DNA of 64,000 bases, taken from NCBI GenBank assembly GCA_963971425.1, contig OZ020517.1, positions 8,992,501-9,056,500 of the forward strand. Reading direction: 5' to 3'. The stretch comes from Bryoerythrophyllum caledonicum (taxonomy: Eukaryota > Streptophyta > Bryopsida > Pottiales > Pottiaceae). Under the pieces are notes generated by a model. It was given only the letters and a program-made list of their open reading frames with translations. It searched no databases and was not told the DNA's origin. Below, piece by piece: positions 1 through 64,000 of the stretch. The translations under genes were made by a program, and so were the position numbers. Each line of letters opens with the position of its first letter. Within the stretch, counting starts at the first letter, position 1.

Positions 1-126
1 TTCTATCATCATTCACCTTTAAAGCGCACTCATAGAGAGATTCGATGCTAGAACAGCTAAGAGAGCTATCGGATACTAATATTCATGTGTGTTTTTTTAC
101 AGAAACGTGTCAATGGTGTTGCCTAC

Positions 127-1020
127 CTCAGCAAGAACCTCTTGAAACGCCAAGAAATGGATTGGATCGGAGTCTGCGATGGTCCCATCGATGTCAAACA
201 TGATGGCCTTCAGTTTATCACCCTGGGGCAGAGGCGAGCATATCTTTTGGTCATCCTCTTGCTTGTGGATGTTATTCTCAGGATGGGCACAGGGCTTCAA
301 TTCTTCCTTGGGTCCAAGACTGTCGCCCTTCTGCTCTGCAAACAACGGATCTCTAGTTTCATCAGCCTGCTTCGAGGTAGAGGTTTACACCAAAATGATC
401 TTGTATCCGGCATGGCATGCGGAATGTCCAGAAGAGGGCAGGGCTTCCTTACAAGCACTATCAATCTAACGAGAAATGAAGCTGCCAAAGTGAATGTCAC
501 CTGCGCGGGGCGAGCCCTGATTGGGATGCCAGAGCACCAAGGAGCTGGGTTGCTTGGAGCCATCGCAGTTCCCTGAAAGTGAGCATCGCTCTTTCTCACT
601 CTCCTTCTTCTTCTCGCACTCGCCCTTGTTCTCACACTGTTTCTTCCCCTCGCACTCCTGAGGTTGCTCTGGCCCTTCGTAGAGCGCAGGGCCGAGGCAC
701 TTGCCATTTACGACCAGATCAACGTTGGCGGGATCCTTGAGCTTGCACGAGCCATCGGAGCAGTCCACGGGATTCGGACTCTGACAACCATCAGGTGTTT
801 TCCCACCTTCCACAGTGCTCTTGTTAGTGCATTTGCATTCGGCCTCGCACTTGCAGCTGTCTTTGTTGCACTCTCCGCTTGCACATTGTTCGTCGCACTT
901 CTTCGCTGATGATGTTGTGAGAGAAGCAGCAGCATCACTGGGTGCAGCAGTAGCGAGGGCTGCATCAGTTCTGGACGTTGCAGCTGGAGCGATGGGCGCA
1001 TCAGGTAAACCTGTTGACAT
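127..1020 (-). CDS. HAD-superfamily hydrolase, 5' exons (gene runs off the window), with Cys-rich N-terminal extension
   Basis: Two exons are visible on the minus strand: 1020-501 and 335-127. The start is a real ATG at 1018-1020. The donor CAG|GTGACA at 500 and the acceptor TTTGCAG at 336 are both phase 1, giving a 165-bp intron and a continuous frame of 243 codons. The next donor is GAG|GTAGGC at 126, and the remaining exons lie left of the window. Exon 2 carries HAD motif I, FDIDGT, with nucleophile Asp near residue 221, followed by SDPIHFLAFQEVLAEVG, which closely matches plant At2g38740-type sugar-phosphatase-like HAD proteins. Those proteins start about 20 residues before motif I. Here about 200 residues precede it, with an Ala-rich start and some 16 cysteines in CxC and CxxxC spacings that resemble a metallothionein. 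An alternative is that exon 1 is a separate small Cys-rich gene reading to the stop at 466. I favour the spliced fusion because the phases agree. Confidence 0.72.
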
Positions 1021-1465
1021 GTTGCTCTGCTGTGCTGCAACCTCTCCACTTCCTCCCCGAATCTCTACGCATCAAGGGACTCCATATGTACAACGTGAAT
1101 CACGAATTCTAATCAGACGAGAGAAATCGGTTCAACCTGCTTCCAAAGACAAACCAGACTCACTTGGAAATCACAGACCTTTCTCTGAACCTGTAAGGAT
1201 TAATCTCTAGTATGACATGAATTGTTTGTTCAGGTGCTTACAATCTGGAATGGACACAAGGGGCTGCTTTGAATGTTGACGAGATTTGGTTGTCCTTGGA
1301 GAGGGCACTGGGCAGCATGTTTGCTGAGTGGCGCCGGTTCATGTACAGGCGCGGCCATAGGGCCTCTAATGGCGCCTTGTAACCGCCTCTTGCGGGCCCT
1401 GTGACCGTCCGCCGCCCCATCACCACGTCAGTTGTTGTGAAGATGAAACAATAAACAATTACATT
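1021..1465. other. 5' flank of the HAD gene
   Basis: This is the upstream side of the minus-strand HAD gene, so it should hold its promoter and 5' UTR. It is less AT-rich than the DNA to the right. I see no convincing TATA box and no conserved reading frame here. Confidence 0.4.
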
Positions 1466-2548
1466 ATAAGGTAAACCCCCCCATAACCGACAAGCTAGGG
1501 AGAAAAAATAATTGTACATTTATAGCCGATAGAATTGCAATTTCAACCCAAGTGCTTTCATATATTTCTTGGAAAATGTGAATTAAGGTAGAGGCATCCA
1601 ATTCCGATCAGCCACCCAATTTCGATCAGTAGAGTATGCATGGAATGGTGCATAAAAATGGGAAATGCATGAAATGGTGCATGAAGCGATCCAAAATTGA
1701 TAATTCAACATCTGAAAACTCCAGTCATTATCAGCATTGGATCATGGAGTGTGTAGTTTTGGGTTGTTCCACCTCAATTGAGGTCTCATTGGTGGCCTTG
1801 CCTTAAGAGTCGAACAAGGCTGATTGGCATTGGGTACCTTCCATGACTTGGTTATTCATGGCATGTCTTCTCTCTTTTACTCACTCTCATTTCTTGGCAT
1901 TGGGCAAAGGAGGGCACCAAATCTCACCTACTCTACAGTTTGATTATGGGCTCCGGTGGTTTTTGGGCTTTTAAATTCTATACCAATTCCAAATCTTTGT
2001 GATTAAATTTGAATTTTATTTTTGTTGAGTTTCATTCCTAATCCTGCATCTTTCTACATAAATGTTTTTTACATACAATGTCATTTGAGTCCCCAAGTGG
2101 CTTAAGTGATCGGAATTGGGTGCCTCTACCTTATATGCATCACATCTCTTCCCTGTTGCGTCCCTCCTCCACCACGACTCTCATCATTTTTTAATTTAAA
2201 TTACTTAAAAAAAAAACAATCTTTCTTTTAGTGGCACAAAACAAACCAAGATTTGATTGTAGAGAATGAAACAAGAAAGGAGAACCATATGCAAGAGCCG
2301 GTTGCAAGATGTATAGGACAAGATCCCTAAGTGGCTAAAGTGATCGGAATTAGGTGCCTCTACCTTAGTTCTGAAGTTTCAAAGTGTATTGCCATGTTGA
2401 GCCAATGGCTGCCAATAGGGTCTTGACTAAAAGCAAACCTCCATTTGGAATTGAATGGGTGGTAATGGGATGGACATGGGTTGAATATACCCCAATTTTG
2501 TTAGTGTCACTTATGGGTTTTGGTTGGTTATAAGGGGGTTTTCTTACA
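1466..2548 (-). repeat. MITE family C copy, split by another element
   Basis: The left end (1466-1500, TAAGGTAAACCCCCC) and the right end (about 2400-2548, running into GTTGGTTATAAGGGGG) match the two ends of the intact copy at 36909-37250 and the copy at 15478-15785, in reverse orientation. The homology breaks at 1585 and resumes at 2366, exactly where the TA-flanked element 1586-2365 was inserted. The ends are close to TTAAGGTAAG followed by a run of C, so the target may be TTAA or TTA. Confidence 0.7.
1586..2365. mobile_element. Non-autonomous TA-flanked element (Tc1/mariner-type MITE), 780 bp
   Basis: Terminal inverted repeats begin AGGTAGAGGCA at 1586 and end TGCCTCTACCT at 2365. TA dinucleotides flank both sides (1584-1585 and 2366-2367). 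The interrupted family C MITE continues on either side, which proves the boundaries. A third copy of the right end lies inside at about 2085-2133 and also abuts TA, so the right end is duplicated over about 230 bp or a second element is nested there. There is no coding capacity. Confidence 0.8.
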
Positions 2549-2984
2549 TGCTACCAAATAAATTCTAGGACACTCAATGTAACAATTTACTGGATCATGT
2601 CTCTTTGCAAGACAAAAGTTAACAACTCTTGTTCCTAAAGAAATGTAACTTGCCATGAACATACATTTTGAATGATTGTATTTTGCACACTAATCAAGAC
2701 TAGTATGCAAAAAGAAGGATCCGTGTTACATGTGCATTGTGTGCACCGACATTTGTGGAATATTTTTATCTGACTCAGGAAACATGAAAGAATTATTTGT
2801 AAGGTCACCTAAAGTTTCAGTAAAGCACCCCTTTTTCTTTCTTTTTAAACCTCTCCATGTTTATCGCTGTTTTTTTTTTGTGAAAGTCCTCAAAACAAGT
2901 GAATCATCCTACCAATGGAATAATCTTTTCTAAGTTGAATCCCTAAATGTCAGTTACAGCCATGCATTTTAAAACATGTATAAG
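2549..2984. other. AT-rich spacer
   Basis: Low-complexity AT-rich sequence. The short open frame at 2730-2933 has no recognisable protein features. Nothing else is seen. Confidence 0.4.
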
Positions 2985-3142
2985 AGCTTAGAAAGACTTA
3001 CACTTTTGGATTGAAGACTCTTCAACTAACATCTCTCATTTAAAGGTCATTTCAATATCTAATGCTTATCATGTTCAGATACAACATTAGAAGTGTAGAA
3101 TACTATGGCCATCAGGGGCTCATTGTAGCGTTTAAGGGTTAA
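2985..3142 (-). repeat. MITE family A, partial copy
   Basis: This matches other family A copies (37967-38200, 39359-39570, 39567-39803) through the shared tract about 'slow' AAGACTTACAC, TTGAAGA and AGGTCATTTCAATATCT. It ends at the family terminus GCGTTTAAGGGTTAA (about 3128-3142). The other end is missing or too diverged to place. Confidence 0.65.
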
Positions 3143-5272
3143 TCCAACAATACTTGATAGTAGGGTGGCTCACCTTGTTTTTGAGACTTTCAAGAAAACT
3201 CTGTTAGATACTCTCAACTAGAATCCTTACTGAAAATGGAAGAACTTGTTAGTGGTCTCTTCACTTTGGTAGTTTAGCTGCCTTTGAGAAGGAAGAAGGA
3301 GAGGTCAAGTTGTACCATGAATTTGGATTTCCTTTTCTCTATGGACTACTATTGCTATTTAAATTGCTATTTAGGATCAATTTTTATCATTAAAGACAAA
3401 AAGAAAGGTTAGAACTCTTGATGTCTTTGCCTCACAAAACAATGAATGACTCCAAGAGTTGATTTAGGAACAAGTTGCAAACATGCTTTGGATGAGCCAA
3501 TCACTTTAAATTCATCAAAATTCAATGGATGAATTATCAGTTGAAATTCTTAGTGTTATGCTAAAATCATATTGCAAGTTGAGATACCTCGGTGATGTTC
3601 AAAGTACGTCTATTTTATTATGTGTAATCTTGTAATGTTTTAATCTATCCATTAATTGAAGATAATCAATTTTGTTGCAACCTATATGTGGGGATTATCA
3701 AAATATTTTATCATTTTCTATCATTTGATATGAGAATTTGAATTGCAATTTTTTTTTTTATAGAAATGAGCGTTTATGGATTAAGAGAAGCCATATTCAT
3801 GGCTTTGGGGCCAATGTTAATTTGAATAAAGGATGATTATAATTCAATATACTTTTTTTCAAAAAATCTAAAGACTTTGGAGGTTCTTGAATATTAGAAT
3901 TTTTCTATTATTTGCAACTCATAGTCAAATTCCCAGTTTAATCACCTAATTTCATAAATCTTTTAACCTCTAAACATTAGTGCCAATCTAGGTTGTTTAG
4001 ATAGGACGGACAGGACGTCCGTTGAGGAGCTTCGCAGGACATCTATTACTTAGAGAATTTTATTTTAAAACATTTTCTTACCTCTTTTACCACCGGTCGC
4101 CATAGTTGTTGCCTAGTCGCCGGATAGTCGGCGCGGGCAGTGGCTGGGGTAAATTTGTCGACCGCCAATTTACCCGCATCCAAACATTGGGACAAACTGC
4201 ACGTTTGGGACGTCCGGGGGCTTAAATTTTGAACGTATGTGACAACGTGCCAATCCAAGGCTTTGGTTTTTTTTTCAACTTACTTTAACCATTAGTTCTA
4301 TACAAGTAATGATAGACAAAAATAGTACTATCAAAATAAAAGATCTTCTATAAAATAGTCTTTATGTTGCTCCATAATATATTGAACTTTCAAATGTAAC
4401 ACTTATATTTTCAAAGGCTTGTTGCGTTTTCCATCTAATTTTTATTTGTGCTCTAACACCCTATATATTGGATGCTGTAACATTAATTGCCCCATCACAA
4501 CCAACTACTCCAGATCCATAAATTAGACTTGCAACCTTCAGTCACTCAACCAATATCAAAAACTTGAAACCACCTAGTCTATGATATAAGGATTGATTTG
4601 AGACCATTAATTATCTGTAAGACCTTCCAACGTTTAGAGAAGCATGATTTGTAGTGTAAGCACCAACTTGGGTGGTTTTAGAAGAGTCATTGATGGATAA
4701 TATTGGGGTTTAGGATTAAATGAGGATATATGTATAATTTTAAAATATATAATTTAAAATTTCCTTCAAAAAGGATAAAATTCTCAATACTTCATAGTAT
4801 GTTAGCACCTTATTTTTCTATAGAAATATAAAACTTTTCATGCAACACCAAATGTTTCATGCTAGGATGAATCTTGTAGTAGTCTTTAAACATGTGCATA
4901 TGCCTTAATTCCTTAGCACTTAATCCACTTACATTGCACCTGATTACGGAACAAAACATTACCAAAATGGTGGCAAGTGATTCATGAATGACATGGTAGA
5001 AGAGTGGAGTACTCTACAAATAATAATGTGGATTTATGAGAATAGAGTTCAACAACAAGTCATGCTTCAAATCAAAAAATGGATTTGAAGCTTCTCACTC
5101 AAAAGTTTCAATTGTGGATATCTTTGTTCTGTGGAGATAATTATCATACAAAGGAAAATTAAGAATTTAAGGGGGAATTCAATAGTACATGATTGGCCAA
5201 AAGTAAGGCTCTTGTCCGGTGGAAGATTACACTATCATGGTGAAGAGTCCAGCAATGAAGAGCTTTGTGTTG
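3143..5272. other. AT-rich intergenic DNA
   Basis: About 2.1 kb without a supported gene. It is AT-rich with poly-T tracts. Around 4000-4260 a patch of higher GC covers a 70-codon minus-strand frame with no recognisable domain, which I do not call a gene. Confidence 0.45.
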
Positions 5273-5839
5273 TACAGTAGAGTCCAAGGCAGAATGGCGT
5301 TTTTGGTTTCCCAGTGGAAAAAAATTCAAGTCTGCCCACTTTGAAAGCCTCTAGAGAGATCAAAAATTGGTATTTTACCTTGAAATTTTTACCATGAACC
5401 TGAAATCAAGTTGTTAATATGCCTACCAAACTTCAAAGCCAAATAAGTCACCAAAAAAAGTTATTCAAAATCTACCAATATAGGTAGCTGTGGAAAAAGT
5501 TTCATTCCTACCAACTTTGACAGCCTCCCAAGAATTGAAAAAACAATTCCTTACTTTGATTTTTTTTTTGGTAGAAACCGATTTTTGTTAGTAATATATA
5601 GTAAAAATATCAAGTCTAAAAGATTGGTAAAAAAAAGATATTCCCAATCTACCAACACGTGTTATTTTGCAGTATGCTTGTGGAAATCATTTTCACTACA
5701 ACCAACTTTGACACCCTCTCAATGGCTAAAAAATGGCCCATTTGCCATGAAATTCTTGTCACAAGAGAAGCTACATGTTAATGACAAGTGTGCCAAAATT
5801 CAAGCTCAAAAAGCTTACACAAAAAAAATAACTCATAAT

Positions 5840-6854
5840 CTACCAACGTGTATGTCCTCCACTTGCCTCTATCACTGCTTGTAACCTAGTAGGCATGGAA
5901 TGACATAGCAGAAGGAGCTTTTGACCTCTAATAATCTTCCACTCTCTTGCAATAACTACTCTTAAGTCACTTTTATTTTTAGGGCATATGGAACCATGTT
6001 GAACTGCATCTTTCAAAATCTTCCAAAGATTCTCAATTGGATTGAGATCAGGAGAGTTTGTGGGCCAATTAAGCTTCTCTAGACAGTGTGCTTGCCTCCA
6101 TTCTTCACATAGTTTGCTTCTATGGACACGTGCACCATCTTCCATGAGTAATCCTTGTGGTACTTTTTCCATAAAATGAGGCAACTCCCCATTGTAAACC
6201 ACTTCAACAAAATCCTTTGCAGAGCGCCGATCTTTAGGCATAAAAACAAGTTGTGACTTCTGCCCTCCAGAAAATGCACCCCAAATCATCAAAGAAGTCC
6301 TCCCACTCTTGAAAGTTGGAACTATACAACTTGAAGCATAGCGCTCATACACAGTTCTCCAAACATGAATTTGTCTAGAGTTTTTTCCAACTTCAAAAGT
6401 GGACTCATTTGTCCAAACAACTTGCTCCCACTCTTCTACACTCCATCGACAATACTTTTGAGCAAAAGCCAATCATTGAGACATGTGGTGAGGTGTCAAA
6501 AAAGGTTTTTTGACTGCAATTCGACTGTGAATGCCACTATCATGTAAAGCATTTTGAATAGTATTTCTACATACTTTAGTAGGACACATATTAGTAATGT
6601 CAGAGAGCCTGATGCGACGATCACCTTGTAAATCACGTATTATACCACAAACATCTGTATCACTAAGATTTTTTCCATATTTTTTGGCACACGTTTTGCT
6701 TTTGTTACTTGTAGGTTCCATTTTCTCGAAATTGCTTCACCAACCTGTGAACTGTTCTAACAGGGACTCCAACAATAGCTGCAATTTCAACTCATTTCTT
6801 CCCTCCCTCACTCAAACCCACAATACGTGCACGAATTTCATCTGGAATAGCCAT
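5840..6854 (-). pseudogene. Tc1-family (DD34E) transposase, decayed
   Basis: This is the transposase of element 5275-7957. It reads from ATG at 6854 through an N-terminal helix-turn-helix (MAIPDEIRARIVGLSEGG) to the C-terminal SGGHTRW at 5840. Compared with the better-preserved copy at 10468-14784 it has an early TGA, a frameshift in the N-terminal third, and a TGA after HMSQ where the sister has CGA. The first catalytic Asp is replaced by Asn (WTNES against WTDES), while the second Asp (MEDGARVH) and the Glu (NPIENLW) remain. Mutation of the first catalytic residue alone would make it inactive. Its frame overlaps the inner edge of the left inverted repeat. Confidence 0.88.
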
Positions 6855-6869
6855 CAATCACAACTTTAA

Positions 6870-7378
6870 ATCTGAGAATTTGATCTAAAATTTTAACTAC
6901 CTAACCACATGTCCATACATGCTCCCCTCCCAAATCAACCTTGATGTGCAAAATGTGCTCCCAAATCAGCTTCTGCATACCTTCACTCCCAAACCAGTAT
7001 GTGTAGACCTTTCCTCTCAATGAACCCTCATGTGCATACTCTTACTACCACATCACCATGTGCATACCTTTGCTTTCAAATATGCCCTTTCAAATCATCA
7101 CACATTCTACAAGTCACTTGTGATATTCAACTCTCAAAACAAGCATCGATGTAGAGAACAGAAGCTCCTTCATGCGTATGTGGTATTCAAATTCTTAGCA
7201 AGTGTATTCATTGGGATGTGACAAGTGCGCACAGTTAAATTTGGATGTTCTTGATTTTTTGAGAAGCATTTCTATTTAGGTAGTGTATTATGTGGACAAT
7301 TTCATACCATAAGCTAATTATCCATGCTTCTAAGCATGAACATTCCCAACATGCCCTTAAATTGCTTTTCACAATTAC
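6870..7378. other. Noncoding interior of Tc1 element 1
   Basis: This lies between the transposase start and the right inverted repeat. It includes short diverged repeats with CTTTGCTTTCAAAT-like and CTCCCAAATCA-like units (6900-7090). It is the likely promoter side of the transposase gene. No further reading frame is supported. Confidence 0.4.
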
Positions 7379-7964
7379 ACATGTCGGTAGATTGTGAGTT
7401 ATTTTTTTTGTGTAAGCTTTTTGAGCTTGAATTTTGGCACACTTGTCATTAACATGTAGCTTATCTTGTGACAAGAATTTCATGGAAAATGGGCCATTTT
7501 TTAGCCATTGGGAGGGTGTCAAAGTTGGTTGTAGTGAAAATGATTTCCACAAGCATACCGCAAAATAACACATGTTGGTAGATTGGGAATATCTTTTTTT
7601 TTTACCAATCTTTTAGACTTGATATTTTTACTATATATTACTAACACAAATCGGTTTCTACCAAAAAAAAATCAAAGTAAGGAATTTTTTTTTCAATTCT
7701 TGGGAGGCTGTCAAAATTGGTAGGAGTGAAACTTTTTCCACAGCTACCTATATTGGTAGATTTTGAATAACTTTTTTTTGGTGAATTATTTGGCTTTGAA
7801 GTTTGGTAAGCATACTAACAACTTGTTTTCAGGTTCATGGTAAAAATTTCAAGGTAAAATACCAATTTTTGATCTCTCTAGAGGCTTTCAAAGTGGGCAG
7901 ACTTGAATTTTTTTCCACTGGGAAACCAAAAACGCCATTCTGCCTTGGACCCTACTGTAGAGTA

Positions 7965-9273
7965 CCCTCACACAAGTATACGTACTTTTTTGATTTTGTA
8001 CGTTTCCACACTACAGTGCTACCAACTTTGGCACCCTCCTGAGGGTTAAAAAATTGTCAATTTACCATGAAATTTTTGGCACAAGATCACCTTTATGTTG
8101 ACAACACGTGTGCTAGATTTCAAGGCCAGAAGATGAATGCATAAAAAGATATTCAAAATCTACCAAGATGTGTAGTTGTGAGCCATTCACAGCTAACCAA
8201 CTTTGACACCCTCCTAAGGATTGAAAGAAATTTTTTTGCCCATGGAATTTTTTTGCATGAGACCACCTCTATGTTAATAATAAGTGTGCCAAATTCCAAG
8301 GCCACATGATGAATAGAAAAAAGGATATTCAAAATTGTTTCTTGTAGCTACATATTTTGGTAGATTTTGAAGATGGTTAGTTGTATTCATCTTCTGGCCT
8401 TGAATTTTGGCACACATGTTATCAATATGAAGGTGATCTTGTGCCAAAAATTTCATGGTCAATTAAAAAATTTTCCGACCTCGGGAGGGTGCCAAAGTTG
8501 GCAATAGTGAAATGGTTTCGCTCATGTTTCTCACAACTACACATGTTGGTAGATTTAGATTTGTTTTTTTTCATTTGTGGGTCTTTTGGGCTTGAAATTA
8601 AGCACATGTATAACCAACATAGATATGGTCTTACGTCTAGAATGTCATGGGAAAAAATAAAAATTGAATCCTTAGGAGGGTGTCAAAGTTGGCAGCAGTG
8701 AAATGTTTCTCACAACTATACATGTTGGTAGATTTCAAAACTCTTTTGATATGTTGATATTTTGGCCTTCAAATTTGGCACGCATGTGATCAACATAGAG
8801 ATAGTCTCACGTCAAAAATTTCATGGGAAAATACCAAAAAATCCAATCCTTGGGAGTGTGTCAAAGTTGGCTAGGAGTGAAATGTTTCTCACAACTACAC
8901 ATGTTGCTAGCTTTTGATGTAGTATTAATTGTGTGGATCTTTTGGACTTGAAATTTTTCACACATATAATCAACATAGAGGTCGTCTCATTCAAAAAATT
9001 CCATGGGCAAAAAAAATTGTTTCAATCCTTGGAAGGGTGTCAAAGTTGGCAGGTGTGAAAATTTTCTTACAGCTACCCCATGTTGGTAAATCTTGGATAT
9101 CTTTTTTTGTATAAATCATTTGGCCTTGAAATATGGCACACGTGTTTAGTGATCTTGTGCCAAAAGTTTCATAATAAATTGACAAATTTTTAGCCCTAAG
9201 GACGGTGCCAAAGTTGGCAGCAGTGTAGTGTGGAAACGTACAAAAGCAAAAAGTACATATACTTGTGTGAGGG
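7965..9273. mobile_element. Non-autonomous TA-flanked element made of tandem subterminal repeats
   Basis: Inverted ends CCCTCACACAAGTA (7965) and TACTTGTGTGAGGG (9273) are flanked by TA at 7963-7964 and 9274-9275. The homology of the ends extends about 50 bp, through a GTACGTTTCCACACTAC tract. The interior consists largely of diverged ~180-bp units containing ACACATGTTGGTAGATTT, CTTGAAATTTGGCACAC and GGGTGTCAAAGTTGGC, the same unit that builds the inverted repeats of the two neighbouring Tc1 elements. It has no transposase, so it is probably mobilised in trans. Confidence 0.82.
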
Positions 9274-10467
9274 TACTGTACAATAGGGTGACATTCAAAT
9301 TGGCCGTTTAGTAGTTCCAGGGATAGTGTCCTACACTGCTGCCAACTTTGACACCCTCCTTAAAGCTGAGAAATTGTTATTTTACCATGAAAATTTGGGG
9401 ACATCATCATCTTTATGTTGAAAACATGCATACCAAATTTCAAGTCCAGGAGACTTATACAAAAAAACTTATGCAAGATCTACCAACATGGGATAGCTGT
9501 GAGAAAAGTGTCACAGCTGCCAACTTTGACACCCTCCCAAGAATTGAGGAAATTTTTTTTGCCCATCAAATTTTTGGAGCAAAAACATTTTTATGTTGTT
9601 TGCATGTGTGGAAAATTTCAAGTCCAAAAGACCCATACAAAAAATAATATTCCAAATCTACCAACATGTGTAGTTTTGAGAAACAAAGGGGAAAACCATT
9701 TTACTACTTTCAACTTTGACGCCCTCCTTAGGATTGAGTTTTTGTTGATACATAATGAAATTTTTGGCACAAGATCATCTCTATGCTGGTAACATGTGGG
9801 ATAAATTTCAAAGCCAAAAGACATACAGAAAAAAAGTTATTCCATATCTATCAACATGTGTAACTATGATAAACAATTTGAAGGTCATATTGAAAATGTC
9901 AAATTATCTTTGACATTTCATGCTTTTTCATTGAACTCAATCATGTGAGTAAGCCATCAAACATAAATGCTTCTCAAAAAGATCAATAACATCTAAATGA
10001 AGAAGTGAAGAGGTGTTCCATGCAGAAGAATCCACTTGGCCATAAAGTGTGCATTAGACACATGACAAATTTTTTCTTCTAAATATCTATTGAACACTAT
10101 ATAAAGGGAATGGTGTGTGTGATTTGTGATAGACTGAATGTTGAGACAATCCTCAAAACAAAGAGTGTTGTATTGTGGGATGCATGAGTGTTGATTCACA
10201 TTGGGCATACATGATGAGTGATTAAGAGCAAAACGATTTTTCATGTATGCATATGGGCTTGTGTTTTGGCGACCCTTCTCTCTCCTCTCTGCTCCAGCGC
10301 CTTGGCTCCCTTCTCTCCCCCTTGCTCTCCTTCCTCTGCCAATTGTCACGTGTCAATCTTGCAACCCCCTTTGCTCTGCTCTAGCCCCTTGGCCCCCTTC
10401 TCTCCCCCTTGCTCTGCTCTAACCCCTACTCTACTGCTGTAGCTAGCATCATGCAGTCTATAAGTTT

Positions 10468-13400
10468 ATGATGGCAATTTCAGATGAAATTCGTGCTCGC
10501 ATCATAGGTTTGAGTGAGGGAGGATTTACAGGAGTTCAAATTGCAACTACTATTGGAGTTCCTATTAGAACAGTTACAAGGTTAGTAAAAACATTTAGAG
10601 AAGATGGAACCTACAAGCGCAAACCTTGCGGTGGCACTACAGGAAATCGGCCTATAAATGACTACAGCACAAATGACTAGCCAGAAAACAATGACTACAA
10701 AATTATACAGGATCTGCAGACGCTGCCCGGATCTAGCTAGTTAGCTGCCTTAGTCATTTTACAGTAATTTAAGTTTTCGCGGGCAGAGAGGTGATGAGAA
10801 CCATGTGACGGCCAACATCGTTCATATCCTCATCCATGTGTTTTCATCCATGCTTCATCCGGTAGTGTTGACGTGGCAAGAAGGTGAATGACTAGGATTG
10901 TGCCTTAGTGATTCATTAGTGATACGTTTGAAAAGAATTACTCTCTCACTAGAAAATAACTAGCTACAGTAATATATGTTAGAACTCAAAAATAACTCAT
11001 GGTTATTTTTAGAAAATTGCTGAAGTAGATGGATGTCTACTTCAGTTGGACATTGTTGATGTGGCAAATAGGTGATGACTTGGATTGTATTCCAGTAATT
11101 CCTTAGTAATACATTCGGCACAAATCACTGCGTCACTAAAATATTACTTGGTGTAGTGATATATTTTATAACTAAAAAATAACTCGGGAATACTTTTTAG
11201 AAAGTTGCTGACGTAGATGGATGTCTACTTTTGTTGGACATTGCTGATGTGGCAAATAGGTGATGACTTGGATTATATTCCAGTAATTTCTTAGTAATAC
11301 ATTCGGCACAAATCACTGTGTCACTAAAATATTATTTGGTGCAGTAATATATTTTATAACTCAAAAGTAACTCATGGCTATTTTAAAAAAATAGATTAGT
11401 ATCAAATTTCAATTAAATATTTGGATGTTTGCCGACAAAATTGAATTAGTAAACTTTGAAGAAGCAATCAATGAAAAATGTATGCCAAAGAATAGCAAGA
11501 GGAAAATATCCATACTATATTATGATTATTAAAAGATTTCAAGTAGAAAAATAGAAATAGGGAGAATTAAAGGATTAAGTAAGAGTTAGACTATAGAGAA
11601 ATACAAGTGAAATATGAAATAGGTAGAAAAGTAGATAAAAATGAATAGGAGTGTGCAACTAGGTAGAAAGAAGAAGACCGGGATGGGAAATGCCCAACCG
11701 GATGAATGTTAGACTTAGGGTGACAAAAGGTGGCGGCTAGGGTTTGAGGGAGTGGCTTGCAAGGGCTGCCCTCCTCCCTCTCTCTCTCTCTCTCTTCCAA
11801 GGTGTGTGTGTGGAGTATGTGAAAGAGTGTAGTAAGTTAGGATTAGAGTGAGATAGGAGAAGGCCGTGGCTAGATCTACAACTACGGTTGGAGTAAGTAA
11901 AAGGTGGTAGTGAGATTTGGAGAAGATCAAGCTTATCAAGCTGACTTTCCAAAGAGCCTAGGCTCAAAGAATTTGGAGCATTTTCAAGGGAGATGTGGCC
12001 GCCAAAGCAAGAAGGGGTCCGCCGTCAACATAGACCTTGAGCACGGACTTTGGAGGACAATATCTTTGAGGTGAGGACGATTCAAGATTTGAAATTTGCG
12101 GAGTTTTTGGCGTGTTAAGTTAGCTTTTCAATAAGTCTAGAATCAAAGAATTTGGAGCAATAACAACAAAGTTATGGCCAACCAATTGCAAGAGGATTGA
12201 CTGCCGCAAGATTTGGGAAGCCCGTACTTTGGAGGCTTGTGACTTTTGATTGGTAAGGTTTTTTTCAGTGATTTTTTCATGAGCTAAAGTGTATTTCAGC
12301 CAGCCTTTATTGAAAGTTGATTTTGTTGAATTTGGAGTCTTTGGTAGAAAATGGCATATGTTTTAGTGCCAGGGGGTGTGCTGCCCCCTTTTTGGTGTTG
12401 ATTTTCTACTTGCAAGTATTGTTTTCAATGTCCTTGCTATTATCTACATGTATGATCTTAGCTTGTGTGGTGAATGTAAGTGAATGATACATGCACGTGC
12501 ATGTGTATGTTGTCATGGATGTGAAGTGCATAGGTTATGTACGTGACGTACATGTAAATGTGGAAGTCAAATTCTTGGTTAGAAGTCCATTGCTTGGAGG
12601 CACTTAGGTCACATACACTCTTCACCGGCCCAGAATTACTAGTCATTTCATGTACTATTTATGCTTTCTCTAGTAATTCTGTAGTTATATTAAAGTCATT
12701 GTTTAGTAACTGTTGATCACTTGTTTAGTCATTGTACAAAAATCTTGTTGTTTAATAAATTTGTATGGATGTGGGCTTGCAGTTCCAAAAGGGGGTATTG
12801 GTGGATTTGTTGAATCCCAAAAATAAGCGACAAAAAGGGGCTTGGAGAAGAGTGAGTGGTATTGTAGGGGACAAATGGCAACTTTATTTTATGTTTGGTT
12901 TTTATTGAGCATGCATCACACTGGATGCTAGTATATGGTTTTTACTGGGCTTTTGTAGTCATTGCCCTAGTCACCATTTTGTTTATTTCAAAGTATTTCA
13001 TGACCGAGACATCTTTGATATTATTTATGGTATTATAAAAGTGTTATGTAATTGTACAGGGGTAATTTGCATAATTGTGGTAACCATATACTCTATGAAA
13101 TAACTAATACATCTCTGAAATAATGACCAAGCATAACAACTTAATAATCACCACAATAACTGAGAAATTACTAAATAACACTGCGCAATGACTAATCAAT
13201 GACTAGATAGTATACATAAATAGCTACAGAATAACTACACACAAACCTCACAGTGATTAGAATAGAAGTAGAATTAGTGCTTGCAATCTTATTATAGGCA
13301 ATTTATTACTACCACAATAACTAAAAAATTACTAAACTAACACTGCATAAGGACTAAAAATAAATTGCATAATGACTGAAAATTAACTGCATAATGACTA

Positions 13401-14784
13401 AACAATAAGTAAACAGTGTACAAAAAATCTATCAAATAACTGTAGAATGACTGCATACAAACCATATGGTTACCAAACAATAACTAAACCGAAACTAAAA
13501 TTAGTACATGCATATCTATTATGGGTAAAAATACACTACAAGATTAATTAAGGAATTACTAAACTAACACTGCACAATGACTAAACAATAACTAGGCAGT
13601 TCACAAAAAAACTATCATTGTCCACGTCATTGTCCATGTCAACTGCCAGGTTTAATTCCACGTCACTCAAAAATCCACATCATCATTCACCATAAATTCC
13701 ATGTCACACTCAAATCCACGTCAGTAGCCAACTCATCAATGTTTGAAGATGATGGGCCACATAGGCAGATGGATGAGAAATCCACGTGGCAAAAAGAATG
13801 ACTGTAGAAATCTATTACTCAAAACAATTACTGTGCCCGAACAAAAATTTTCTTAGTCATTCCCTAGTAATACAGGTCATCTATGACTCAACAATGACTA
13901 AAATCGCTAGTCATTGATGCCTCGATTTCCCGTAGTGTGGAAGTCACGCTAAAAAGCTTAGTGATAGAGATGTTCGTAGTATTGTGCATTACTCAAAAAT
14001 TCATCGTTGCTCTTCACTCTCAGAGATTACCAATGCATGTCCTACTCAAGTGTGTAGACGTACTATTCAAAGGGTCTTACATAAAAATGGCATTTTTAGT
14101 CAAATTGCAGTCAAAAAACCTTTTTTGACACCTCGTCACATGTCTCAACGATTAGCTTTTGCTCAGAAGTACCGTGGATGGAGTGCAAAAGAGTGGGAGC
14201 GTGTTGTTTGGACAGATGAATCTACTTTTGAAATTGGAAAAAATTCTCGGCAAATTCATGTTTGGAGAAGTGCATACGAGCGTTATTCATCAAGTTGTCT
14301 AGCTCCTACTTTTAAAAGTGGAAGGACTTCTTTAATGATTTGGGGCGCATTTGCCGGAGGACCAAAGTCAGAACTTGTCTTTATGCCTAAAGATCAACGT
14401 TCTGCTAAGGATTTTATAGAAGTGGTTTACGTTGCCAAATTGGTTCATTTCATGGGTCAAATTCCACAAGGAGTGCTTATGGAAGATGGGGCACCCGTCC
14501 ATAGGAGCAAAATATGTGAAGAATGGAGACAAAGCCTACTTCTCGAAAAGCTCAACTGGCCTGCAAACTCTCCCGATCTCAATCCAATCGAGAACGTTTG
14601 GAGGATGTTAAAAGATGTTGTGCAACATGGCAAACAATGCCCTAGAAGCTTAGATGTGTTGAAGGTAGTTCTTGAAAGAGAGTGGAAGTTAGTCAATGGT
14701 ACAAAGCTCCTTCAACTATGTCATTCTAAGCCCTCTAGGTTACTAGCAGTGATTGACGCTAATGGAGGACATACACGTTGGTAG
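10468..14784 (+). pseudogene. Tc1-family (DD34E) transposase interrupted only by a CACTA insertion
   Basis: Coding parts are 10468-10634 and 13941-14784, separated by CACTA element 10635-13937 and one copy of its TGG target duplication. Excluding the insert the frame is open for 336 codons, the usual length for a Tc1 transposase. Order: ATG at 10468 or 10471, an N-terminal paired-like helix-turn-helix (DEIRARIIGLSEGG, then VPIRTVTRLVKTF), then the DDE domain. The catalytic Asp residues are in VVWTDESTF and LMEDGAPVH, and the Glu in NPIENVW lies after 34 residues, which is the Tc1 DD34E signature. The protein would bind the inverted repeats and cut and paste the element into TA sites. As it stands the gene is broken by the insertion. 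A CT-rich stretch at 10270-10440 precedes the start. Confidence 0.9.
10635..13937. mobile_element. CACTA (EnSpm) element 1, non-autonomous, 3.3 kb
   Basis: The ends are CACTACAGGAAATCGG (10635) and CGATTTCCCGTAGTG (13937). The 3-bp target duplication TGG is perfect (10632-10634, 13938-13940). Subterminal DNA is packed with AATGACTA/TAGTCATT and ATAACTA motifs on both sides, as expected for the transposase-binding arrays of CACTA elements (10660-11370 and 13080-13920). The interior, 11430-13050, differs from that of the relative at 47685-52021. It has a GGCGGCTAGGGTTTG tract and a short CT run near 11780-11798, and no transposase-like frame. It sits inside the Tc1 transposase, so it is younger than Tc1 element 2. 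Confidence 0.93.
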
Positions 14785-15477
14785 ATATGGAATAACTTTT
14801 TTGTGTACATCTTTTGGCTTTGAAATTTATCCCACATGTTACTAGCGTAGAGATGATCTTGTGCCAAAAATTTCATTATGTATCAACAAAAACTCAATCC
14901 TAAGGAGGGCGTCAAAGTTGGAAGTAGTAAAATGGTTTTCCCCTTTGTTTCTCAAAACTACACATGTTGGTAGATTTGGAATATTATTTTTTGTATGGGT
15001 CTTTTGGACTTGAAATTTTCCACACATGCAAACAACATAAAAATGTTTTTGCTCCAAAAATTTGATGGGCAAAAAAAATTTCCTCAATTCTTGGGAGGGT
15101 GTCAAAGTTGGCAGCTGTGACACTTTTCTCACAGCTATCCCATGTTGGTAGATCTTGCATAAGTTTTTTTGTATAAGTCTCCTGGACTTGAAATTTGGTA
15201 TGCATGTTTTCAACATAAAGATGATGGTGTCCCCAAATTTTCATGGTAAAATAACAATTTCTCAGCTTTAAGGAGGGTGTCAAAGTTGGCAGCAGTGTAG
15301 GACACTATCCCTGGAACTACTAAACGGCCAATTTGAATGTCACCCTATTGTACATGGATGTAAAAAGAAACATGGCTTCCAACGTTTTTCTTAATGTGAG
15401 TAGTCTGGAGGTCAAAGTTTCTTGGACAACCACAAGAAACTCCAAGTTATTTTTTAAAAAATAAGCTAGCTTACCAA

Positions 15478-15785
15478 AATTTATAACGGACACCTATAAA
15501 ATTGGAATATATCCAATCCACTTCCATCCAATTACCATCCATTCACCCATCTAGATGGAGGTTTGCTATTAGTCCAAACCCCTTACTTCAGTTGGTGCTA
15601 CATGGCAACAAACTTTGTAAATTCATAACTTATTCACGTTTCATAAGAAAATACGAAATCATTTGTGTTGAATTTGCGACTCTATTGGCTATTAATGAAA
15701 ATTAAATGTATTGAATTCTTTCCTCTCTCCATCAATCTGCACATTGCTTTCTCGTTAATCGGAAGGTTTACCTTCCTTTAAAGGT
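15478..15785 (+). repeat. MITE family C copy
   Basis: About 300 bp homologous to 36909-37250, with shared tracts CCTATAAAATTGG, GATGGAGGTTTGCTATTAG and TTCTATTGGCTAT-like sequence, in the same orientation. Its right end (GGAAGGTTTACCTTCC) is diverged from the family terminus, and the left end is less clear. Confidence 0.65.
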
Positions 15786-15949
15786 TAGTAGGGGACCATA
15801 CATACAGTTACGTATTTTACTCTTTACATAAAATAAATATATTAAAATATAGCAAGACATACACCTTTGGATTGGAGATTCTTCAACTAGCATCTTTCAT
15901 TAGGAGGTCATTTCAATATCTCAACCTTATCATGCTCAAATACGACACC

Positions 15950-17658
15950 CACTACAAGAAATAGGAGGTCTAAAGTTTAAACATATCCTTAACCCCTAAA
16001 GTTCCTTGACAATTTCCCTCAAAAACTATAAGTGGTACTAGCTTTCAAACCACAAATCCAAAAAACAAAATAAAAATATGTCCACGAAGCTCTTATAAAA
16101 AGCAATCTAGAATAAAAATTTCAGAGAAAAGTGATTTTTTTTCGAAATTTAGGAACCTGCCCAAAAATAAAAAAATCCCTTCGAAGGAGACTCTGGTCCT
16201 TTAGGGGTTAAAAACAACGTTCGCGGGAAAAGCAACGTATGTTTTATTTTGAGGTCTTCGTACACCCTTTGCTTTGTTTCTATGAAAATCGTCAATGGAG
16301 CAGCTAGTGTTCATAGTGTCATGGATAGGTTCTCTCGAGGCGTATTAGAGCATCCGCACCCATACGCGCCAAGAGTCTGACACTCGCAATAAGTGGATGA
16401 AAAATACTAAGGGCCCTTCAAAAGTACCTCTTGGCCCTCAACTTCAGCGAGTCAAGAATTGGCTCTCCAAATCTAACTTTAGTTGACGGAATCTAACATT
16501 CTACTTGTGATTGGTGCATTGACTATTTGGCGAGCGCTTTTGGTGCTTGAGGGCGTGCAAGGGTGGGGGAGTGTGATTTCAAGAGCTCTTCAAATACAGA
16601 TGAATAGTGTTAGCGAGTCACCTTTAGCGAGCATGGATGGAGATGCTCTTAGGTGGAAGAATAATAGGGCAGTGAGAGTCGGAGTAAAAAGGTCATTTAG
16701 GGTTTGAAGGAAATTAAGTGCGTTGGCGCCTCTTTGCATTCCCGCCCTCCATATCCATGTCCTCGCTCCTCTTCTTCAACAATAGCCTCCTTGATGCTCT
16801 TCTTGCTCCTGCTCGGCCTTGTTGTTGGCCTGCAAGACATCATGTCCTCTCGCTCCGGCCTCTACGCAAGTGCTCGTTGTATCCTTCATGGCGTGCACCT
16901 TTCAGGTTAAGTTCAAGTGCTACGGATTCTGCTACTTTGCAATGGCGCTCTCCTCACTTAGGCATTTCTTCCCGAGGTTGTCCCTCGCGGTTGGCGTGAG
17001 CAAGATGTTAGAAAAGTTGCACCTGATTGGCTCCTCGGACACTCAACCTCCCCCAAACCCTAAATCATATTATAGTTTACTTGTTGACGTCTAGGAACAA
17101 TTTTTGAAGGTGTTTAGCAACGTTAACAAGGTGTTTAGCAACGTATTGAAAAATTCCTAAGCAACGCCAAGGAGCTTGCTTTGTACATAAAACCATGCTA
17201 CAACTGTTGCTTCTTTAAAAAGCAAGGCTCCCCTAGGTGTTGCTTAGGAATTTTTCAAACACCCTATGTTCTTGTAGTGGCATGTGTTATGGACGATCAA
17301 CCGACATATATGGCGGACGACATCTAGACCAACCGCATGTGAAGGGGTGAAGCAGTGATTAGGGCACTAATCACGGCATAGGCTAGAGAAGCTTGTCGGA
17401 CAAGGAGCACAAAAATTTTTTTTAAAAAAAAAACTAAAAATTAAAATCACTCCAGTTGCCCTCATGTTTCCTTCAAGTGAAAATACGTTCCAATCGACGT
17501 TCTTGATGAATTTGCATGAAACACCACCCCTAACGTTATACCTTCATAATGATGCCTAGGTCAACTCTAAAACAATGTTTCAAGAAATTTTTGGGGGTCA
17601 ATTCTAGTGTAGTTAGCAACGCCACAAACGTTGCTCAACGACTATTTTTCTTGTAGTG
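15950..17658. mobile_element. CACTA (EnSpm) element 3, non-autonomous, 1.7 kb
   Basis: The ends are CACTACAAGAAATAG (15950) and CTATTTTTCTTGTAGTG (17658), with a perfect ACC target duplication (15947-15949, 17659-17661). Repeated CAACGTT/GCAACG motifs lie near the right end (17100-17170, 17610-17640). These termini differ from the other two CACTA elements, so this is another family. It carries a nested Tourist-like MITE. The frames at 16704-17094 are GC-richer than the surroundings but hold no domain I recognise and could be a captured host fragment. Confidence 0.9.
16348..16648. mobile_element. Tourist-like (PIF/Harbinger) MITE, 301 bp, nested in CACTA element 3
   Basis: The inverted ends GAGCATCCGCACCCAT (16348) and ATGGATGGAGATGCTC (16648) are flanked by TTA (16345-16347, 16649-16651), the PIF/Harbinger target preference. 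The interior has inverted GCGAGT/ACTCGC segments. There is no coding capacity. Confidence 0.82.
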
Positions 17659-17873
17659 ACCATCCATGTAGAACACATGACCATTTTGCAACTTTTCAAG
17701 CATGTAGTAGGTGCAATATAGATCTAAATTATAACTGTTATGTGTCATTGGATCGGGCTCAAGTTTCAACACATAAACAAACTTTTGTAACTATCGTATA
17801 CATGAATTCCTACACTTTGTATGTCAAATACACAGATGACATCATGTTGCAACCCAAATGTGACTTCTCTAAC

Positions 17874-18033
17874 CATCAACCCTTAAACGTCAAAAGGTGC
17901 CGCTGGTGGCCACACTATACACGTATAATGTCGTATTTGAACATGATTAGGTTGAGATATTGAAATGACCTCCAAATTAAAGATGTTAGTTGAAGAATTT
18001 TCAAATTTCCAAAGGTGTAAGTCTGCTAGACTG
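17874..18033 (+). repeat. MITE family A, left part of the copy split by the giant hAT element
   Basis: It begins CAACCCTTAAACGTC, the family terminus, and runs in register with 39567-39803 until GTCTGCTAGACTG at 18033. The rest of the same copy resumes at 36835. The last eight bases, CTAGACTG (18026-18033), are the hAT target duplication. Confidence 0.88.
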
Positions 18034-18270
18034 CAGGGTTGTCTATTGTGTCGTGACGGTGTCCAAATCCGTCACAATGTCACAATGTCACGACACAATG
18101 TCATGCCGTCATTATGACGGTTCGTGACATTATCGTGATGGAGCCATTTTTACTTCCAAATAATCAATATTTACATTTACCTCAAAAGAGACACGTCGGA
18201 ATTTGTGTGCCACATGTGCGGACATGTCATCAACCAAATTAATTACATACGCGGTAATTTACCACATTGT

Positions 18271-18806
18271 CCGCAGTCCCCGTCTGCCCCGTCCAAACAT
18301 TCTGCTCTCAATCCGCTCCCCATCCGGGCCCCATTCACACAGCATCCGCGGCCCATCCGCGGCCTATCCGCGCACGTATCCGCACCGTATCCAATTTCCA
18401 TCCCCGTAAACCGTCCGATCTTCGTCCGCTCCCCATCTGCGCCTACATCCGTGCCATCCGCGTGCCATCCGCAATTCCCACCCGCCCCATCCGCTCCCCA
18501 CCCGCACCCATCCGCCCTTCTGCTCCCCATCCGCAGTCCCACCCGCCCCAATCCCCTCCCCACCCGCACCCATCCGCCCTTCCGCTCCCCATCCGCAGTC
18601 TCCATCCGCCCCCTTCCGCATTCCATCCGCACCCATCCGTAGTCCCCATCCACCTCCATCCGCCGTCCCCATCCACCTCCATCCGCCCCCATCCACTCCC
18701 CATCCGCCCCCATCCGTAATTCCCATCAGGCCCTGTCCACCCCCATTCGCCCAAGGTCCTTCGCCCGTCCGCTGGACCCTGCCTCATCCGCGCCCAACCG
18801 TCCGCA
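18271..18806 (+). repeat. CCATCCGC array 1, upstream of the hAT transposase
   Basis: Dozens of irregular 9-12 bp units of the form CCCATCCGC or CCACCCGC, interspersed with AGTCCCCA and CTCC spacers. The units read CCATCCGC toward the transposase gene. The array ends about 20 bp before the TATA box at 18827. It is open in several frames on both strands only because the repeat lacks stop codons. Confidence 0.9.
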
Positions 18807-18826
18807 TGCTCCGTACAAAGTCCAGT

Positions 18827-18834
18827 ATAAATTC
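18827..18834 (+). promoter_or_regulatory. Probable TATA box of the hAT transposase gene
   Basis: TATAAATT at 18827-18834 follows array 1 directly and lies about 145 bp before the ATG at 18978. The same array-then-TATA order is found before the other three genes of the element. Confidence 0.6.
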
Positions 18835-18977
18835 CTATCTTCTTAGGGTGACCTTACTTATTCTCGCTTAGTGCGTTTCAAGACTTTGGATTCTTTGTAC
18901 AAGAATGCATTGCATGAGACCCCATTGCTGAGGAAGGTTTGAGGAGCCCTTAGTGGCACTTTCATTCTTGCTACGCC

Positions 18978-21900
18978 ATGCCGCGTCGGAATTCTGTATG
19001 GGATCTATGGTACGAAGACATGGGTCTCACTTCTTCAAGATCTGCACGACAAGTGAAATGTCGGTTTTGTTCTCACACCATGTCCTATAGAGCGGACATG
19101 ATGTTGTCCCACATGAGGTACCATCCTCGTAACGAGGCAGGACGTGATGTTCAAGTGTGTAGGATGGTGCCTCCACATGTACGTGTGTTGTTTCAAGAAT
19201 GTGATGGGGGTGTCCCGGATCGTCCTGATGTTGCCAACAATTTATCCTTTCACAGAGCCGGCGAGGATGAAGTTCGGGTGGAACCTTTATTATCATTGTC
19301 TCAGAACAATGACGTGGAGCAAGTTCAAAATTTTCAAAGCACTAGTGACGTGGAACCAACACGGATAGAGACTGAACCTAGAGAGCTACGACAACTTTCT
19401 TTGACCGAGGGGTTCAACTCTTCTGCAAAACAACTTTTGGATAGGGTTTGATCTAGTGCTTTTTACGAAGCAAACATTCTATTTAATATCATTAGGCACC
19501 CTGCTTTTTTAAAAGCGGTTCGTGAAACTGCACGCGTATGAATGCCGGCATACAACCCACCGTCCTACAACGCCGTTCGTACAAAGTTGTTGACAAACAA
19601 GAGAGCAGATCTAGAAAGGGGGATCAAAGAGAAAATGGGTGACTCTATATCAAAGTATGGAGTAACAATATGTAGTGATGGTTGGAACAACGTTCAGAAT
19701 CGGCCATTGCTAAATGTTGTTCAGTCAGGCACGAAAGGGGATGTTTTCCTGGGCACCATCGATACATCGGGAAATTATAAGGACCACTTCTACGTTGCTT
19801 CTCAAATCCAACCGTTTATGCAAACAGTTGGGCCCCAAAATGTTGTCCAGGTATGCACCGATAACGCTCCAGTCATGGCGTCCGCTTGCCGTAACATCAT
19901 GCAAGCGATTCCCCATCTCTATGTTCAAGGATGCGCTGCTCATTGCTTGGATCTTTTACTGGAGGATTGGGACAAAGAAAATTGGGTGAAAAGGATTGTG
20001 AGGAAGGCTAGGGTTATTTGTTTATTCATCAAGAACCACCACGCTCCACAAGCAATCTTCCGAAGGCTATCGCCAGATCTTGCTATTCGTATGCCCAATG
20101 AGACACAATTTGCAACCAACTTCATCCTGATTGAACGCCTCCTCCAAGTTCGCCAAGCCCTAGAGAGAATGGTGGTTGATGACGCATGGCATGCTTTCAT
20201 GGCGGAGTTGCGGACAAAAGCCCCAGCTACACATATTAAAGGCTTGTTTGCATGGCAAGTGATACGCTCCGACGGGTTTTGGGATACATGTGTGAATTTT
20301 CAGTACATGGTGTTGCATGTGGAACGTACCCTTCGTGTATTTGACGGCAATGCTCCTGCTATGGGCGTTGCATGGAAGATTATGCATGATTTGGAAATCC
20401 ATGTTCAAGGGTTTGTCAGGGCCCCGTTCCAATTGGGGCAAGAATTGGCAACACGGGCATTAGATGCCTTTAACGCGAGGTGGAGGCTTATAGTAACTGA
20501 CCTTCATTGGGCGGGAGCTATGTTAAACCCTTCTTTGCGAGGATGGGCCCCTTTGCATGAGAATGAGCATTCAAGACCAATCTTAAATCAAGTCCTTCGA
20601 AAGCTAGTTTCGAGTGAGGAAGATTTTGGAAGGGTCCTCAACCAATACCAAGACTTCATTGAAAATAGAGGATCATTTGTAGATTTGATGGATCCAAATG
20701 TGCTTAATGTATTGCCCCATGAATGGTGGGATGCAATGGGAGGTGGCGCAAAGGCATTGCAGATAATTGTAAGACGCATAATTGCTCAAGTGTGTTCCTC
20801 ATCAGCATGCGAACGCAATTGGAGCATGTACACTTATGTACACAACAAGTCCCGCAATCGCCTTAAACATAGTCGAGCGGAGGACCTCGTGTACATTTAC
20901 ACAAATTCTAGGCTTCTAAGGCATTGAAGGGGGACAAGGGTTGGTCAGTGGCTTGAGTTAAATGGTGTGCATTCCGATGATGAAAGCAACGGAGAAGATC
21001 CTGACGATGCAAATGAGGAAGGACGTTATCCTAACGAGAATGACGAAGAAGATAATCTTGACATAGACGAAGACAATTTGGATTTGGATAGTGGAGATTC
21101 CGATGATGGCGGTGGTGGTGGTCGTCGTGTGGGCGAGGACGTATGGGACTCGGATGGTCAAAACTCTGATGGTGATGGTGGAGGTGGAGACATAGGGGGT
21201 TTTTATTTCAACGAAGCCGAGGCAGCACAACAACATGTTCAAGGTCCATTGAACCCGAGTGGAGATGATGATGGGCCGTCGTTTAGACAACTTTCTGCTG
21301 GTCAGGGACTTTGGCGTGACCACGAAGGGGGGCTACAGAACTTGGCGATCCCTGCAAACGTTGACTTGCCTTCCCAACCTCAAAGTGATTCGCTATCATT
21401 TGGTGATGAAGGGCAACATATCTTGAATCATCAAGAAGTGGAGGTCCTTACAACGGCTGGTCGTATCTCTTTAACGCCGTCGAGGTCGGTTCGCAATTGC
21501 AATTTAAGTCCACAATGTAATCCGACTTCAATCATAGGAAGGGTAACCGTGCCCCATGATGAAGTTATGAGGAATGCCGGAACCACAGAGATCGAAGCGC
21601 CTTCCCAAGTTGGAATACCACATCGGCCGGTGACCCGTAGTTATGTAATTGCAGGTAGAACCGGTGCAATAACTACACGGGGGATTGGTGCTTCATTGAT
21701 TGCCCTTCATAACGATCGTCCTTGCAATGGAATGGGACAAAATTGTCGTCAAGCCAACATGCTTAGTAGCCTTCAACTTCCTAGCGTGCGAAGGCAACCT
21801 CCTGCTCGTCAAAATCAATAAGGCGATGTCGTGCAAAGTGGTGGGAGGGGGTCTGGAATAGTATTAAGAGGAATGGCTTCCTCCTCGGATGTAGACCTCA

Positions 21901-22265
21901 ATGTGGTTGTCCACGTACCTACAGTTCTTCCACATTGCGGAGCAGCTTCCACTAGCACCTTAAGCAATAATAGACGGCGGAGAACTATACGAGGAACGAA
22001 GAGACGTCGAAGGAATCAAGGTAATACAATTCCATTTACTGGTGAAGATTACAACCCATTAGACGGAAGACCCAATTTGGATGATGATGGGTTATTTGAT
22101 GCCGAGGGATCTCGTCCAACAAGTAGGTTGGTCATTACTAGGGACAACAACTTACAATTGAGAAGTGGTACTCCTCAATCCAACGACGAAGAGAGCACAG
22201 ACGAGTCCGATGTGGATCCACGATGCATAGAAGAAAACAACCCCACAGTTCGAGTGCGAACTTAA
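18978..22265 (+). pseudogene. hAT transposase (BED zinc finger, DUF659, hAT C-terminal domain) with acidic tail
   Basis: One frame of 1096 codons runs from ATG 18978 to TAA 22265, interrupted by four in-frame stops: TGA 19449-19451, TGA 19539-19541, TGA 20925-20927 and TAA 21819-21821. No frameshift was seen. A BED-type finger lies at residues ~8-50 (CRFC, then HMRYH). A DUF659-type RNase H-fold domain follows with SDGW (~232) and CTDNA (~293). The hAT dimerisation domain has SACERNWS (~612), so the presumed DDE triad is present. After SRLLRH comes an unusual tail of about 430 codons, first very rich in Asp, Glu and Gly (20967-21200), then Ser/Arg-rich with a basic patch. The enzyme would bind the element ends and move it into 8-bp target sites. 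As written it cannot be made full length. Confidence 0.9.
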
Positions 22266-23974
22266 GTCCTAGTGGGATGTCTAAATTTCCCAATACACGT
22301 AAGACGAGGTCTATTTATAATATTTTAAATTTATATCAAAAGGGTTCTTAGCAATTTATTAGTATAGATGTTTAAGGTGTACGTTGCTAGATTATGTGGT
22401 AGTATATTTTAATGATTCAAAGATGTTTTAACCATTTGGATTTGCATTGTTACTTCCTATTTTTCAGCTTTGTATGATGACAGAGCTTTATCTACATGTG
22501 TTTTTAGAGACGTTTGTAATCCCCGTTTTTTTAAAAAATGAAAATCATACAAAATGTCGGTTAACTAGTCTTTTTAACCATTCGGATTATCCTTCTTAAT
22601 TTCTTATTTTGACGAATTCGTATTCCCTATGAGCTTTGAGCTCAATTTTTTTGGGGAGGTATTCAAAATTGTATAATTGTTATAGTTTGACACATTTCTC
22701 AAATTGACATACTCTATCCAGCCAATACCAACAAAATCTCTCCCCACTTCCATATAAAACTCCAAGATCTTCATGTGTTTTTTTAATTTATTTTTCCTGA
22801 ATTGTGCAAGTTCTTCTTTGTATTGGCCATTTGGATTTTTATTCTTGGACCTCGAGTTTATGCACCATTGTTTTGAACTACTGTAATGACATGTTATCCT
22901 CAATGCGCTAACATTACAAGAATAAACAAGAACAACTTCTTCATGAGGCGGTCGCAGGCCTCGCATACGACGCGGTCCTTGCACGTGTGAGGGACCGTCA
23001 CAAACGCACGCACTTGCTCAAGGATCTCGCATGGGAACAAGCTCCACATGGCAACCTCCATGTCCATGTTTTATTAACACCGAAATCACCATATTGTCAA
23101 TCCAACCTCATCCCTCTACTTTCTTAGAGTATACATCGTACGTGGTGATAATTGAACCAGGAACCGAATGTTCCGACAATGGAGCTAGAAAGCTAGAAGC
23201 TATGGAAGTCAGAGCATTAGAGACTTTTACACACATGAGCACGACTCTTGAAACATGGCAATATATTGGAAGATGAAAAATGCTTCGTGCATTCAACAAT
23301 TGAGATAGTCAAGAGGGGGTGGTCACAAAACGAACCTGAGCAAACTGAGCACTCACATAGTCAGTTGGAATCAGTTTGCCAAAATTACTGCCTAGAAATG
23401 GTTGCTTGTTAAATATATATATATATATATATATATGTGGATTCTTGAAGTGATTAGCAATTTCACATGTGGTTTGGGGAGGAGGAGTACGATGTTTAAG
23501 GTGCCTTGATGGGATGTGAGGAACTTCATGTGCTTGTCGGCAAGCTCTTGGCGGTGGTATTTACCCCTTCGTGTATTCGGCGGCAATTCTCATGCTATGT
23601 GCATTGCCTAGAAGATTATACAATATTTGTTGATTAATGAAGTAGTCTTGTTCTCAACCATTCGGTGTTGACTTTGTTACTTCCTAATTTGCCATCTTTG
23701 TATGATTGAAGAGCTTTATTTGCGTATGTTTAGGGAGATGTTAAAAATTCAAACTTTAAATATGCTATTCATACTAAGGTACTGGATAAGCGGTCTTTTT
23801 ACCATTCGGGTTTTCAGTCTTCATTTCTTATTTTCCATCCTCGTATAATCTTTAAGCACCAAGCTTGGAATTGTTTTTGGAGATCTTCAAAATTGCCAAT
23901 TCTAAAATTGCGACACATTGTCAATGCAAGCACATACCAAAACAAAACTATTCTTGCCCACAAATACTTAGAAG
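22266..23974. other. Noncoding interior of the hAT element with a ~280-bp direct duplication
   Basis: This includes the transposase 3' flank. Two diverged direct copies lie at about 22420-22710 and 23645-23925, sharing ACCATTTGGATTTGC-like starts, TTGTTACTTCCTA, GAGCTTTAT, TCTTTTTACCATTCGG and GACACATT. Between them, 22900-23370 holds short frames with no recognisable domain, and an AT microsatellite lies at 23412-23436. The second copy runs up to array 2. Confidence 0.6.
23412..23436. repeat. (AT)n microsatellite
   Basis: About 25 bp of pure AT dinucleotide repeat inside the hAT element. Confidence 0.9.
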
Positions 23975-24556
23975 TGGAAGCGGATGGGTAGCGTCTGGGA
24001 GCGGATGGGGAGCGGACTGGGTTGCACACTCGAAAGCAGACGCGGCGCGGATGGGCAGTAGATGGGTACGGATGGGAGGGGGACGGGGAAGCGAACGGGG
24101 CACGGATGCGCGCCGATGGGCGCGGATGGGTGCGGATAAGCCGCGAACGGGGGGCGGATGGGGGGCGGATGAGGGGAACTAGGAAGCGGACAAGGCGCGG
24201 ATGGGGAGCGGACTGGGATATGCGGACGAGACGCGGATGGGCAGCGGACCGGAGCGGGTGGGGAGCGGATGGGCAGCGAACGGGCGCAGATGGGGAGCGG
24301 GCTGGGATATGCGGACCAGACGCGGATGGGCAGCGGACGGGTGCGGATGGGGAGCGGACTGGGAGATGCGGACGAGACGCGGATGGGCAGCGGACGGGAG
24401 CGGGTGGGGAGCGGATGGGCAACGAACGGGCGCGGATGGGGCGCGGATGGAGAGCAGGTGGGGAGCGGGTGGGAGCGGGTGGGTGGCGGATGGGGCGCAT
24501 ACGGTTTGGGACGGGCCGCGGATGGGCCGAATGGACCGGTACACACAGGTCGCGGA
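23975..24556 (-). repeat. CCATCCGC array 2, upstream of RING gene 1
   Basis: Same repeat family as array 1 but inverted: the plus strand reads GCGGATGGG. Units cluster into longer 36-60 bp higher-order repeats such as GGGATATGCGGACGAGACGC and GCGGATGGGCAGCGGACGG. The array ends about 20 bp before a TATA box. Confidence 0.9.
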
Positions 24557-24575
24557 TGATAGGCCGCGGCTACGG

Positions 24576-24584
24576 TATAAAAAG
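24576..24584 (+). promoter_or_regulatory. TATA box and leader of RING gene 1
   Basis: TATAAAAAG at 24576-24584, just after array 2. The ~420-bp leader that follows (24600-25006) is homologous to the leader of RING gene 2 on the opposite strand (about 32640-33050). Shared segments include GACGGCGGGTGTGCGGGGTT, CTTTTGAGG, GTCCTCAAAGGCAAC-like sequence and a GCACTATTTTGAAGTGCA palindrome. The duplication that made the two RING genes therefore included promoter and leader. Confidence 0.7.
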
Positions 24585-25006
24585 AGGGTGAAGTAAAACA
24601 AGGTTACTCTTTCCCACTTTCTCGGGCGCTCTGACGCACTTGCCTCCTTGTTGACGGCGGGTGTGCGGGGTTTCCAGGTGGGAAAGTAGTCCTTTTGAGG
24701 ACATTGATTCCCTCAAGGGAGAATTTGTCCTCAAAGGCAACAAAATAGGTACCAAAGACGTCAGAGATCTGTTGAAGGCGAGTTGTTTCTAAACATTTGT
24801 ATGCACTCCTACGCATCACTATTTTGAAGTGCATGCTTGGGGTTATTTTAGCACTATTTTGAAGTGCAGTTAGTTTTAGGGTGTTTATGGGAGTTTAGTT
24901 ACAGCTAGGAATTTCATATTAGAATAGTTAGTTTACCGGCTTAGTCAATCAGTATAGGATAGCCACTAGAAGTATTTTGTGGTGGTGGTGATTTTAGAGG
25001 AAAAAA

Positions 25007-27136
25007 ATGGCAATGCAAGGCGGTGGTGGAGATGATGTGGGCCGAAGGAGGCCAAATGCGCCAAGCGAGGAAGCTGGTTCCTCAAAGAAACCAAAGAAAG
25101 GGGTGCCTTTGGAGATGGATATTTTTAGAAACACCAAACTATTGGCGTACGATGGATGGAAAGATGTGCCAGAGCCATGGACATGTCAGCAGGCCTTCAA
25201 CCTTGTTGGTTTTGCGCATCTCGATCAGTGGTACCCGGAGGAATCTCACGAAGAGCATTGCCGCAACATACAACTCTCGTGGAATGCCATTATCGACGTG
25301 GATTTGAAGTGGAGGTTCTTGGAGATTTTACGAGCCATCTCTCACCAAGGACGTTGGCCCAAAAATAGCATTCCGAGGAGGATAGGAGCCATGGTGTATG
25401 CGGAGTGTGTGTTGTACAAGCGGGTTGATTGGTCAACAATTCACCAACCGATAACCGCGGGTGGCAATGTTGGGAAGTTTCTTGGCCCGCTACTTTCCGC
25501 AAAGCAACCCATCATTGACATTCCGAGGAACCCGGTTCCAGAATGGTTCCGCACCAATAGTAGCTTGGTTGATCCACCGGACCAACCGTTGCCACCGGAT
25601 CAAGAATTGCCAAAGAGACGAGCTACTGCAACAAGAGCTCAAGAGGTGGCGGTTTTACCATTTGAGTTATATGATGAACTTGGCATCCACAACACCGATG
25701 CAATGGATGTGGAGTCGAACACGCCAATTAGCAATGGAAGTGAACTTCTCGGGCTCGGACAAACCGAGGTAGTGGAACATGGTATCGAGCGCATCAATAT
25801 CACAGATGGCACGGCGCAACGATACCAAGAATTAAATGCGGAATTTTCTGCATTCAAGGCGTTGATGGAAGAGCGTGCAAGAGAAGCGGCGATGAAAACA
25901 TTGACGTTGGAAGCAGAGAAAAATGATTTGGTTGCCAACATGGCCCATTTGCGCATCGAGTTACAAGAAGCAAACATTCGAAAATCGAAATACGAGGCGG
26001 ATGTTACTAAATTGCAACGCGATGCTAGCAAACTCCACAACGAGCAGGACACCATGATGCTAAGCACGGTGTTAGCTTCGACAAAGGCGAAGCAGTATGA
26101 GGCAGAGTTGGCAAAGATTTTTGCTGAGTGGACAACCAACGGTAGGCTGAGAATATTGTTACTCACGTCTTGGCCAACGTTAGATGATATGTATCCAAGC
26201 AATTGGGAAGACATAGATCCACCAGTGTTTAAGGCCAACGGTAGCATTGACTGGGGGCGTATTGTCGAAGAGGATCACCGATGGAATATTCACGAGATGG
26301 TTGGTGGCATTGGAGATGTCTATAAAATATGGGGCCACGTGGATGAGAAGACCAATGATGGATCGCGGTGTGCCATTTGCCAAAATCCATGGGGCCCAGA
26401 AGGGTGCTTCACGCTTGGATCATGTGGTCATTCGTACCACCCTCAATGTCTAATCGAGGATATGATACGAAAGCGTACGTGCACGGTTTGCGAATCGCCT
26501 TATCATGCCCGCTTGTATCTTCAATTTGGCCTTCGGGATTTCATGCCAAGACATTGGGTGTATCGCCAAGAAGACTTCCCAGATTTTGACATTGGCGCTG
26601 ATGTTGGACAACCTGTCACGTGGAATTGGAGATATAACGTCTCATCCGCACAACTTATTGCTGCAAATGAGGAAGCTGTCACATTAAATGATCCAGAGAA
26701 TTTAATGAAGGCGGCAGAGGGCATGTATCCAAATCAACCACCGGATTTCGGCTTGAAGATGTTTTTCTACAACGTAATGGGGTGGCATTACAATCGAGAG
26801 AGAATGACGTTATTGCCGGGAGTGGGAAACGGACCGCATTACAACTCAGCGGGAGAGGAGGCGCTCACCACTACATGATTCAACCGATTATATCGGCGTT
26901 TGGATGGTATCCAAGAAGCTCGAAGTGCAGAAGAGGATCTGCTTGAAGAAAGAACATACCATCAAGCACGACTAAGGGCCGAGGCACTAGACGTTATATT
27001 ATATGATATTTCCCCAGAAGTCAAGGCTTGGCTAGAACGTGAGAGAAACCCACTGAGACGGGGCATGGAAGTGCCTCATGCTTCTCATGGAAACCAAACG
27101 CGCGGTACTGATGCATCCTCGTCGCAACCAAGATAA
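25007..27136 (+). pseudogene. RING-H2/coiled-coil protein 1, cargo of the hAT element
   Basis: The frame runs from ATG 25007 to TAA 27136 (about 709 codons), with one in-frame TGA at 26876-26878 where the paralogue reads on. The start is basic (KKPKKG), then a conserved ~150-residue N-terminal region of unknown function (WYPEESHEEHC, VDLKWRFLEILRAISH, PRRIGAMVYAE). A Glu-rich coiled coil lies at ~272-352. A RING-H2 finger lies at ~454-495: CAIC, then CGHSYHPQC, then CTVC. After it comes a conserved tail with MYPNQPPDFGLKMFFYNVMGWH. RING-H2 proteins usually act as E3 ubiquitin ligases, so attack on a host silencing or repair factor is an inference only. I recognise no named family. The stop leaves the N-terminal 623 codons, including the RING finger, intact, so a shortened product is possible. 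Confidence 0.8.
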
Positions 27137-28209
27137 ATAATGCGGCATGCCTTGAGATGCTGCAGAAGTGAATCTCAATGCGGATAGCAAACAATAGAGC
27201 GTCTATAGTCTCAACATCGATTAAATATTTAGGAAAAACATTAGATGATATTTTCTGATTTTTTTTTGGGTACAGCGTTGCAATGAATACATCTACCTGT
27301 CATATTCTGTGAAAAATCATGTGTCCTTTGGTGTGTAGAAGGTAATGATTCAAAGGCTTCTTTTGGTGCATTAATCTCATAGGTGCATTAATTTGTATTG
27401 CAAAGAAATGTATGTCATGTGCATAACTAGAACTACCTTCATTAGATTCAATATAGCAAAAGTACTTTTGTATATTCAGAATAAATTCGTCCTTCTCTTC
27501 TTCTTTATTTGTGTTTTTTGTTTAAAAGAGCATAATATTTAATTTCCCTCACTCTCCCTCTCCTTCTCCCTCGTCATTAGAATTCATTGTCCATGTCACC
27601 GGGATTCCATGTCCTTGTCATTGGAACAAGAATTGAGGATGGGTGGAAAGAAGAGTTTTTTGGAATTCCTTGCCAGACAATGTGTGGCAATGTGCAATTT
27701 TCCACTAAAGACAATTATTTTGTAACGATGTGAAAAGAAATAATATTACTAGTTTTGACCTTAGGATCTCAATTAAGACTTATTAAGCAACATACTCTCA
27801 AAATTTCATAAACTTGGACCGCAAGGATTGAAAGATTATAGTGTTTGAAGTCAAGCAAATGTTCATTTTCTTCCCTACGTTCAGTGGATCAACGCGGATG
27901 ACTTCACTTGGTGTCAACTTTTTTCACTATTCAAGGTCTAAGTCCATTACCATCATATTAAGCATGATATTAGTTCCTTATTCACCAATTTTTAGAGGCA
28001 GAGGAGTGTAGCATATTCAAAACAATTGTGCAAGGATTGAGGTTCAAAGTTTGTCAATTCATGCTTTAATTTTTTTGTGAAGTAAATATGTTGTAAATTG
28101 ATAATCCAAATGTTAAATAGGAAGGCTTATACCACATATTGTTGTGGAAAAAATGAAAATTTGAATATGAAAAGATCTCTAAGATTTATGTAGAAAAGTA
28201 GATCCTTGA
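27137..28209. other. Noncoding hAT interior, dispersed repeat relics
   Basis: This is the 3' side of RING gene 1. From about 27590 to 28060 it carries relics also seen at 61400-62440 and 46640-46770 (TTGACCTTAGGATCTCAATT, GGATTGAAAGATTATA, GGAGTGTAGCATATTCAAA). They may be untranslated parts of the LINE that follows. A CT-rich stretch lies near 27545. No gene is supported. Confidence 0.45.
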
Positions 28210-29620
28210 TCAAACATCATTAGAAATATTATGGCATCAAGAAATACTAAACCAAAACACACTCAACGCCCAACTCTCCCAAAAACTCTTACAAAAAATC
28301 CTCTCATTTCTTATTTTCAAACTAAAACAAATTACTTTACCAAATGGCACACACATCATGAATAATGAGGACTTCAAAACCTTCCACTTCACCCCATCCA
28401 AACTAATAAAAAATGCCTTATATATTGCCAAAAAACTTTTTTGTCATCCAACATGCCCCACCACATGCACTACTCCGATCAACATACACCCACACTCCTA
28501 CATACTCCAAGACCCATTCGTCACCACCAACAATAACATCCTCCCAAGAACTACCCTACCACCAATCCATCCCCCCAACCCATCACACCCATACCACCCC
28601 CTTTCAACATACATCTCCAAAAATCCCAACATATATCCTATTAATAACATCATACACCATGAACATTTAAAACTTATAAATACCAACAATATACAAAATA
28701 CCTATACAAGATATTTTTGTCCAATGGCTATGGAACCAATATAACTTGAAACTACAAACTCCTACAGACATCGAACCAACAACTCAACCATTTGAAATCG
28801 AACTAATTTGGCTATATCAAAGATATAAATATCGTATTCAAAAAAATAATCCCCGCAAAAATGCACAATACACAATACCCACACTCATTCTAGACTCCTT
28901 AATATCATCCTTCAACATCGAACAATCATACTTCTCTTCCCCCGTCACATGTTCCACCAAATTAAAAAAGTTTTATTCACCATTTGAAAGAGATTAATAT
29001 TTGGGTCCTTGGATAAGGCCTTTGACCACAAATGGGCCGGTAAAGGTATAGCTCACCCTCACAATGAGGAGGAAACTCAACAAGCACTACATTAGATCCG
29101 CATTGCGGCCAAAAACGACTCTCACCACACATTACACTCATTATCACACCGGACAAAAATTGGTACCAAAACTTTAACCAAAAATCAAGCCCATTTCCAG
29201 GCTCCCATATCATTGCATTATTTGAAGCAGAATTACATTTATACGAAGAACCCACTATCCCACCCGAGCTAAAAAAGCCACGAATTGAACCATCTACATT
29301 ACAAATAATATGTGCCCACCACCAAAATAAAACCCTTGGCACCCCAGAACAACTTCACGAACTCAACGCCATAGCAACAACCCTAAACATACGCCGCCTA
29401 TATACAAAAATAGCCCCACCATCAAGTATACAAACCTTGGTAAACCGAGGCAAAAAATGGGCAAAACTAAACTACATCAACAGTACATTAGATTACCTTG
29501 TAACACCTCCACCCCTTCCAAACTACCAAACCTTAACCTCACCAAATTTTGACCCGGCATACAGTTATAATACCGATGGCTCTCTCAAACCACTTGAACA
29601 AGTTAGTCCGGGAAACTAGC
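28210..29620 (+). pseudogene. LINE ORF2 remnant up to the start of RNase H
   Basis: Plus-strand frames at 28237-28744, 28746-28997 and 29340-29619 are strongly Pro/Thr/Asn-rich and out of register with each other, as in an old LINE. The last frame runs through NYINSTLDYLV and TPPPLP to AYSYNTDGSLKP, which matches the opening of a LINE RNase H domain (YTDGS). The remainder of RNase H is lost. The other remnant at 45314-46640 keeps a later part of RNase H and the C-terminal region. This one lies between the convergent 3' ends of RING genes 1 and 2, so it entered the hAT element after assembly. Family assignment is tentative. Confidence 0.5.
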
Positions 29621-30233
29621 GCAAAGAAAAAGCTGGCTATGGCATATACAATTCTATTAAAGAAATTAATGGTCATGGTTTTAGTAGTGGGCATGGTCTT
29701 AGTAGTGGATCGAACAGACACTTTATTCACACCGGCCTCCTTCGGAGATTGGCGTTCTTCTTCTTCTTCTAGAAAAGTAGAAGTTTTTTTGGTACCTTGC
29801 CTGACAATGTGTGAAAAACTCACATTCAATAGAGTGTCCTATTAAAACTTTTTTTCGTTGCCCGAAGTGCCCGCTCTCCCATTTGAAATTGGAAACCCTA
29901 TTAAATTTTTCATTAAATGGCAGATTTAGGGAAAAATTGTTCTCCTATCAAGGTCATAGTAATGTCCTTCTACAATAAAAATTTGAAAGTGGAATGTTGG
30001 AAATTTACACCCGAGGAACCTGACCGAACTTTCAAAAAGCCCATTGTTGACACTTGGTCCTCAAGGGGTTAATAAATTCAAAATAGGCAAAAATATCCCT
30101 TCATAAATTATTGTACCTATATAGCTATGTCCATAATGGCAACAACATGGACGAGGATTTTCCAATATACTAATTGAAGGGGGAATCTGTTGCCGATCAT
30201 ATTACCCGGTTTCCTTGCCTAAACCTTGGCAAA
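29621..30233. other. Noncoding spacer 3' of RING gene 2
   Basis: It contains relics of the dispersed repeat seen at 27640 and 61920 (GGTACCTTGCCTGACAATGT, 29791-29810) and a GTTTAAAC-free AT-rich remainder. Nothing coding is seen. Confidence 0.4.
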
Positions 30234-32626
30234 TTACTGTTGCGGTCTTGAAGGGTTGGAGGAGTCACCGCCTTGTGCACGAACATTACTCCGTGTCCCA
30301 TATCCATGGCGTTCATGGCGAATCGCCATTTCCAAATATCGAGGTATGTCCCCACCATTTAGCCATTCCTTTACCTACGGGGCAACTTCATCCAATATGG
30401 CATCGAGCGCCGCCACCAGTAGTCGTTTACGATGGTAGCGTTCTTCCAAAAACAAGTCCTCTGTACCAGTGTTCTCAGCTAGCGGAGTTCCACGATAGGC
30501 TCTGCGTAGTTCCAAGGTGTCTACCGCTCGCTCACCAGATGAGTTGTAATATGGTTTTGGTCCTAAACCGTGCACCAACTCCTTCCTCTGAGGATTCCAA
30601 TGCCATCCCATAGTTTGATAAAAAAACATCTTCATCCCGTACCCAAGCGGGTTGTCAGGATACATCTCGTTCGCAGCTTGAATTAGTTTCTCTGCATCAT
30701 CTTCCAAGTTTCCCCCCCCCCAAACTTATGCCACACCTCTGCCTTTGACATGTTGTGCCTCCAGCTCCACTCAACACGGTGCCCATTGAAGTCGCCAAGT
30801 TCAAAATCATAATCATCTTGGCGATACACCCAATGGTTAGGCATGAAATCCCGGATGCCAAATTGCAAATACAAACGTGGATGTAATGGCGCTCTACAGA
30901 TACTGCACATACGTGAGCGAATCATACTCTTGATTAGACATTGTGGATGGAACAAATGGCCACATGATCCAATCGTAAAACACCCTTCTGGGCCCCAAGC
31001 ATTTCCGTAAATAGTACATGACGATCCGTCGGATGTCATTGGATGTGGTTTTAGCCACAACGGCTTCCCCATCATATCTAGCGGATAGTCATGCACATCC
31101 TCGATGTTCCAATGATAATCGTCTTCTGTGACGTGCTTCCAATCAATGCTATTGTTGTTCGTCTGTATCGACGGTTCCTTGTTGTCCCAACTTTTCAAAT
31201 ACATAGTTTCCTCTAGAGGCCACGATGTGAGCAAGAGGGTCCTCAATTTATTTTCCAACGTCCATTCGGCAACAATGCTCTTGAATTCCGCCTCATACTG
31301 CCGTGCTCGTACCACCGCAAACACCGTTATAAGCATCATCTCTTTCCGCTCGGCAATGGTTTCTAAAACTAAGGCTATCAATTTATTTATCTTTGATTCG
31401 TCGTTTGCACTAATTGCCTTTAATTCATCCACTTCACGTTGGAAATTTGCACATGTCGCCTTGTTTGTAATATGTTGTGCTTTGACTTCTTCTAGTCCTT
31501 TTTTCAAGCCTGCGATTTCATCTTGATAATTTCTATTATCATTCTTGGAATGGTCAAGCTCATCGCATAACAGGGCCATTTCGGCAAGCATGGTGTCCTT
31601 CTCTGACTCTAGCACATATGCTTTGAATGCAACTTCTACGACATCGTCCCTATTGCATTGCAACCTTGTAATTTCTACGCGGAGCACTTGTAATTGCGCC
31701 TTCAACTAAACACACGTATCGTGAATATAGGGGTCTACATGAGCTTGCAAATCACCAATACTGACCATTGCCCTTGTTCCTTCAATTGCATCGCCCAGTC
31801 GTTCGTATTCATGATCACTTCATGTTTTGCCAACAACCCCCCCGCCATGGTCACTTACAGTACCATGCGGCATGCATGTTGTTGATATCTGAATGGCTTC
31901 GTTTTGATCCGCATCGGTCACCTCCATAGATAATGGGGATGGCATTGACTCCACGTTAATCTCATTACTCACATGGATGCCCAACTGCCTCGCATCTGTG
32001 ACTTCGGGCTCACGCAATGATTGTTCAAGGGCATCGACTACTTTTGTCCTCTTAACTACTTTCCTCTTTTGTTTAGGAGATGCTTCTCGGTCCAGTGGCA
32101 ATGATTCATCAGAGTCATCAAACAAGCTTGGATTATTGCGGAACCATTGAGGAACGGATTTTCTTGGAATCTCTACCGATTTCTTTGCAGAAAGGGGGCG
32201 TCCAAGAATCTTCCCACCACAATAAGGTTTGTGTAACGTTGACCAATCTACCCTCTTCCCCAATTGATGTTCCGCATACATCAATGCCGCGATACTTCTA
32301 GGGATATTATTTTTGGGCGATTGCTCCAAGTTGGAAATTGCACATAGAATCTCGAGGAACCTCCACTTCACATCCACATCTTTGATGTCGCGATACGTAA
32401 TAGCCTTTGCTGAACAATGTTTCTTGTGGAGTTCTTCCGGCCAGCATCTATCAAGATGCGCAAACTTAATATAGTCCATAGCATTTGTGGCAGTCCATGG
32501 CTCGCAAACACTTTCCCATCCTAGTTCCTCTAGAACATCACGATTTTGATATACTTCAAGCTCCAAATCCGTAGGGTTCCCCTTCGGCTTCTTCGCTGGA
32601 CTAACAACTCGACCTCCACTATGCAT
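30234..32626 (-). pseudogene. RING-H2/coiled-coil protein 2, paralogue of protein 1
   Basis: It reads from ATG 32626 to TAA 30234 on the minus strand (about 797 codons). In-frame stops are TGA 31820-31822, TAG 31706-31708 and TAG 30375-30377. There is one frameshift at a run of ten C on the plus strand (30712-30721). Order matches protein 1: conserved N-terminal region (FAHLDRCWPEELHKKHC, VDVKWRFLEILCAIS), basic linker (KQKRKVVKRTK), coiled coil, RING-H2 (CTIYGN at the first pair, then CGHLFHPQC and CSIC), tail MYPDNPLGYGMKMFFYQTMGWH. The second Cys of the first zinc pair appears changed to Tyr (CTIY against CAIC), so zinc binding may be impaired. The homopolymer shift could be an assembly error. 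The coiled-coil part is longer than in protein 1. Confidence 0.8.
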
Positions 32627-33056
32627 GGTGGAAAATTATTGGAAACCTCTATGGGCTCCCGCAATACAAAACAATATTATGTTTGAACCTATTATCTTGG
32701 CGATATTATCTATTGTGATATGAGAGTTCCAAATGATTGCTCAACTAAAACAATTATAACAACTACCACAACTACTTGCACTTCAAAGTAGTGCTGAAAT
32801 AAAGTCCCAATCATGCACTTCATAATAGTGCTACCTGGGAGTATTAAGACCCTAAACCCTTCTTGGAATATCTGATGTCTTTTGTACCTGATGAGTTGCG
32901 TTTGAGGACAAAAATTCCCCCCCTTGGAAGAATCTTGGACCTCAAAAGGACCACTTCCCCACCTTAAAACCCCGCACACCCGCCGTCAACGTAGAGGCAA
33001 GTGCGTCAGGGCGTCCTGATGAGTAAGAAGGAGTGAGGCCACATTGAAATCCTCTT

Positions 33057-33066
33057 CCTTTTTAAA
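33057..33066 (-). promoter_or_regulatory. TATA-like box of RING gene 2
   Basis: On the minus strand the sequence reads TTTAAAAAGGAAGAGG, aligning with TATAAAAAGAGGG of RING gene 1, at the same place relative to array 3 and to the homologous leader. Confidence 0.5.
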
Positions 33067-33073
33067 CACGTCG

Positions 33074-33455
33074 GCCCTGTCCATCCCCATCCGCCCCATC
33101 TGCTTCCCACCCGCAGCTCCCATCCGCAGTCCCTATTTGCTCCCCATCCGCGCCTATCCGCACCCATCCGCTTCTCTCCCGCTTAAATCCGCTCTCCACC
33201 CGCTCCCCATCCGCAGTCCCTGTCCGATGCCCATCCGCACCGATCCGCACCCATCCGCTTCCCACCCGCCCCCATCCACTCCCCACCCACCTCCATCCGC
33301 TCCCAACCCGCTCCATGTATGCAACTCCCATCCGCAGTCCCTGTCTAATGTCCATCCGCGCCTATCCGCACCCATCCGCTCCCCACCCGCCCCCATCCGC
33401 TCCCTATCCGCGCCCATCCGCGGCGCGTCCGCTCCCCGACCGTGCGGTTCCCAAT
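33074..33455 (+). repeat. CCATCCGC array 3 between divergent genes
   Basis: CCATCCGC/CCACCCGC units with CAGTCCCTGTC spacers. One end abuts the TATA-like box of RING gene 2 (minus), the other the TATA box of the kinase-like gene (plus), so it looks like a shared bidirectional upstream element. Relative to RING gene 2 its units point the same way as array 2 does to RING gene 1. Relative to the kinase-like gene they point as array 1 does to the transposase. Confidence 0.88.
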
Positions 33456-33475
33456 GTTCGCGACCCGTCGGGGCC

Positions 33476-33485
33476 TATATAAAGG
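33476..33485 (+). promoter_or_regulatory. TATA box of the kinase-like gene
   Basis: TATATAAAGG at 33476-33485, about 20 bp after array 3 and about 205 bp before the ATG at 33692. Confidence 0.65.
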
Positions 33486-33691
33486 CAACGAGGCCATTGA
33501 CAATTTCACTTTTTGCCCTCTACTCCTTGCCCAATGGAAACCCGAGACCTTGTTGCGTGAGTAGCGTTGCACGGGTTTTGACGGTACATGAGTTTGGAGT
33601 GACGAATTGCGGGGAAACACTTCCAGTTTTTTTCCAGACTCACTCACATAAACATTGCACACTGGATAACCGGTTAACATTTTTTCACACA

Positions 33692-35716
33692 ATGGCTGAC
33701 AACAGGGTGCATTACCAAGATGCAGATATGCAACTCCATGAAGCTTATCATGTGGAAATTGCATCTGCTATTGCAGCTACTGACAATGTCAGCGGTGGTA
33801 ACTTAGCAAGAGGCCAAGGCAACAGAGGTGGACCAAGCGAGAGAAGTGGCAGACGAGGCGTCGGAATGAACCAAGAATTTTTTGCTCTCGGACGAAGTAA
33901 TTCTCGTGGATCACAATCACATTCACGAGGTACACGAGGATCTCTAGGGGGGTCACGAGGATCTGTGGGGGGAGGAGGTGGAGCTGGGCGGTCTCGAGGA
34001 TCAGAAAGCTTGGTTGGGGATCGAAACCTTGGAGGTCGTAGTTCAGGTGGCTCCAGTGTTGATCCCGAGCGTAGAGCCTCATCGGTACGACCACTTTCAC
34101 ATAATGTGGTACCAACGCCATCAGAGTCCTTAGTTCCCAGCAAACCTTCAAACGCAACAGGACGTGGACGGGGCAAACGACCAGCAGATTCAGAGGACTC
34201 GGGACGTGGGAAGAAAAGGCAAAGGACCTCTCATCTAGATCAGATGAGCAAGCTTTTCAGGACCAAGGTTGTGGCCAAGTTATTATCATGGTATAAAGAC
34301 CATGACCTAAGTCAGCTGGAGAGACGCTACTTGAATCAAGGTGCTGCTCGATTGGAATCGTTGGGGGAGAGATTGAAAACAATTGTGGAGGGCGTTGCTA
34401 ACGAAGAAACATTTGCCGAAGACAAACGTCGTTTTTCTTACGAAGAGTGGGTAAAGGAATACACTCAGAATGCCATTTTTAACCCCGTGGTAACGCTTTG
34501 GGAGGTACAAGCCAAGATATTAACAAAAGAAGGTCGTGTGATATCTGGGTGGGAAGAATTGAAGGTGAAGTTAGATAAATTCAAGGAGGGGGTAATGAAA
34601 GTCAAGCCTCGAGGGAGAGTGAGCCAAAATATCCCTTGGATTGAACGTGATTTGTCCGCGCGAATTACAACGAGAGGTCGCGAAGGAGTAGTGTGGCTCC
34701 CATTAGAGGCGGAGGTAAAGGAACTAGATGGGAGGAACTATGAAGGTGGCTTTGGAATTGTGCAACGTGTGAGCATTGAAGATGTGAGCTGCATTCCACC
34801 AAGTATAGAATTCGCAGGGAAGACAATGAAGGAGGATTCGAAGACGAAGAACCGGGAGAAACGATCAATCGAGGCGCTAGCGAGTCCAGTGGACCATGCG
34901 GGGGTAATCAAGATTTAATTTCTCGATAGAAAAACATACGAGTCATATACTGTATGGTAGAACGGAGGCTCACTTGCGTCTGTTTGGAGAATTGACTCAA
35001 AATACGAAGAGGAACATGAGGATGACATTCTAAGAAGTGCTGGAATTGACCTCGATGCCCGTCTAGAATTATGCATTAATCGCAAAAACCGGGCATAATT
35101 AGCATGGGCACTCATGTGCATCATGGACGTGATACATTCTCAACGGTTATTGCACAATGATTTGAGTCCCAACAATGTTATGCTTCATTTCCCAAAAGAC
35201 AAAACCGATGCCATATACATTGGGGTGTGTGATTCGGGAATGGCATCCTGGGACGGCGAAGATAAGATGTCGAACTATGGTCGACCATCTAGCAAGGAGG
35301 TGCAAGCTTACAGAGGTAAATACCAACATGCGGCCCCCGAGCTATTCCATGTGTATGGCAAGCCCGGAACGCCAACATCACCGAGAAGAATGGGAATAAA
35401 GCATAAGCACAAGCATAGATCTGAGGCGTATGCAGTGGGGTACTTGGCAAGGAGGATTTACAACCGCGATTGCTCTTCAAGCTTGTTCCAGAAGAACAAA
35501 AATCCAAGTTCATTGTCGCGTCAGTTTGAGCAAAGTATGGATGAGTTGTTGAAACCTGATCCACTAGAGCGATCCACCGTCACGCATGTGGTAGACATGT
35601 TGAAAAGACCGCCTTACAACCTGGAAACCCCATGGGACTTCTTCCGCAATGAGTGGTTTATTGTGATTTCAGACCTTATATTGTGCTCGATATGTCGGAT
35701 GTTGTCAATGATGTAA
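33692..35716 (+). pseudogene. Kinase-like protein with Gly/Ser/Arg-rich N-terminus, cargo of the hAT element
   Basis: ATG 33692 (MADNRVHYQD) to TAA 35716, 675 codons, with in-frame TAA 34916-34918, TAG 34970-34972 region and TAA 35096-35098. I reject the longer upstream frame because it only crosses array 3. Residues ~30-150 are rich in Gly, Ser and Arg, followed by a nuclear-localisation-like stretch (RGKKRQR). A protein-kinase-like domain follows: glycine loop YEGGFGIVQ (~351), FAGKTM as the likely lysine strand, HNDLSPNNV as the catalytic loop (~487), CDSGMAS in place of DFG (~512), and APELF (~547). HND for HRD and DSG for DFG are unusual, so activity is uncertain. The closest named family is not known to me. 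The stops separate the N-lobe from the C-lobe. Confidence 0.75.
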
Positions 35717-35889
35717 AGTGTATACTTCTTTTGTAATCCCTTTTTGTAACAAGAGAAATCCTACGTGGACTTCCCTGATGTTTTGAATAAAGGCAAAGTG
35801 TTTATGAAACGATGTTTTCGTCTTCCCATCCTGCCCTTCAAAACCTCTCAAATAAAGACAGAATAACTCAATCCACAATCTCACAACCG

Positions 35890-36575
35890 CCTAAACGGCA
35901 ACCAGTTCGCGGCCCATCCACGGCAGTCCGCTCCCCATCCACATCCTATTCGCACCCATCCACAATTCCAACATGCCCCCATCCGCACACCATCCGCAGC
36001 TTCCATCCACACTCCCTATCTGCTCCATCCGCTCCCCACCCGCTCCCCATCAGCAGTCCCCACCCGCCCCCATCCGCTCCTCATCAGCAGTTCCCACCCG
36101 CCCCCATCCACTCCCCACCCGCTCCTCATCCGCAGTCGATACCCGCTCCCCATCCGCTCCCAACCCGCACACCATCCGCAATACTTGCGTCCGCGGTTCT
36201 TGTCTGCTCCCCGTCCACGTCCTATCCGCACCCTTCTAGGCCCCATCTGCAGTCCCCATCTGCTCCCCACCCGCTCCTCATCCGCAGTCCCCACCCGCCC
36301 CCATTCGCTCCCCACCCGCTCCTCATCCGCAGTCGATACCCGCTCCCCATCCGCTCCCAACCCACACACCATCCGCAACACTTGTACCCGCAGTACTTGT
36401 CCACTCCCCGTCCGCACCCTATCCGCACCCGGACCCCGTCCGCCCCCATCCGCAGTCCCCACCCGCCCCCAATAGCTCCCCATCCGTGGCCCATCTACGT
36501 GCCATCCGCGTCCCATTCGCGCACCTTAAACTGTAGTTCCATCAGCAGTCCCTATCCGCGCCCCATCCGCACCTG
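35890..36575 (+). repeat. CCATCCGC array 4 near the right end of the hAT element
   Basis: The longest array, with a ~170-bp higher-order duplication (compare 36040-36200 with 36265-36420: CGCAGTCGATACCCGCTCC, then CACACCATCCGCAA). No gene follows it before the terminus at 36826, so it may be an orphan promoter or a subterminal transposase-binding region. Confidence 0.88.
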
Positions 36576-36834
36576 TCCGCCAAAAAATGCAAGCTCACAA
36601 AATTTTCACTCAAGGGTTAATATTACACCCCTAAAGGTAAACGAGATGATATACACGTAAGATGTCATTGCCACCTAGGACGGCCACGTCGACCCTGAGG
36701 TAACTAAGTTACCTTTTGTGGGGGTAAAGCCTGTCTTTGACCCTACGTTGACCCTATTGTGCCGTGACGAGAAGGTCCGTCATGGCACGACGCGTCACTG
36801 TCACAATGTCGCGATAGACAACCCTGCTAGACTG

Positions 36835-36912
36835 TAGTACTTTTATGTACCTATTCTACAGAGTAGACCACATCCCTGTATATACGTTTCCCAACTGACG
36901 TTTAAAGGTTAA
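36835..36912 (+). repeat. MITE family A, right part of the split copy
   Basis: TAGTACTTTTATGTACC to GACGTTTAAAGGTTAA continues the copy broken at 18033. It matches 39700-39800, including TATTCTACAGAGTA and TGTATATACG. Its terminal TTAA is shared with the start of the next MITE. Confidence 0.88.
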
Positions 36913-37250
36913 GGTAAGTCCCCCCATAGCCAACTCCTATAAAATTGGGGTATATCCAACCCTCTTCCATCCCATTACCACTAACTCACCTCCAAATGGA
37001 GGTTTGCTATTAGTCAAGACCCTTACTTTTGGTCGTTGGTTATGTTGGGTACCTACTCCAGACCACCCACTAAACATGGGTGCACAGTTTGAAAATTCAT
37101 AATTAATTCAGTTTTCATCGAAAAAATATGAAATCACTTGGGTTGAAATTGTAATTCTATTGGCTATCATTGAAAAATATTAGTATATTATCTCCTCCCT
37201 CCATGAATGCACATTCCTTAACTTGTCGGTTTTAGGGGGGCTTACCTTAA
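36909..37250 (+). repeat. MITE family C, complete copy
   Basis: 342 bp with inverted ends TTAAGGTAAGTCCCCCC and GGGGGGCTTACCTTAA. It is the best-preserved copy of the family also found at 1466-2548 and 15478-15785. Confidence 0.85.
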
Positions 37251-37283
37251 TTGTCTCTTCATGATCTTCTCGTAGTTGCCTCA

Positions 37284-37635
37284 GGGGGGTTTCACACTAG
37301 GGGCCGAGCTCGAGGGGCCGAGCAATTCTAGCAATTTGATTGGCCTAGAGTTGAAAATCGGCCCGTGGGCCTTCACACTAGGGGCCAAAGGCCAAGGGCC
37401 GAAGGGCACCAAAATGCTTACATGGCAACACTTTTTGAGAATTTTGGCGCCAATAGTTCGGCCCCTCGAGGAGAGTTTGGGTCCAACAAGAATAGAAACC
37501 CAAACTCTTGCCGAGGGGCCGAACATTTTCTCATTAAAATAATTTTAATAATTTTTTACAACTCCAAAACTCGGCCCCTCGGCATAGTTTGGTCTTCAAT
37601 GGAGTTCGGCCCTTGGGCTTAGTGTGAAACGCCCC
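37284..37635. mobile_element. Harbinger-type MITE, 352 bp
   Basis: Inverted ends GGGGGGTTTCACACTAGGGG and its near inverse TAGTGTGAAACGCCCC are flanked by TCA (37281-37283, 37636-37638). The interior repeats GGGGCCGA/TCGGCCCC in both orientations and can fold on itself. The ends resemble those of the Harbinger element at 52469-56025 (TTTACACTAGAGG), so that family could have mobilised it. Confidence 0.8.
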
Positions 37636-37966
37636 TCAGAATACAGGCATTGGAGAGTGACCAGAAGGCCATGACAGTGCCTGACACCAGGTCGTCCTAC
37701 CTTCACGCTAGCTGCCGCGAGAATAAAAAGCTATAATCACACGTTGCCAGTGCATTTAACTATGCTTAAAAACATGATCACCCAAAAGCTGCACAACATT
37801 CCAGCTCCTCCTTTGCTTTCTCCTCTGGAAACCAAGACTCTTTCAAGGTCAATCAAACCTGGTTTGTTTTGTTAAAAAAATATATAAAAAAAGAAGAAAA
37901 AAAAGACTCTTTCAAGGCTTCCCAAGGCACCATAATACTACAAAGTGGTCAGGAAATCAACTAAAG

Positions 37967-38200
37967 TAACCCTCAAACGTCAGGCCGGAACCTTATATAC
38001 ACGCACGTATTTTACTCTGTAGAATACATTTCATTTATTAAAGTTTAGCAAGACTTACACCTTTGGATTGAAGATTCTTCAACTAACATCTTTCGTTTGG
38101 AGGTCATTTCAATCCATCTGAAATTTATCATGCTCAAATACGACACCATACATGTAGAGTAGTGTGGCCACCAGTGGTGCCTTATGACGTTTAAGGGTTA
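37967..38200 (-). repeat. MITE family A, complete copy
   Basis: Runs from TAACCCTCAAACGTCAGG to GACGTTTAAGGGTTA, 234 bp, in reverse orientation relative to 39567-39803. Termini of the type TTAACCCTTAAACGTC suggest a TTAA target. Confidence 0.85.
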
Positions 38201-39358
38201 GAAGAAAAGAAAAGAAAAAACACTTCAATGCTATCTTTGGAGAATAGTTCTATAGTGTTTTTAAATGAATTATGAAGTAAATCCCTGCATATCCACACAA
38301 TTTTTAGGTTTATATTTCTCATGTCATTTACCAATCACTTTCCACCATTATAGTTCTGTCTCAATCCATAATCAAGTACTAGGTAACCGGATTAGGAATT
38401 AGACACAAGTGTTTTTATTTTATTTTATAGAAGACCCTTAGAAGAATGATAACCTCCACTTCACTATCTTTGTAGAGAATTCCGATTATCATGTCTCCCT
38501 GCAAGTTATCACCGTAACCTGCCAAGCAAATGACCATCAGTTCAAATGGGACCATTTTTAACACCAAGTAAAAACTTTTACACTGCCCTTACAGTGATCA
38601 CTTTCATACATAATCAATTCACAAAGAAGAATGTCCAGAGCTTTTGGAAGTACCTTAGAGATTTGTCTAGGTGATACCCGCATAATGCCTAGGTGATACC
38701 CGCACAATACCTAGGTGATACCCGATGTGTCCAAACCGCGACGATTTGGAAAAATAAATACTTCGGCTAGGTGCCGAAAGTGACCATTGTGTACGGTATG
38801 TGCAAGGTGTTGACACTTCACCTTGTCCGTCTACGTAGACAACCCCGTCGCCACAATATCATGGTGGTATTAGGTGGGCATCATCCGGATATCACCGAGA
38901 TATCGTTAGACTCATTGCGTGTACTGTCATGATTCTAGAGAATTCCAAGTTCCTTGTACTTATTGGATTAAGTTGCCTGCAAATCCTTGGCACATCACAT
39001 GGGCATCTAATGCCTCCAGTGTGCCAACAATCTCGACAAGATCAGCGGACGTACAGCACTTGGCCATCGAATTAAAAGCACCTGCAGCTTGCGCACTGAT
39101 CAAGGAAGCTCCTTTGTCCTTCATCATCACATCAATGCGACATGACATGGGCGCGGAAATTGCTCTCAAACACTCCATCCTTCAAGAGCTAGCAACCGAC
39201 TCACATGTGCCATTCCGGAGATCGTCTCCGTTTGTCCGTTTGTCCGTCCGTCCGTCCGCATGTTCTACAATATATTAAATATATTTGTTTAAATATATTT
39301 TCAAACGGACATATGAAAGCTTTTAGTCTAATCACATGTCCATAAGGTTTGTAAATAT
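38201..39358. other. Intergenic DNA with two short tandem repeats
   Basis: It holds a 3-copy minisatellite of about 22 bp (CCTAGGTGATACCCGC, about 38669-38735) and a (TCCG)n run at about 39236-39257. A 72-codon minus-strand frame at 38960-39178 has coding-like composition but no domain I recognise. It may be a gene relic. Nothing else is seen. Confidence 0.5.
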
Positions 39359-39570
39359 TTAAAGGGTTGAACGTCAAGAGGTGCCTCTGGTGGCCAGAGT
39401 ATTCTATATGTATGGTGTCGTATTTGAACATGATGATGTTTCGATATTGAAATGACCTCCAAATGAAATATGTTGGTTGAAGAATCTTCAGTCCAAAGGC
39501 TCAAGTTCATATTTTGTATTCTACAGAGTAAAATATATGCTTGTATATACGGTTCCCGACTAAAGGGTTA
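39359..39570 (+). repeat. MITE family A copy, first of two in tandem
   Basis: It begins TTAAAGGGTTGAACGTC and ends CGACTAAAGGGTTAA, sharing that end with the copy that follows. Confidence 0.8.
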
Positions 39571-39803
39571 ACCCTTAAACGGTAGAAGGTGCCGCCGGTG
39601 GCCACCGTATTCTACATGTACGGTGTCATATTTGAACATGGTAAGGTTTAGATTTGAAATGACTCGCAAATGAAAGATGTTACTCGAAGATTTTTCAATC
39701 CAAAGGTGTAAGTCTTGCTAGAATTTAATACATTTTCTGTATTCTACAGAGTATAATACGGCCATGTATATACGGTTCCTGACTGATATTTAAGGGCTAA
39801 AGG
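39567..39803 (+). repeat. MITE family A copy, second of two in tandem
   Basis: It begins TTAACCCTTAAACGG and ends ATATTTAAGGGCTAA. It includes the family landmarks GGTGTCATATTTGAACATG and TATTCTACAGAGTA. The head-to-tail pair shares one TTAA. Confidence 0.82.
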
Positions 39804-40917
39804 TAAAGCCTTCAACATGATTTTATGTATGAAACCATGGACAAATCATTGCTCAGACCCCCTCATCTAAGTACCGTACCAAAAATATTCATAGAGCTTT
39901 GAAGAACAAATACAATGGAGTACCTAGGCAAATCCATGTATATAATGGGTATCCAAGGTAAATAATGAGTATCTAGAGTAAATCAGACGTAAATGAGTAG
40001 TAAATTACGGGTATGTACCAGGTACGTTTACTTTACTCGCCTTGTGCCAATGGGGGACTAAAGAATATGTCACATTCCTTTGGGACAACCGAAGGACCTC
40101 GTTTCTCTATGCACACCGGCCCTTATTTTTAATTCGTCGATCTGGAGCCAAATTGCTATTTCCCTCCCCAAAAAGGACTATTCCCCCCCAAAAGTGGAAA
40201 AATTATGACTTCATGTCGCCAAAACCTCATTATGGCCGTTGCTATATCGCCATATTGCCACTAATGAACAACCGGGACTCCATCCCATCACCAAAAAGGA
40301 TGTACAATTCTATGTCTGTGGAGATGAATTCTCAAAAATGGATATTTATAGAGAAAATTTGGTTTTGTATGATTTCAGGAGAAACCCAGAAGTGCTAGAG
40401 CTCCGTGGCCTCTGTAGCCACTGTGGCTAAAAAAAAAAGTTAAAAAAAAAGGGTGATGCAGTGCGGTAACAATAATTTTGGCTCACTGTGAATAGAGCAA
40501 CGCTAGCTGCAGCTCATTGTCAGAGAGCATACTTCATTATCCTGAGCTGTGCGACTAATTGCCAAAGACACTCCAGAGACACGGTGGCACGCGAGTCTGC
40601 ATACGTCGGAGCTGGAGCTTTACAGGGCCTGGTTCCATTATTGAAGGCAGAGCTTTGGATCGCTGCAATATTGCTACCTCTCAAGGCAGCATTCGCAACA
40701 CTACTACAGTAGTACTGAACTCTCACGACTACTGCACAAGCAGCAGCAGCAGCGCCTTTATAACAGTGTCAGCTCATGCCTCATCTTCAGGACCTTAATA
40801 TCTCTCCCTCGATTGATTGAACCTGATCTGATCTTCTGCCCATACGATCACCTCTGTACATACACAGAGGTACACGCTACGCGTCGGCCCCAATCAGCAG
40901 TAATAGTCCAATTAACT
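39804..40917. other. Intergenic DNA 5' of the BKI1-like gene
   Basis: There is no supported gene. Frames at 40042-40430 are not conserved-looking. From about 40480 the GC content rises and a CAGCAGCAGCAGC run precedes CCTTTATAAC (about 40740-40760), which could be an upstream promoter element. Confidence 0.4.
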
Positions 40918-41210
40918 TGCAAGTGAAGCTCCTGTAATTCTTCTTCCTGCCAGGGCCCAGTACACAGAGAAAATCAATACAACTCCCCAGTCCTTCCCCA
41001 TGCAAATACGTACTTTCCCATGCAACCATCACTATAACACGTTCACGATGCGGTACTGAGAGCCTGATCACCATGAAAATGAAGCTCCAGTAATTCTTCT
41101 CACTGCCAGGCCAGGTCATAGAGAAAATCAGTAGAGCTTCCCAAGTCCTTGAAAATACGTACGTTCCCATGCAACCATCGCCATACGTGCATGCAGAACA
41201 CGTTCACGAT
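40918..41210. repeat. ~155-bp tandem duplication in the BKI1-like promoter
   Basis: Two diverged direct copies (about 40918-41050 and 41073-41210). Both contain TGAAGCTCC, TAATTCTTCT, CTGCCAGG, AGAGAAAATCA, TACGTAC, TTCCCATGCAACCATC and CACGTTCACGAT. They lie 650-930 bp before the start codon. Confidence 0.85.
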
Positions 41211-41341
41211 AAGACGTACTATAATTTGACTTCAATTAGCAGTAATAGTCTGAAGCTTTAGACGTATTTTCCCACGCATACAGAGACGGTAAATAGCAGC
41301 AGTTATAGTCTCATAACCATTCTAATAATCGCTTCACAGTC

Positions 41342-41350
41342 ATAAATAGA
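41342..41350 (+). promoter_or_regulatory. Possible TATA box of the BKI1-like gene
   Basis: ATAAATAGA in a GC-moderate context, about 510 bp before the ATG. The implied 5' UTR would be about 480 nt. It was chosen by sequence alone, and the upstream CTTTATAAC near 40755 is an alternative. Confidence 0.35.
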
Positions 41351-41853
41351 GGCCATGCCTGGACCTGCAGTAGTAACAGACTCCCATCATCAGCAGTTGG
41401 TGTAGTCCAATATAGTTGGACAGCCATGTCAGAAATCATTAGGATTCTATTATCTCCGCGGGGTGTAGATCTCGCAGTCGCCCCACAGACAGCCGCGCGG
41501 TGACGGGGTCGTCGATCTCCTCCGGGTCACCCGGAATTCGGTCCCCGGGTCACCCGGGCATGCACTGTACCGTCGGCTGTTGTATTGAGACGAGGGCCTT
41601 AATTTCATGGCTATGGTGGAGACTAGATGCAGCGGTAACAATGACAAGCTTTGACGTCGTAGTACTTGGTGTGCCTGTCGTCTTGGTTGCAGCTGCGGGT
41701 GGTTTTGTCGACGTTGACGTGAGATCGACGATGGTCGCGGTGATGATTGGAGGCCGGGAGGAGGAGTTGCTAGTGAGCTAGCTGCAGGTGAATTGTGGAT
41801 TGTTGTGATGTTGAGGTGGGAGGGGGAGGGTAGGGTTTGAGAGCAGCGGAGCG

Positions 41854-42203
41854 ATGGAGTCGGAGGAGCAGTGGTCGCACCGCGACTTCACGCAGATTAA
41901 GGAGCGGCGGCCGGAAGGAACCGAGGTGGATTGGGAGCTGGAGGAGGAGGCGTCGGCGTTTTCGTTTCTGTGGCCGGAGAGGCTAGCGAAGGAGGAGGGG
42001 GAGGAGGGGGGAGATGGCGAAGGAGAGTTTGAGTTTAGTAATATCATGGCGGCGGAAGGAGAGTCGGGGGTGGCGGAGCGGGGAGCGGCGGAGCGGCCGG
42101 GGATGATGAGCTCGCCGGCCGACGAGCTCTTCTTCAAGGGGCAGCTGCTGCCGCTGCACCTGCCGCCGCGCATACAGATGGTGAAGAAACTGGTGCAGGA
42201 GCG

Positions 42204-42234
<31 letters not shown>

Positions 42235-43194
42235 CAGCAGCAGCAGCAGCAGGAGCAGCAGCAGCAGGGAAAGGTGGAGCGGAAGGTGGAGACGGTGTCG
42301 CAGCAGGCCAGGTTCGCGCGCTTGTTCCAGCCGAAGTTCTGCTCCGCGGAGGCGGCGGCGGCGGCCCCCGCGCGCGCGTGGTGGGATCCGCGGGAGGGTG
42401 GTGGTGTCCACGAGTGCAGCAGCAGCTCGTCGTGCGACTCCTCCGGCGACAGCAGCAGCTCGCGCGACTCGAACGGGAGCTCGCAGGACTGCTTCGACGG
42501 CGCGGCGAAGCTAGATGGACAGTTCAAGGGTTTCTTCCACAACCGGGAGGTCTTCAGCGCGCAGAGCTGCAGCGCGCACCCGGCCGATCAGCAGCACGCG
42601 ACTAGCGGGATCTCGACGTGGCTGCGGCCGCCGTTCAAGTGGAAGGTGCTGTTCGGCGCGAAGAAGCTGCCGTCGACGTCGTCGCTGAAGCCGCCGCCTC
42701 CGCCGCATGACAGCATCGACGCGCCGCAGCCGCGCGCGCTGTCGATGGAAGAGTCGCCGGCCACGGCGTTCTTCCAGGCTTCCGGCGCGGATCGGTACTA
42801 CAGTGACTGCAGCGGCGAGCTCACGCACAGCGGCGACCTGCTCTTCAGCTCGCGCGGCGGCGCGTTCATCCACCCGCGTGGCATGGAGCGCGCCAAGGGC
42901 TACCTCATGCGCGCCCTCAACCTCAACCGCAGCAGCAGCAAGGACCACCCTCCCGGCCGCGCCGCCATCACCACCACCAGCAAATCCTTCCCCCCGTTCT
43001 CGCAGAGCTTCCGATTCTCCCCGAAGGACCACATCCCCCTCCGCTCCGTCAAGCGCCCGCCGCCTCCGCCCTCGCCCTCGCCGCCTACCCCGCGCGTCAG
43101 CACATCGAGCTCCCCGTCGGTGGAGCTCCACTGCGACATCAAGGGCGCCATCGCTCATTGCAAGGAGTCGCAGAAACAGGCCGAGGACACATGA
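41854..43194 (+). CDS. BKI1/MAKR-family protein (BRI1 kinase inhibitor-like), 446 aa
   Basis: Single-exon frame from ATG 41854 to TGA 43194. BKI1 holds the brassinosteroid receptor kinase BRI1 inactive at the plasma membrane and is released on phosphorylation; MAKR proteins act similarly with other receptor kinases. Diagnostic segments: PADELFFKGQLLPLHLPPR (~residues 88-106), matching the conserved N-terminal block of BKI1 (ADEIFFHGHLLPLHL), and the C-terminal ELHCDIKGAIAHCKESQK, matching the BRI1-interacting helix (AIQAAIAHCKNS). Between them lie a poly-Gln tract (~118-138), Ser-rich stretches, a basic WKVLFGAKK segment that may bind membrane, and a Pro-rich stretch near 405-420. It is longer than Arabidopsis BKI1 (337 aa). 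The coding region is very GC-rich against its AT-rich surroundings. The frame is intact. Whether it is BKI1 proper or another MAKR is not certain. Confidence 0.85.
42204..42267 (+). repeat. CAG/GAG trinucleotide tract (poly-Gln)
   Basis: About 21 codons of CAG broken by GAG, encoding Gln with scattered Glu inside the BKI1-like protein. It is likely length-polymorphic. Confidence 0.95.
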
Positions 43195-44090
43195 TCCATT
43201 GCAGGTACGCTCCAATGTAGGCATGGCTCGAATCACTCGGTACATTGTAATCTTAGAAAGAGTTTCGCTTTGTTCAGTTTGTCACCTTGATAGCCATGGC
43301 CTTGCGTTAGATTTCCGGCAGTTTGTGCTGCCTTGCGTCTCAATGTTGAGATCCTTGTGTAACATGCCTCTTTGCTGTGTAATATGAGTGAGCAAGTTTC
43401 CAATTATGCACTAGCAAACTTGGCTGTGAGTTGAAAGACACTGTCAGTTTTCATGGTCTTTAAATCGTAAAGTAATTGTAATAATCCCTTGAATACTAAA
43501 GTTTGCATCCAGGTAAGGGATATCTTTGACTGTGTGAGGCCTTACTTCGCTTGTGCCATCGATTGTTGAGGTCAGTACCATTTGCGTGAATCGTGTGGAT
43601 ATGTGCCATGTTTCTGAGCTAACGTACAGGGTTTAAATTCACATGCTTCATCTCGGTCTTGAAATCTTCCTGCTTCTTTCATACATTATGAGAGTTCTCT
43701 TAAGAGTATTGATAGTGGCCTTGATCAGAGGAATAGCTTGGTGAGGTTGCTAGATTGCACATGATCGTTGACATGCTGGTTGTTAACATCTATAAGAGCT
43801 TTGATAGCAGAATTTGCCTTGTGATTGCAGTTTATAGTCAAGTGTCTAGTTCTTGCCACTGAACTTCTAACCTTCAAGGATATGATGTGTGTGACGTCGC
43901 CCCCGAACTTATTGTTTGACACCAGAATCTGTCTCGAATCCTTCAAAGCGACTGTCCTTCTGGCTTTGCCACTTTTCATACTGATAAAGAGACCTAAAAA
44001 TTCAACCACTATTTGTTATCATTGGTTGCCCTGTGTTTTTCTCATCTGGATTGCTCTATCCCTAATTTTCCATTTTTCAACCCTTTAAGT
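43195..44090. other. 3' flank of the BKI1-like gene
   Basis: The first 200-300 bp probably form the 3' UTR (TTGTAATC and TTGTGTAACATG tracts near 43245 and 43360). I see no clear polyadenylation signal that stands out, and no gene to 44090. Confidence 0.4.
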
Positions 44091-44728
44091 TTTAACCCCA
44101 AAAGGCCTGAGGTGTTTTTTAGAGGAATCTCTACTCCGTTGATTGTAATTTTGCCAAGATGAGCTTTTTGAGAATGTAACTGTAGGATCTTCTTCTAAAC
44201 TTGTATGAGATGATGTTGTTAAAATTTTGTGAGTTTTGACCGTATGGATTGAAAGATAATTACAGTTAAAGTGATTTTTTTCTTACCTTGTAGGTACACT
44301 TGGGCCTTCACGGGTTAACCCTTAAACGTTGGGCTGGCTCTGGCGCGACCATCCTCTACAAGCATAATAGATTTTGAAATGTATTATCTACTACACTTGT
44401 AGATTGATGGTCGCGCCATAGTCAGCCCGACATTAAAGGGTTAAGGTCTACGAGGCCCTAGGAGGGTTGATTTTGGTGCTCTTGATGTTATGACTTTTCC
44501 CATTATTGACTGTTGTTGTGGTCTTCATTACACATGCTAGTCTCGATGACAACTTTTTTATTCATCTCCCCGGTCTCCAATCGATGTAGGCAGTAGTGAA
44601 TTAGAGTGATTTTTAAGGACTGGGTTTGCAATGAAATGTATTCGTTGTGTAGATGGTGTTCTATATAATCTATTACATTTGTAAAATTCTTTTTGGCCTT
44701 GTGGTCCACTTAGGCGTCAAAGGGTTAA
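44091..44728. repeat. Palindromic element with a nested hairpin MITE
   Basis: The outer edges read TTAACCCCAAAAGGCC (about 44092) and CGTCAAAGGGTTAA (about 44728), with GGCC-containing arms in inverse orientation. A shorter complete hairpin element lies inside at 44315-44444. Confidence 0.55.
44315..44444. mobile_element. 130-bp hairpin MITE flanked by TTAA
   Basis: TTAACCCTTAAACGTTGGGC at the left pairs with GCCCGACATTAAAGGGTTAA at the right. The arms continue through GGCGCGACCATC and its inverse, so most of the element folds into one hairpin. TTAA with CCC-type ends is the piggyBac pattern, but Harbinger with TTA is also possible. Confidence 0.75.
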
Positions 44729-45313
44729 CGTTGTATTCAATAAATTGGGAAAATTTCAAGTTCAAGAATCAATTGAAATGTAGCTTATTTTGGACTCTTT
44801 AGCTCTCAAATGTATCACATACGTACATTTTAAGGAGTTTTTAATGTAGCATGTGTAGGCTCAAATTGAACCTGAAATTCTCCCAATTTATTAAATATGA
44901 GATTGGTTAATAGAAGATCCTAGGTTGTCTATCTTTTAGGTTGGAACAACAATCGGGAATTGGACTCTTGGGAAGAATATGATAGAACCTTGTTTCAGTT
45001 GTTTGTAAAGTCACCAAAAGTTTTAATAAGATACTCGTCTTTTGGTTTATATTACTACTATCAATTATTTACCATTAGAGACTCTCAAGATTGATGGTGT
45101 CTCAAGTAGAATCCTTTTCAGGTTTAGTAGAGCTTGGTGGTCTCTAATTTCAACTTAAAATTAATTTTAGTTGCTTTGAGAATGAAAAAAAAAACTCCGG
45201 TCTCTAAAGGGTGGGGCCAAAGTGAATAAAGTGTCTCTTTGTTCCACCACTAAATCCATGTCCACCAGACATAGGTTTAGTATGGAACTACTTCCTCCTC
45301 TTGAGGTTAGACA
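44729..45313. other. AT-rich spacer
   Basis: No gene or clear repeat boundary. A few short tracts are shared with the relics at 2600-3240 (AAGGTCACC and AGTTTTAATAA-like sequence), suggesting another old dispersed repeat. Confidence 0.35.
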
Positions 45314-46640
45314 CTATGTAACCAAGAATGAATAGCCAATAATCAGAGACCAAGGACCAACCAGAGCCATAGGGCTCCATTCCAAGAAGTGATCTATAAA
45401 GATTAAGTGTATGTTATGAGAGGTTTTTAAAGGGGTATCATGTAAATCTGGGAGAGGTTGGTTGTTTTCTAGTTTACGTTTATGTAGAAGTATGGACATT
45501 CCATGTTGGATAGCAATGGTGTTAATTTTTGTAAATGTATTTTTAATTGGATTAGTGGGGATATTGAATGTTTTTTCAAGACTTTTCATAGAGGGAATAA
45601 AGATAGTAGCTGTAGCTCTAGCGGCAATGACAATAAGGGGGTCAACTTTCCATCCAAGGGCTGTAATGTCATTAATAAGTGGTTGGTATTTATTAATTTT
45701 GTTTTCAACTGCTTTTGGGAAAAATCTGTCATTACAATATTTGAATTCAATAAATTGAATAGTAAGGTTTGAATTTATCTGGTCCGGTGGGGGGTCTTTA
45801 TATGGTAGTCCTTTGACGCATAGTATGTGGTTTAAATCTAACAATATAGTGACATCTTTGGATTGCACATGTGCATGGAAGTAGCCATGACGGGACCGTA
45901 TTTTCTTGAGGTTTGTTGTTGAAAGTTCCGCCGTTCATAAGTATAAAGCATCATGATTTATTGGAGGATATTATTAGTTTACGGATTTTGGCATATTGCT
46001 TTATTGTGCTTTTTGACAATTAAGAAGTGTATATGATGGTTTTGACATTTGAAGAGGACGTGTAGTCATGTCTCTAGGTCCGTGGATGCGCATATTGGGC
46101 ATGTTATGGATGGAAAATCTTTCTATACCAAAAAAGAGTTGTTTGCAGGCATTTTCCATATATTGTCCAATATGAAATTGAATAATGCATGTTTTTTGTG
46201 AGTTTGTAATTGTGGAATTTTTCCAAAAAATTGTAGAAAGTTCATTTATCAATGTTGTTGTTACCAGTCCATTTATCTATGTTAGAAAAACTTTTTGAGA
46301 TTAGATCAAGGTTGTTAATTAAATCTTGTTTTTTGAGGTCTTTATTCAAAAATCTAATGGGGCCTTTGTCCGAGGTGTCTGCCATAGAAGACCAATTTTT
46401 TCTTTGGAGGTAGTATGGGGTAGCTTGGGATATTCATGCGGATGTTTGGCATATCTATGGGATTTACCTAGTCCATCTTTGGCTAGTTTATCCGCTTGTT
46501 CGTTTCCTTTTATATTGACATGTGCTTTGACTTTTTGGAGGGTTGTAGTTTGTGTGCGATTTTGTAACATTTGAACCATTGATGTTAGTATGGCTTGGTT
46601 GAGGTGGCTATTGTGGACAGAAGGATGTGTTATTTGTGTG
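45314..46640 (-). pseudogene. LINE ORF2 remnant: RNase H and C-terminal region
   Basis: On the minus strand, 46579-46346 encodes VKAHVNIKGNEQADKLAKDG, a classic RNase H C-terminal motif (HxxxxGNExAD). Then 46252-46001 holds a degraded region (QFHIGQYMENACKQLFFG, then a broken zinc-knuckle-like MPNMRIHGPRD). Then 45868-45314 holds EFKYCNDRF, YQPLINDITALGWKVDPL and RKLENNQPLP, the conserved C-terminal region of LINE polyproteins that follows RNase H. The three parts are out of register and lack the reverse transcriptase, so this is a 5'-truncated, decayed insert. LINEs with RNase H are a minority in plants. Confidence 0.6.
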
Positions 46641-47684
46641 TTTAATCCCTAAATTTCTTTGACAATTTCACATAAAAAACACTTCAAAATTGCTTGTTTT
46701 AGTGCAATGAGTAAGGACAATGCCAAAAACTTTTACTTCTAGTTTTAACCGTAGGATCTCAATTGAGACGTAAATTTGTTTTGGTGAATGTTGGGATCTA
46801 GGGTTGGCTTCTGTTGTGTGTTGTTTGATTGGATTTCGACACTTGTGATGTCTTGATCTTGACTCCAGATTTGGATCTTGTACAAATTTGTCATTGTTGT
46901 GGTAGAGGCGGCTAGGGTTTGTTGTTCTGGAGCATCTGACCTCTTCTAGGAACAAGCTACAAGCAAGGAAGGGAAAAAAAGACAAGGTGAAGTTACGTAT
47001 GTTGTTATTTTCATACCTGCTATTCAACTTATTTGCTTGATGTCTTGAGATTTTCTCTTTGTTTTGATGTTGGCGGTGTTGTTGTTGTAAGTGGTTGGGT
47101 ATGGGGATGGTTGTTGTCTTGGTAGCCGTCTTTGGCGTCTTGGTATATTGAGCTGCTAATGTTGTCTTTGTCTACATTTCTCCTCCTTGTTTCTATTTCC
47201 ATGTTTCTTTTTGGTTCAATACCGGTGGTGTTGGGTCTGTCGCTAATCTTTTATGTTGCATCTTCTTCCTAATATCAAATTTTGGCTGCTCTCCTTGAAT
47301 ACAAGGTCTTTTTATGCCTTTGTGTTGCCGTGATGATCCTTTGTTATATATAAGTTAGTGCTAATCTACATTTTGCACGTTTCTAGATCTATATGGTGAT
47401 AAAAGAGATGGAAGCAAGTGAAATGGATAACAAAAATGGAAACGCATGAGTGGAGTGGAGTCAATGTATCTGTCCTATATGCGAGTTGTTGACGTTGAAT
47501 TTGTTGGCGTGTAGATAGTTCTACTACCAATTTCACTCGGTGCTCATACCACTAGACTTGAGTTTGGGCGTAGTCTTTTGTATTGCAAAAATTCTTCTCT
47601 CTGTTGGTATAAATCTCGGCCTTCAAGCATCGCTCCTCAGAAGGTCTCTTCATGGTTTCTAGACGAAGATGACACTGTTGCTAG
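46641..47684. other. Noncoding DNA left of CACTA element 2
   Basis: It contains a copy of the relic with ACCGTAGGATCTCAATTGAG (46750-46771), a GGCGGCTAGGGTTTG tract near 46907 and GTTGTTG-rich sequence. The sequence at 52022-52468 right of the CACTA element is similar in style and may be the other side of one disrupted host locus. Confidence 0.35.
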
Positions 47685-49483
47685 CAGTACGGGAAATCGG
47701 CCTACAAATGACTACAGCACAAATGACTAGCCAGAAAACAATTACTACAGAATTACTCAGGATCTGCAAACGCTGCCCGAATCTAGCTAGTTAGTTGCCC
47801 TAGTCATTTTACAGTAATTGAAGTTTTTGCGGGCAGAGAGGTGATGAAAACCATGTGACGGCCAACATAGTTCATATCGTCATTCCAGTGTTTTCATCCA
47901 TGCTTCATCCGGTAGTGTTGACGTGGCAAGAAGGTGACTGATTAGGGTTGTGCCTTAGTGATTCATTAGTGATACGTTTGAAAAGAATTATTCTCTCACT
48001 AGAAAATAACTAGCTAAAGTAATATATGTTAGAACTAAAAATAACTCATGGGTATTTTTAGAAAATTGCTGAAGTAGATGGATGTCTACTTCTATTGGAC
48101 ATTGCTGATGTAGCAAATAGGTGATGACTTGGATTGTATTCCAGTAATTCCTTAGTAATACATTTGGCACAAATCACTGCGTCACTAAAATATTACTTGG
48201 TGCAGTAATATATTATATAACTAAAAATTATTCGAGGATACTTTTTAGAAAGTTGCTGACATAGAGGGATGTCTACTTCTGTTTGACATTGCTGATGTGG
48301 CAAGTAGATGGTGACTTGGATTGTGCTTTAGTAAATCTTTAGTGATAACCTTCAAACAAATTTCTGCATGACCAGGAAATAACTTGGCAAAGTAATATAT
48401 TCTATAACTGAAAAATGACTAGTGGATAATTTTTTATAACTTCCGATCAGATCGTTGGCACTTTGGATAATTTGCTGACGTGGATGGATGTAGGGTTATG
48501 TCAGATATTGCTGACTTGGATTATGTCTATATCATTCATTAGTGATATGTTTGAAAAGAATTACTCTCTCACTAGAAAATAACTAGCTAAAGTAATATAT
48601 GTTAGAACTCAAAAATAACTCATGGATAATTTTAGAAAATTGCTGACGTTGATGGTATCTACTTCCGTCGGACATTGCTGATGTGGAAAATAGGTGATGA
48701 CTTGGATTGTATTTCAGTAATTCCATAGTAATACATTTGGCACAAATCACTGCGTCACTAAAAAATTACTTGGTGTAGTAATATAACTAAAAAATAACTT
48801 GGTGGAAATCACTATACAGTAATTACAAAACCATGAAACAATAACTGCACTTTGACTCAACAACCAAGGATACCAATTCAATGACTAATGAATTACTATA
48901 AAATAACTACATGTTACCTCCCTTACTTCTGCAATAAAAACCCAACACACAAGATAACATCAGTCCTGCCTTATCACACATTTCGTAGAAAGCCTTCTAT
49001 AGACAAAGAAAGTCACCCAAACAAGAAAATAACACATCCAACCATTAGATGTGTGCTTTACCTTGTTGTTTACGAACCGGTTCCAGTCGCAAGATATGTC
49101 ACGATTAATGTTCCACCCAAACTCTCTCGCATCCTTCAGAAATCACATCCCATCAACATCAAATGGTCTCATACAAATATTAATATAAATACTATAAACA
49201 TTAATAGAAAACACTCAAAATTTGGAGTCTGACGTGAAACTCTCCACTTAAGGCTGATCCATAAACCAGAATCTTCTTGGGCACACATCCAGGTAACACA
49301 CATCTGCAACCAAAAATGCTCCAAAATCAAGAATAATTCCAATGATCAACTATTGTAGTTCCTAATCTAGAGGCAAAGTATGTTGCTCACATACCCTTGA
49401 CAACATCAGCTTTAGAAAACGCAAACCTCAAATTTTAGGTTAAGATATCAATCATTAACATGAAAATGTGGAAAGGGTTCATA

Positions 49484-49713
49484 CGTGCTACTGATGCCTC
49501 CAGCTGATTTCGAGCTGATAGGACTATACGGCAACTCGTAGATACCGACCTGAACATCCACACACAAACATCAGAACAACACCTTCAAACACATTGATGA
49601 TTGCAGAAAACGTATGTGATTGCACTCCATACCTTAGCACCAAAGCCAGTTGCGGTGCGAGAAGCGCGCATCTCACCGCTTCCCGCGCCGATCACGAACA
49701 GGTTGTAGTCATA
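49484..49713 (-). pseudogene. Captured glutathione reductase fragment (two exons and intron)
   Basis: Minus-strand exon 49713-49633 encodes YDYNLFVIGAGSGEMRASRT, then ATGFGAK; exon 49549-49484 encodes VGIYELPYSPISSKSAGGIS. They are separated by an 83-bp GT-AG intron in phase 0. Together they match the FAD-binding N-terminus of plant glutathione reductase (YDYDLFVIGAGSGG, then VAICELPFxPISSxxxGGVGGT). The final Gly of GAGSGG has become Glu, and the redox-active Cys region is absent. Retention of the intron means the capture was at the DNA level. It lies inside CACTA element 2. Confidence 0.8.
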
Positions 49714-49801
49714 GCCCCCGATACCCAACTGATACCTGGCACCCAACCACAGTCAAATCTAGAGTTTCGGAGGAGGTTTTTTTGAGGCGATTGATTGTTT
49801 G

Positions 49802-50145
49802 ATGATGGCGCTCTTCGGGACACAGTGCCTGCATGTGACGGAAGACCACGTCAAGGAGTGGAAGAGCACGAACGTGGCGCGCAAGCTCAAGGCCGGGGTC
49901 CTGGCTGCCAGATTCGTGTTCGAGCTTTGTCAAACCTTGGTGAGTGAGTTTTGGAAGGGTTTGAGATAGTTCTGTCTCAAAATCTCAAATCGGTGAATCT
50001 GGAAGAGGTGGATTTTGGAGGTGCATTGCGGACGAGCGGGAGGGGAGGCGTAGGTGAGGGCGCGGTGAGAGCTTTTGTGGAGGCGTGGGAGAAGGCGCTG
50101 CAGGAGCTGGCAGCAAACGAGGAGTTGAACCGCAATGGAAGATAA
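49802..50145 (+). pseudogene. Captured fragment resembling the N-terminus of THO complex subunit 2
   Basis: The plus-strand exon 49802-49939 starts with two ATG codons and encodes CLHVTEDHVKEWKS, then RFVFELCQTL, ending at a perfect donor TTG|GTGAGT. This resembles the start of plant THO2 (YVTEECLREWKSGNP, then LRFLYELCWT). A second open stretch, about 49979-50145, encodes LKSVNLEEVDFGG, then AFVEAWEKALQELAANEEL and is GC-rich. Its match to the following THO2 region is weak. It sits head-to-head with the glutathione reductase piece, within 90 bp. THO2 is a nuclear mRNA export factor. The assignment is from memory and moderate. Confidence 0.5.
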
Positions 50146-50579
50146 ACTTTGAATCAGTTGACAAGTAAGTTTGTATCTGAGGCGCATCTTCATTGCATTG
50201 ATGTTGAGGGGAAAATAGCGATTGTGATTTGGTAGAAATTATTTGGTTCTTGGTGATGGAATTTTTCAAGATGGAAGGTGAGTTGCCAGAAACTCTACGT
50301 AGTTTATGAATAGCCAAACTGCTCTTGAAGAACCGTATCTATTTGTCTGTCTGTCTATTTTGATCTCGGAATCATCTCTGTCCTTCCATGTTTTGAGTCA
50401 GAATTTCGCAAGAGTGATTCAAGCGATGTAATTGAGTTTTTTTATTAGCAGAGCATGTACTCCAAACGCTTGCCGATCCAATCGTGGTGAAGATGGAAGG
50501 TTAAGAACTAATTTCCTCATTTGTGGCTGTGAGTGAGTTTTAGGGTTTCATTGTAGGTTTATTTGCCGCCATCCTTAAC

Positions 50580-51240
50580 CTTCAAGGAACTACTTGTAGA
50601 GTCTTCAAAAAAAAATCCAAGTTTTCTTTGTGATGCATGCTTATTGGATGACATGCTTCGGTGAATATATGGTTCTTTGAAGAGGATACACCTGGTTCAT
50701 ACTATGGATTACATATTCATACGCTTGCCGATGCTATCATGAAGAAGGTGAGTTACAATTTATGGATCTGAATTAGGGTGACTCCAGAAATATCTCTTGA
50801 AGAACCTAATTCCATGATTCAAGTCAGAACTATTCGCAGTTATCTTGTGAAAGTCACTCATATTAGTATGTAGGAAAGGTAGAATATTTTCTTCTTGCAG
50901 GTTGTAAGTTTCTTCTTTGTGATGCATGCTTGTTGGATGTGGTTTGATGAATATTTGATTCTTTGTAGAGGATACAGACATCTCATATCATGAATGCATT
51001 TCCATAAGTGAGTTTCATTTCTCGATCTGAACTAGGGTGATTTCAGCAATATCTTTTGAAGAACCATATCTATCCTGGTTCCATGATTTGAGTCACAAGT
51101 ATTTGCAAGTTATCTTCGTGAAAGTCGATCACATTTCTAAATGGTAGACTTTTTTCTTGTTGCAGGTTGTAAGTTTCTTAATTGTGATGCATGCTTGTTG
51201 GATGTAGTGATTTGCAAGTGATTCCAACACTGGACTGCTT
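50580..51240 (+). repeat. Diverged ~270-bp tandem repeat in CACTA element 2
   Basis: Three copies share GATGCATGCTTGTTGGATG (starting near 50632, 50921 and 51185), preceded by TTGCAGGTTGTAAGTTTCTT in the last two and by AGTCACAAGT- or ATTTGAGTCA-like tracts. Nothing coding. Confidence 0.75.
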
Positions 51241-52021
51241 TCGGTGTTGCATCATGTGCAGTAGCTGAGAGTTCATTTCCTTGCTGTAGAAATAGACACC
51301 ATTAGGGTTTCATTGTACATTCATTTACTTGAATCCTAAACATGTAGGATCTTCAATCTCTATTCTTCCATATTATCTCTCTACTGATAATCATCCTTCA
51401 AACATTCACTGATACCTATATTGCTCGTAGAATGTTTAGTGCAAAGTCTCCCCAACATTTATGCTTTCTTGCAAAAGCATAAATGAAAGTTGTAACATGT
51501 GGCTTGATATCATTGTGTTTGTAGTTATCCGCAACTGGATAATTGTAGTTAACCCCAACCGAATAATGACCAGAGTAGAAGTAGAATTAGTGCTTGCAAT
51601 CTTATTATAGGCAATTTATTACTATCACAGTAACTAAGAAATTACTAAACTAACACTGCATAATGACTAAACAATAATTAGATAGTATACAAAAAAACTA
51701 TCAAATAACTATAGAATGTCTGCATTCAAACCATACAATAACCAAACAATAACTAGACCAAAATTAAAATTAGTACATACATATCTCTTATGGGTAAATT
51801 TACACTACCAGAATAATTAAGGAATTACTTAACTAACACTGCACAATCACTAAACAATAACTAGGCAGTTCACAAAAAAACTATCATTGTTCACATCATT
51901 GTCCATGTCATTGTCCACGTCATCTGCCACGTTTAATTCCACATGACACAAAAATCCACATCATCATCCACCATAAATTCCATGTCACACTCAAATCCAC
52001 TTTAGTAGCCAACTCATCAAC

Positions 52022-52466
52022 TCATGGGTTGCTGAGCCGTGCGTTCGGATTCATCTTTCTCAGGTCAAGGAGAGCGTCACCAATGCAGTTGTAGATCTGG
52101 TTTTTAAAATGTTGTTGCTACTGCTGCTCGGAGTTAGTGCAGTGGATATGTTGTTGTTGCTCGAGATCGGTGTTGTTAGGGCATTTCTCTTGCTTTAGAT
52201 TAGTGTTCTTGAAGAACTTGTAGTTGTATACGGATTTGATGTGTATTTGATGTGCGTGGGTCTTTACTTCTGTAGATGCCAATAGATCTGGATCTAGTCG
52301 TTTTACTACGAGATTGGCCTTGTCTATATCTGGTGTTGTTTCTACACTGTTGTGGCAACTTTGGGCTAAGAGGGTATCTTGTTGTTCCAGTTTTAGTAGT
52401 CTAAAGTTTCAGGATCTGGGCTTGCAAGGAGTCACGTGTGCTAATGTGTCTTTTCCTAAAGCAACT
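52022..52466. other. Interrupted flank between CACTA element 2 and the Harbinger element
   Basis: GTTGTTG-rich DNA. The frame at 52314-52466 appears to be continued by 56028-56295 (GTTGCATCA-type coding look, KKVKNLAYKTLV, then PSALRSTMPEL) across the Harbinger insertion. I do not recognise the product. Confidence 0.35.
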
Positions 52467-52764
52467 GAGGCCCTCTTTACACTAGAGGCGAGAAGCTGTG
52501 GAGAAAACCTCACGAGGGCCATGGCTCATCCTTGAGAAGCCAACCTTTGACCTTGACAGCCTTTGGATATAGTGTAAAGTGAGAAGGGGCCACAAAATAA
52601 AGTGCTAATTTTTTAAATATATTTTCTAATATAGGGCTGGTCGTAACTTCCACTACACTACCTCCCATTTCCACCCCAACACCGGTTTTGTCTTTCTAGT
52701 TGTTGGCGATTTCTTTTGCTTCATTCTTTCTCGTTTTTGCCTTGTTTATTGAAATTTCAGCACT

Positions 52765-53742
52765 ATGGAGGAGAGGAGGAAGAAGCTTGTGGTGATGATG
52801 GTCTTGTATTGGTGTTCCTACATGATTACGCAGCATGTTAACAACATGCAAGCTTTGATTTTACAAGGTGAGTGGACGAATGTTGCAATTTTCAGCATTT
52901 GCCTTCAAAGTTTAGGATTTAGAGATCGAACCATTTGAAGTTTTGAGAGGCAATCTCGCTTTGTAGACCGGTATTTGTTGGGTTCAATTACGGAGAAGAT
53001 GTTCAAGGAAAGGACCCGTGTCTCGCATGCTACATTCAGATTTTTATGTGAGACATTATGAGATGGGCTGCGTATGGTTGGAGAAGTATATGGAGTTGCA
53101 GAATGTACAATTTCAGGAATTGTGAGGGAATTTTGTAAAATGGTGAGACTACATTTGCAAAAGATTTTTATTCAAATTCCAAATGAAAACAAACTTAGGG
53201 TTTTGGCAAAAGAGTTTGAGAGGTTGCATAATATACCTCACATTATAGGAGCCATAGACGGTTCACATTTTCCTGTGCTAGCTCCAGTTATTGGTGGAGA
53301 GGATTACTACTGCCGCAAATCTTTTCATTTAGCTTTGTTGCAAGGAATTGTTGATACAAATTGCATTTTTTGGGATTACAAGTTTGGGTGGGCGGGAAGC
53401 TTGCATGATTGGACTATTTTTCAACAAACCAAGGTTGGAAGAGCTTGTATGGAAGGGAAATTCCTACCATACAAATTGATTGGAGATGCGGCGTATCTGG
53501 TGCGGCCTTGGATGTATTGTCCATTCAAAGGCACTTCTAATGAACTGGAATCTTACAAGGCACATTGGAATTTTATCCAACCTTTACGATCAATGGCAGA
53601 TATTCTGTCAACTTGTATTGTCTTACATAATTTATGCATCATCACGAAGGACAAGTTTGATGCAATATGGATTGAAGAAGTCGAGGTTGAATTGAAGAAA
53701 CGGGTTGAAGATGGCACGGTGAAGAGAGGGCAAGTCTTATGA
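52765..53742 (+). pseudogene. PIF/Harbinger transposase, inactive
   Basis: Exon 1 runs from ATG 52765 (MEERRKKLVVMMVL) to the donor at 52867 (CAAG|GTGAGT). The second exon, from about 52950, reads RQSRFVDRYLLGSI and on to TGA/ATG at 53061-53074, then an open frame to 53742. The helix-turn-helix (VAECTISGIVREFC) and catalytic region follow: first Asp in IIGAIDGSHFPV, second Asp in WAGSLHDWTIF. After KAHWNFIQ the frame jumps directly to PLRSMADILSTCIVLHNLC. Relatives have about 25 residues there with the third catalytic Glu (VERAFGxLKxRW type), so an in-frame deletion near 53581 removed it. With a stop at 53061 as well, this copy cannot be active. Confidence 0.85.
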
Positions 53743-54009
53743 GGGCAACGAGCTTCTATTGAAGAGGTAAAATCTTGGACTTTGAAATGTGGTATGAAAA
53801 AAACATTTCAAAATCATAAGATAGAAGAAGTAGATGCTGAAGAGGAAGCTTTTTTGATAAAACAAGATGAAAAAGATGTTGATTTATTGAGAGAAGCTAC
53901 TATGGCTCATGAATCCATTGCAAAAACTTTGTGGGAATACAACTTGTCGAAGGAGTCGACTATTCAATTTTCAGAATCAAGTAGTGATTCTGAAGCTATG
54001 AAAGAATAG

Positions 54010-55519
54010 CTACGATTTTTCTAGAATGGCTGTCATATGCCTATCCATGTTTTTGAATAAAGCGGTGCTTTCTTGGAAGGTTGTGAGAAAGCTAGTAGGA
54101 TTGGAGACAACCTTTTCCAAGATCACTTCCAAATTGTCTTGAAATTTCTTCTTCTTCTTCTCTTGCTTTGGCATAACCTCACGGTCTTGCAATTCTGATG
54201 GTGCTTGGTCTTCATCGTTTTCATCTTCACATTCCGTGGCACATGCTGGAATTTGGTTTTTTACACATGCACGAGTAGAATTCTAAACATCAAGCTGGTC
54301 AAACCATTTGGAATCTTGGTGCCTATCCAAACCTGAAATTTCATTGGCTCTCTAATCATTCTTGTATTCGGCATAGATCACTTTGTACTTCTTCTTGCAT
54401 GATTCCTATGAGCGGTCAAAGCCTCGAATTGCTGCCACCATTCTTGCTTGCAATTTCAACCATGTAATAATCCCTGAATTTTCATAGTAATACACATCAG
54501 TACATTCATATACAAACATATGGAAGTGAAATAATCCTCAAAATGCCAAAAAAACAACCGAGAGGGCCTCATTTCGGGACATAAAGATTGAGGGCAGCGT
54601 AGGAAAGTCAAATTGTCACACAAAAAGGGGGGAGAGAAGGTTGGTGGCACACTTCCCAAGGTATTCCCTTTCCTTGGGAAGAGGTCCACGGTTCAAACCC
54701 CCATGGCCGTGCCCTTTTACGAGGCTCAATGGGGGGGAGAAGGGAGGCTCCTGGCACCGCCTAAGGCCAAGGCCTTTAAAAGGCCAAATTGGCCAAATTT
54801 TAAATCTGATTTTTTTTTTCTCTAAATTTCCAAAAAATTTTATATGCAAAAATCTTACAGTTATAGTTTTTGTAAAATGTACATCTTCTTTTTGAAAAAA
54901 AAATTATGTGTACACATGGATATGAAATAACACAAAAATTTATAGAAGGAAAAAATACACACACAAACCTTGTTTTTTTGCACATCTTGAAAATTCTTCT
55001 TCCATCTCCACGAATCGATATCAAGGCTTCGACCTCGAAATCTCGCCACTTCCGAGTGGATCCTTCTTCTTCCAAATCTCAACTAGCCAAATTCACCACT
55101 TCCTTTACTGCCTTCTTTGTTGTCTTCTCTGATTTCTTCTTCTTTGCTGGAGCACTTGTTTTTCCTCCTCTTGATGGCCGTCCTCTCTTCTTTGGTGTAG
55201 ATACATCCTCTTCGTGCAGTGCCTTTGCTGCAGCCTAGATTGCCTCCTCCTCCTTCACATTCATTAGAGAATTCCTTGCATTTTCACTTGGTGCCACTTC
55301 CTCACTTGATGGTTGCAAATCTGAACCACTACAACGAGGTATTCCAAGAGGCATAAAATATCTAGCACTACCAGCACAAAAACGTTCAAAATTTGAAACC
55401 TGCGTTTGAGGAGAAATGGGCTGAAATTGGGGTTGAGAATAGCTCATCCAAGGCGAATTTTGACTCCATGCTTGTCCTTGAGATTGCAAGAACTCCCCAT
55501 CTTGAGAGTGGCCTTCCAT
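54010..55519 (-). pseudogene. Harbinger ORF1, Myb/SANT-like DNA-binding protein
   Basis: ATG at 55519 (MEGHSQDGEF), Gln/Ser-rich start, basic stretch with KKRGRPSRGGK (an AT-hook-like motif), then the trihelix opening STRKWRDFEVEALISIRGD near 55010. After an intron of about 500 bp come WLKLQARMVAAIRGFDRS and SCKKKYKVIYAEYKND (54470-54360), the rest of the SANT-like domain, then an acidic linker and a C-terminal helix NLEVILEKVVSNP to 54010. ORF1 proteins help the transposase into the nucleus and onto the element ends. At least two stops interrupt the frame (for example after AEYKND). The intron holds a SINE-like insert. Confidence 0.72.
54600..54850 (+). mobile_element. Possible tRNA-derived SINE
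   Basis: GGTTCAAACCCC at about 54691 matches the RNA polymerase III B box. A plausible A-box region (GGTTGGTGGCACAC) lies about 50 bp upstream, and an AT-rich, T-tract-containing stretch follows. No target duplication was established. It lies in the intron of Harbinger ORF1. Confidence 0.35.
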
Positions 55520-56027
55520 TGCAATGAACTCAAGGCAAAAAAAATTGGGCAAAAAAACCTCAAAAAACAAGCAAACTTCCTAGTCACATATGAGGAAGAA
55601 GAAAAAGATGATTTCAAATGATCAAGGAACTATCTTTAAGGAGGACAATTGGGAATGAATAGTAATAGCCGTTGGATAGAAAACGTGTTAAATAACTGGC
55701 CGGTAGTAAAAGTGGTCGTTCCGAAATATTCTTAAGAAAATAAAAATGATTGGCTGTGAGAATTTTGGCCAAACGGCCTCCCGGATTTTGCGTTAGGCCC
55801 ACCTCTTGAGGTGGGCTTGACGAAAAATCCGGGGGCCTTGAAAAATGTGCTTTTTTGCTGCCACGAAGGACAAAAGTGTTGTCCATGTCATTTTCTCCTC
55901 CTTTCGTCCCTTGGGCTGAAAAAATCAAGTGTAAAGTGACATTCTTTGGTCTTCTCGGTTTCTACGCCTCCCATTGGCTGAAATTTCTCTCCTCACGGCC
56001 TCTTGCCTCTAGTGTAAAGAGGCCCTC

Positions 56028-57449
56028 AGATGAATCTGATGTAGGAGGTCTGATTGCGTCAAAGAAGGTCAAAAATTTGGCTTACAAAACATTGGTTCCC
56101 TCCGCTCTGAGATCTACTATGCCAGAACTCTCTTCCTTGCATGATCTCCCTCAAAAACTAGATTTGATCTGCTCTCGTTCTTCCCAACACATCTGCATAC
56201 ATCAATTCACTAAGCTCAAGAGATTGCACACCATGGGGGACGCCTATCAAGTCCAGCCATCTCTTGGTATCCTTGGGGCGCCCTCACGAGACTAACTCTG
56301 TGCCACCCTCACCTGAAAAAACAAAGCCCGTTAGTTGCCCATTGAACCGCCTCTATTCTCCTCAAAGTCTAGACTTGTCTCCAGCCATGGCCGAGAATGA
56401 AGAAAGATAAGTCATGTTGAACTACGCATCTTAACCCCTAAATGAAAAATGTTCCAAGGTGGGCTTTTGCATATCTTGGGCACATTTCCATGGTTGCAAT
56501 TTATATTTGCAATTCTTTAAATTTTATATAGAGATGCAAAAAGACAAGAGGTAGGTGGGAGTATAATTTTTATTCTGATTGGACTTATAGAAAAAAGTTA
56601 TGCCATTTTAAAGAAAAAACTCTTGAATGCGGGCACATCAGGCAACTCCAAAAGTTTTGCTAGGACACTTTAGTGAATTTGAGATTTTTAATACTAGCAA
56701 CTAATATTATTTCCTTTCATATTTTCAAAAAAGAAATCTTGTCTTTAAACACGCAATTAAGCAATTATGCACTTAGCCAAGTGCACTGGTTGCTGGTAGA
56801 GAGCCGCAAGTTATTTGCTCATAACTTTTTAAAAAATCAGAATTTGGCAGAAGTTCAATGTGTTTTTTGTCAAATTTTTTTGGTGTTTGTCGTGTCATAC
56901 ATTGGCATCTTCATATTCATATCAGCAATATATTTTTTACATTCGCTACCTTCTTTTAGAAAATATATGATTTCTAATCTAGTTTGCAAATCCTGCTACA
57001 AAATTATGATCATGTGCCCAAAGAGATTATAAATGTGTTATGAGTTATTATAGGATTTTAGAGTACTGCACTACAAATACAATGTGTAAGAGATACAAAA
57101 ATATATATGCAATTTCCTAAGACTGTGTAAAGTACCTCACTGTATTTTATAATGCAAAAACATACATAATCAAGCAATTCCACACTATTGCTGAGGAATT
57201 CTACACTATTGCTGAGGAATTCTAAAATCAAACATATCATATGGACTACCCAATATATAAATATATACCACCCACCGAACGATAGACACATCTCAAACTA
57301 CATTATACTAACATACTTGCCACCTAAAATGCATGCATGCTCTACTATAGTATATAGCTCCAGGGCTCAGAGCTCATCTTCTGGCGCAACGACTCCCTCC
57401 ACGTGTCCAATGGCGCTACCTACCATAGCGGACAATTCACGATCCTGCA
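56028..57449. other. Spacer between the Harbinger element and the unknown gene
   Basis: 56028-56410 has coding-like composition (LDLICSRSSQHICIHQ, then VPPSPEKTKP) with no family I recognise. It continues the flank seen left of the Harbinger insertion. 56430-57300 is AT-rich, with a 21-bp direct duplication TTGCTGAGGAATTCTACAC at 57186-57225. Confidence 0.4.
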
Positions 57450-60400
57450 CTAGACGATCTCCCACATCTTTGATGCCAATGGACGCACATTCAACATAGC
57501 GGTAATTGCCAGGAACACCCTCCCCGGATGCCTTACGCTATCTTCATTGTAGAAAAAGCCATCCTCTACATTGAAGGACATCTCTCGCTCTGATGAGAAG
57601 GCCCCCTGAAATGCAATGATCTCCTCGGATACGCTAGATCTTGGAACGGAAGGCAAACCTGGTCCGGTATCACTCTGAGTACCTCCGAACGTCTCTTGTG
57701 TCTCCGATACAGGCTCTAATTGAGAAGGCATCAAAGGCTGTGGAATCCTCCTCTACACCGAAAAAAATTCACATAAATCCAATTCTTCTTCCTCCATCTC
57801 CAGCCTAGGACCATCAAATGTACGCCCCCCTCCTGCCCCTGCCGCCAAACTAACATCTACTACACCGGTATCTTGCATCCTCTCTGTAGGTGTTGCAGAC
57901 GTCTCCCCTGAATTATCTCCCACCGTCCGCTACGTTGATGGAATCCTCTCTCTTGGAGGAGATTGGTTCACTCCATCTTCATCGGCGTCTGAACTACTAC
58001 GAGATGAGAAATCTTCAGTGGTACCTGAACGTGGCAATCTCTCATGTAAACCACCTCCATCCTCATTGTCGTCTTTATTCCTCACTCCACCAACCGCCTC
58101 TTCGGTCTCAAGTACGATGTTGCAACTAGTACATGTTCCACCAGTCCTAACCAACAGTTGTCCTTAAAAATTATCGGACAACTCATTGTACAGAAATGAA
58201 GCTCTGTCTGTACAATCGTCAATGATGAAAACCTCAAATCCCTGAAAATCTCCTTCAAGGATCGTGGGAATGGCTGTAGATATGTTACACGCCACTAAAC
58301 CCCAACCACGGGGCAAGTATGAGCCCACTAGTCTTGCCAGCTCTGATGGAGATCTCTCAAGTGAATCAACTTCAGAGGGTTGGCGTGCCTCACTCCAGTG
58401 ATCTAAGAAAACAAGTGGAAGTGGAACGTCTCCAAAAACATAGTTCGGGCCCGGAGATGTACCCATAGGGTGCTGCAAACAAATCACAACATCGCCAATC
58501 GGTTGTACTACTTGTTCCATACGCCCATTCTCTGTAAAATCGAGAGCATAGGGATTAATCAAGTTCGGATCAAATGCCCAACATCCACGTCGCATAGTAC
58601 ATCCCTCTGGAAGCTTCATCTTCGTGAAAAACTCTTTGTTGGCATACACGGCCGCTGGTAACAAGAAGATGACGTTCCATCGTTCAATATTTGCCATCCA
58701 TAATGTCAGCTGTGCAAAAGCTGCGGATAACTGGGCGTCTCCCTAATGTCCATCTCCATGCCTCCCACCGCCATGTCGACAATCAATCGCCCACAAACAT
58801 GGTTTCCCGAGCTCTATGTAATCGGTGTAGAATAACCCTCTTCGACACCGAATCGGACGAAGATTCTCTGTGTCGCTCTGATATATCCTCTTGACTTCCA
58901 TCTGCCATTCCCAATTAACAGTAGCATGTCCTCCCACATCCATGGACAGTCCAATGTATCCACGCCCCCCTGCTACAATGTCACCATAATGAAACCTGAT
59001 GGAAGGGGGGATGAGATAGCCTATGTCTTCCAGTTTAAACACCTTTCCCCGCATAGGAGCAGTCCAAGCTTTTTTCGTGGTAGCATTCAAAAGCTTTCCA
59101 AAGGTATCAAGTTGTGCGTTACTCCTCGGAAAATACTTCCCTACACGGATACGAAAGAACTCCTCCATGGAATCAGGTGTACTTTCCTTGTTCTCCACCA
59201 TCAAGCAACGGATGGAATTCATCACAACTTCTCGTCTCTGATATCCGTCAACAACACCGGCAATCGTACGAGGATGTGGATTCTTGTCTTTTACACCGTC
59301 GAAGTAATATGCTTGACGAGGTCTTACTCCATCCTCCGTCACCGGCTTCGCAGCAACAGACTTTGTCAACCAAAGATAATATAGAATTGGAACCCTACCT
59401 AACGGCCTCAACCAATTCTGGATCATCTCCTTTCTTGTTGGTCGTACGTCCACATTTGGATCCAGCTCTTTTTTCCTCGCCATATCCTTCTACTTGTCTT
59501 CTTTCCTCCTTGCTGTAAAAGACAATGTCGTCTTCGTAGTGTTTGCATACTTGAATGATAGCTTCGAAGGAGCCATTGCTCGGATTCCATGCATGATTGG
59601 TCCGATCCTCCATGTTTTTGGCCAACCTCTTCACCGTGACAACTCCATCCCCCTTGGGCAACTTATGCACTGCACTTGCCGCACTCACCAAAACAACAGC
59701 CCTGCGTGCATCGTTCGCACGTAGTATGCTATCAAGCCTCCCGTATAGATCCCAAATCTGACGGATCTTCTTCAAATCCTCCTCCATGGTAGAATATGAC
59801 TGTCTCTAGAACTCCGCCACATTGATCCGCGAAGACTTCTCAATGTAAAAGCGACGATTATCATACACTATAAAAGAGGCCTCCCACCGCTCAAATGTGA
59901 CCAGGTACTCATTTAAAGGCATAGTACCATCTCTCCACTGCAGCTGTGCAAACGTACAAGCTGGTACTATGTGTTGCCCATCCACCGGTTCCCAAATGAT
60001 ATGATCTTGAAGCCAAGAATATTGGGATCCCATAGAACCCTGTGCAGAAGCACTCCCGTGTGCAATGAACATGCGCTCAAACTCTCGTGCGGTTCCTACC
60101 AACGGAAATGGCAGCTTCTCCTTCTCAACGACACCATCATCGGTGGTAGTATGTACGATGTATCTGATCGGTCGAAGTACCAATCTATTCACCCGAGTCG
60201 CGGATTCAGGGTCTCTTAAGCAATTAAATATTTCTCTGACCCACTTCTGTGATAAAATCCGGTGGTTCGTTTCCGGATTCTCCACAGAGACTGCGGTCTA
60301 TATGTGCCTTAAACACAAAATTTCCCCACACTGATCCTTTTGCAATCTCCTCCGTTGTAGGCACTGGTGCTTTTAAATACATTGAAGTTGGAAGATCCTG

Positions 60401-61329
60401 TGGTATCTCCGCATTGTCTTTGAAATCCTCTGGTACACTGTCAGATAGGTTGTGAAATGCTTCTTCCTCCGGCGCCATGGCTGACAAATCAGCTAAATCT
60501 CTTGGTGTAGATGCAGGGGCCCTACGATGACCATCAGGCGTCCTGAGCCCTGACCTTAGAACCCTGCCATCGGATCTTACACTTCTCCCAATCAACCTCC
60601 TCCCGCTAGGATCCAAACTTGATGGGCCTTCTCTTGAACCAGAAGCTTCATCAATGTCAACACGCCGTGGCCTCTTTGTAGGACGTCTACTCGTTAATGG
60701 AGGATTCGGTAATGTCTATACCTCAGAAGTTGTGGTGGGATGTTGGCCTCGACTTCCCCTCCCCCCCTCCAGTGGTCGCTAATCCACTTGCAACGGCTCA
60801 GCAAGAATTCGATTAACTTCTATTTTTTCTGGTTCCGCTGGTGGGGCTTGAGTTGTCGCATGTGATGGGTCCCTCTTCCGAAATGCCTTATATCTAATAT
60901 GTTCCTCCATAATCTTCTTAGCCTTTAGCACCATCTCCGGTGATAACGCTAAAGAGGCTAAGACGTTGTTGTGTCTAGTAGTACGTATCGCAAAAGAGAT
61001 GTTTAACAAAATGTCTGCAATGATTTGAAGAATTTCACCTGACTTGAATTTTGAAGAAGATTCAAAGGGACAAGTGCAAGAAGCAACTTCTTCGAAAGAG
61101 AAGTCTTCACCTCCGATTGACCTGGACCCACTGCACAAGTAACGTATGTCATATCATCACGTCGAAAAGTGATTGCCTGGATTTTTCCAAAACTCTTCCC
61201 CAACGCCGATGTACGCTTCCCCAGCTCAAAGGGATTATCTGTCATCCATAAGAAGGCGCTCGACTCATCCACTTCCACGATCCACCAGCCGTGGTTCTCC
61301 CAGATTCTATCAATATTTGGTGCTGCCAT
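57450..61329 (-). pseudogene. Long decayed gene of unknown function
   Basis: Minus-strand coding signal extends from ATG 61329 (MAAPNIDRIWENHGWWIVEV) to about 57450, some 1300 codons in all. It is interrupted several times by stops and by at least two register changes. Visible features are a Trp-rich N-terminus; a Pro/Arg-rich linker (RRPTKRPRRVD, near 60640); a central part with VPTTEEIAKGSVWGNFVFK, YSWLQDHIIWEPVDGQH and FERWEASFIVYDNRRFY; NWLRPLGRVPILYYLW; MANIERWNVIFLLPAAVY; and an acidic Ser-rich C-terminus. GC content and codon look differ from the AT-rich surroundings. I recognise no domain. It could be a transposon-borne gene like the hAT cargo, or a host gene relic. No element ends were found around it. 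Short gaps could instead be introns. Confidence 0.5.
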
Positions 61330-61399
61330 AACGCAACACTCAAAAAACCTGTATATCATTACAAAACGATAGTCACTATTAGTATGGAATAAGAATTTT

Positions 61400-62170
61400 T
61401 GAACCACCACTCATTGCACAATTTTTTTGAACATGCAACACCCCTTGTCTACCTCTAAAAACTTTTGCACTACACAAGATCTAAATCCAATACCATCATG
61501 TTAAGCATATTATTAGTTCTTTGGTGAAATAGCATATTAATCCAAGTCAATTATTTTCACACATTGTCACACATCTTCGGGGAGAGTACCAGAAAACTTC
61601 TACTTTTCCACATAAAACTTTGAGAACTTTGTATGATTCACTTTTGATTTTTCCTACAGCATTATGCAATATAAAACTTCTTATTGACCATTTGGATTCT
61701 CATTTAAAACAATATCGAGTTCACAAAAAAATATAACGTGAATTGAGAATTTTTGAACCTTCACTCATTGCACATTTAAAAAAAATATGCTACACCCCTT
61801 GTCTACCTCTCAAAAAATTTGCACTACAGAAGATCTAAATCCAATACCATCGTGTTAAGCATGTTGTTAGTTCTTTGGTGAAATAGCATATTAATCCCAC
61901 TCAATTATCTTCACACATTGTCACACATTTTTGGTCAAGGTACCAAAAAAAATTCTACCTTTCCACATAAATCTTTGAGATCTTTGTATGATTCACTTTT
62001 GATTTTTCCTACGGCATTATGTGATGCACAACTTCTTATTGACCATTTGGATTCTCATTTGAAACAATATCGAGTTCACAAAAAAATAAATGTGAATTGA
62101 GAATTATTGAACCTCCACTCATTGCACAATCTTTTTGAATATGCTACACTCCTTGTCTACCTCTAAAAAT
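61400..62170. repeat. 354-bp tandem repeat, two and a bit copies
   Basis: ATTGCACA followed by TACACCCCTTGTCTACCTCT recurs at 61413, 61767 and 62121, an exact 354-bp spacing. Copies share ATCTAAATCCAATACCATC, TTGTCACACAT and TTGACCATTTGGATTCTCAT. The array lies immediately upstream of the unknown minus-strand gene. Relatives occur at 27590-28060 and 29780-29830. Confidence 0.9.
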
Positions 62171-63330
62171 TGGTATATAGCAAACTAACATCATGCTCAA
62201 CATTATGGTAATTTATTGAGACCCTTTGAAATGCCAATATTGGACACTAATTGAGGTCAAAGTCTGCTGATCCATAAAACGCAGGGATGAAAATGAGCCT
62301 TTTCTCTACTTCAAACATTATAATCTTTCAATCCGTGCGGTAAAACTTTATGAAATTTATGTAGTGTATTACTTAATAAGTCATTATTGAGATCCTACGG
62401 TTAAAAGTACCCAAAAAACTTCATTTTTTCCCCTAGAATAATTGTACTAAAACTAGCATTTTTAACGATTTTTGGTTGAGATATTCTCCACATCATTTAT
62501 GGACCAAGGTACTTGGGATATCAATATCGAGGGTATCACCACCAGGGTATGAACTTAGGGTTTCAACATAACCGGATGTCAACACAATATTAATTTCGGG
62601 TATCAACTTAGGGTTTTGAGTTAGGGTTTCGGAATTTAGGGTATCAATAAGGATATCAATCCTTGAAATGTTTGGGTAGTCCTAGGAGGGGTGTGCGCGC
62701 GCACACCCCTGCCATAGTTGAGAGGAGGCTGCGAGAGTGAGAGAGAGGGTTTGGAGGAAGGAGAGGCTTGTAGGTTTATGAGAGAGGGACTTGTGAGGGT
62801 GGAGGGTGAGGAGAAAAGAGTTGTGAGGGAGAGAAATGGAGGGGAGGTTTGAGGGAGAGAAGTTGTGGGCGGCTAGGGTTTGGGAAAGAGAAGGAGATAG
62901 TTTGGGTGTGAGAGGAATGGAGAAAACAAAAGAGTAGCCCGCTCTTGCGCCGCGCCTACGCTGCGCCGCGTTGGGAAGGGCTGAACCCAAGTTGGAAGGA
63001 AGAGTTGAGCTCGCGCCCCGCCACACTGGGAGGGCGAGGCCCGCGCCGCGCCGGGAGGGCCGCGAGGGCTGCTGCGCCGCTAGGCCGCAACGAGGGTTGC
63101 GCAGGGATTTGGCACCATAATTTAAAAATCCTAAATTTTAATGGACACCCTAAACTCACAAAGCTCTTCCTCACCAGCGTTAAGAGGTGGCACGTGACGG
63201 AAACTAACGAAGGTCAGGTCATTTTTTGGATTGGTGGAGGAGCACGAGCAACAGTTGGGGGTGTGCGCGTGCACACCTCCAGTCTACCGTTACTCCATGA
63301 GGTGACGTGCGAACTCCATGGCATCAGCGG
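62171..63330. other. Noncoding DNA with two GC-rich palindromes
   Basis: 62280-62470 is a relic of the dispersed repeat near 27700 and 46750. 62880-63120 is GC-rich (CCGCGCCGCGCCGGGAGGG) with frames on both strands that I attribute to composition. No gene is supported. Confidence 0.4.
62687..62710. repeat. 24-bp perfect palindrome with alternating GC core
   Basis: AGGGGTGTGCGC joined to its own inverse complement. The core GTGTGCGCGCGCACAC alternates purine and pyrimidine and is Z-DNA-prone. A close variant, with two or three mismatches, recurs at 63257-63280. Confidence 0.9.
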
Positions 63331-63466
63331 CTAGGGTTTGGTTGCGGCAGCTAGGGTTTGGGTGCGGCGGCTAGGTCTTGGGTGTTGGGGCTAGGGTTTG
63401 GGTGTGGCGGCTAGGGTTTTGGTGCGGCGGCTAAGGTTTGGGTGTCTAGTTGTGGCGGCTAGGGTT
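63331..63466 (+). repeat. Minisatellite of ~20-bp GGCTAGGGTTTGGGTGCG units
   Basis: About six to seven units of GCGGCTAGGGTTTGGGTGTG type. The TAGGGTTTGG core overlaps the plant telomere-like TTTAGGG motif. Single units of GGCGGCTAGGGTTTG also occur at 11737, 46905 and 62868. Confidence 0.88.
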
Positions 63467-64000
63467 TAAGGTAGTGCGTTGATGTGCCATACTAAGGTTT
63501 AGTGCCTTACTACTAGCTACTCTCTTGACTTCAGTTCTGTGTGGTTTTAGTGTAATTATTTCAGTTGAACGAAGGCTAAACTTGCGAGTTGTTGACTACT
63601 ACATGTGTATTCATTCAACTTTGTTGAATTTGCAATTTTGTACGTACTGAAGTTGGTGTCCTCATTTGTGTATTCAAATATTGGTACTCATCTAACACTA
63701 TCGTAACTCTAACTAAACTTCAAAATCCATGAACCTAACCCTGGAGTTCCCTCATATTCAGAATTGAAACAAAGTCAAAAGCTTACCAAATTTGCAAAAG
63801 TCTCCTTGATGTGCAAATTTCCTCCAATCTACACAGTACACAAAGTTGACAGAAATTAGTGAATGAAGTAAAAATCACATGGCCTGGAGGTTTTGATTGC
63901 AAGAGAGCTCACCTTAGAAACTGGGAAGAGAAATGACCTCTAGATTTGCATAGAAACCTTATATCCATGTTGGAACCTTGTGCCTCAAGTCTACTAGTCA
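63467..64000. other. Right edge, nothing recognised
   Basis: AT-moderate sequence without a supported gene, repeat boundary or RNA gene. Confidence 0.4.

Follow-up and report, generated by a model that had tools for sequence, protein, structure and literature searches.

In the CACTA element Spm/En, TnpA binds repeated motifs near the promoter and the ends. VANDAL21/Hiun, a Mutator-like element, encodes VANA, VANB, and VANC, and motif binding and demethylation were shown for VANC (PMC5735166). Plant hATs of the DUF659 type (Hatvine, Ac/Ds) are compact: the grapevine families span 2.0–5.5 kb where a fixed size is listed (PMC2528002), and Ac measures 4.6 kb (PMC3260210). For the plant hAT family Hatvine-6, gene capture has already been published (PMC2528002). 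In wheat-pathogen fungi, the 14-kb ToxhAT is carried in a Starship; its authors moved it out of hAT because of its TA TSD and 74-bp TIRs, and it is now called ToxTA and rated non-autonomous (PMC12506042).

The window, the whole stretch of 64,000 nucleotides of Bryoerythrophyllum caledonicum DNA analyzed here, contains an 18.8-kb element that is probably a single multi-gene hAT transposon with its own accessory genes and cis-regulatory arrays. Its features and those of its insertion site are the following:

17878–18025, + strand: left half of a MITE-like repeat, the insertion target; matches 38199–38042 (84%, 161 columns) and 39570–39722
18026–18033, no strand: left copy of the TSD CTAGACTG
18034–36826, + strand: whole hAT element, 18793 bp, delimited by TIRs, TSD, and the interrupted MITE
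18034–18046, + strand: left TIR CAGGGTTGTCTAT
18290–18810, + strand: array A1, with 13 exact motifs in CCATCCGC-type units, 5′ of the transposase gene
18978–22265, + strand: hAT transposase, 1095 codons in a single frame, with DUF659 and Dimer_Tnp_hAT
23565–23919, + strand: decayed second transposase fragment and 3′ flank (23565–23629 vs 20329–20393, 83%; 23656–23919 vs 22430–22696, 69%)
23970–24535, − strand: array A2 of CCATCCGC-type units, 16 exact motifs, upstream of RING1
25007–27136, + strand: RING1, RING-H2 gene, 709 codons, internal TGA at 26876
28203–29769, + strand: nested insertion between the RING genes, with a 12-bp TSD TAGAAAAGTAGA (28191–28202, 29770–29781)
30240–32626, − strand: RING2, mirror-oriented paralogue of RING1, three internal stops, frame change near 30.7 kb
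33070–33440, + strand: array A3, with 13 exact motifs in CCATCCGC-type units, in the interval separating RING2 from the kinase gene, upstream of both
33692–35716, + strand: protein-kinase-like gene (Pkinase), internal stops at 34916, 34958, and 35096
35905–36585, + strand: array A4, with 11 exact motifs in CCATCCGC-type units, close to the right end, with no gene after it
36814–36826, − strand: right TIR, inverted CAGGGTTGTCTAT
36827–36834, no strand: right copy of the TSD CTAGACTG
36835–36917, + strand: right half of the MITE-like repeat; 36825–36917 matches 39716–39806 at 76%

The sequence-only reading had derived the limits of the element from inverted ends, an exact 8-bp duplication, and a single MITE split by the insertion, and these limits proved sound. 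The left TIR matches the inverted right end at 13/13 bp, CTAGACTG is identical on both sides, and 17878–18032 and 36825–36917 align to neighboring segments of a single short repeat in its further copies. Of five other copies in the window compared with the joined flanks, three span the insertion point, one is gapped there, and one covers the left part only. These copies act as empty-site analogues for the element. The window was also scanned de novo for exact 8-bp repeats outside a 13-bp inverted repeat (≤2 mismatches, 200–40000 bp apart). Four pairs were obtained, two of them perfect: the hAT element and the pair 5357/7875, which lies within a long inverted repeat (5273–5851 vs 7959–7379) and whose 'TSD' is palindromic. 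In twenty first-order Markov sequences, 11 pairs arose in total, none of them perfect.

The hAT assignment follows from the exact 8-bp CTAGACTG duplication, the 13/13-bp TIRs (hAT TIRs measure 5–27 bp; PMC12506042), and the C-terminal dimerization domain of the transposase. Pfam matches to DUF659 (8.2e-36) and Dimer_Tnp_hAT (9.6e-11) were above cut-off. CSDGW, CTDNA, and SACERNW, spotted by eye, are candidate sites of the catalytic D-D-E residues of the hAT family; a BED-like zinc finger was also seen by eye. A PDB sequence search with the transposase gave no match at E up to 1, and the read-through frame gave one chance match (E 1.1). The motif GTGAC/GTCAC occurs eight times in the two terminal 130-bp stretches, compared with 20 times in the remaining element. 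Such enrichment near the ends is shared with plant DUF659-type hATs, as are the 8-bp TSD, the short TIRs, DUF659, and the dimerization domain. The element departs from them in having four genes and 18.8 kb, which agrees with the earlier statement that autonomous plant hATs generally have several kb and one gene (2.0–5.5 kb in grapevine, PMC2528002; 4.6 kb for Ac, PMC3260210). The transposase frame contains four internal stops (TGA at 19449, 19539, and 20925; TAA at 21819). Those at 20925 and 21819 may be true gene ends instead; TGA 19449 and 19539 fall ahead of the catalytic core, in a frame that is open apart from the stops, so that the intact transposase of an autonomous element is lacking. 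At the protein level, the second transposase fragment gave a 24-residue match (E 0.021).

The gene content proposed earlier, a hAT transposase with two RING-H2 paralogues and a kinase-like protein, was borne out by the DUF659 and Dimer_Tnp_hAT matches and by weak matches to zf-RING_5, below the Pfam cut-off (RING1 6.9e-05, RING2 1.1e-04), and to Pkinase. RING1 and RING2 are probable ubiquitin ligases; in RING2, one zinc-ligand Cys of the RING is changed to Tyr. The best PDB sequence match of RING1 (E 0.0013) covered the RING domain only. Its AlphaFold model was poor (mean pLDDT 43.6), and a long helix before the RING (267–341) is predicted in this low-confidence model. When the two RING genes are compared across 627 codons, they are identical at 62%, 70%, and 44% of codon positions 1, 2, and 3, respectively, and at 42% of 81 fourfold sites, which indicates that they diverged anciently and were selected as proteins. 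Their upstream regions are also related (24195–24875 vs 33445–32770, 68%), which means that the promoter was duplicated along with the gene. For the kinase-like gene, Pkinase matched the read-through frame above cut-off (3.6e-08) and the intact C-terminal frame just under it (1.9e-07). PDB sequence searches returned nothing for the C-terminal frame and a best E of 0.016 for the read-through frame, and the AlphaFold model was poor (mean pLDDT 33.4).

The four genes are linked by the CCATCCGC arrays. All 53 exact occurrences in the window, counted on both strands, fall inside the element, and none lies in the coding spans of the four genes. Within the window, these non-coding arrays are specific to the element, as motif arrays are to their families in VANDALs. 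In 100 second-order Markov sequences of the element, the mean count was 0.89 and the maximum 4. The closest CCATCCGC lies 278 bp from the start codon of the transposase, 489 bp from that of RING1, 461 bp from that of RING2, and 278 bp from that of the kinase gene. Such element-wide arrays tie the RING and kinase genes to the hAT element, which fits better than nesting, and they are putative shared binding sites, a cis-code of the element. Exact 10.5-bp helical phasing was considered and rejected: 11 bp was the best of the periods tested (0.483), and 10.5 bp scored lower (0.336).

Spm/En is similar in its repeated motifs at the ends and the promoter, on which a protein encoded by Spm/En itself acts, but it belongs to the CACTA superfamily and lacks a RING or kinase gene. 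VANDAL21/Hiun has several genes as well, and its short family-specific motifs form same-orientation tandem non-coding arrays, also upstream of the transposase; it differs in superfamily, in its unrelated accessory proteins, and in its motif (YAGTATTAY, as compared with CCATCCGC here), and VANC binding and demethylation were demonstrated for it, whereas the role of the arrays here is putative (PMC5735166). ULP1-bearing MULE and CACTA elements are likewise plant DNA transposons with an additional gene of a ubiquitin-like pathway, although the protein is a SUMO-type protease rather than a RING protein and the elements are not hATs (PMC2528002). Giant cargo elements of fungi, with Starships and the once 'hAT'-named ToxhAT among them, are comparable in general terms. 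ToxhAT, however, has a TA TSD and 74-bp TIRs (PMC12506042), as opposed to 8 and 13 bp here, and the transposase of our element is a hAT enzyme instead of the tyrosine-recombinase captain of Starships; recombinase families were absent from the Pfam matches of the scanned ORFs. In its genes and shared arrays, the anatomy of the element resembles the multi-gene VANDALs more than the fungal cargo ships. Of the earlier proposal of a giant cargo hAT, the single bounded element of unusual size, with a transposase and three further genes, was retained; the fungal analogy was only partly apt, and VANDAL accessory genes are closer. Among the literature matches listed, a set outside which most subscription journals and Repbase reports fall, none was recognized as describing a plant hAT with several genes that include RING or kinase ones.

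The arrays could be incidental and play no part in regulation: a GC-rich simple repeat may have spread by slippage and recombination while the element decayed. The units are indeed short, variable, and tandem, and their spacing of 10–11 bp is obtainable by slippage alone. We consider this unlikely, since four separate non-coding arrays, unique to the element within the window, lie jointly upstream of all four genes and in both orientations.

Less likely still is host-gene capture, in which a hAT, or an Ac/Ds-like macrotransposon bounded by ends of two neighboring hATs, took up a host segment with the RING and kinase genes and moved it once. Hatvine-6 provides a precedent (PMC2528002), as do Ac macrotransposons reported from maize (10.3 and 28 kb), the larger of which excises with an 8-bp footprint (PMC9910405). 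The decayed transposase fragment at 23565–23919 suggests that more than one hAT body was involved, and a single copy is on record. Against capture, each extra gene has an element-specific array upstream, and the genes are single open frames with no evident introns, unlike captured exon–intron segments. That the RING paralogues mirror each other and have related upstream regions implies that they evolved within an element bearing arrays.

Inner elements were sought as 12-bp inverted repeats (≤1 mismatch) with a 5–11-bp TSD, a definition outside which 2–4-bp TSDs and TIR-less elements fall. Five candidate inner modules contained 817, 1, 738, 69, and 10 inverted-repeat pairs, array-derived ones being plentiful, and none of these had a TSD; the control recovered the outer pair. 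Nesting of the RING pair and/or the kinase gene as other transposons in an ordinary hAT is the least likely of these readings: although inverted arrays bound the RING pair and a nested insertion with its own TSD is documented at 28203–29769 inside another repeat, like arrays adjoin the transposase and the kinase gene too, and none of the five modules is bounded by an inverted-repeat pair with a TSD of this kind. The earlier doubt that the cargo was an accident of nesting is partly answered by these results, together with the arrays upstream of all four genes.

For the multi-gene hAT transposon, we infer that the whole unit moved with the RING and kinase genes aboard. The transposase, with its BED-like finger, DUF659 core, and C-terminal dimerization domain, is expected to cleave the element at its CAGGGTTGTCTAT ends and to generate an 8-bp duplication on insertion, here into the MITE. 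The two RING-H2 proteins and the kinase-like protein would be products of accessory genes with presumed roles. A protein of the element or of the host may bind the CCATCCGC arrays and keep promoters and ends active, as VANC does on VANDAL motif arrays. We tentatively consider a giant multi-gene plant hAT lineage with its own regulon, a possible but doubtful extension: through the repeated unit upstream of all four genes and near the right end, one element protein would activate the genes together and defy silencing. Such an anti-silencing system would have arisen separately from those of VANDAL and Spm, and its effectors would be a kinase and ubiquitin ligases. Should further copies prove to retain the genes and arrays, hATs would join the Mutator-like VANDALs as carriers of a set of own genes under common control. 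The kinase and RING proteins would then be new candidate tools against host silencing, and the element would be a plant counterpart of multi-gene transposons without fungal-style cargo capture.

The multi-gene hAT reading rests on one copy. Scans of viral_contigs with RING1, the C-terminal kinase frame, and the transposase gave no relatives, and no Rfam family or tRNA was detected when the window was scanned for them. All four genes contain in-frame stops, besides the frame change of RING2, and this copy looks dead, a fossil. The stops were not read as introns, because the frames are open with domain-like sequence across them. The four genes have a GC content of 0.46–0.48 and a CpG o/e of 0.82–0.92, compared with 0.52–0.53 in the flanks 10000–18033 and 44000–58000. 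Since CpG o/e is 0.68 in the right flank (36835–41500) and 1.06 in one host gene, and an unrelated unknown gene at 58–59.5 kb resembles the element genes in its third-position GC (0.439), composition alone is no proof of shared history. A reading of strong C-to-T decay through methylation across the entire element was not pressed, given these coding values and a CpG o/e of 1.14–1.35 in the arrays. The idea that the unknown gene (58–60.7 kb) lies in another element was rejected, as only AT-rich TIR/TSD pairs with 2- and 4-bp repeats were found. The nested insertion at 28203–29769 sits in another repeat with a second occurrence at 61918–62409 and is probably a truncated LINE; a Pfam scan of it gave no match, so this label rests on an RNase-H-like end seen by eye and on the TSD. 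Later insertions are estimated to account for about 2 of the 18.8 kb.

The element at 18034-36826 (18793 bp) is genuine, with firmly established boundaries. Its terminal inverted repeats (TIRs, CAGGGTTGTCTAT), at 18034 and 36826, match at 13/13 positions, and exact copies of the 8-bp target site duplication (TSD) CTAGACTG flank it on both sides. A de novo scan of the window, requiring an 8-bp TSD and a 13-bp TIR, yielded two perfect pairs: that of the element and one at 5.3-7.9 kb that merely arises from a long inverted repeat. Twenty Markov control sequences contained no perfect pair. The sequence-only reading had placed these ends within a single interrupted MITE, and the flanking stretches 17878-18032 and 36825-36917 proved to be separate portions of a single MITE-like repeat. 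Three of the five other repeat copies aligned cross the insertion point with the target present once; one of the remaining two is gapped there and the other covers the left part only. The element ends also carry sub-terminal short words, GTGAC/GTCAC and ACAATGTC, separate from the motif arrays. The hAT transposase, the two RING-H2 paralogues and the kinase-like gene named in that reading were all located; the RING and kinase domain matches are weak.

Genes of the element
18978-22265, transposase, one frame of 1095 codons; DUF659 8.2e-36, Dimer_Tnp_hAT 9.6e-11 (Pfam)
25007-27136, RING1, 709 codons with one TGA; zf-RING_5 6.9e-05, under the Pfam cut-off
32626 to ~30240, minus strand, RING2, 46-51% identical to RING1, by fragment
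33692-35716, kinase-like gene interrupted by three stops; its read-through frame matches Pkinase at 3.6e-08

No introns were evident in the transposase, RING1, RING2 or kinase genes. Inspection of the transposase by eye suggested a BED-like finger and candidate D-D-E residues; its long tail is acidic, then basic. Four in-frame stops (19449, 19539, 20925, and 21819) interrupt the frame, the latter two of which may instead be true ends. The present copy cannot make the transposase.

RING1 retains 8/8 RING-H2 ligands (by eye); RING2 contains three stops, changes frame near 30.7 kb and has Tyr in place of one Cys. The C-terminal open frame of the kinase matched Pkinase at 1.9e-07, just under the cut-off. 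Structure modeling of RING1 and the kinase-like protein failed. Together with the sequences upstream of them, RING1 and RING2 make up a large but imperfect mirror image (24195-24875 versus 33445-32770, 68%). Over 627 codons, the two agree at 62, 70, and 44% of codon positions 1, 2, and 3, and at 42% of fourfold sites (n = 81); therefore, both were long retained as proteins.

The short motif CCATCCGC occurs 53 times in the 64-kb window on both strands, always within the element (53/53) and never in the coding spans of its genes (0/53). One hundred second-order Markov sequences derived from the element contained 0.89 copies on average and 4 at most.

Arrays of CCATCCGC
A1, upstream of the transposase, 13 motifs
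A2, upstream of RING1, 16 motifs
A3, between RING2 and the kinase gene (divergently oriented), 13 motifs
A4, 35905-36585, near the right end of the element, 11 motifs

The CCGC cores are spaced by ~10-11, 21-22, and 32-33 bp. Shortly past the gene-upstream arrays, TATA-like stretches were seen by eye (TATAAATT, TATAAAAA, and TATATAAA), that of RING2 (TTTAAAAA) being weaker. No gene follows A4, which may either point to a fifth gene since lost or work for the right end.

We scanned five candidate inner modules for TIRs of their own with 5-11-bp TSDs. None had such a pair, and the same scan recovered the outer pair as a control. All four genes share a coding GC of 0.46-0.48 and a CpG o/e of 0.82-0.92, unlike the region between the RING genes (27137-30240; 0.44-0.65) and two flank stretches (0.52-0.53). 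However, the right flank (0.68) and a host gene (1.06) are counter-cases, and third-position GC fails to separate the element from the gene at 58-59.5 kb (0.439). Nesting is genuine at 28203-29769, where an insertion with a 12-bp TSD sits in a repeat shared with 61918-62409. The 3' part of this LINE-like insertion matches the A/C-skewed stretch 45222-45265 (84% over 44 bp); translated comparison found no further relatives in the window. A merger of two hAT bodies into the element is still conceivable, because a decayed fragment of a second transposase copy lies at 23565-23919.

Anatomy and decay are what we observed directly in the single copy of this multi-gene element that was analyzed. The transposase would have mobilized the whole unit, the arrays would be putative shared binding sites co-regulating all genes and perhaps serving one end, and the RING and kinase proteins might target either the host or the transposase. 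The closest experimentally tested parallel for the arrays is VANDAL21, in which a short motif specific to the family forms arrays in non-coding regions, upstream of VANA among others; VANC binds this motif and reverses methylation (PMC5735166). Other published work describes hAT gene capture in Hatvine-6 and MULE/CACTA elements carrying ULP1 (PMC2528002), Ac macrotransposons (PMC9910405), and ToxhAT, whose hAT assignment was dropped by its own authors (PMC12506042). In our literature search we recognized no multi-gene hAT of plants that carries RING or kinase genes, although this is no proof that none has been published.

Elsewhere in the window, a multi-ORF gene broken by stops (58164-60715, minus strand) gave no Pfam match in the three pieces scanned and had no convincing TIR/TSD around it. 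The GC-rich DUF1645 plant gene at 41857-43194 (third-position GC 0.89) belongs to a family we take to be plant-specific, which points to a land plant as the host; of the genes in the window, it is the most likely to be a true host gene. A Tc3-like transposase (13936-14784; HTH_Tnp_Tc3_2 and DDE_3, Pfam) has a 75% relative at 5332-6673, and these copies (regions 5273-9899 and 13936-15354) are embedded in ~180-bp repeats in direct and inverted orientation. A PIF/Harbinger-like transposase frame lies at 53062-53742 (DDE_Tnp_4 1.4e-12), and two repeat copies, 89% alike (10634-11392 and 47684-48802), contain 187/188-bp tandem units.
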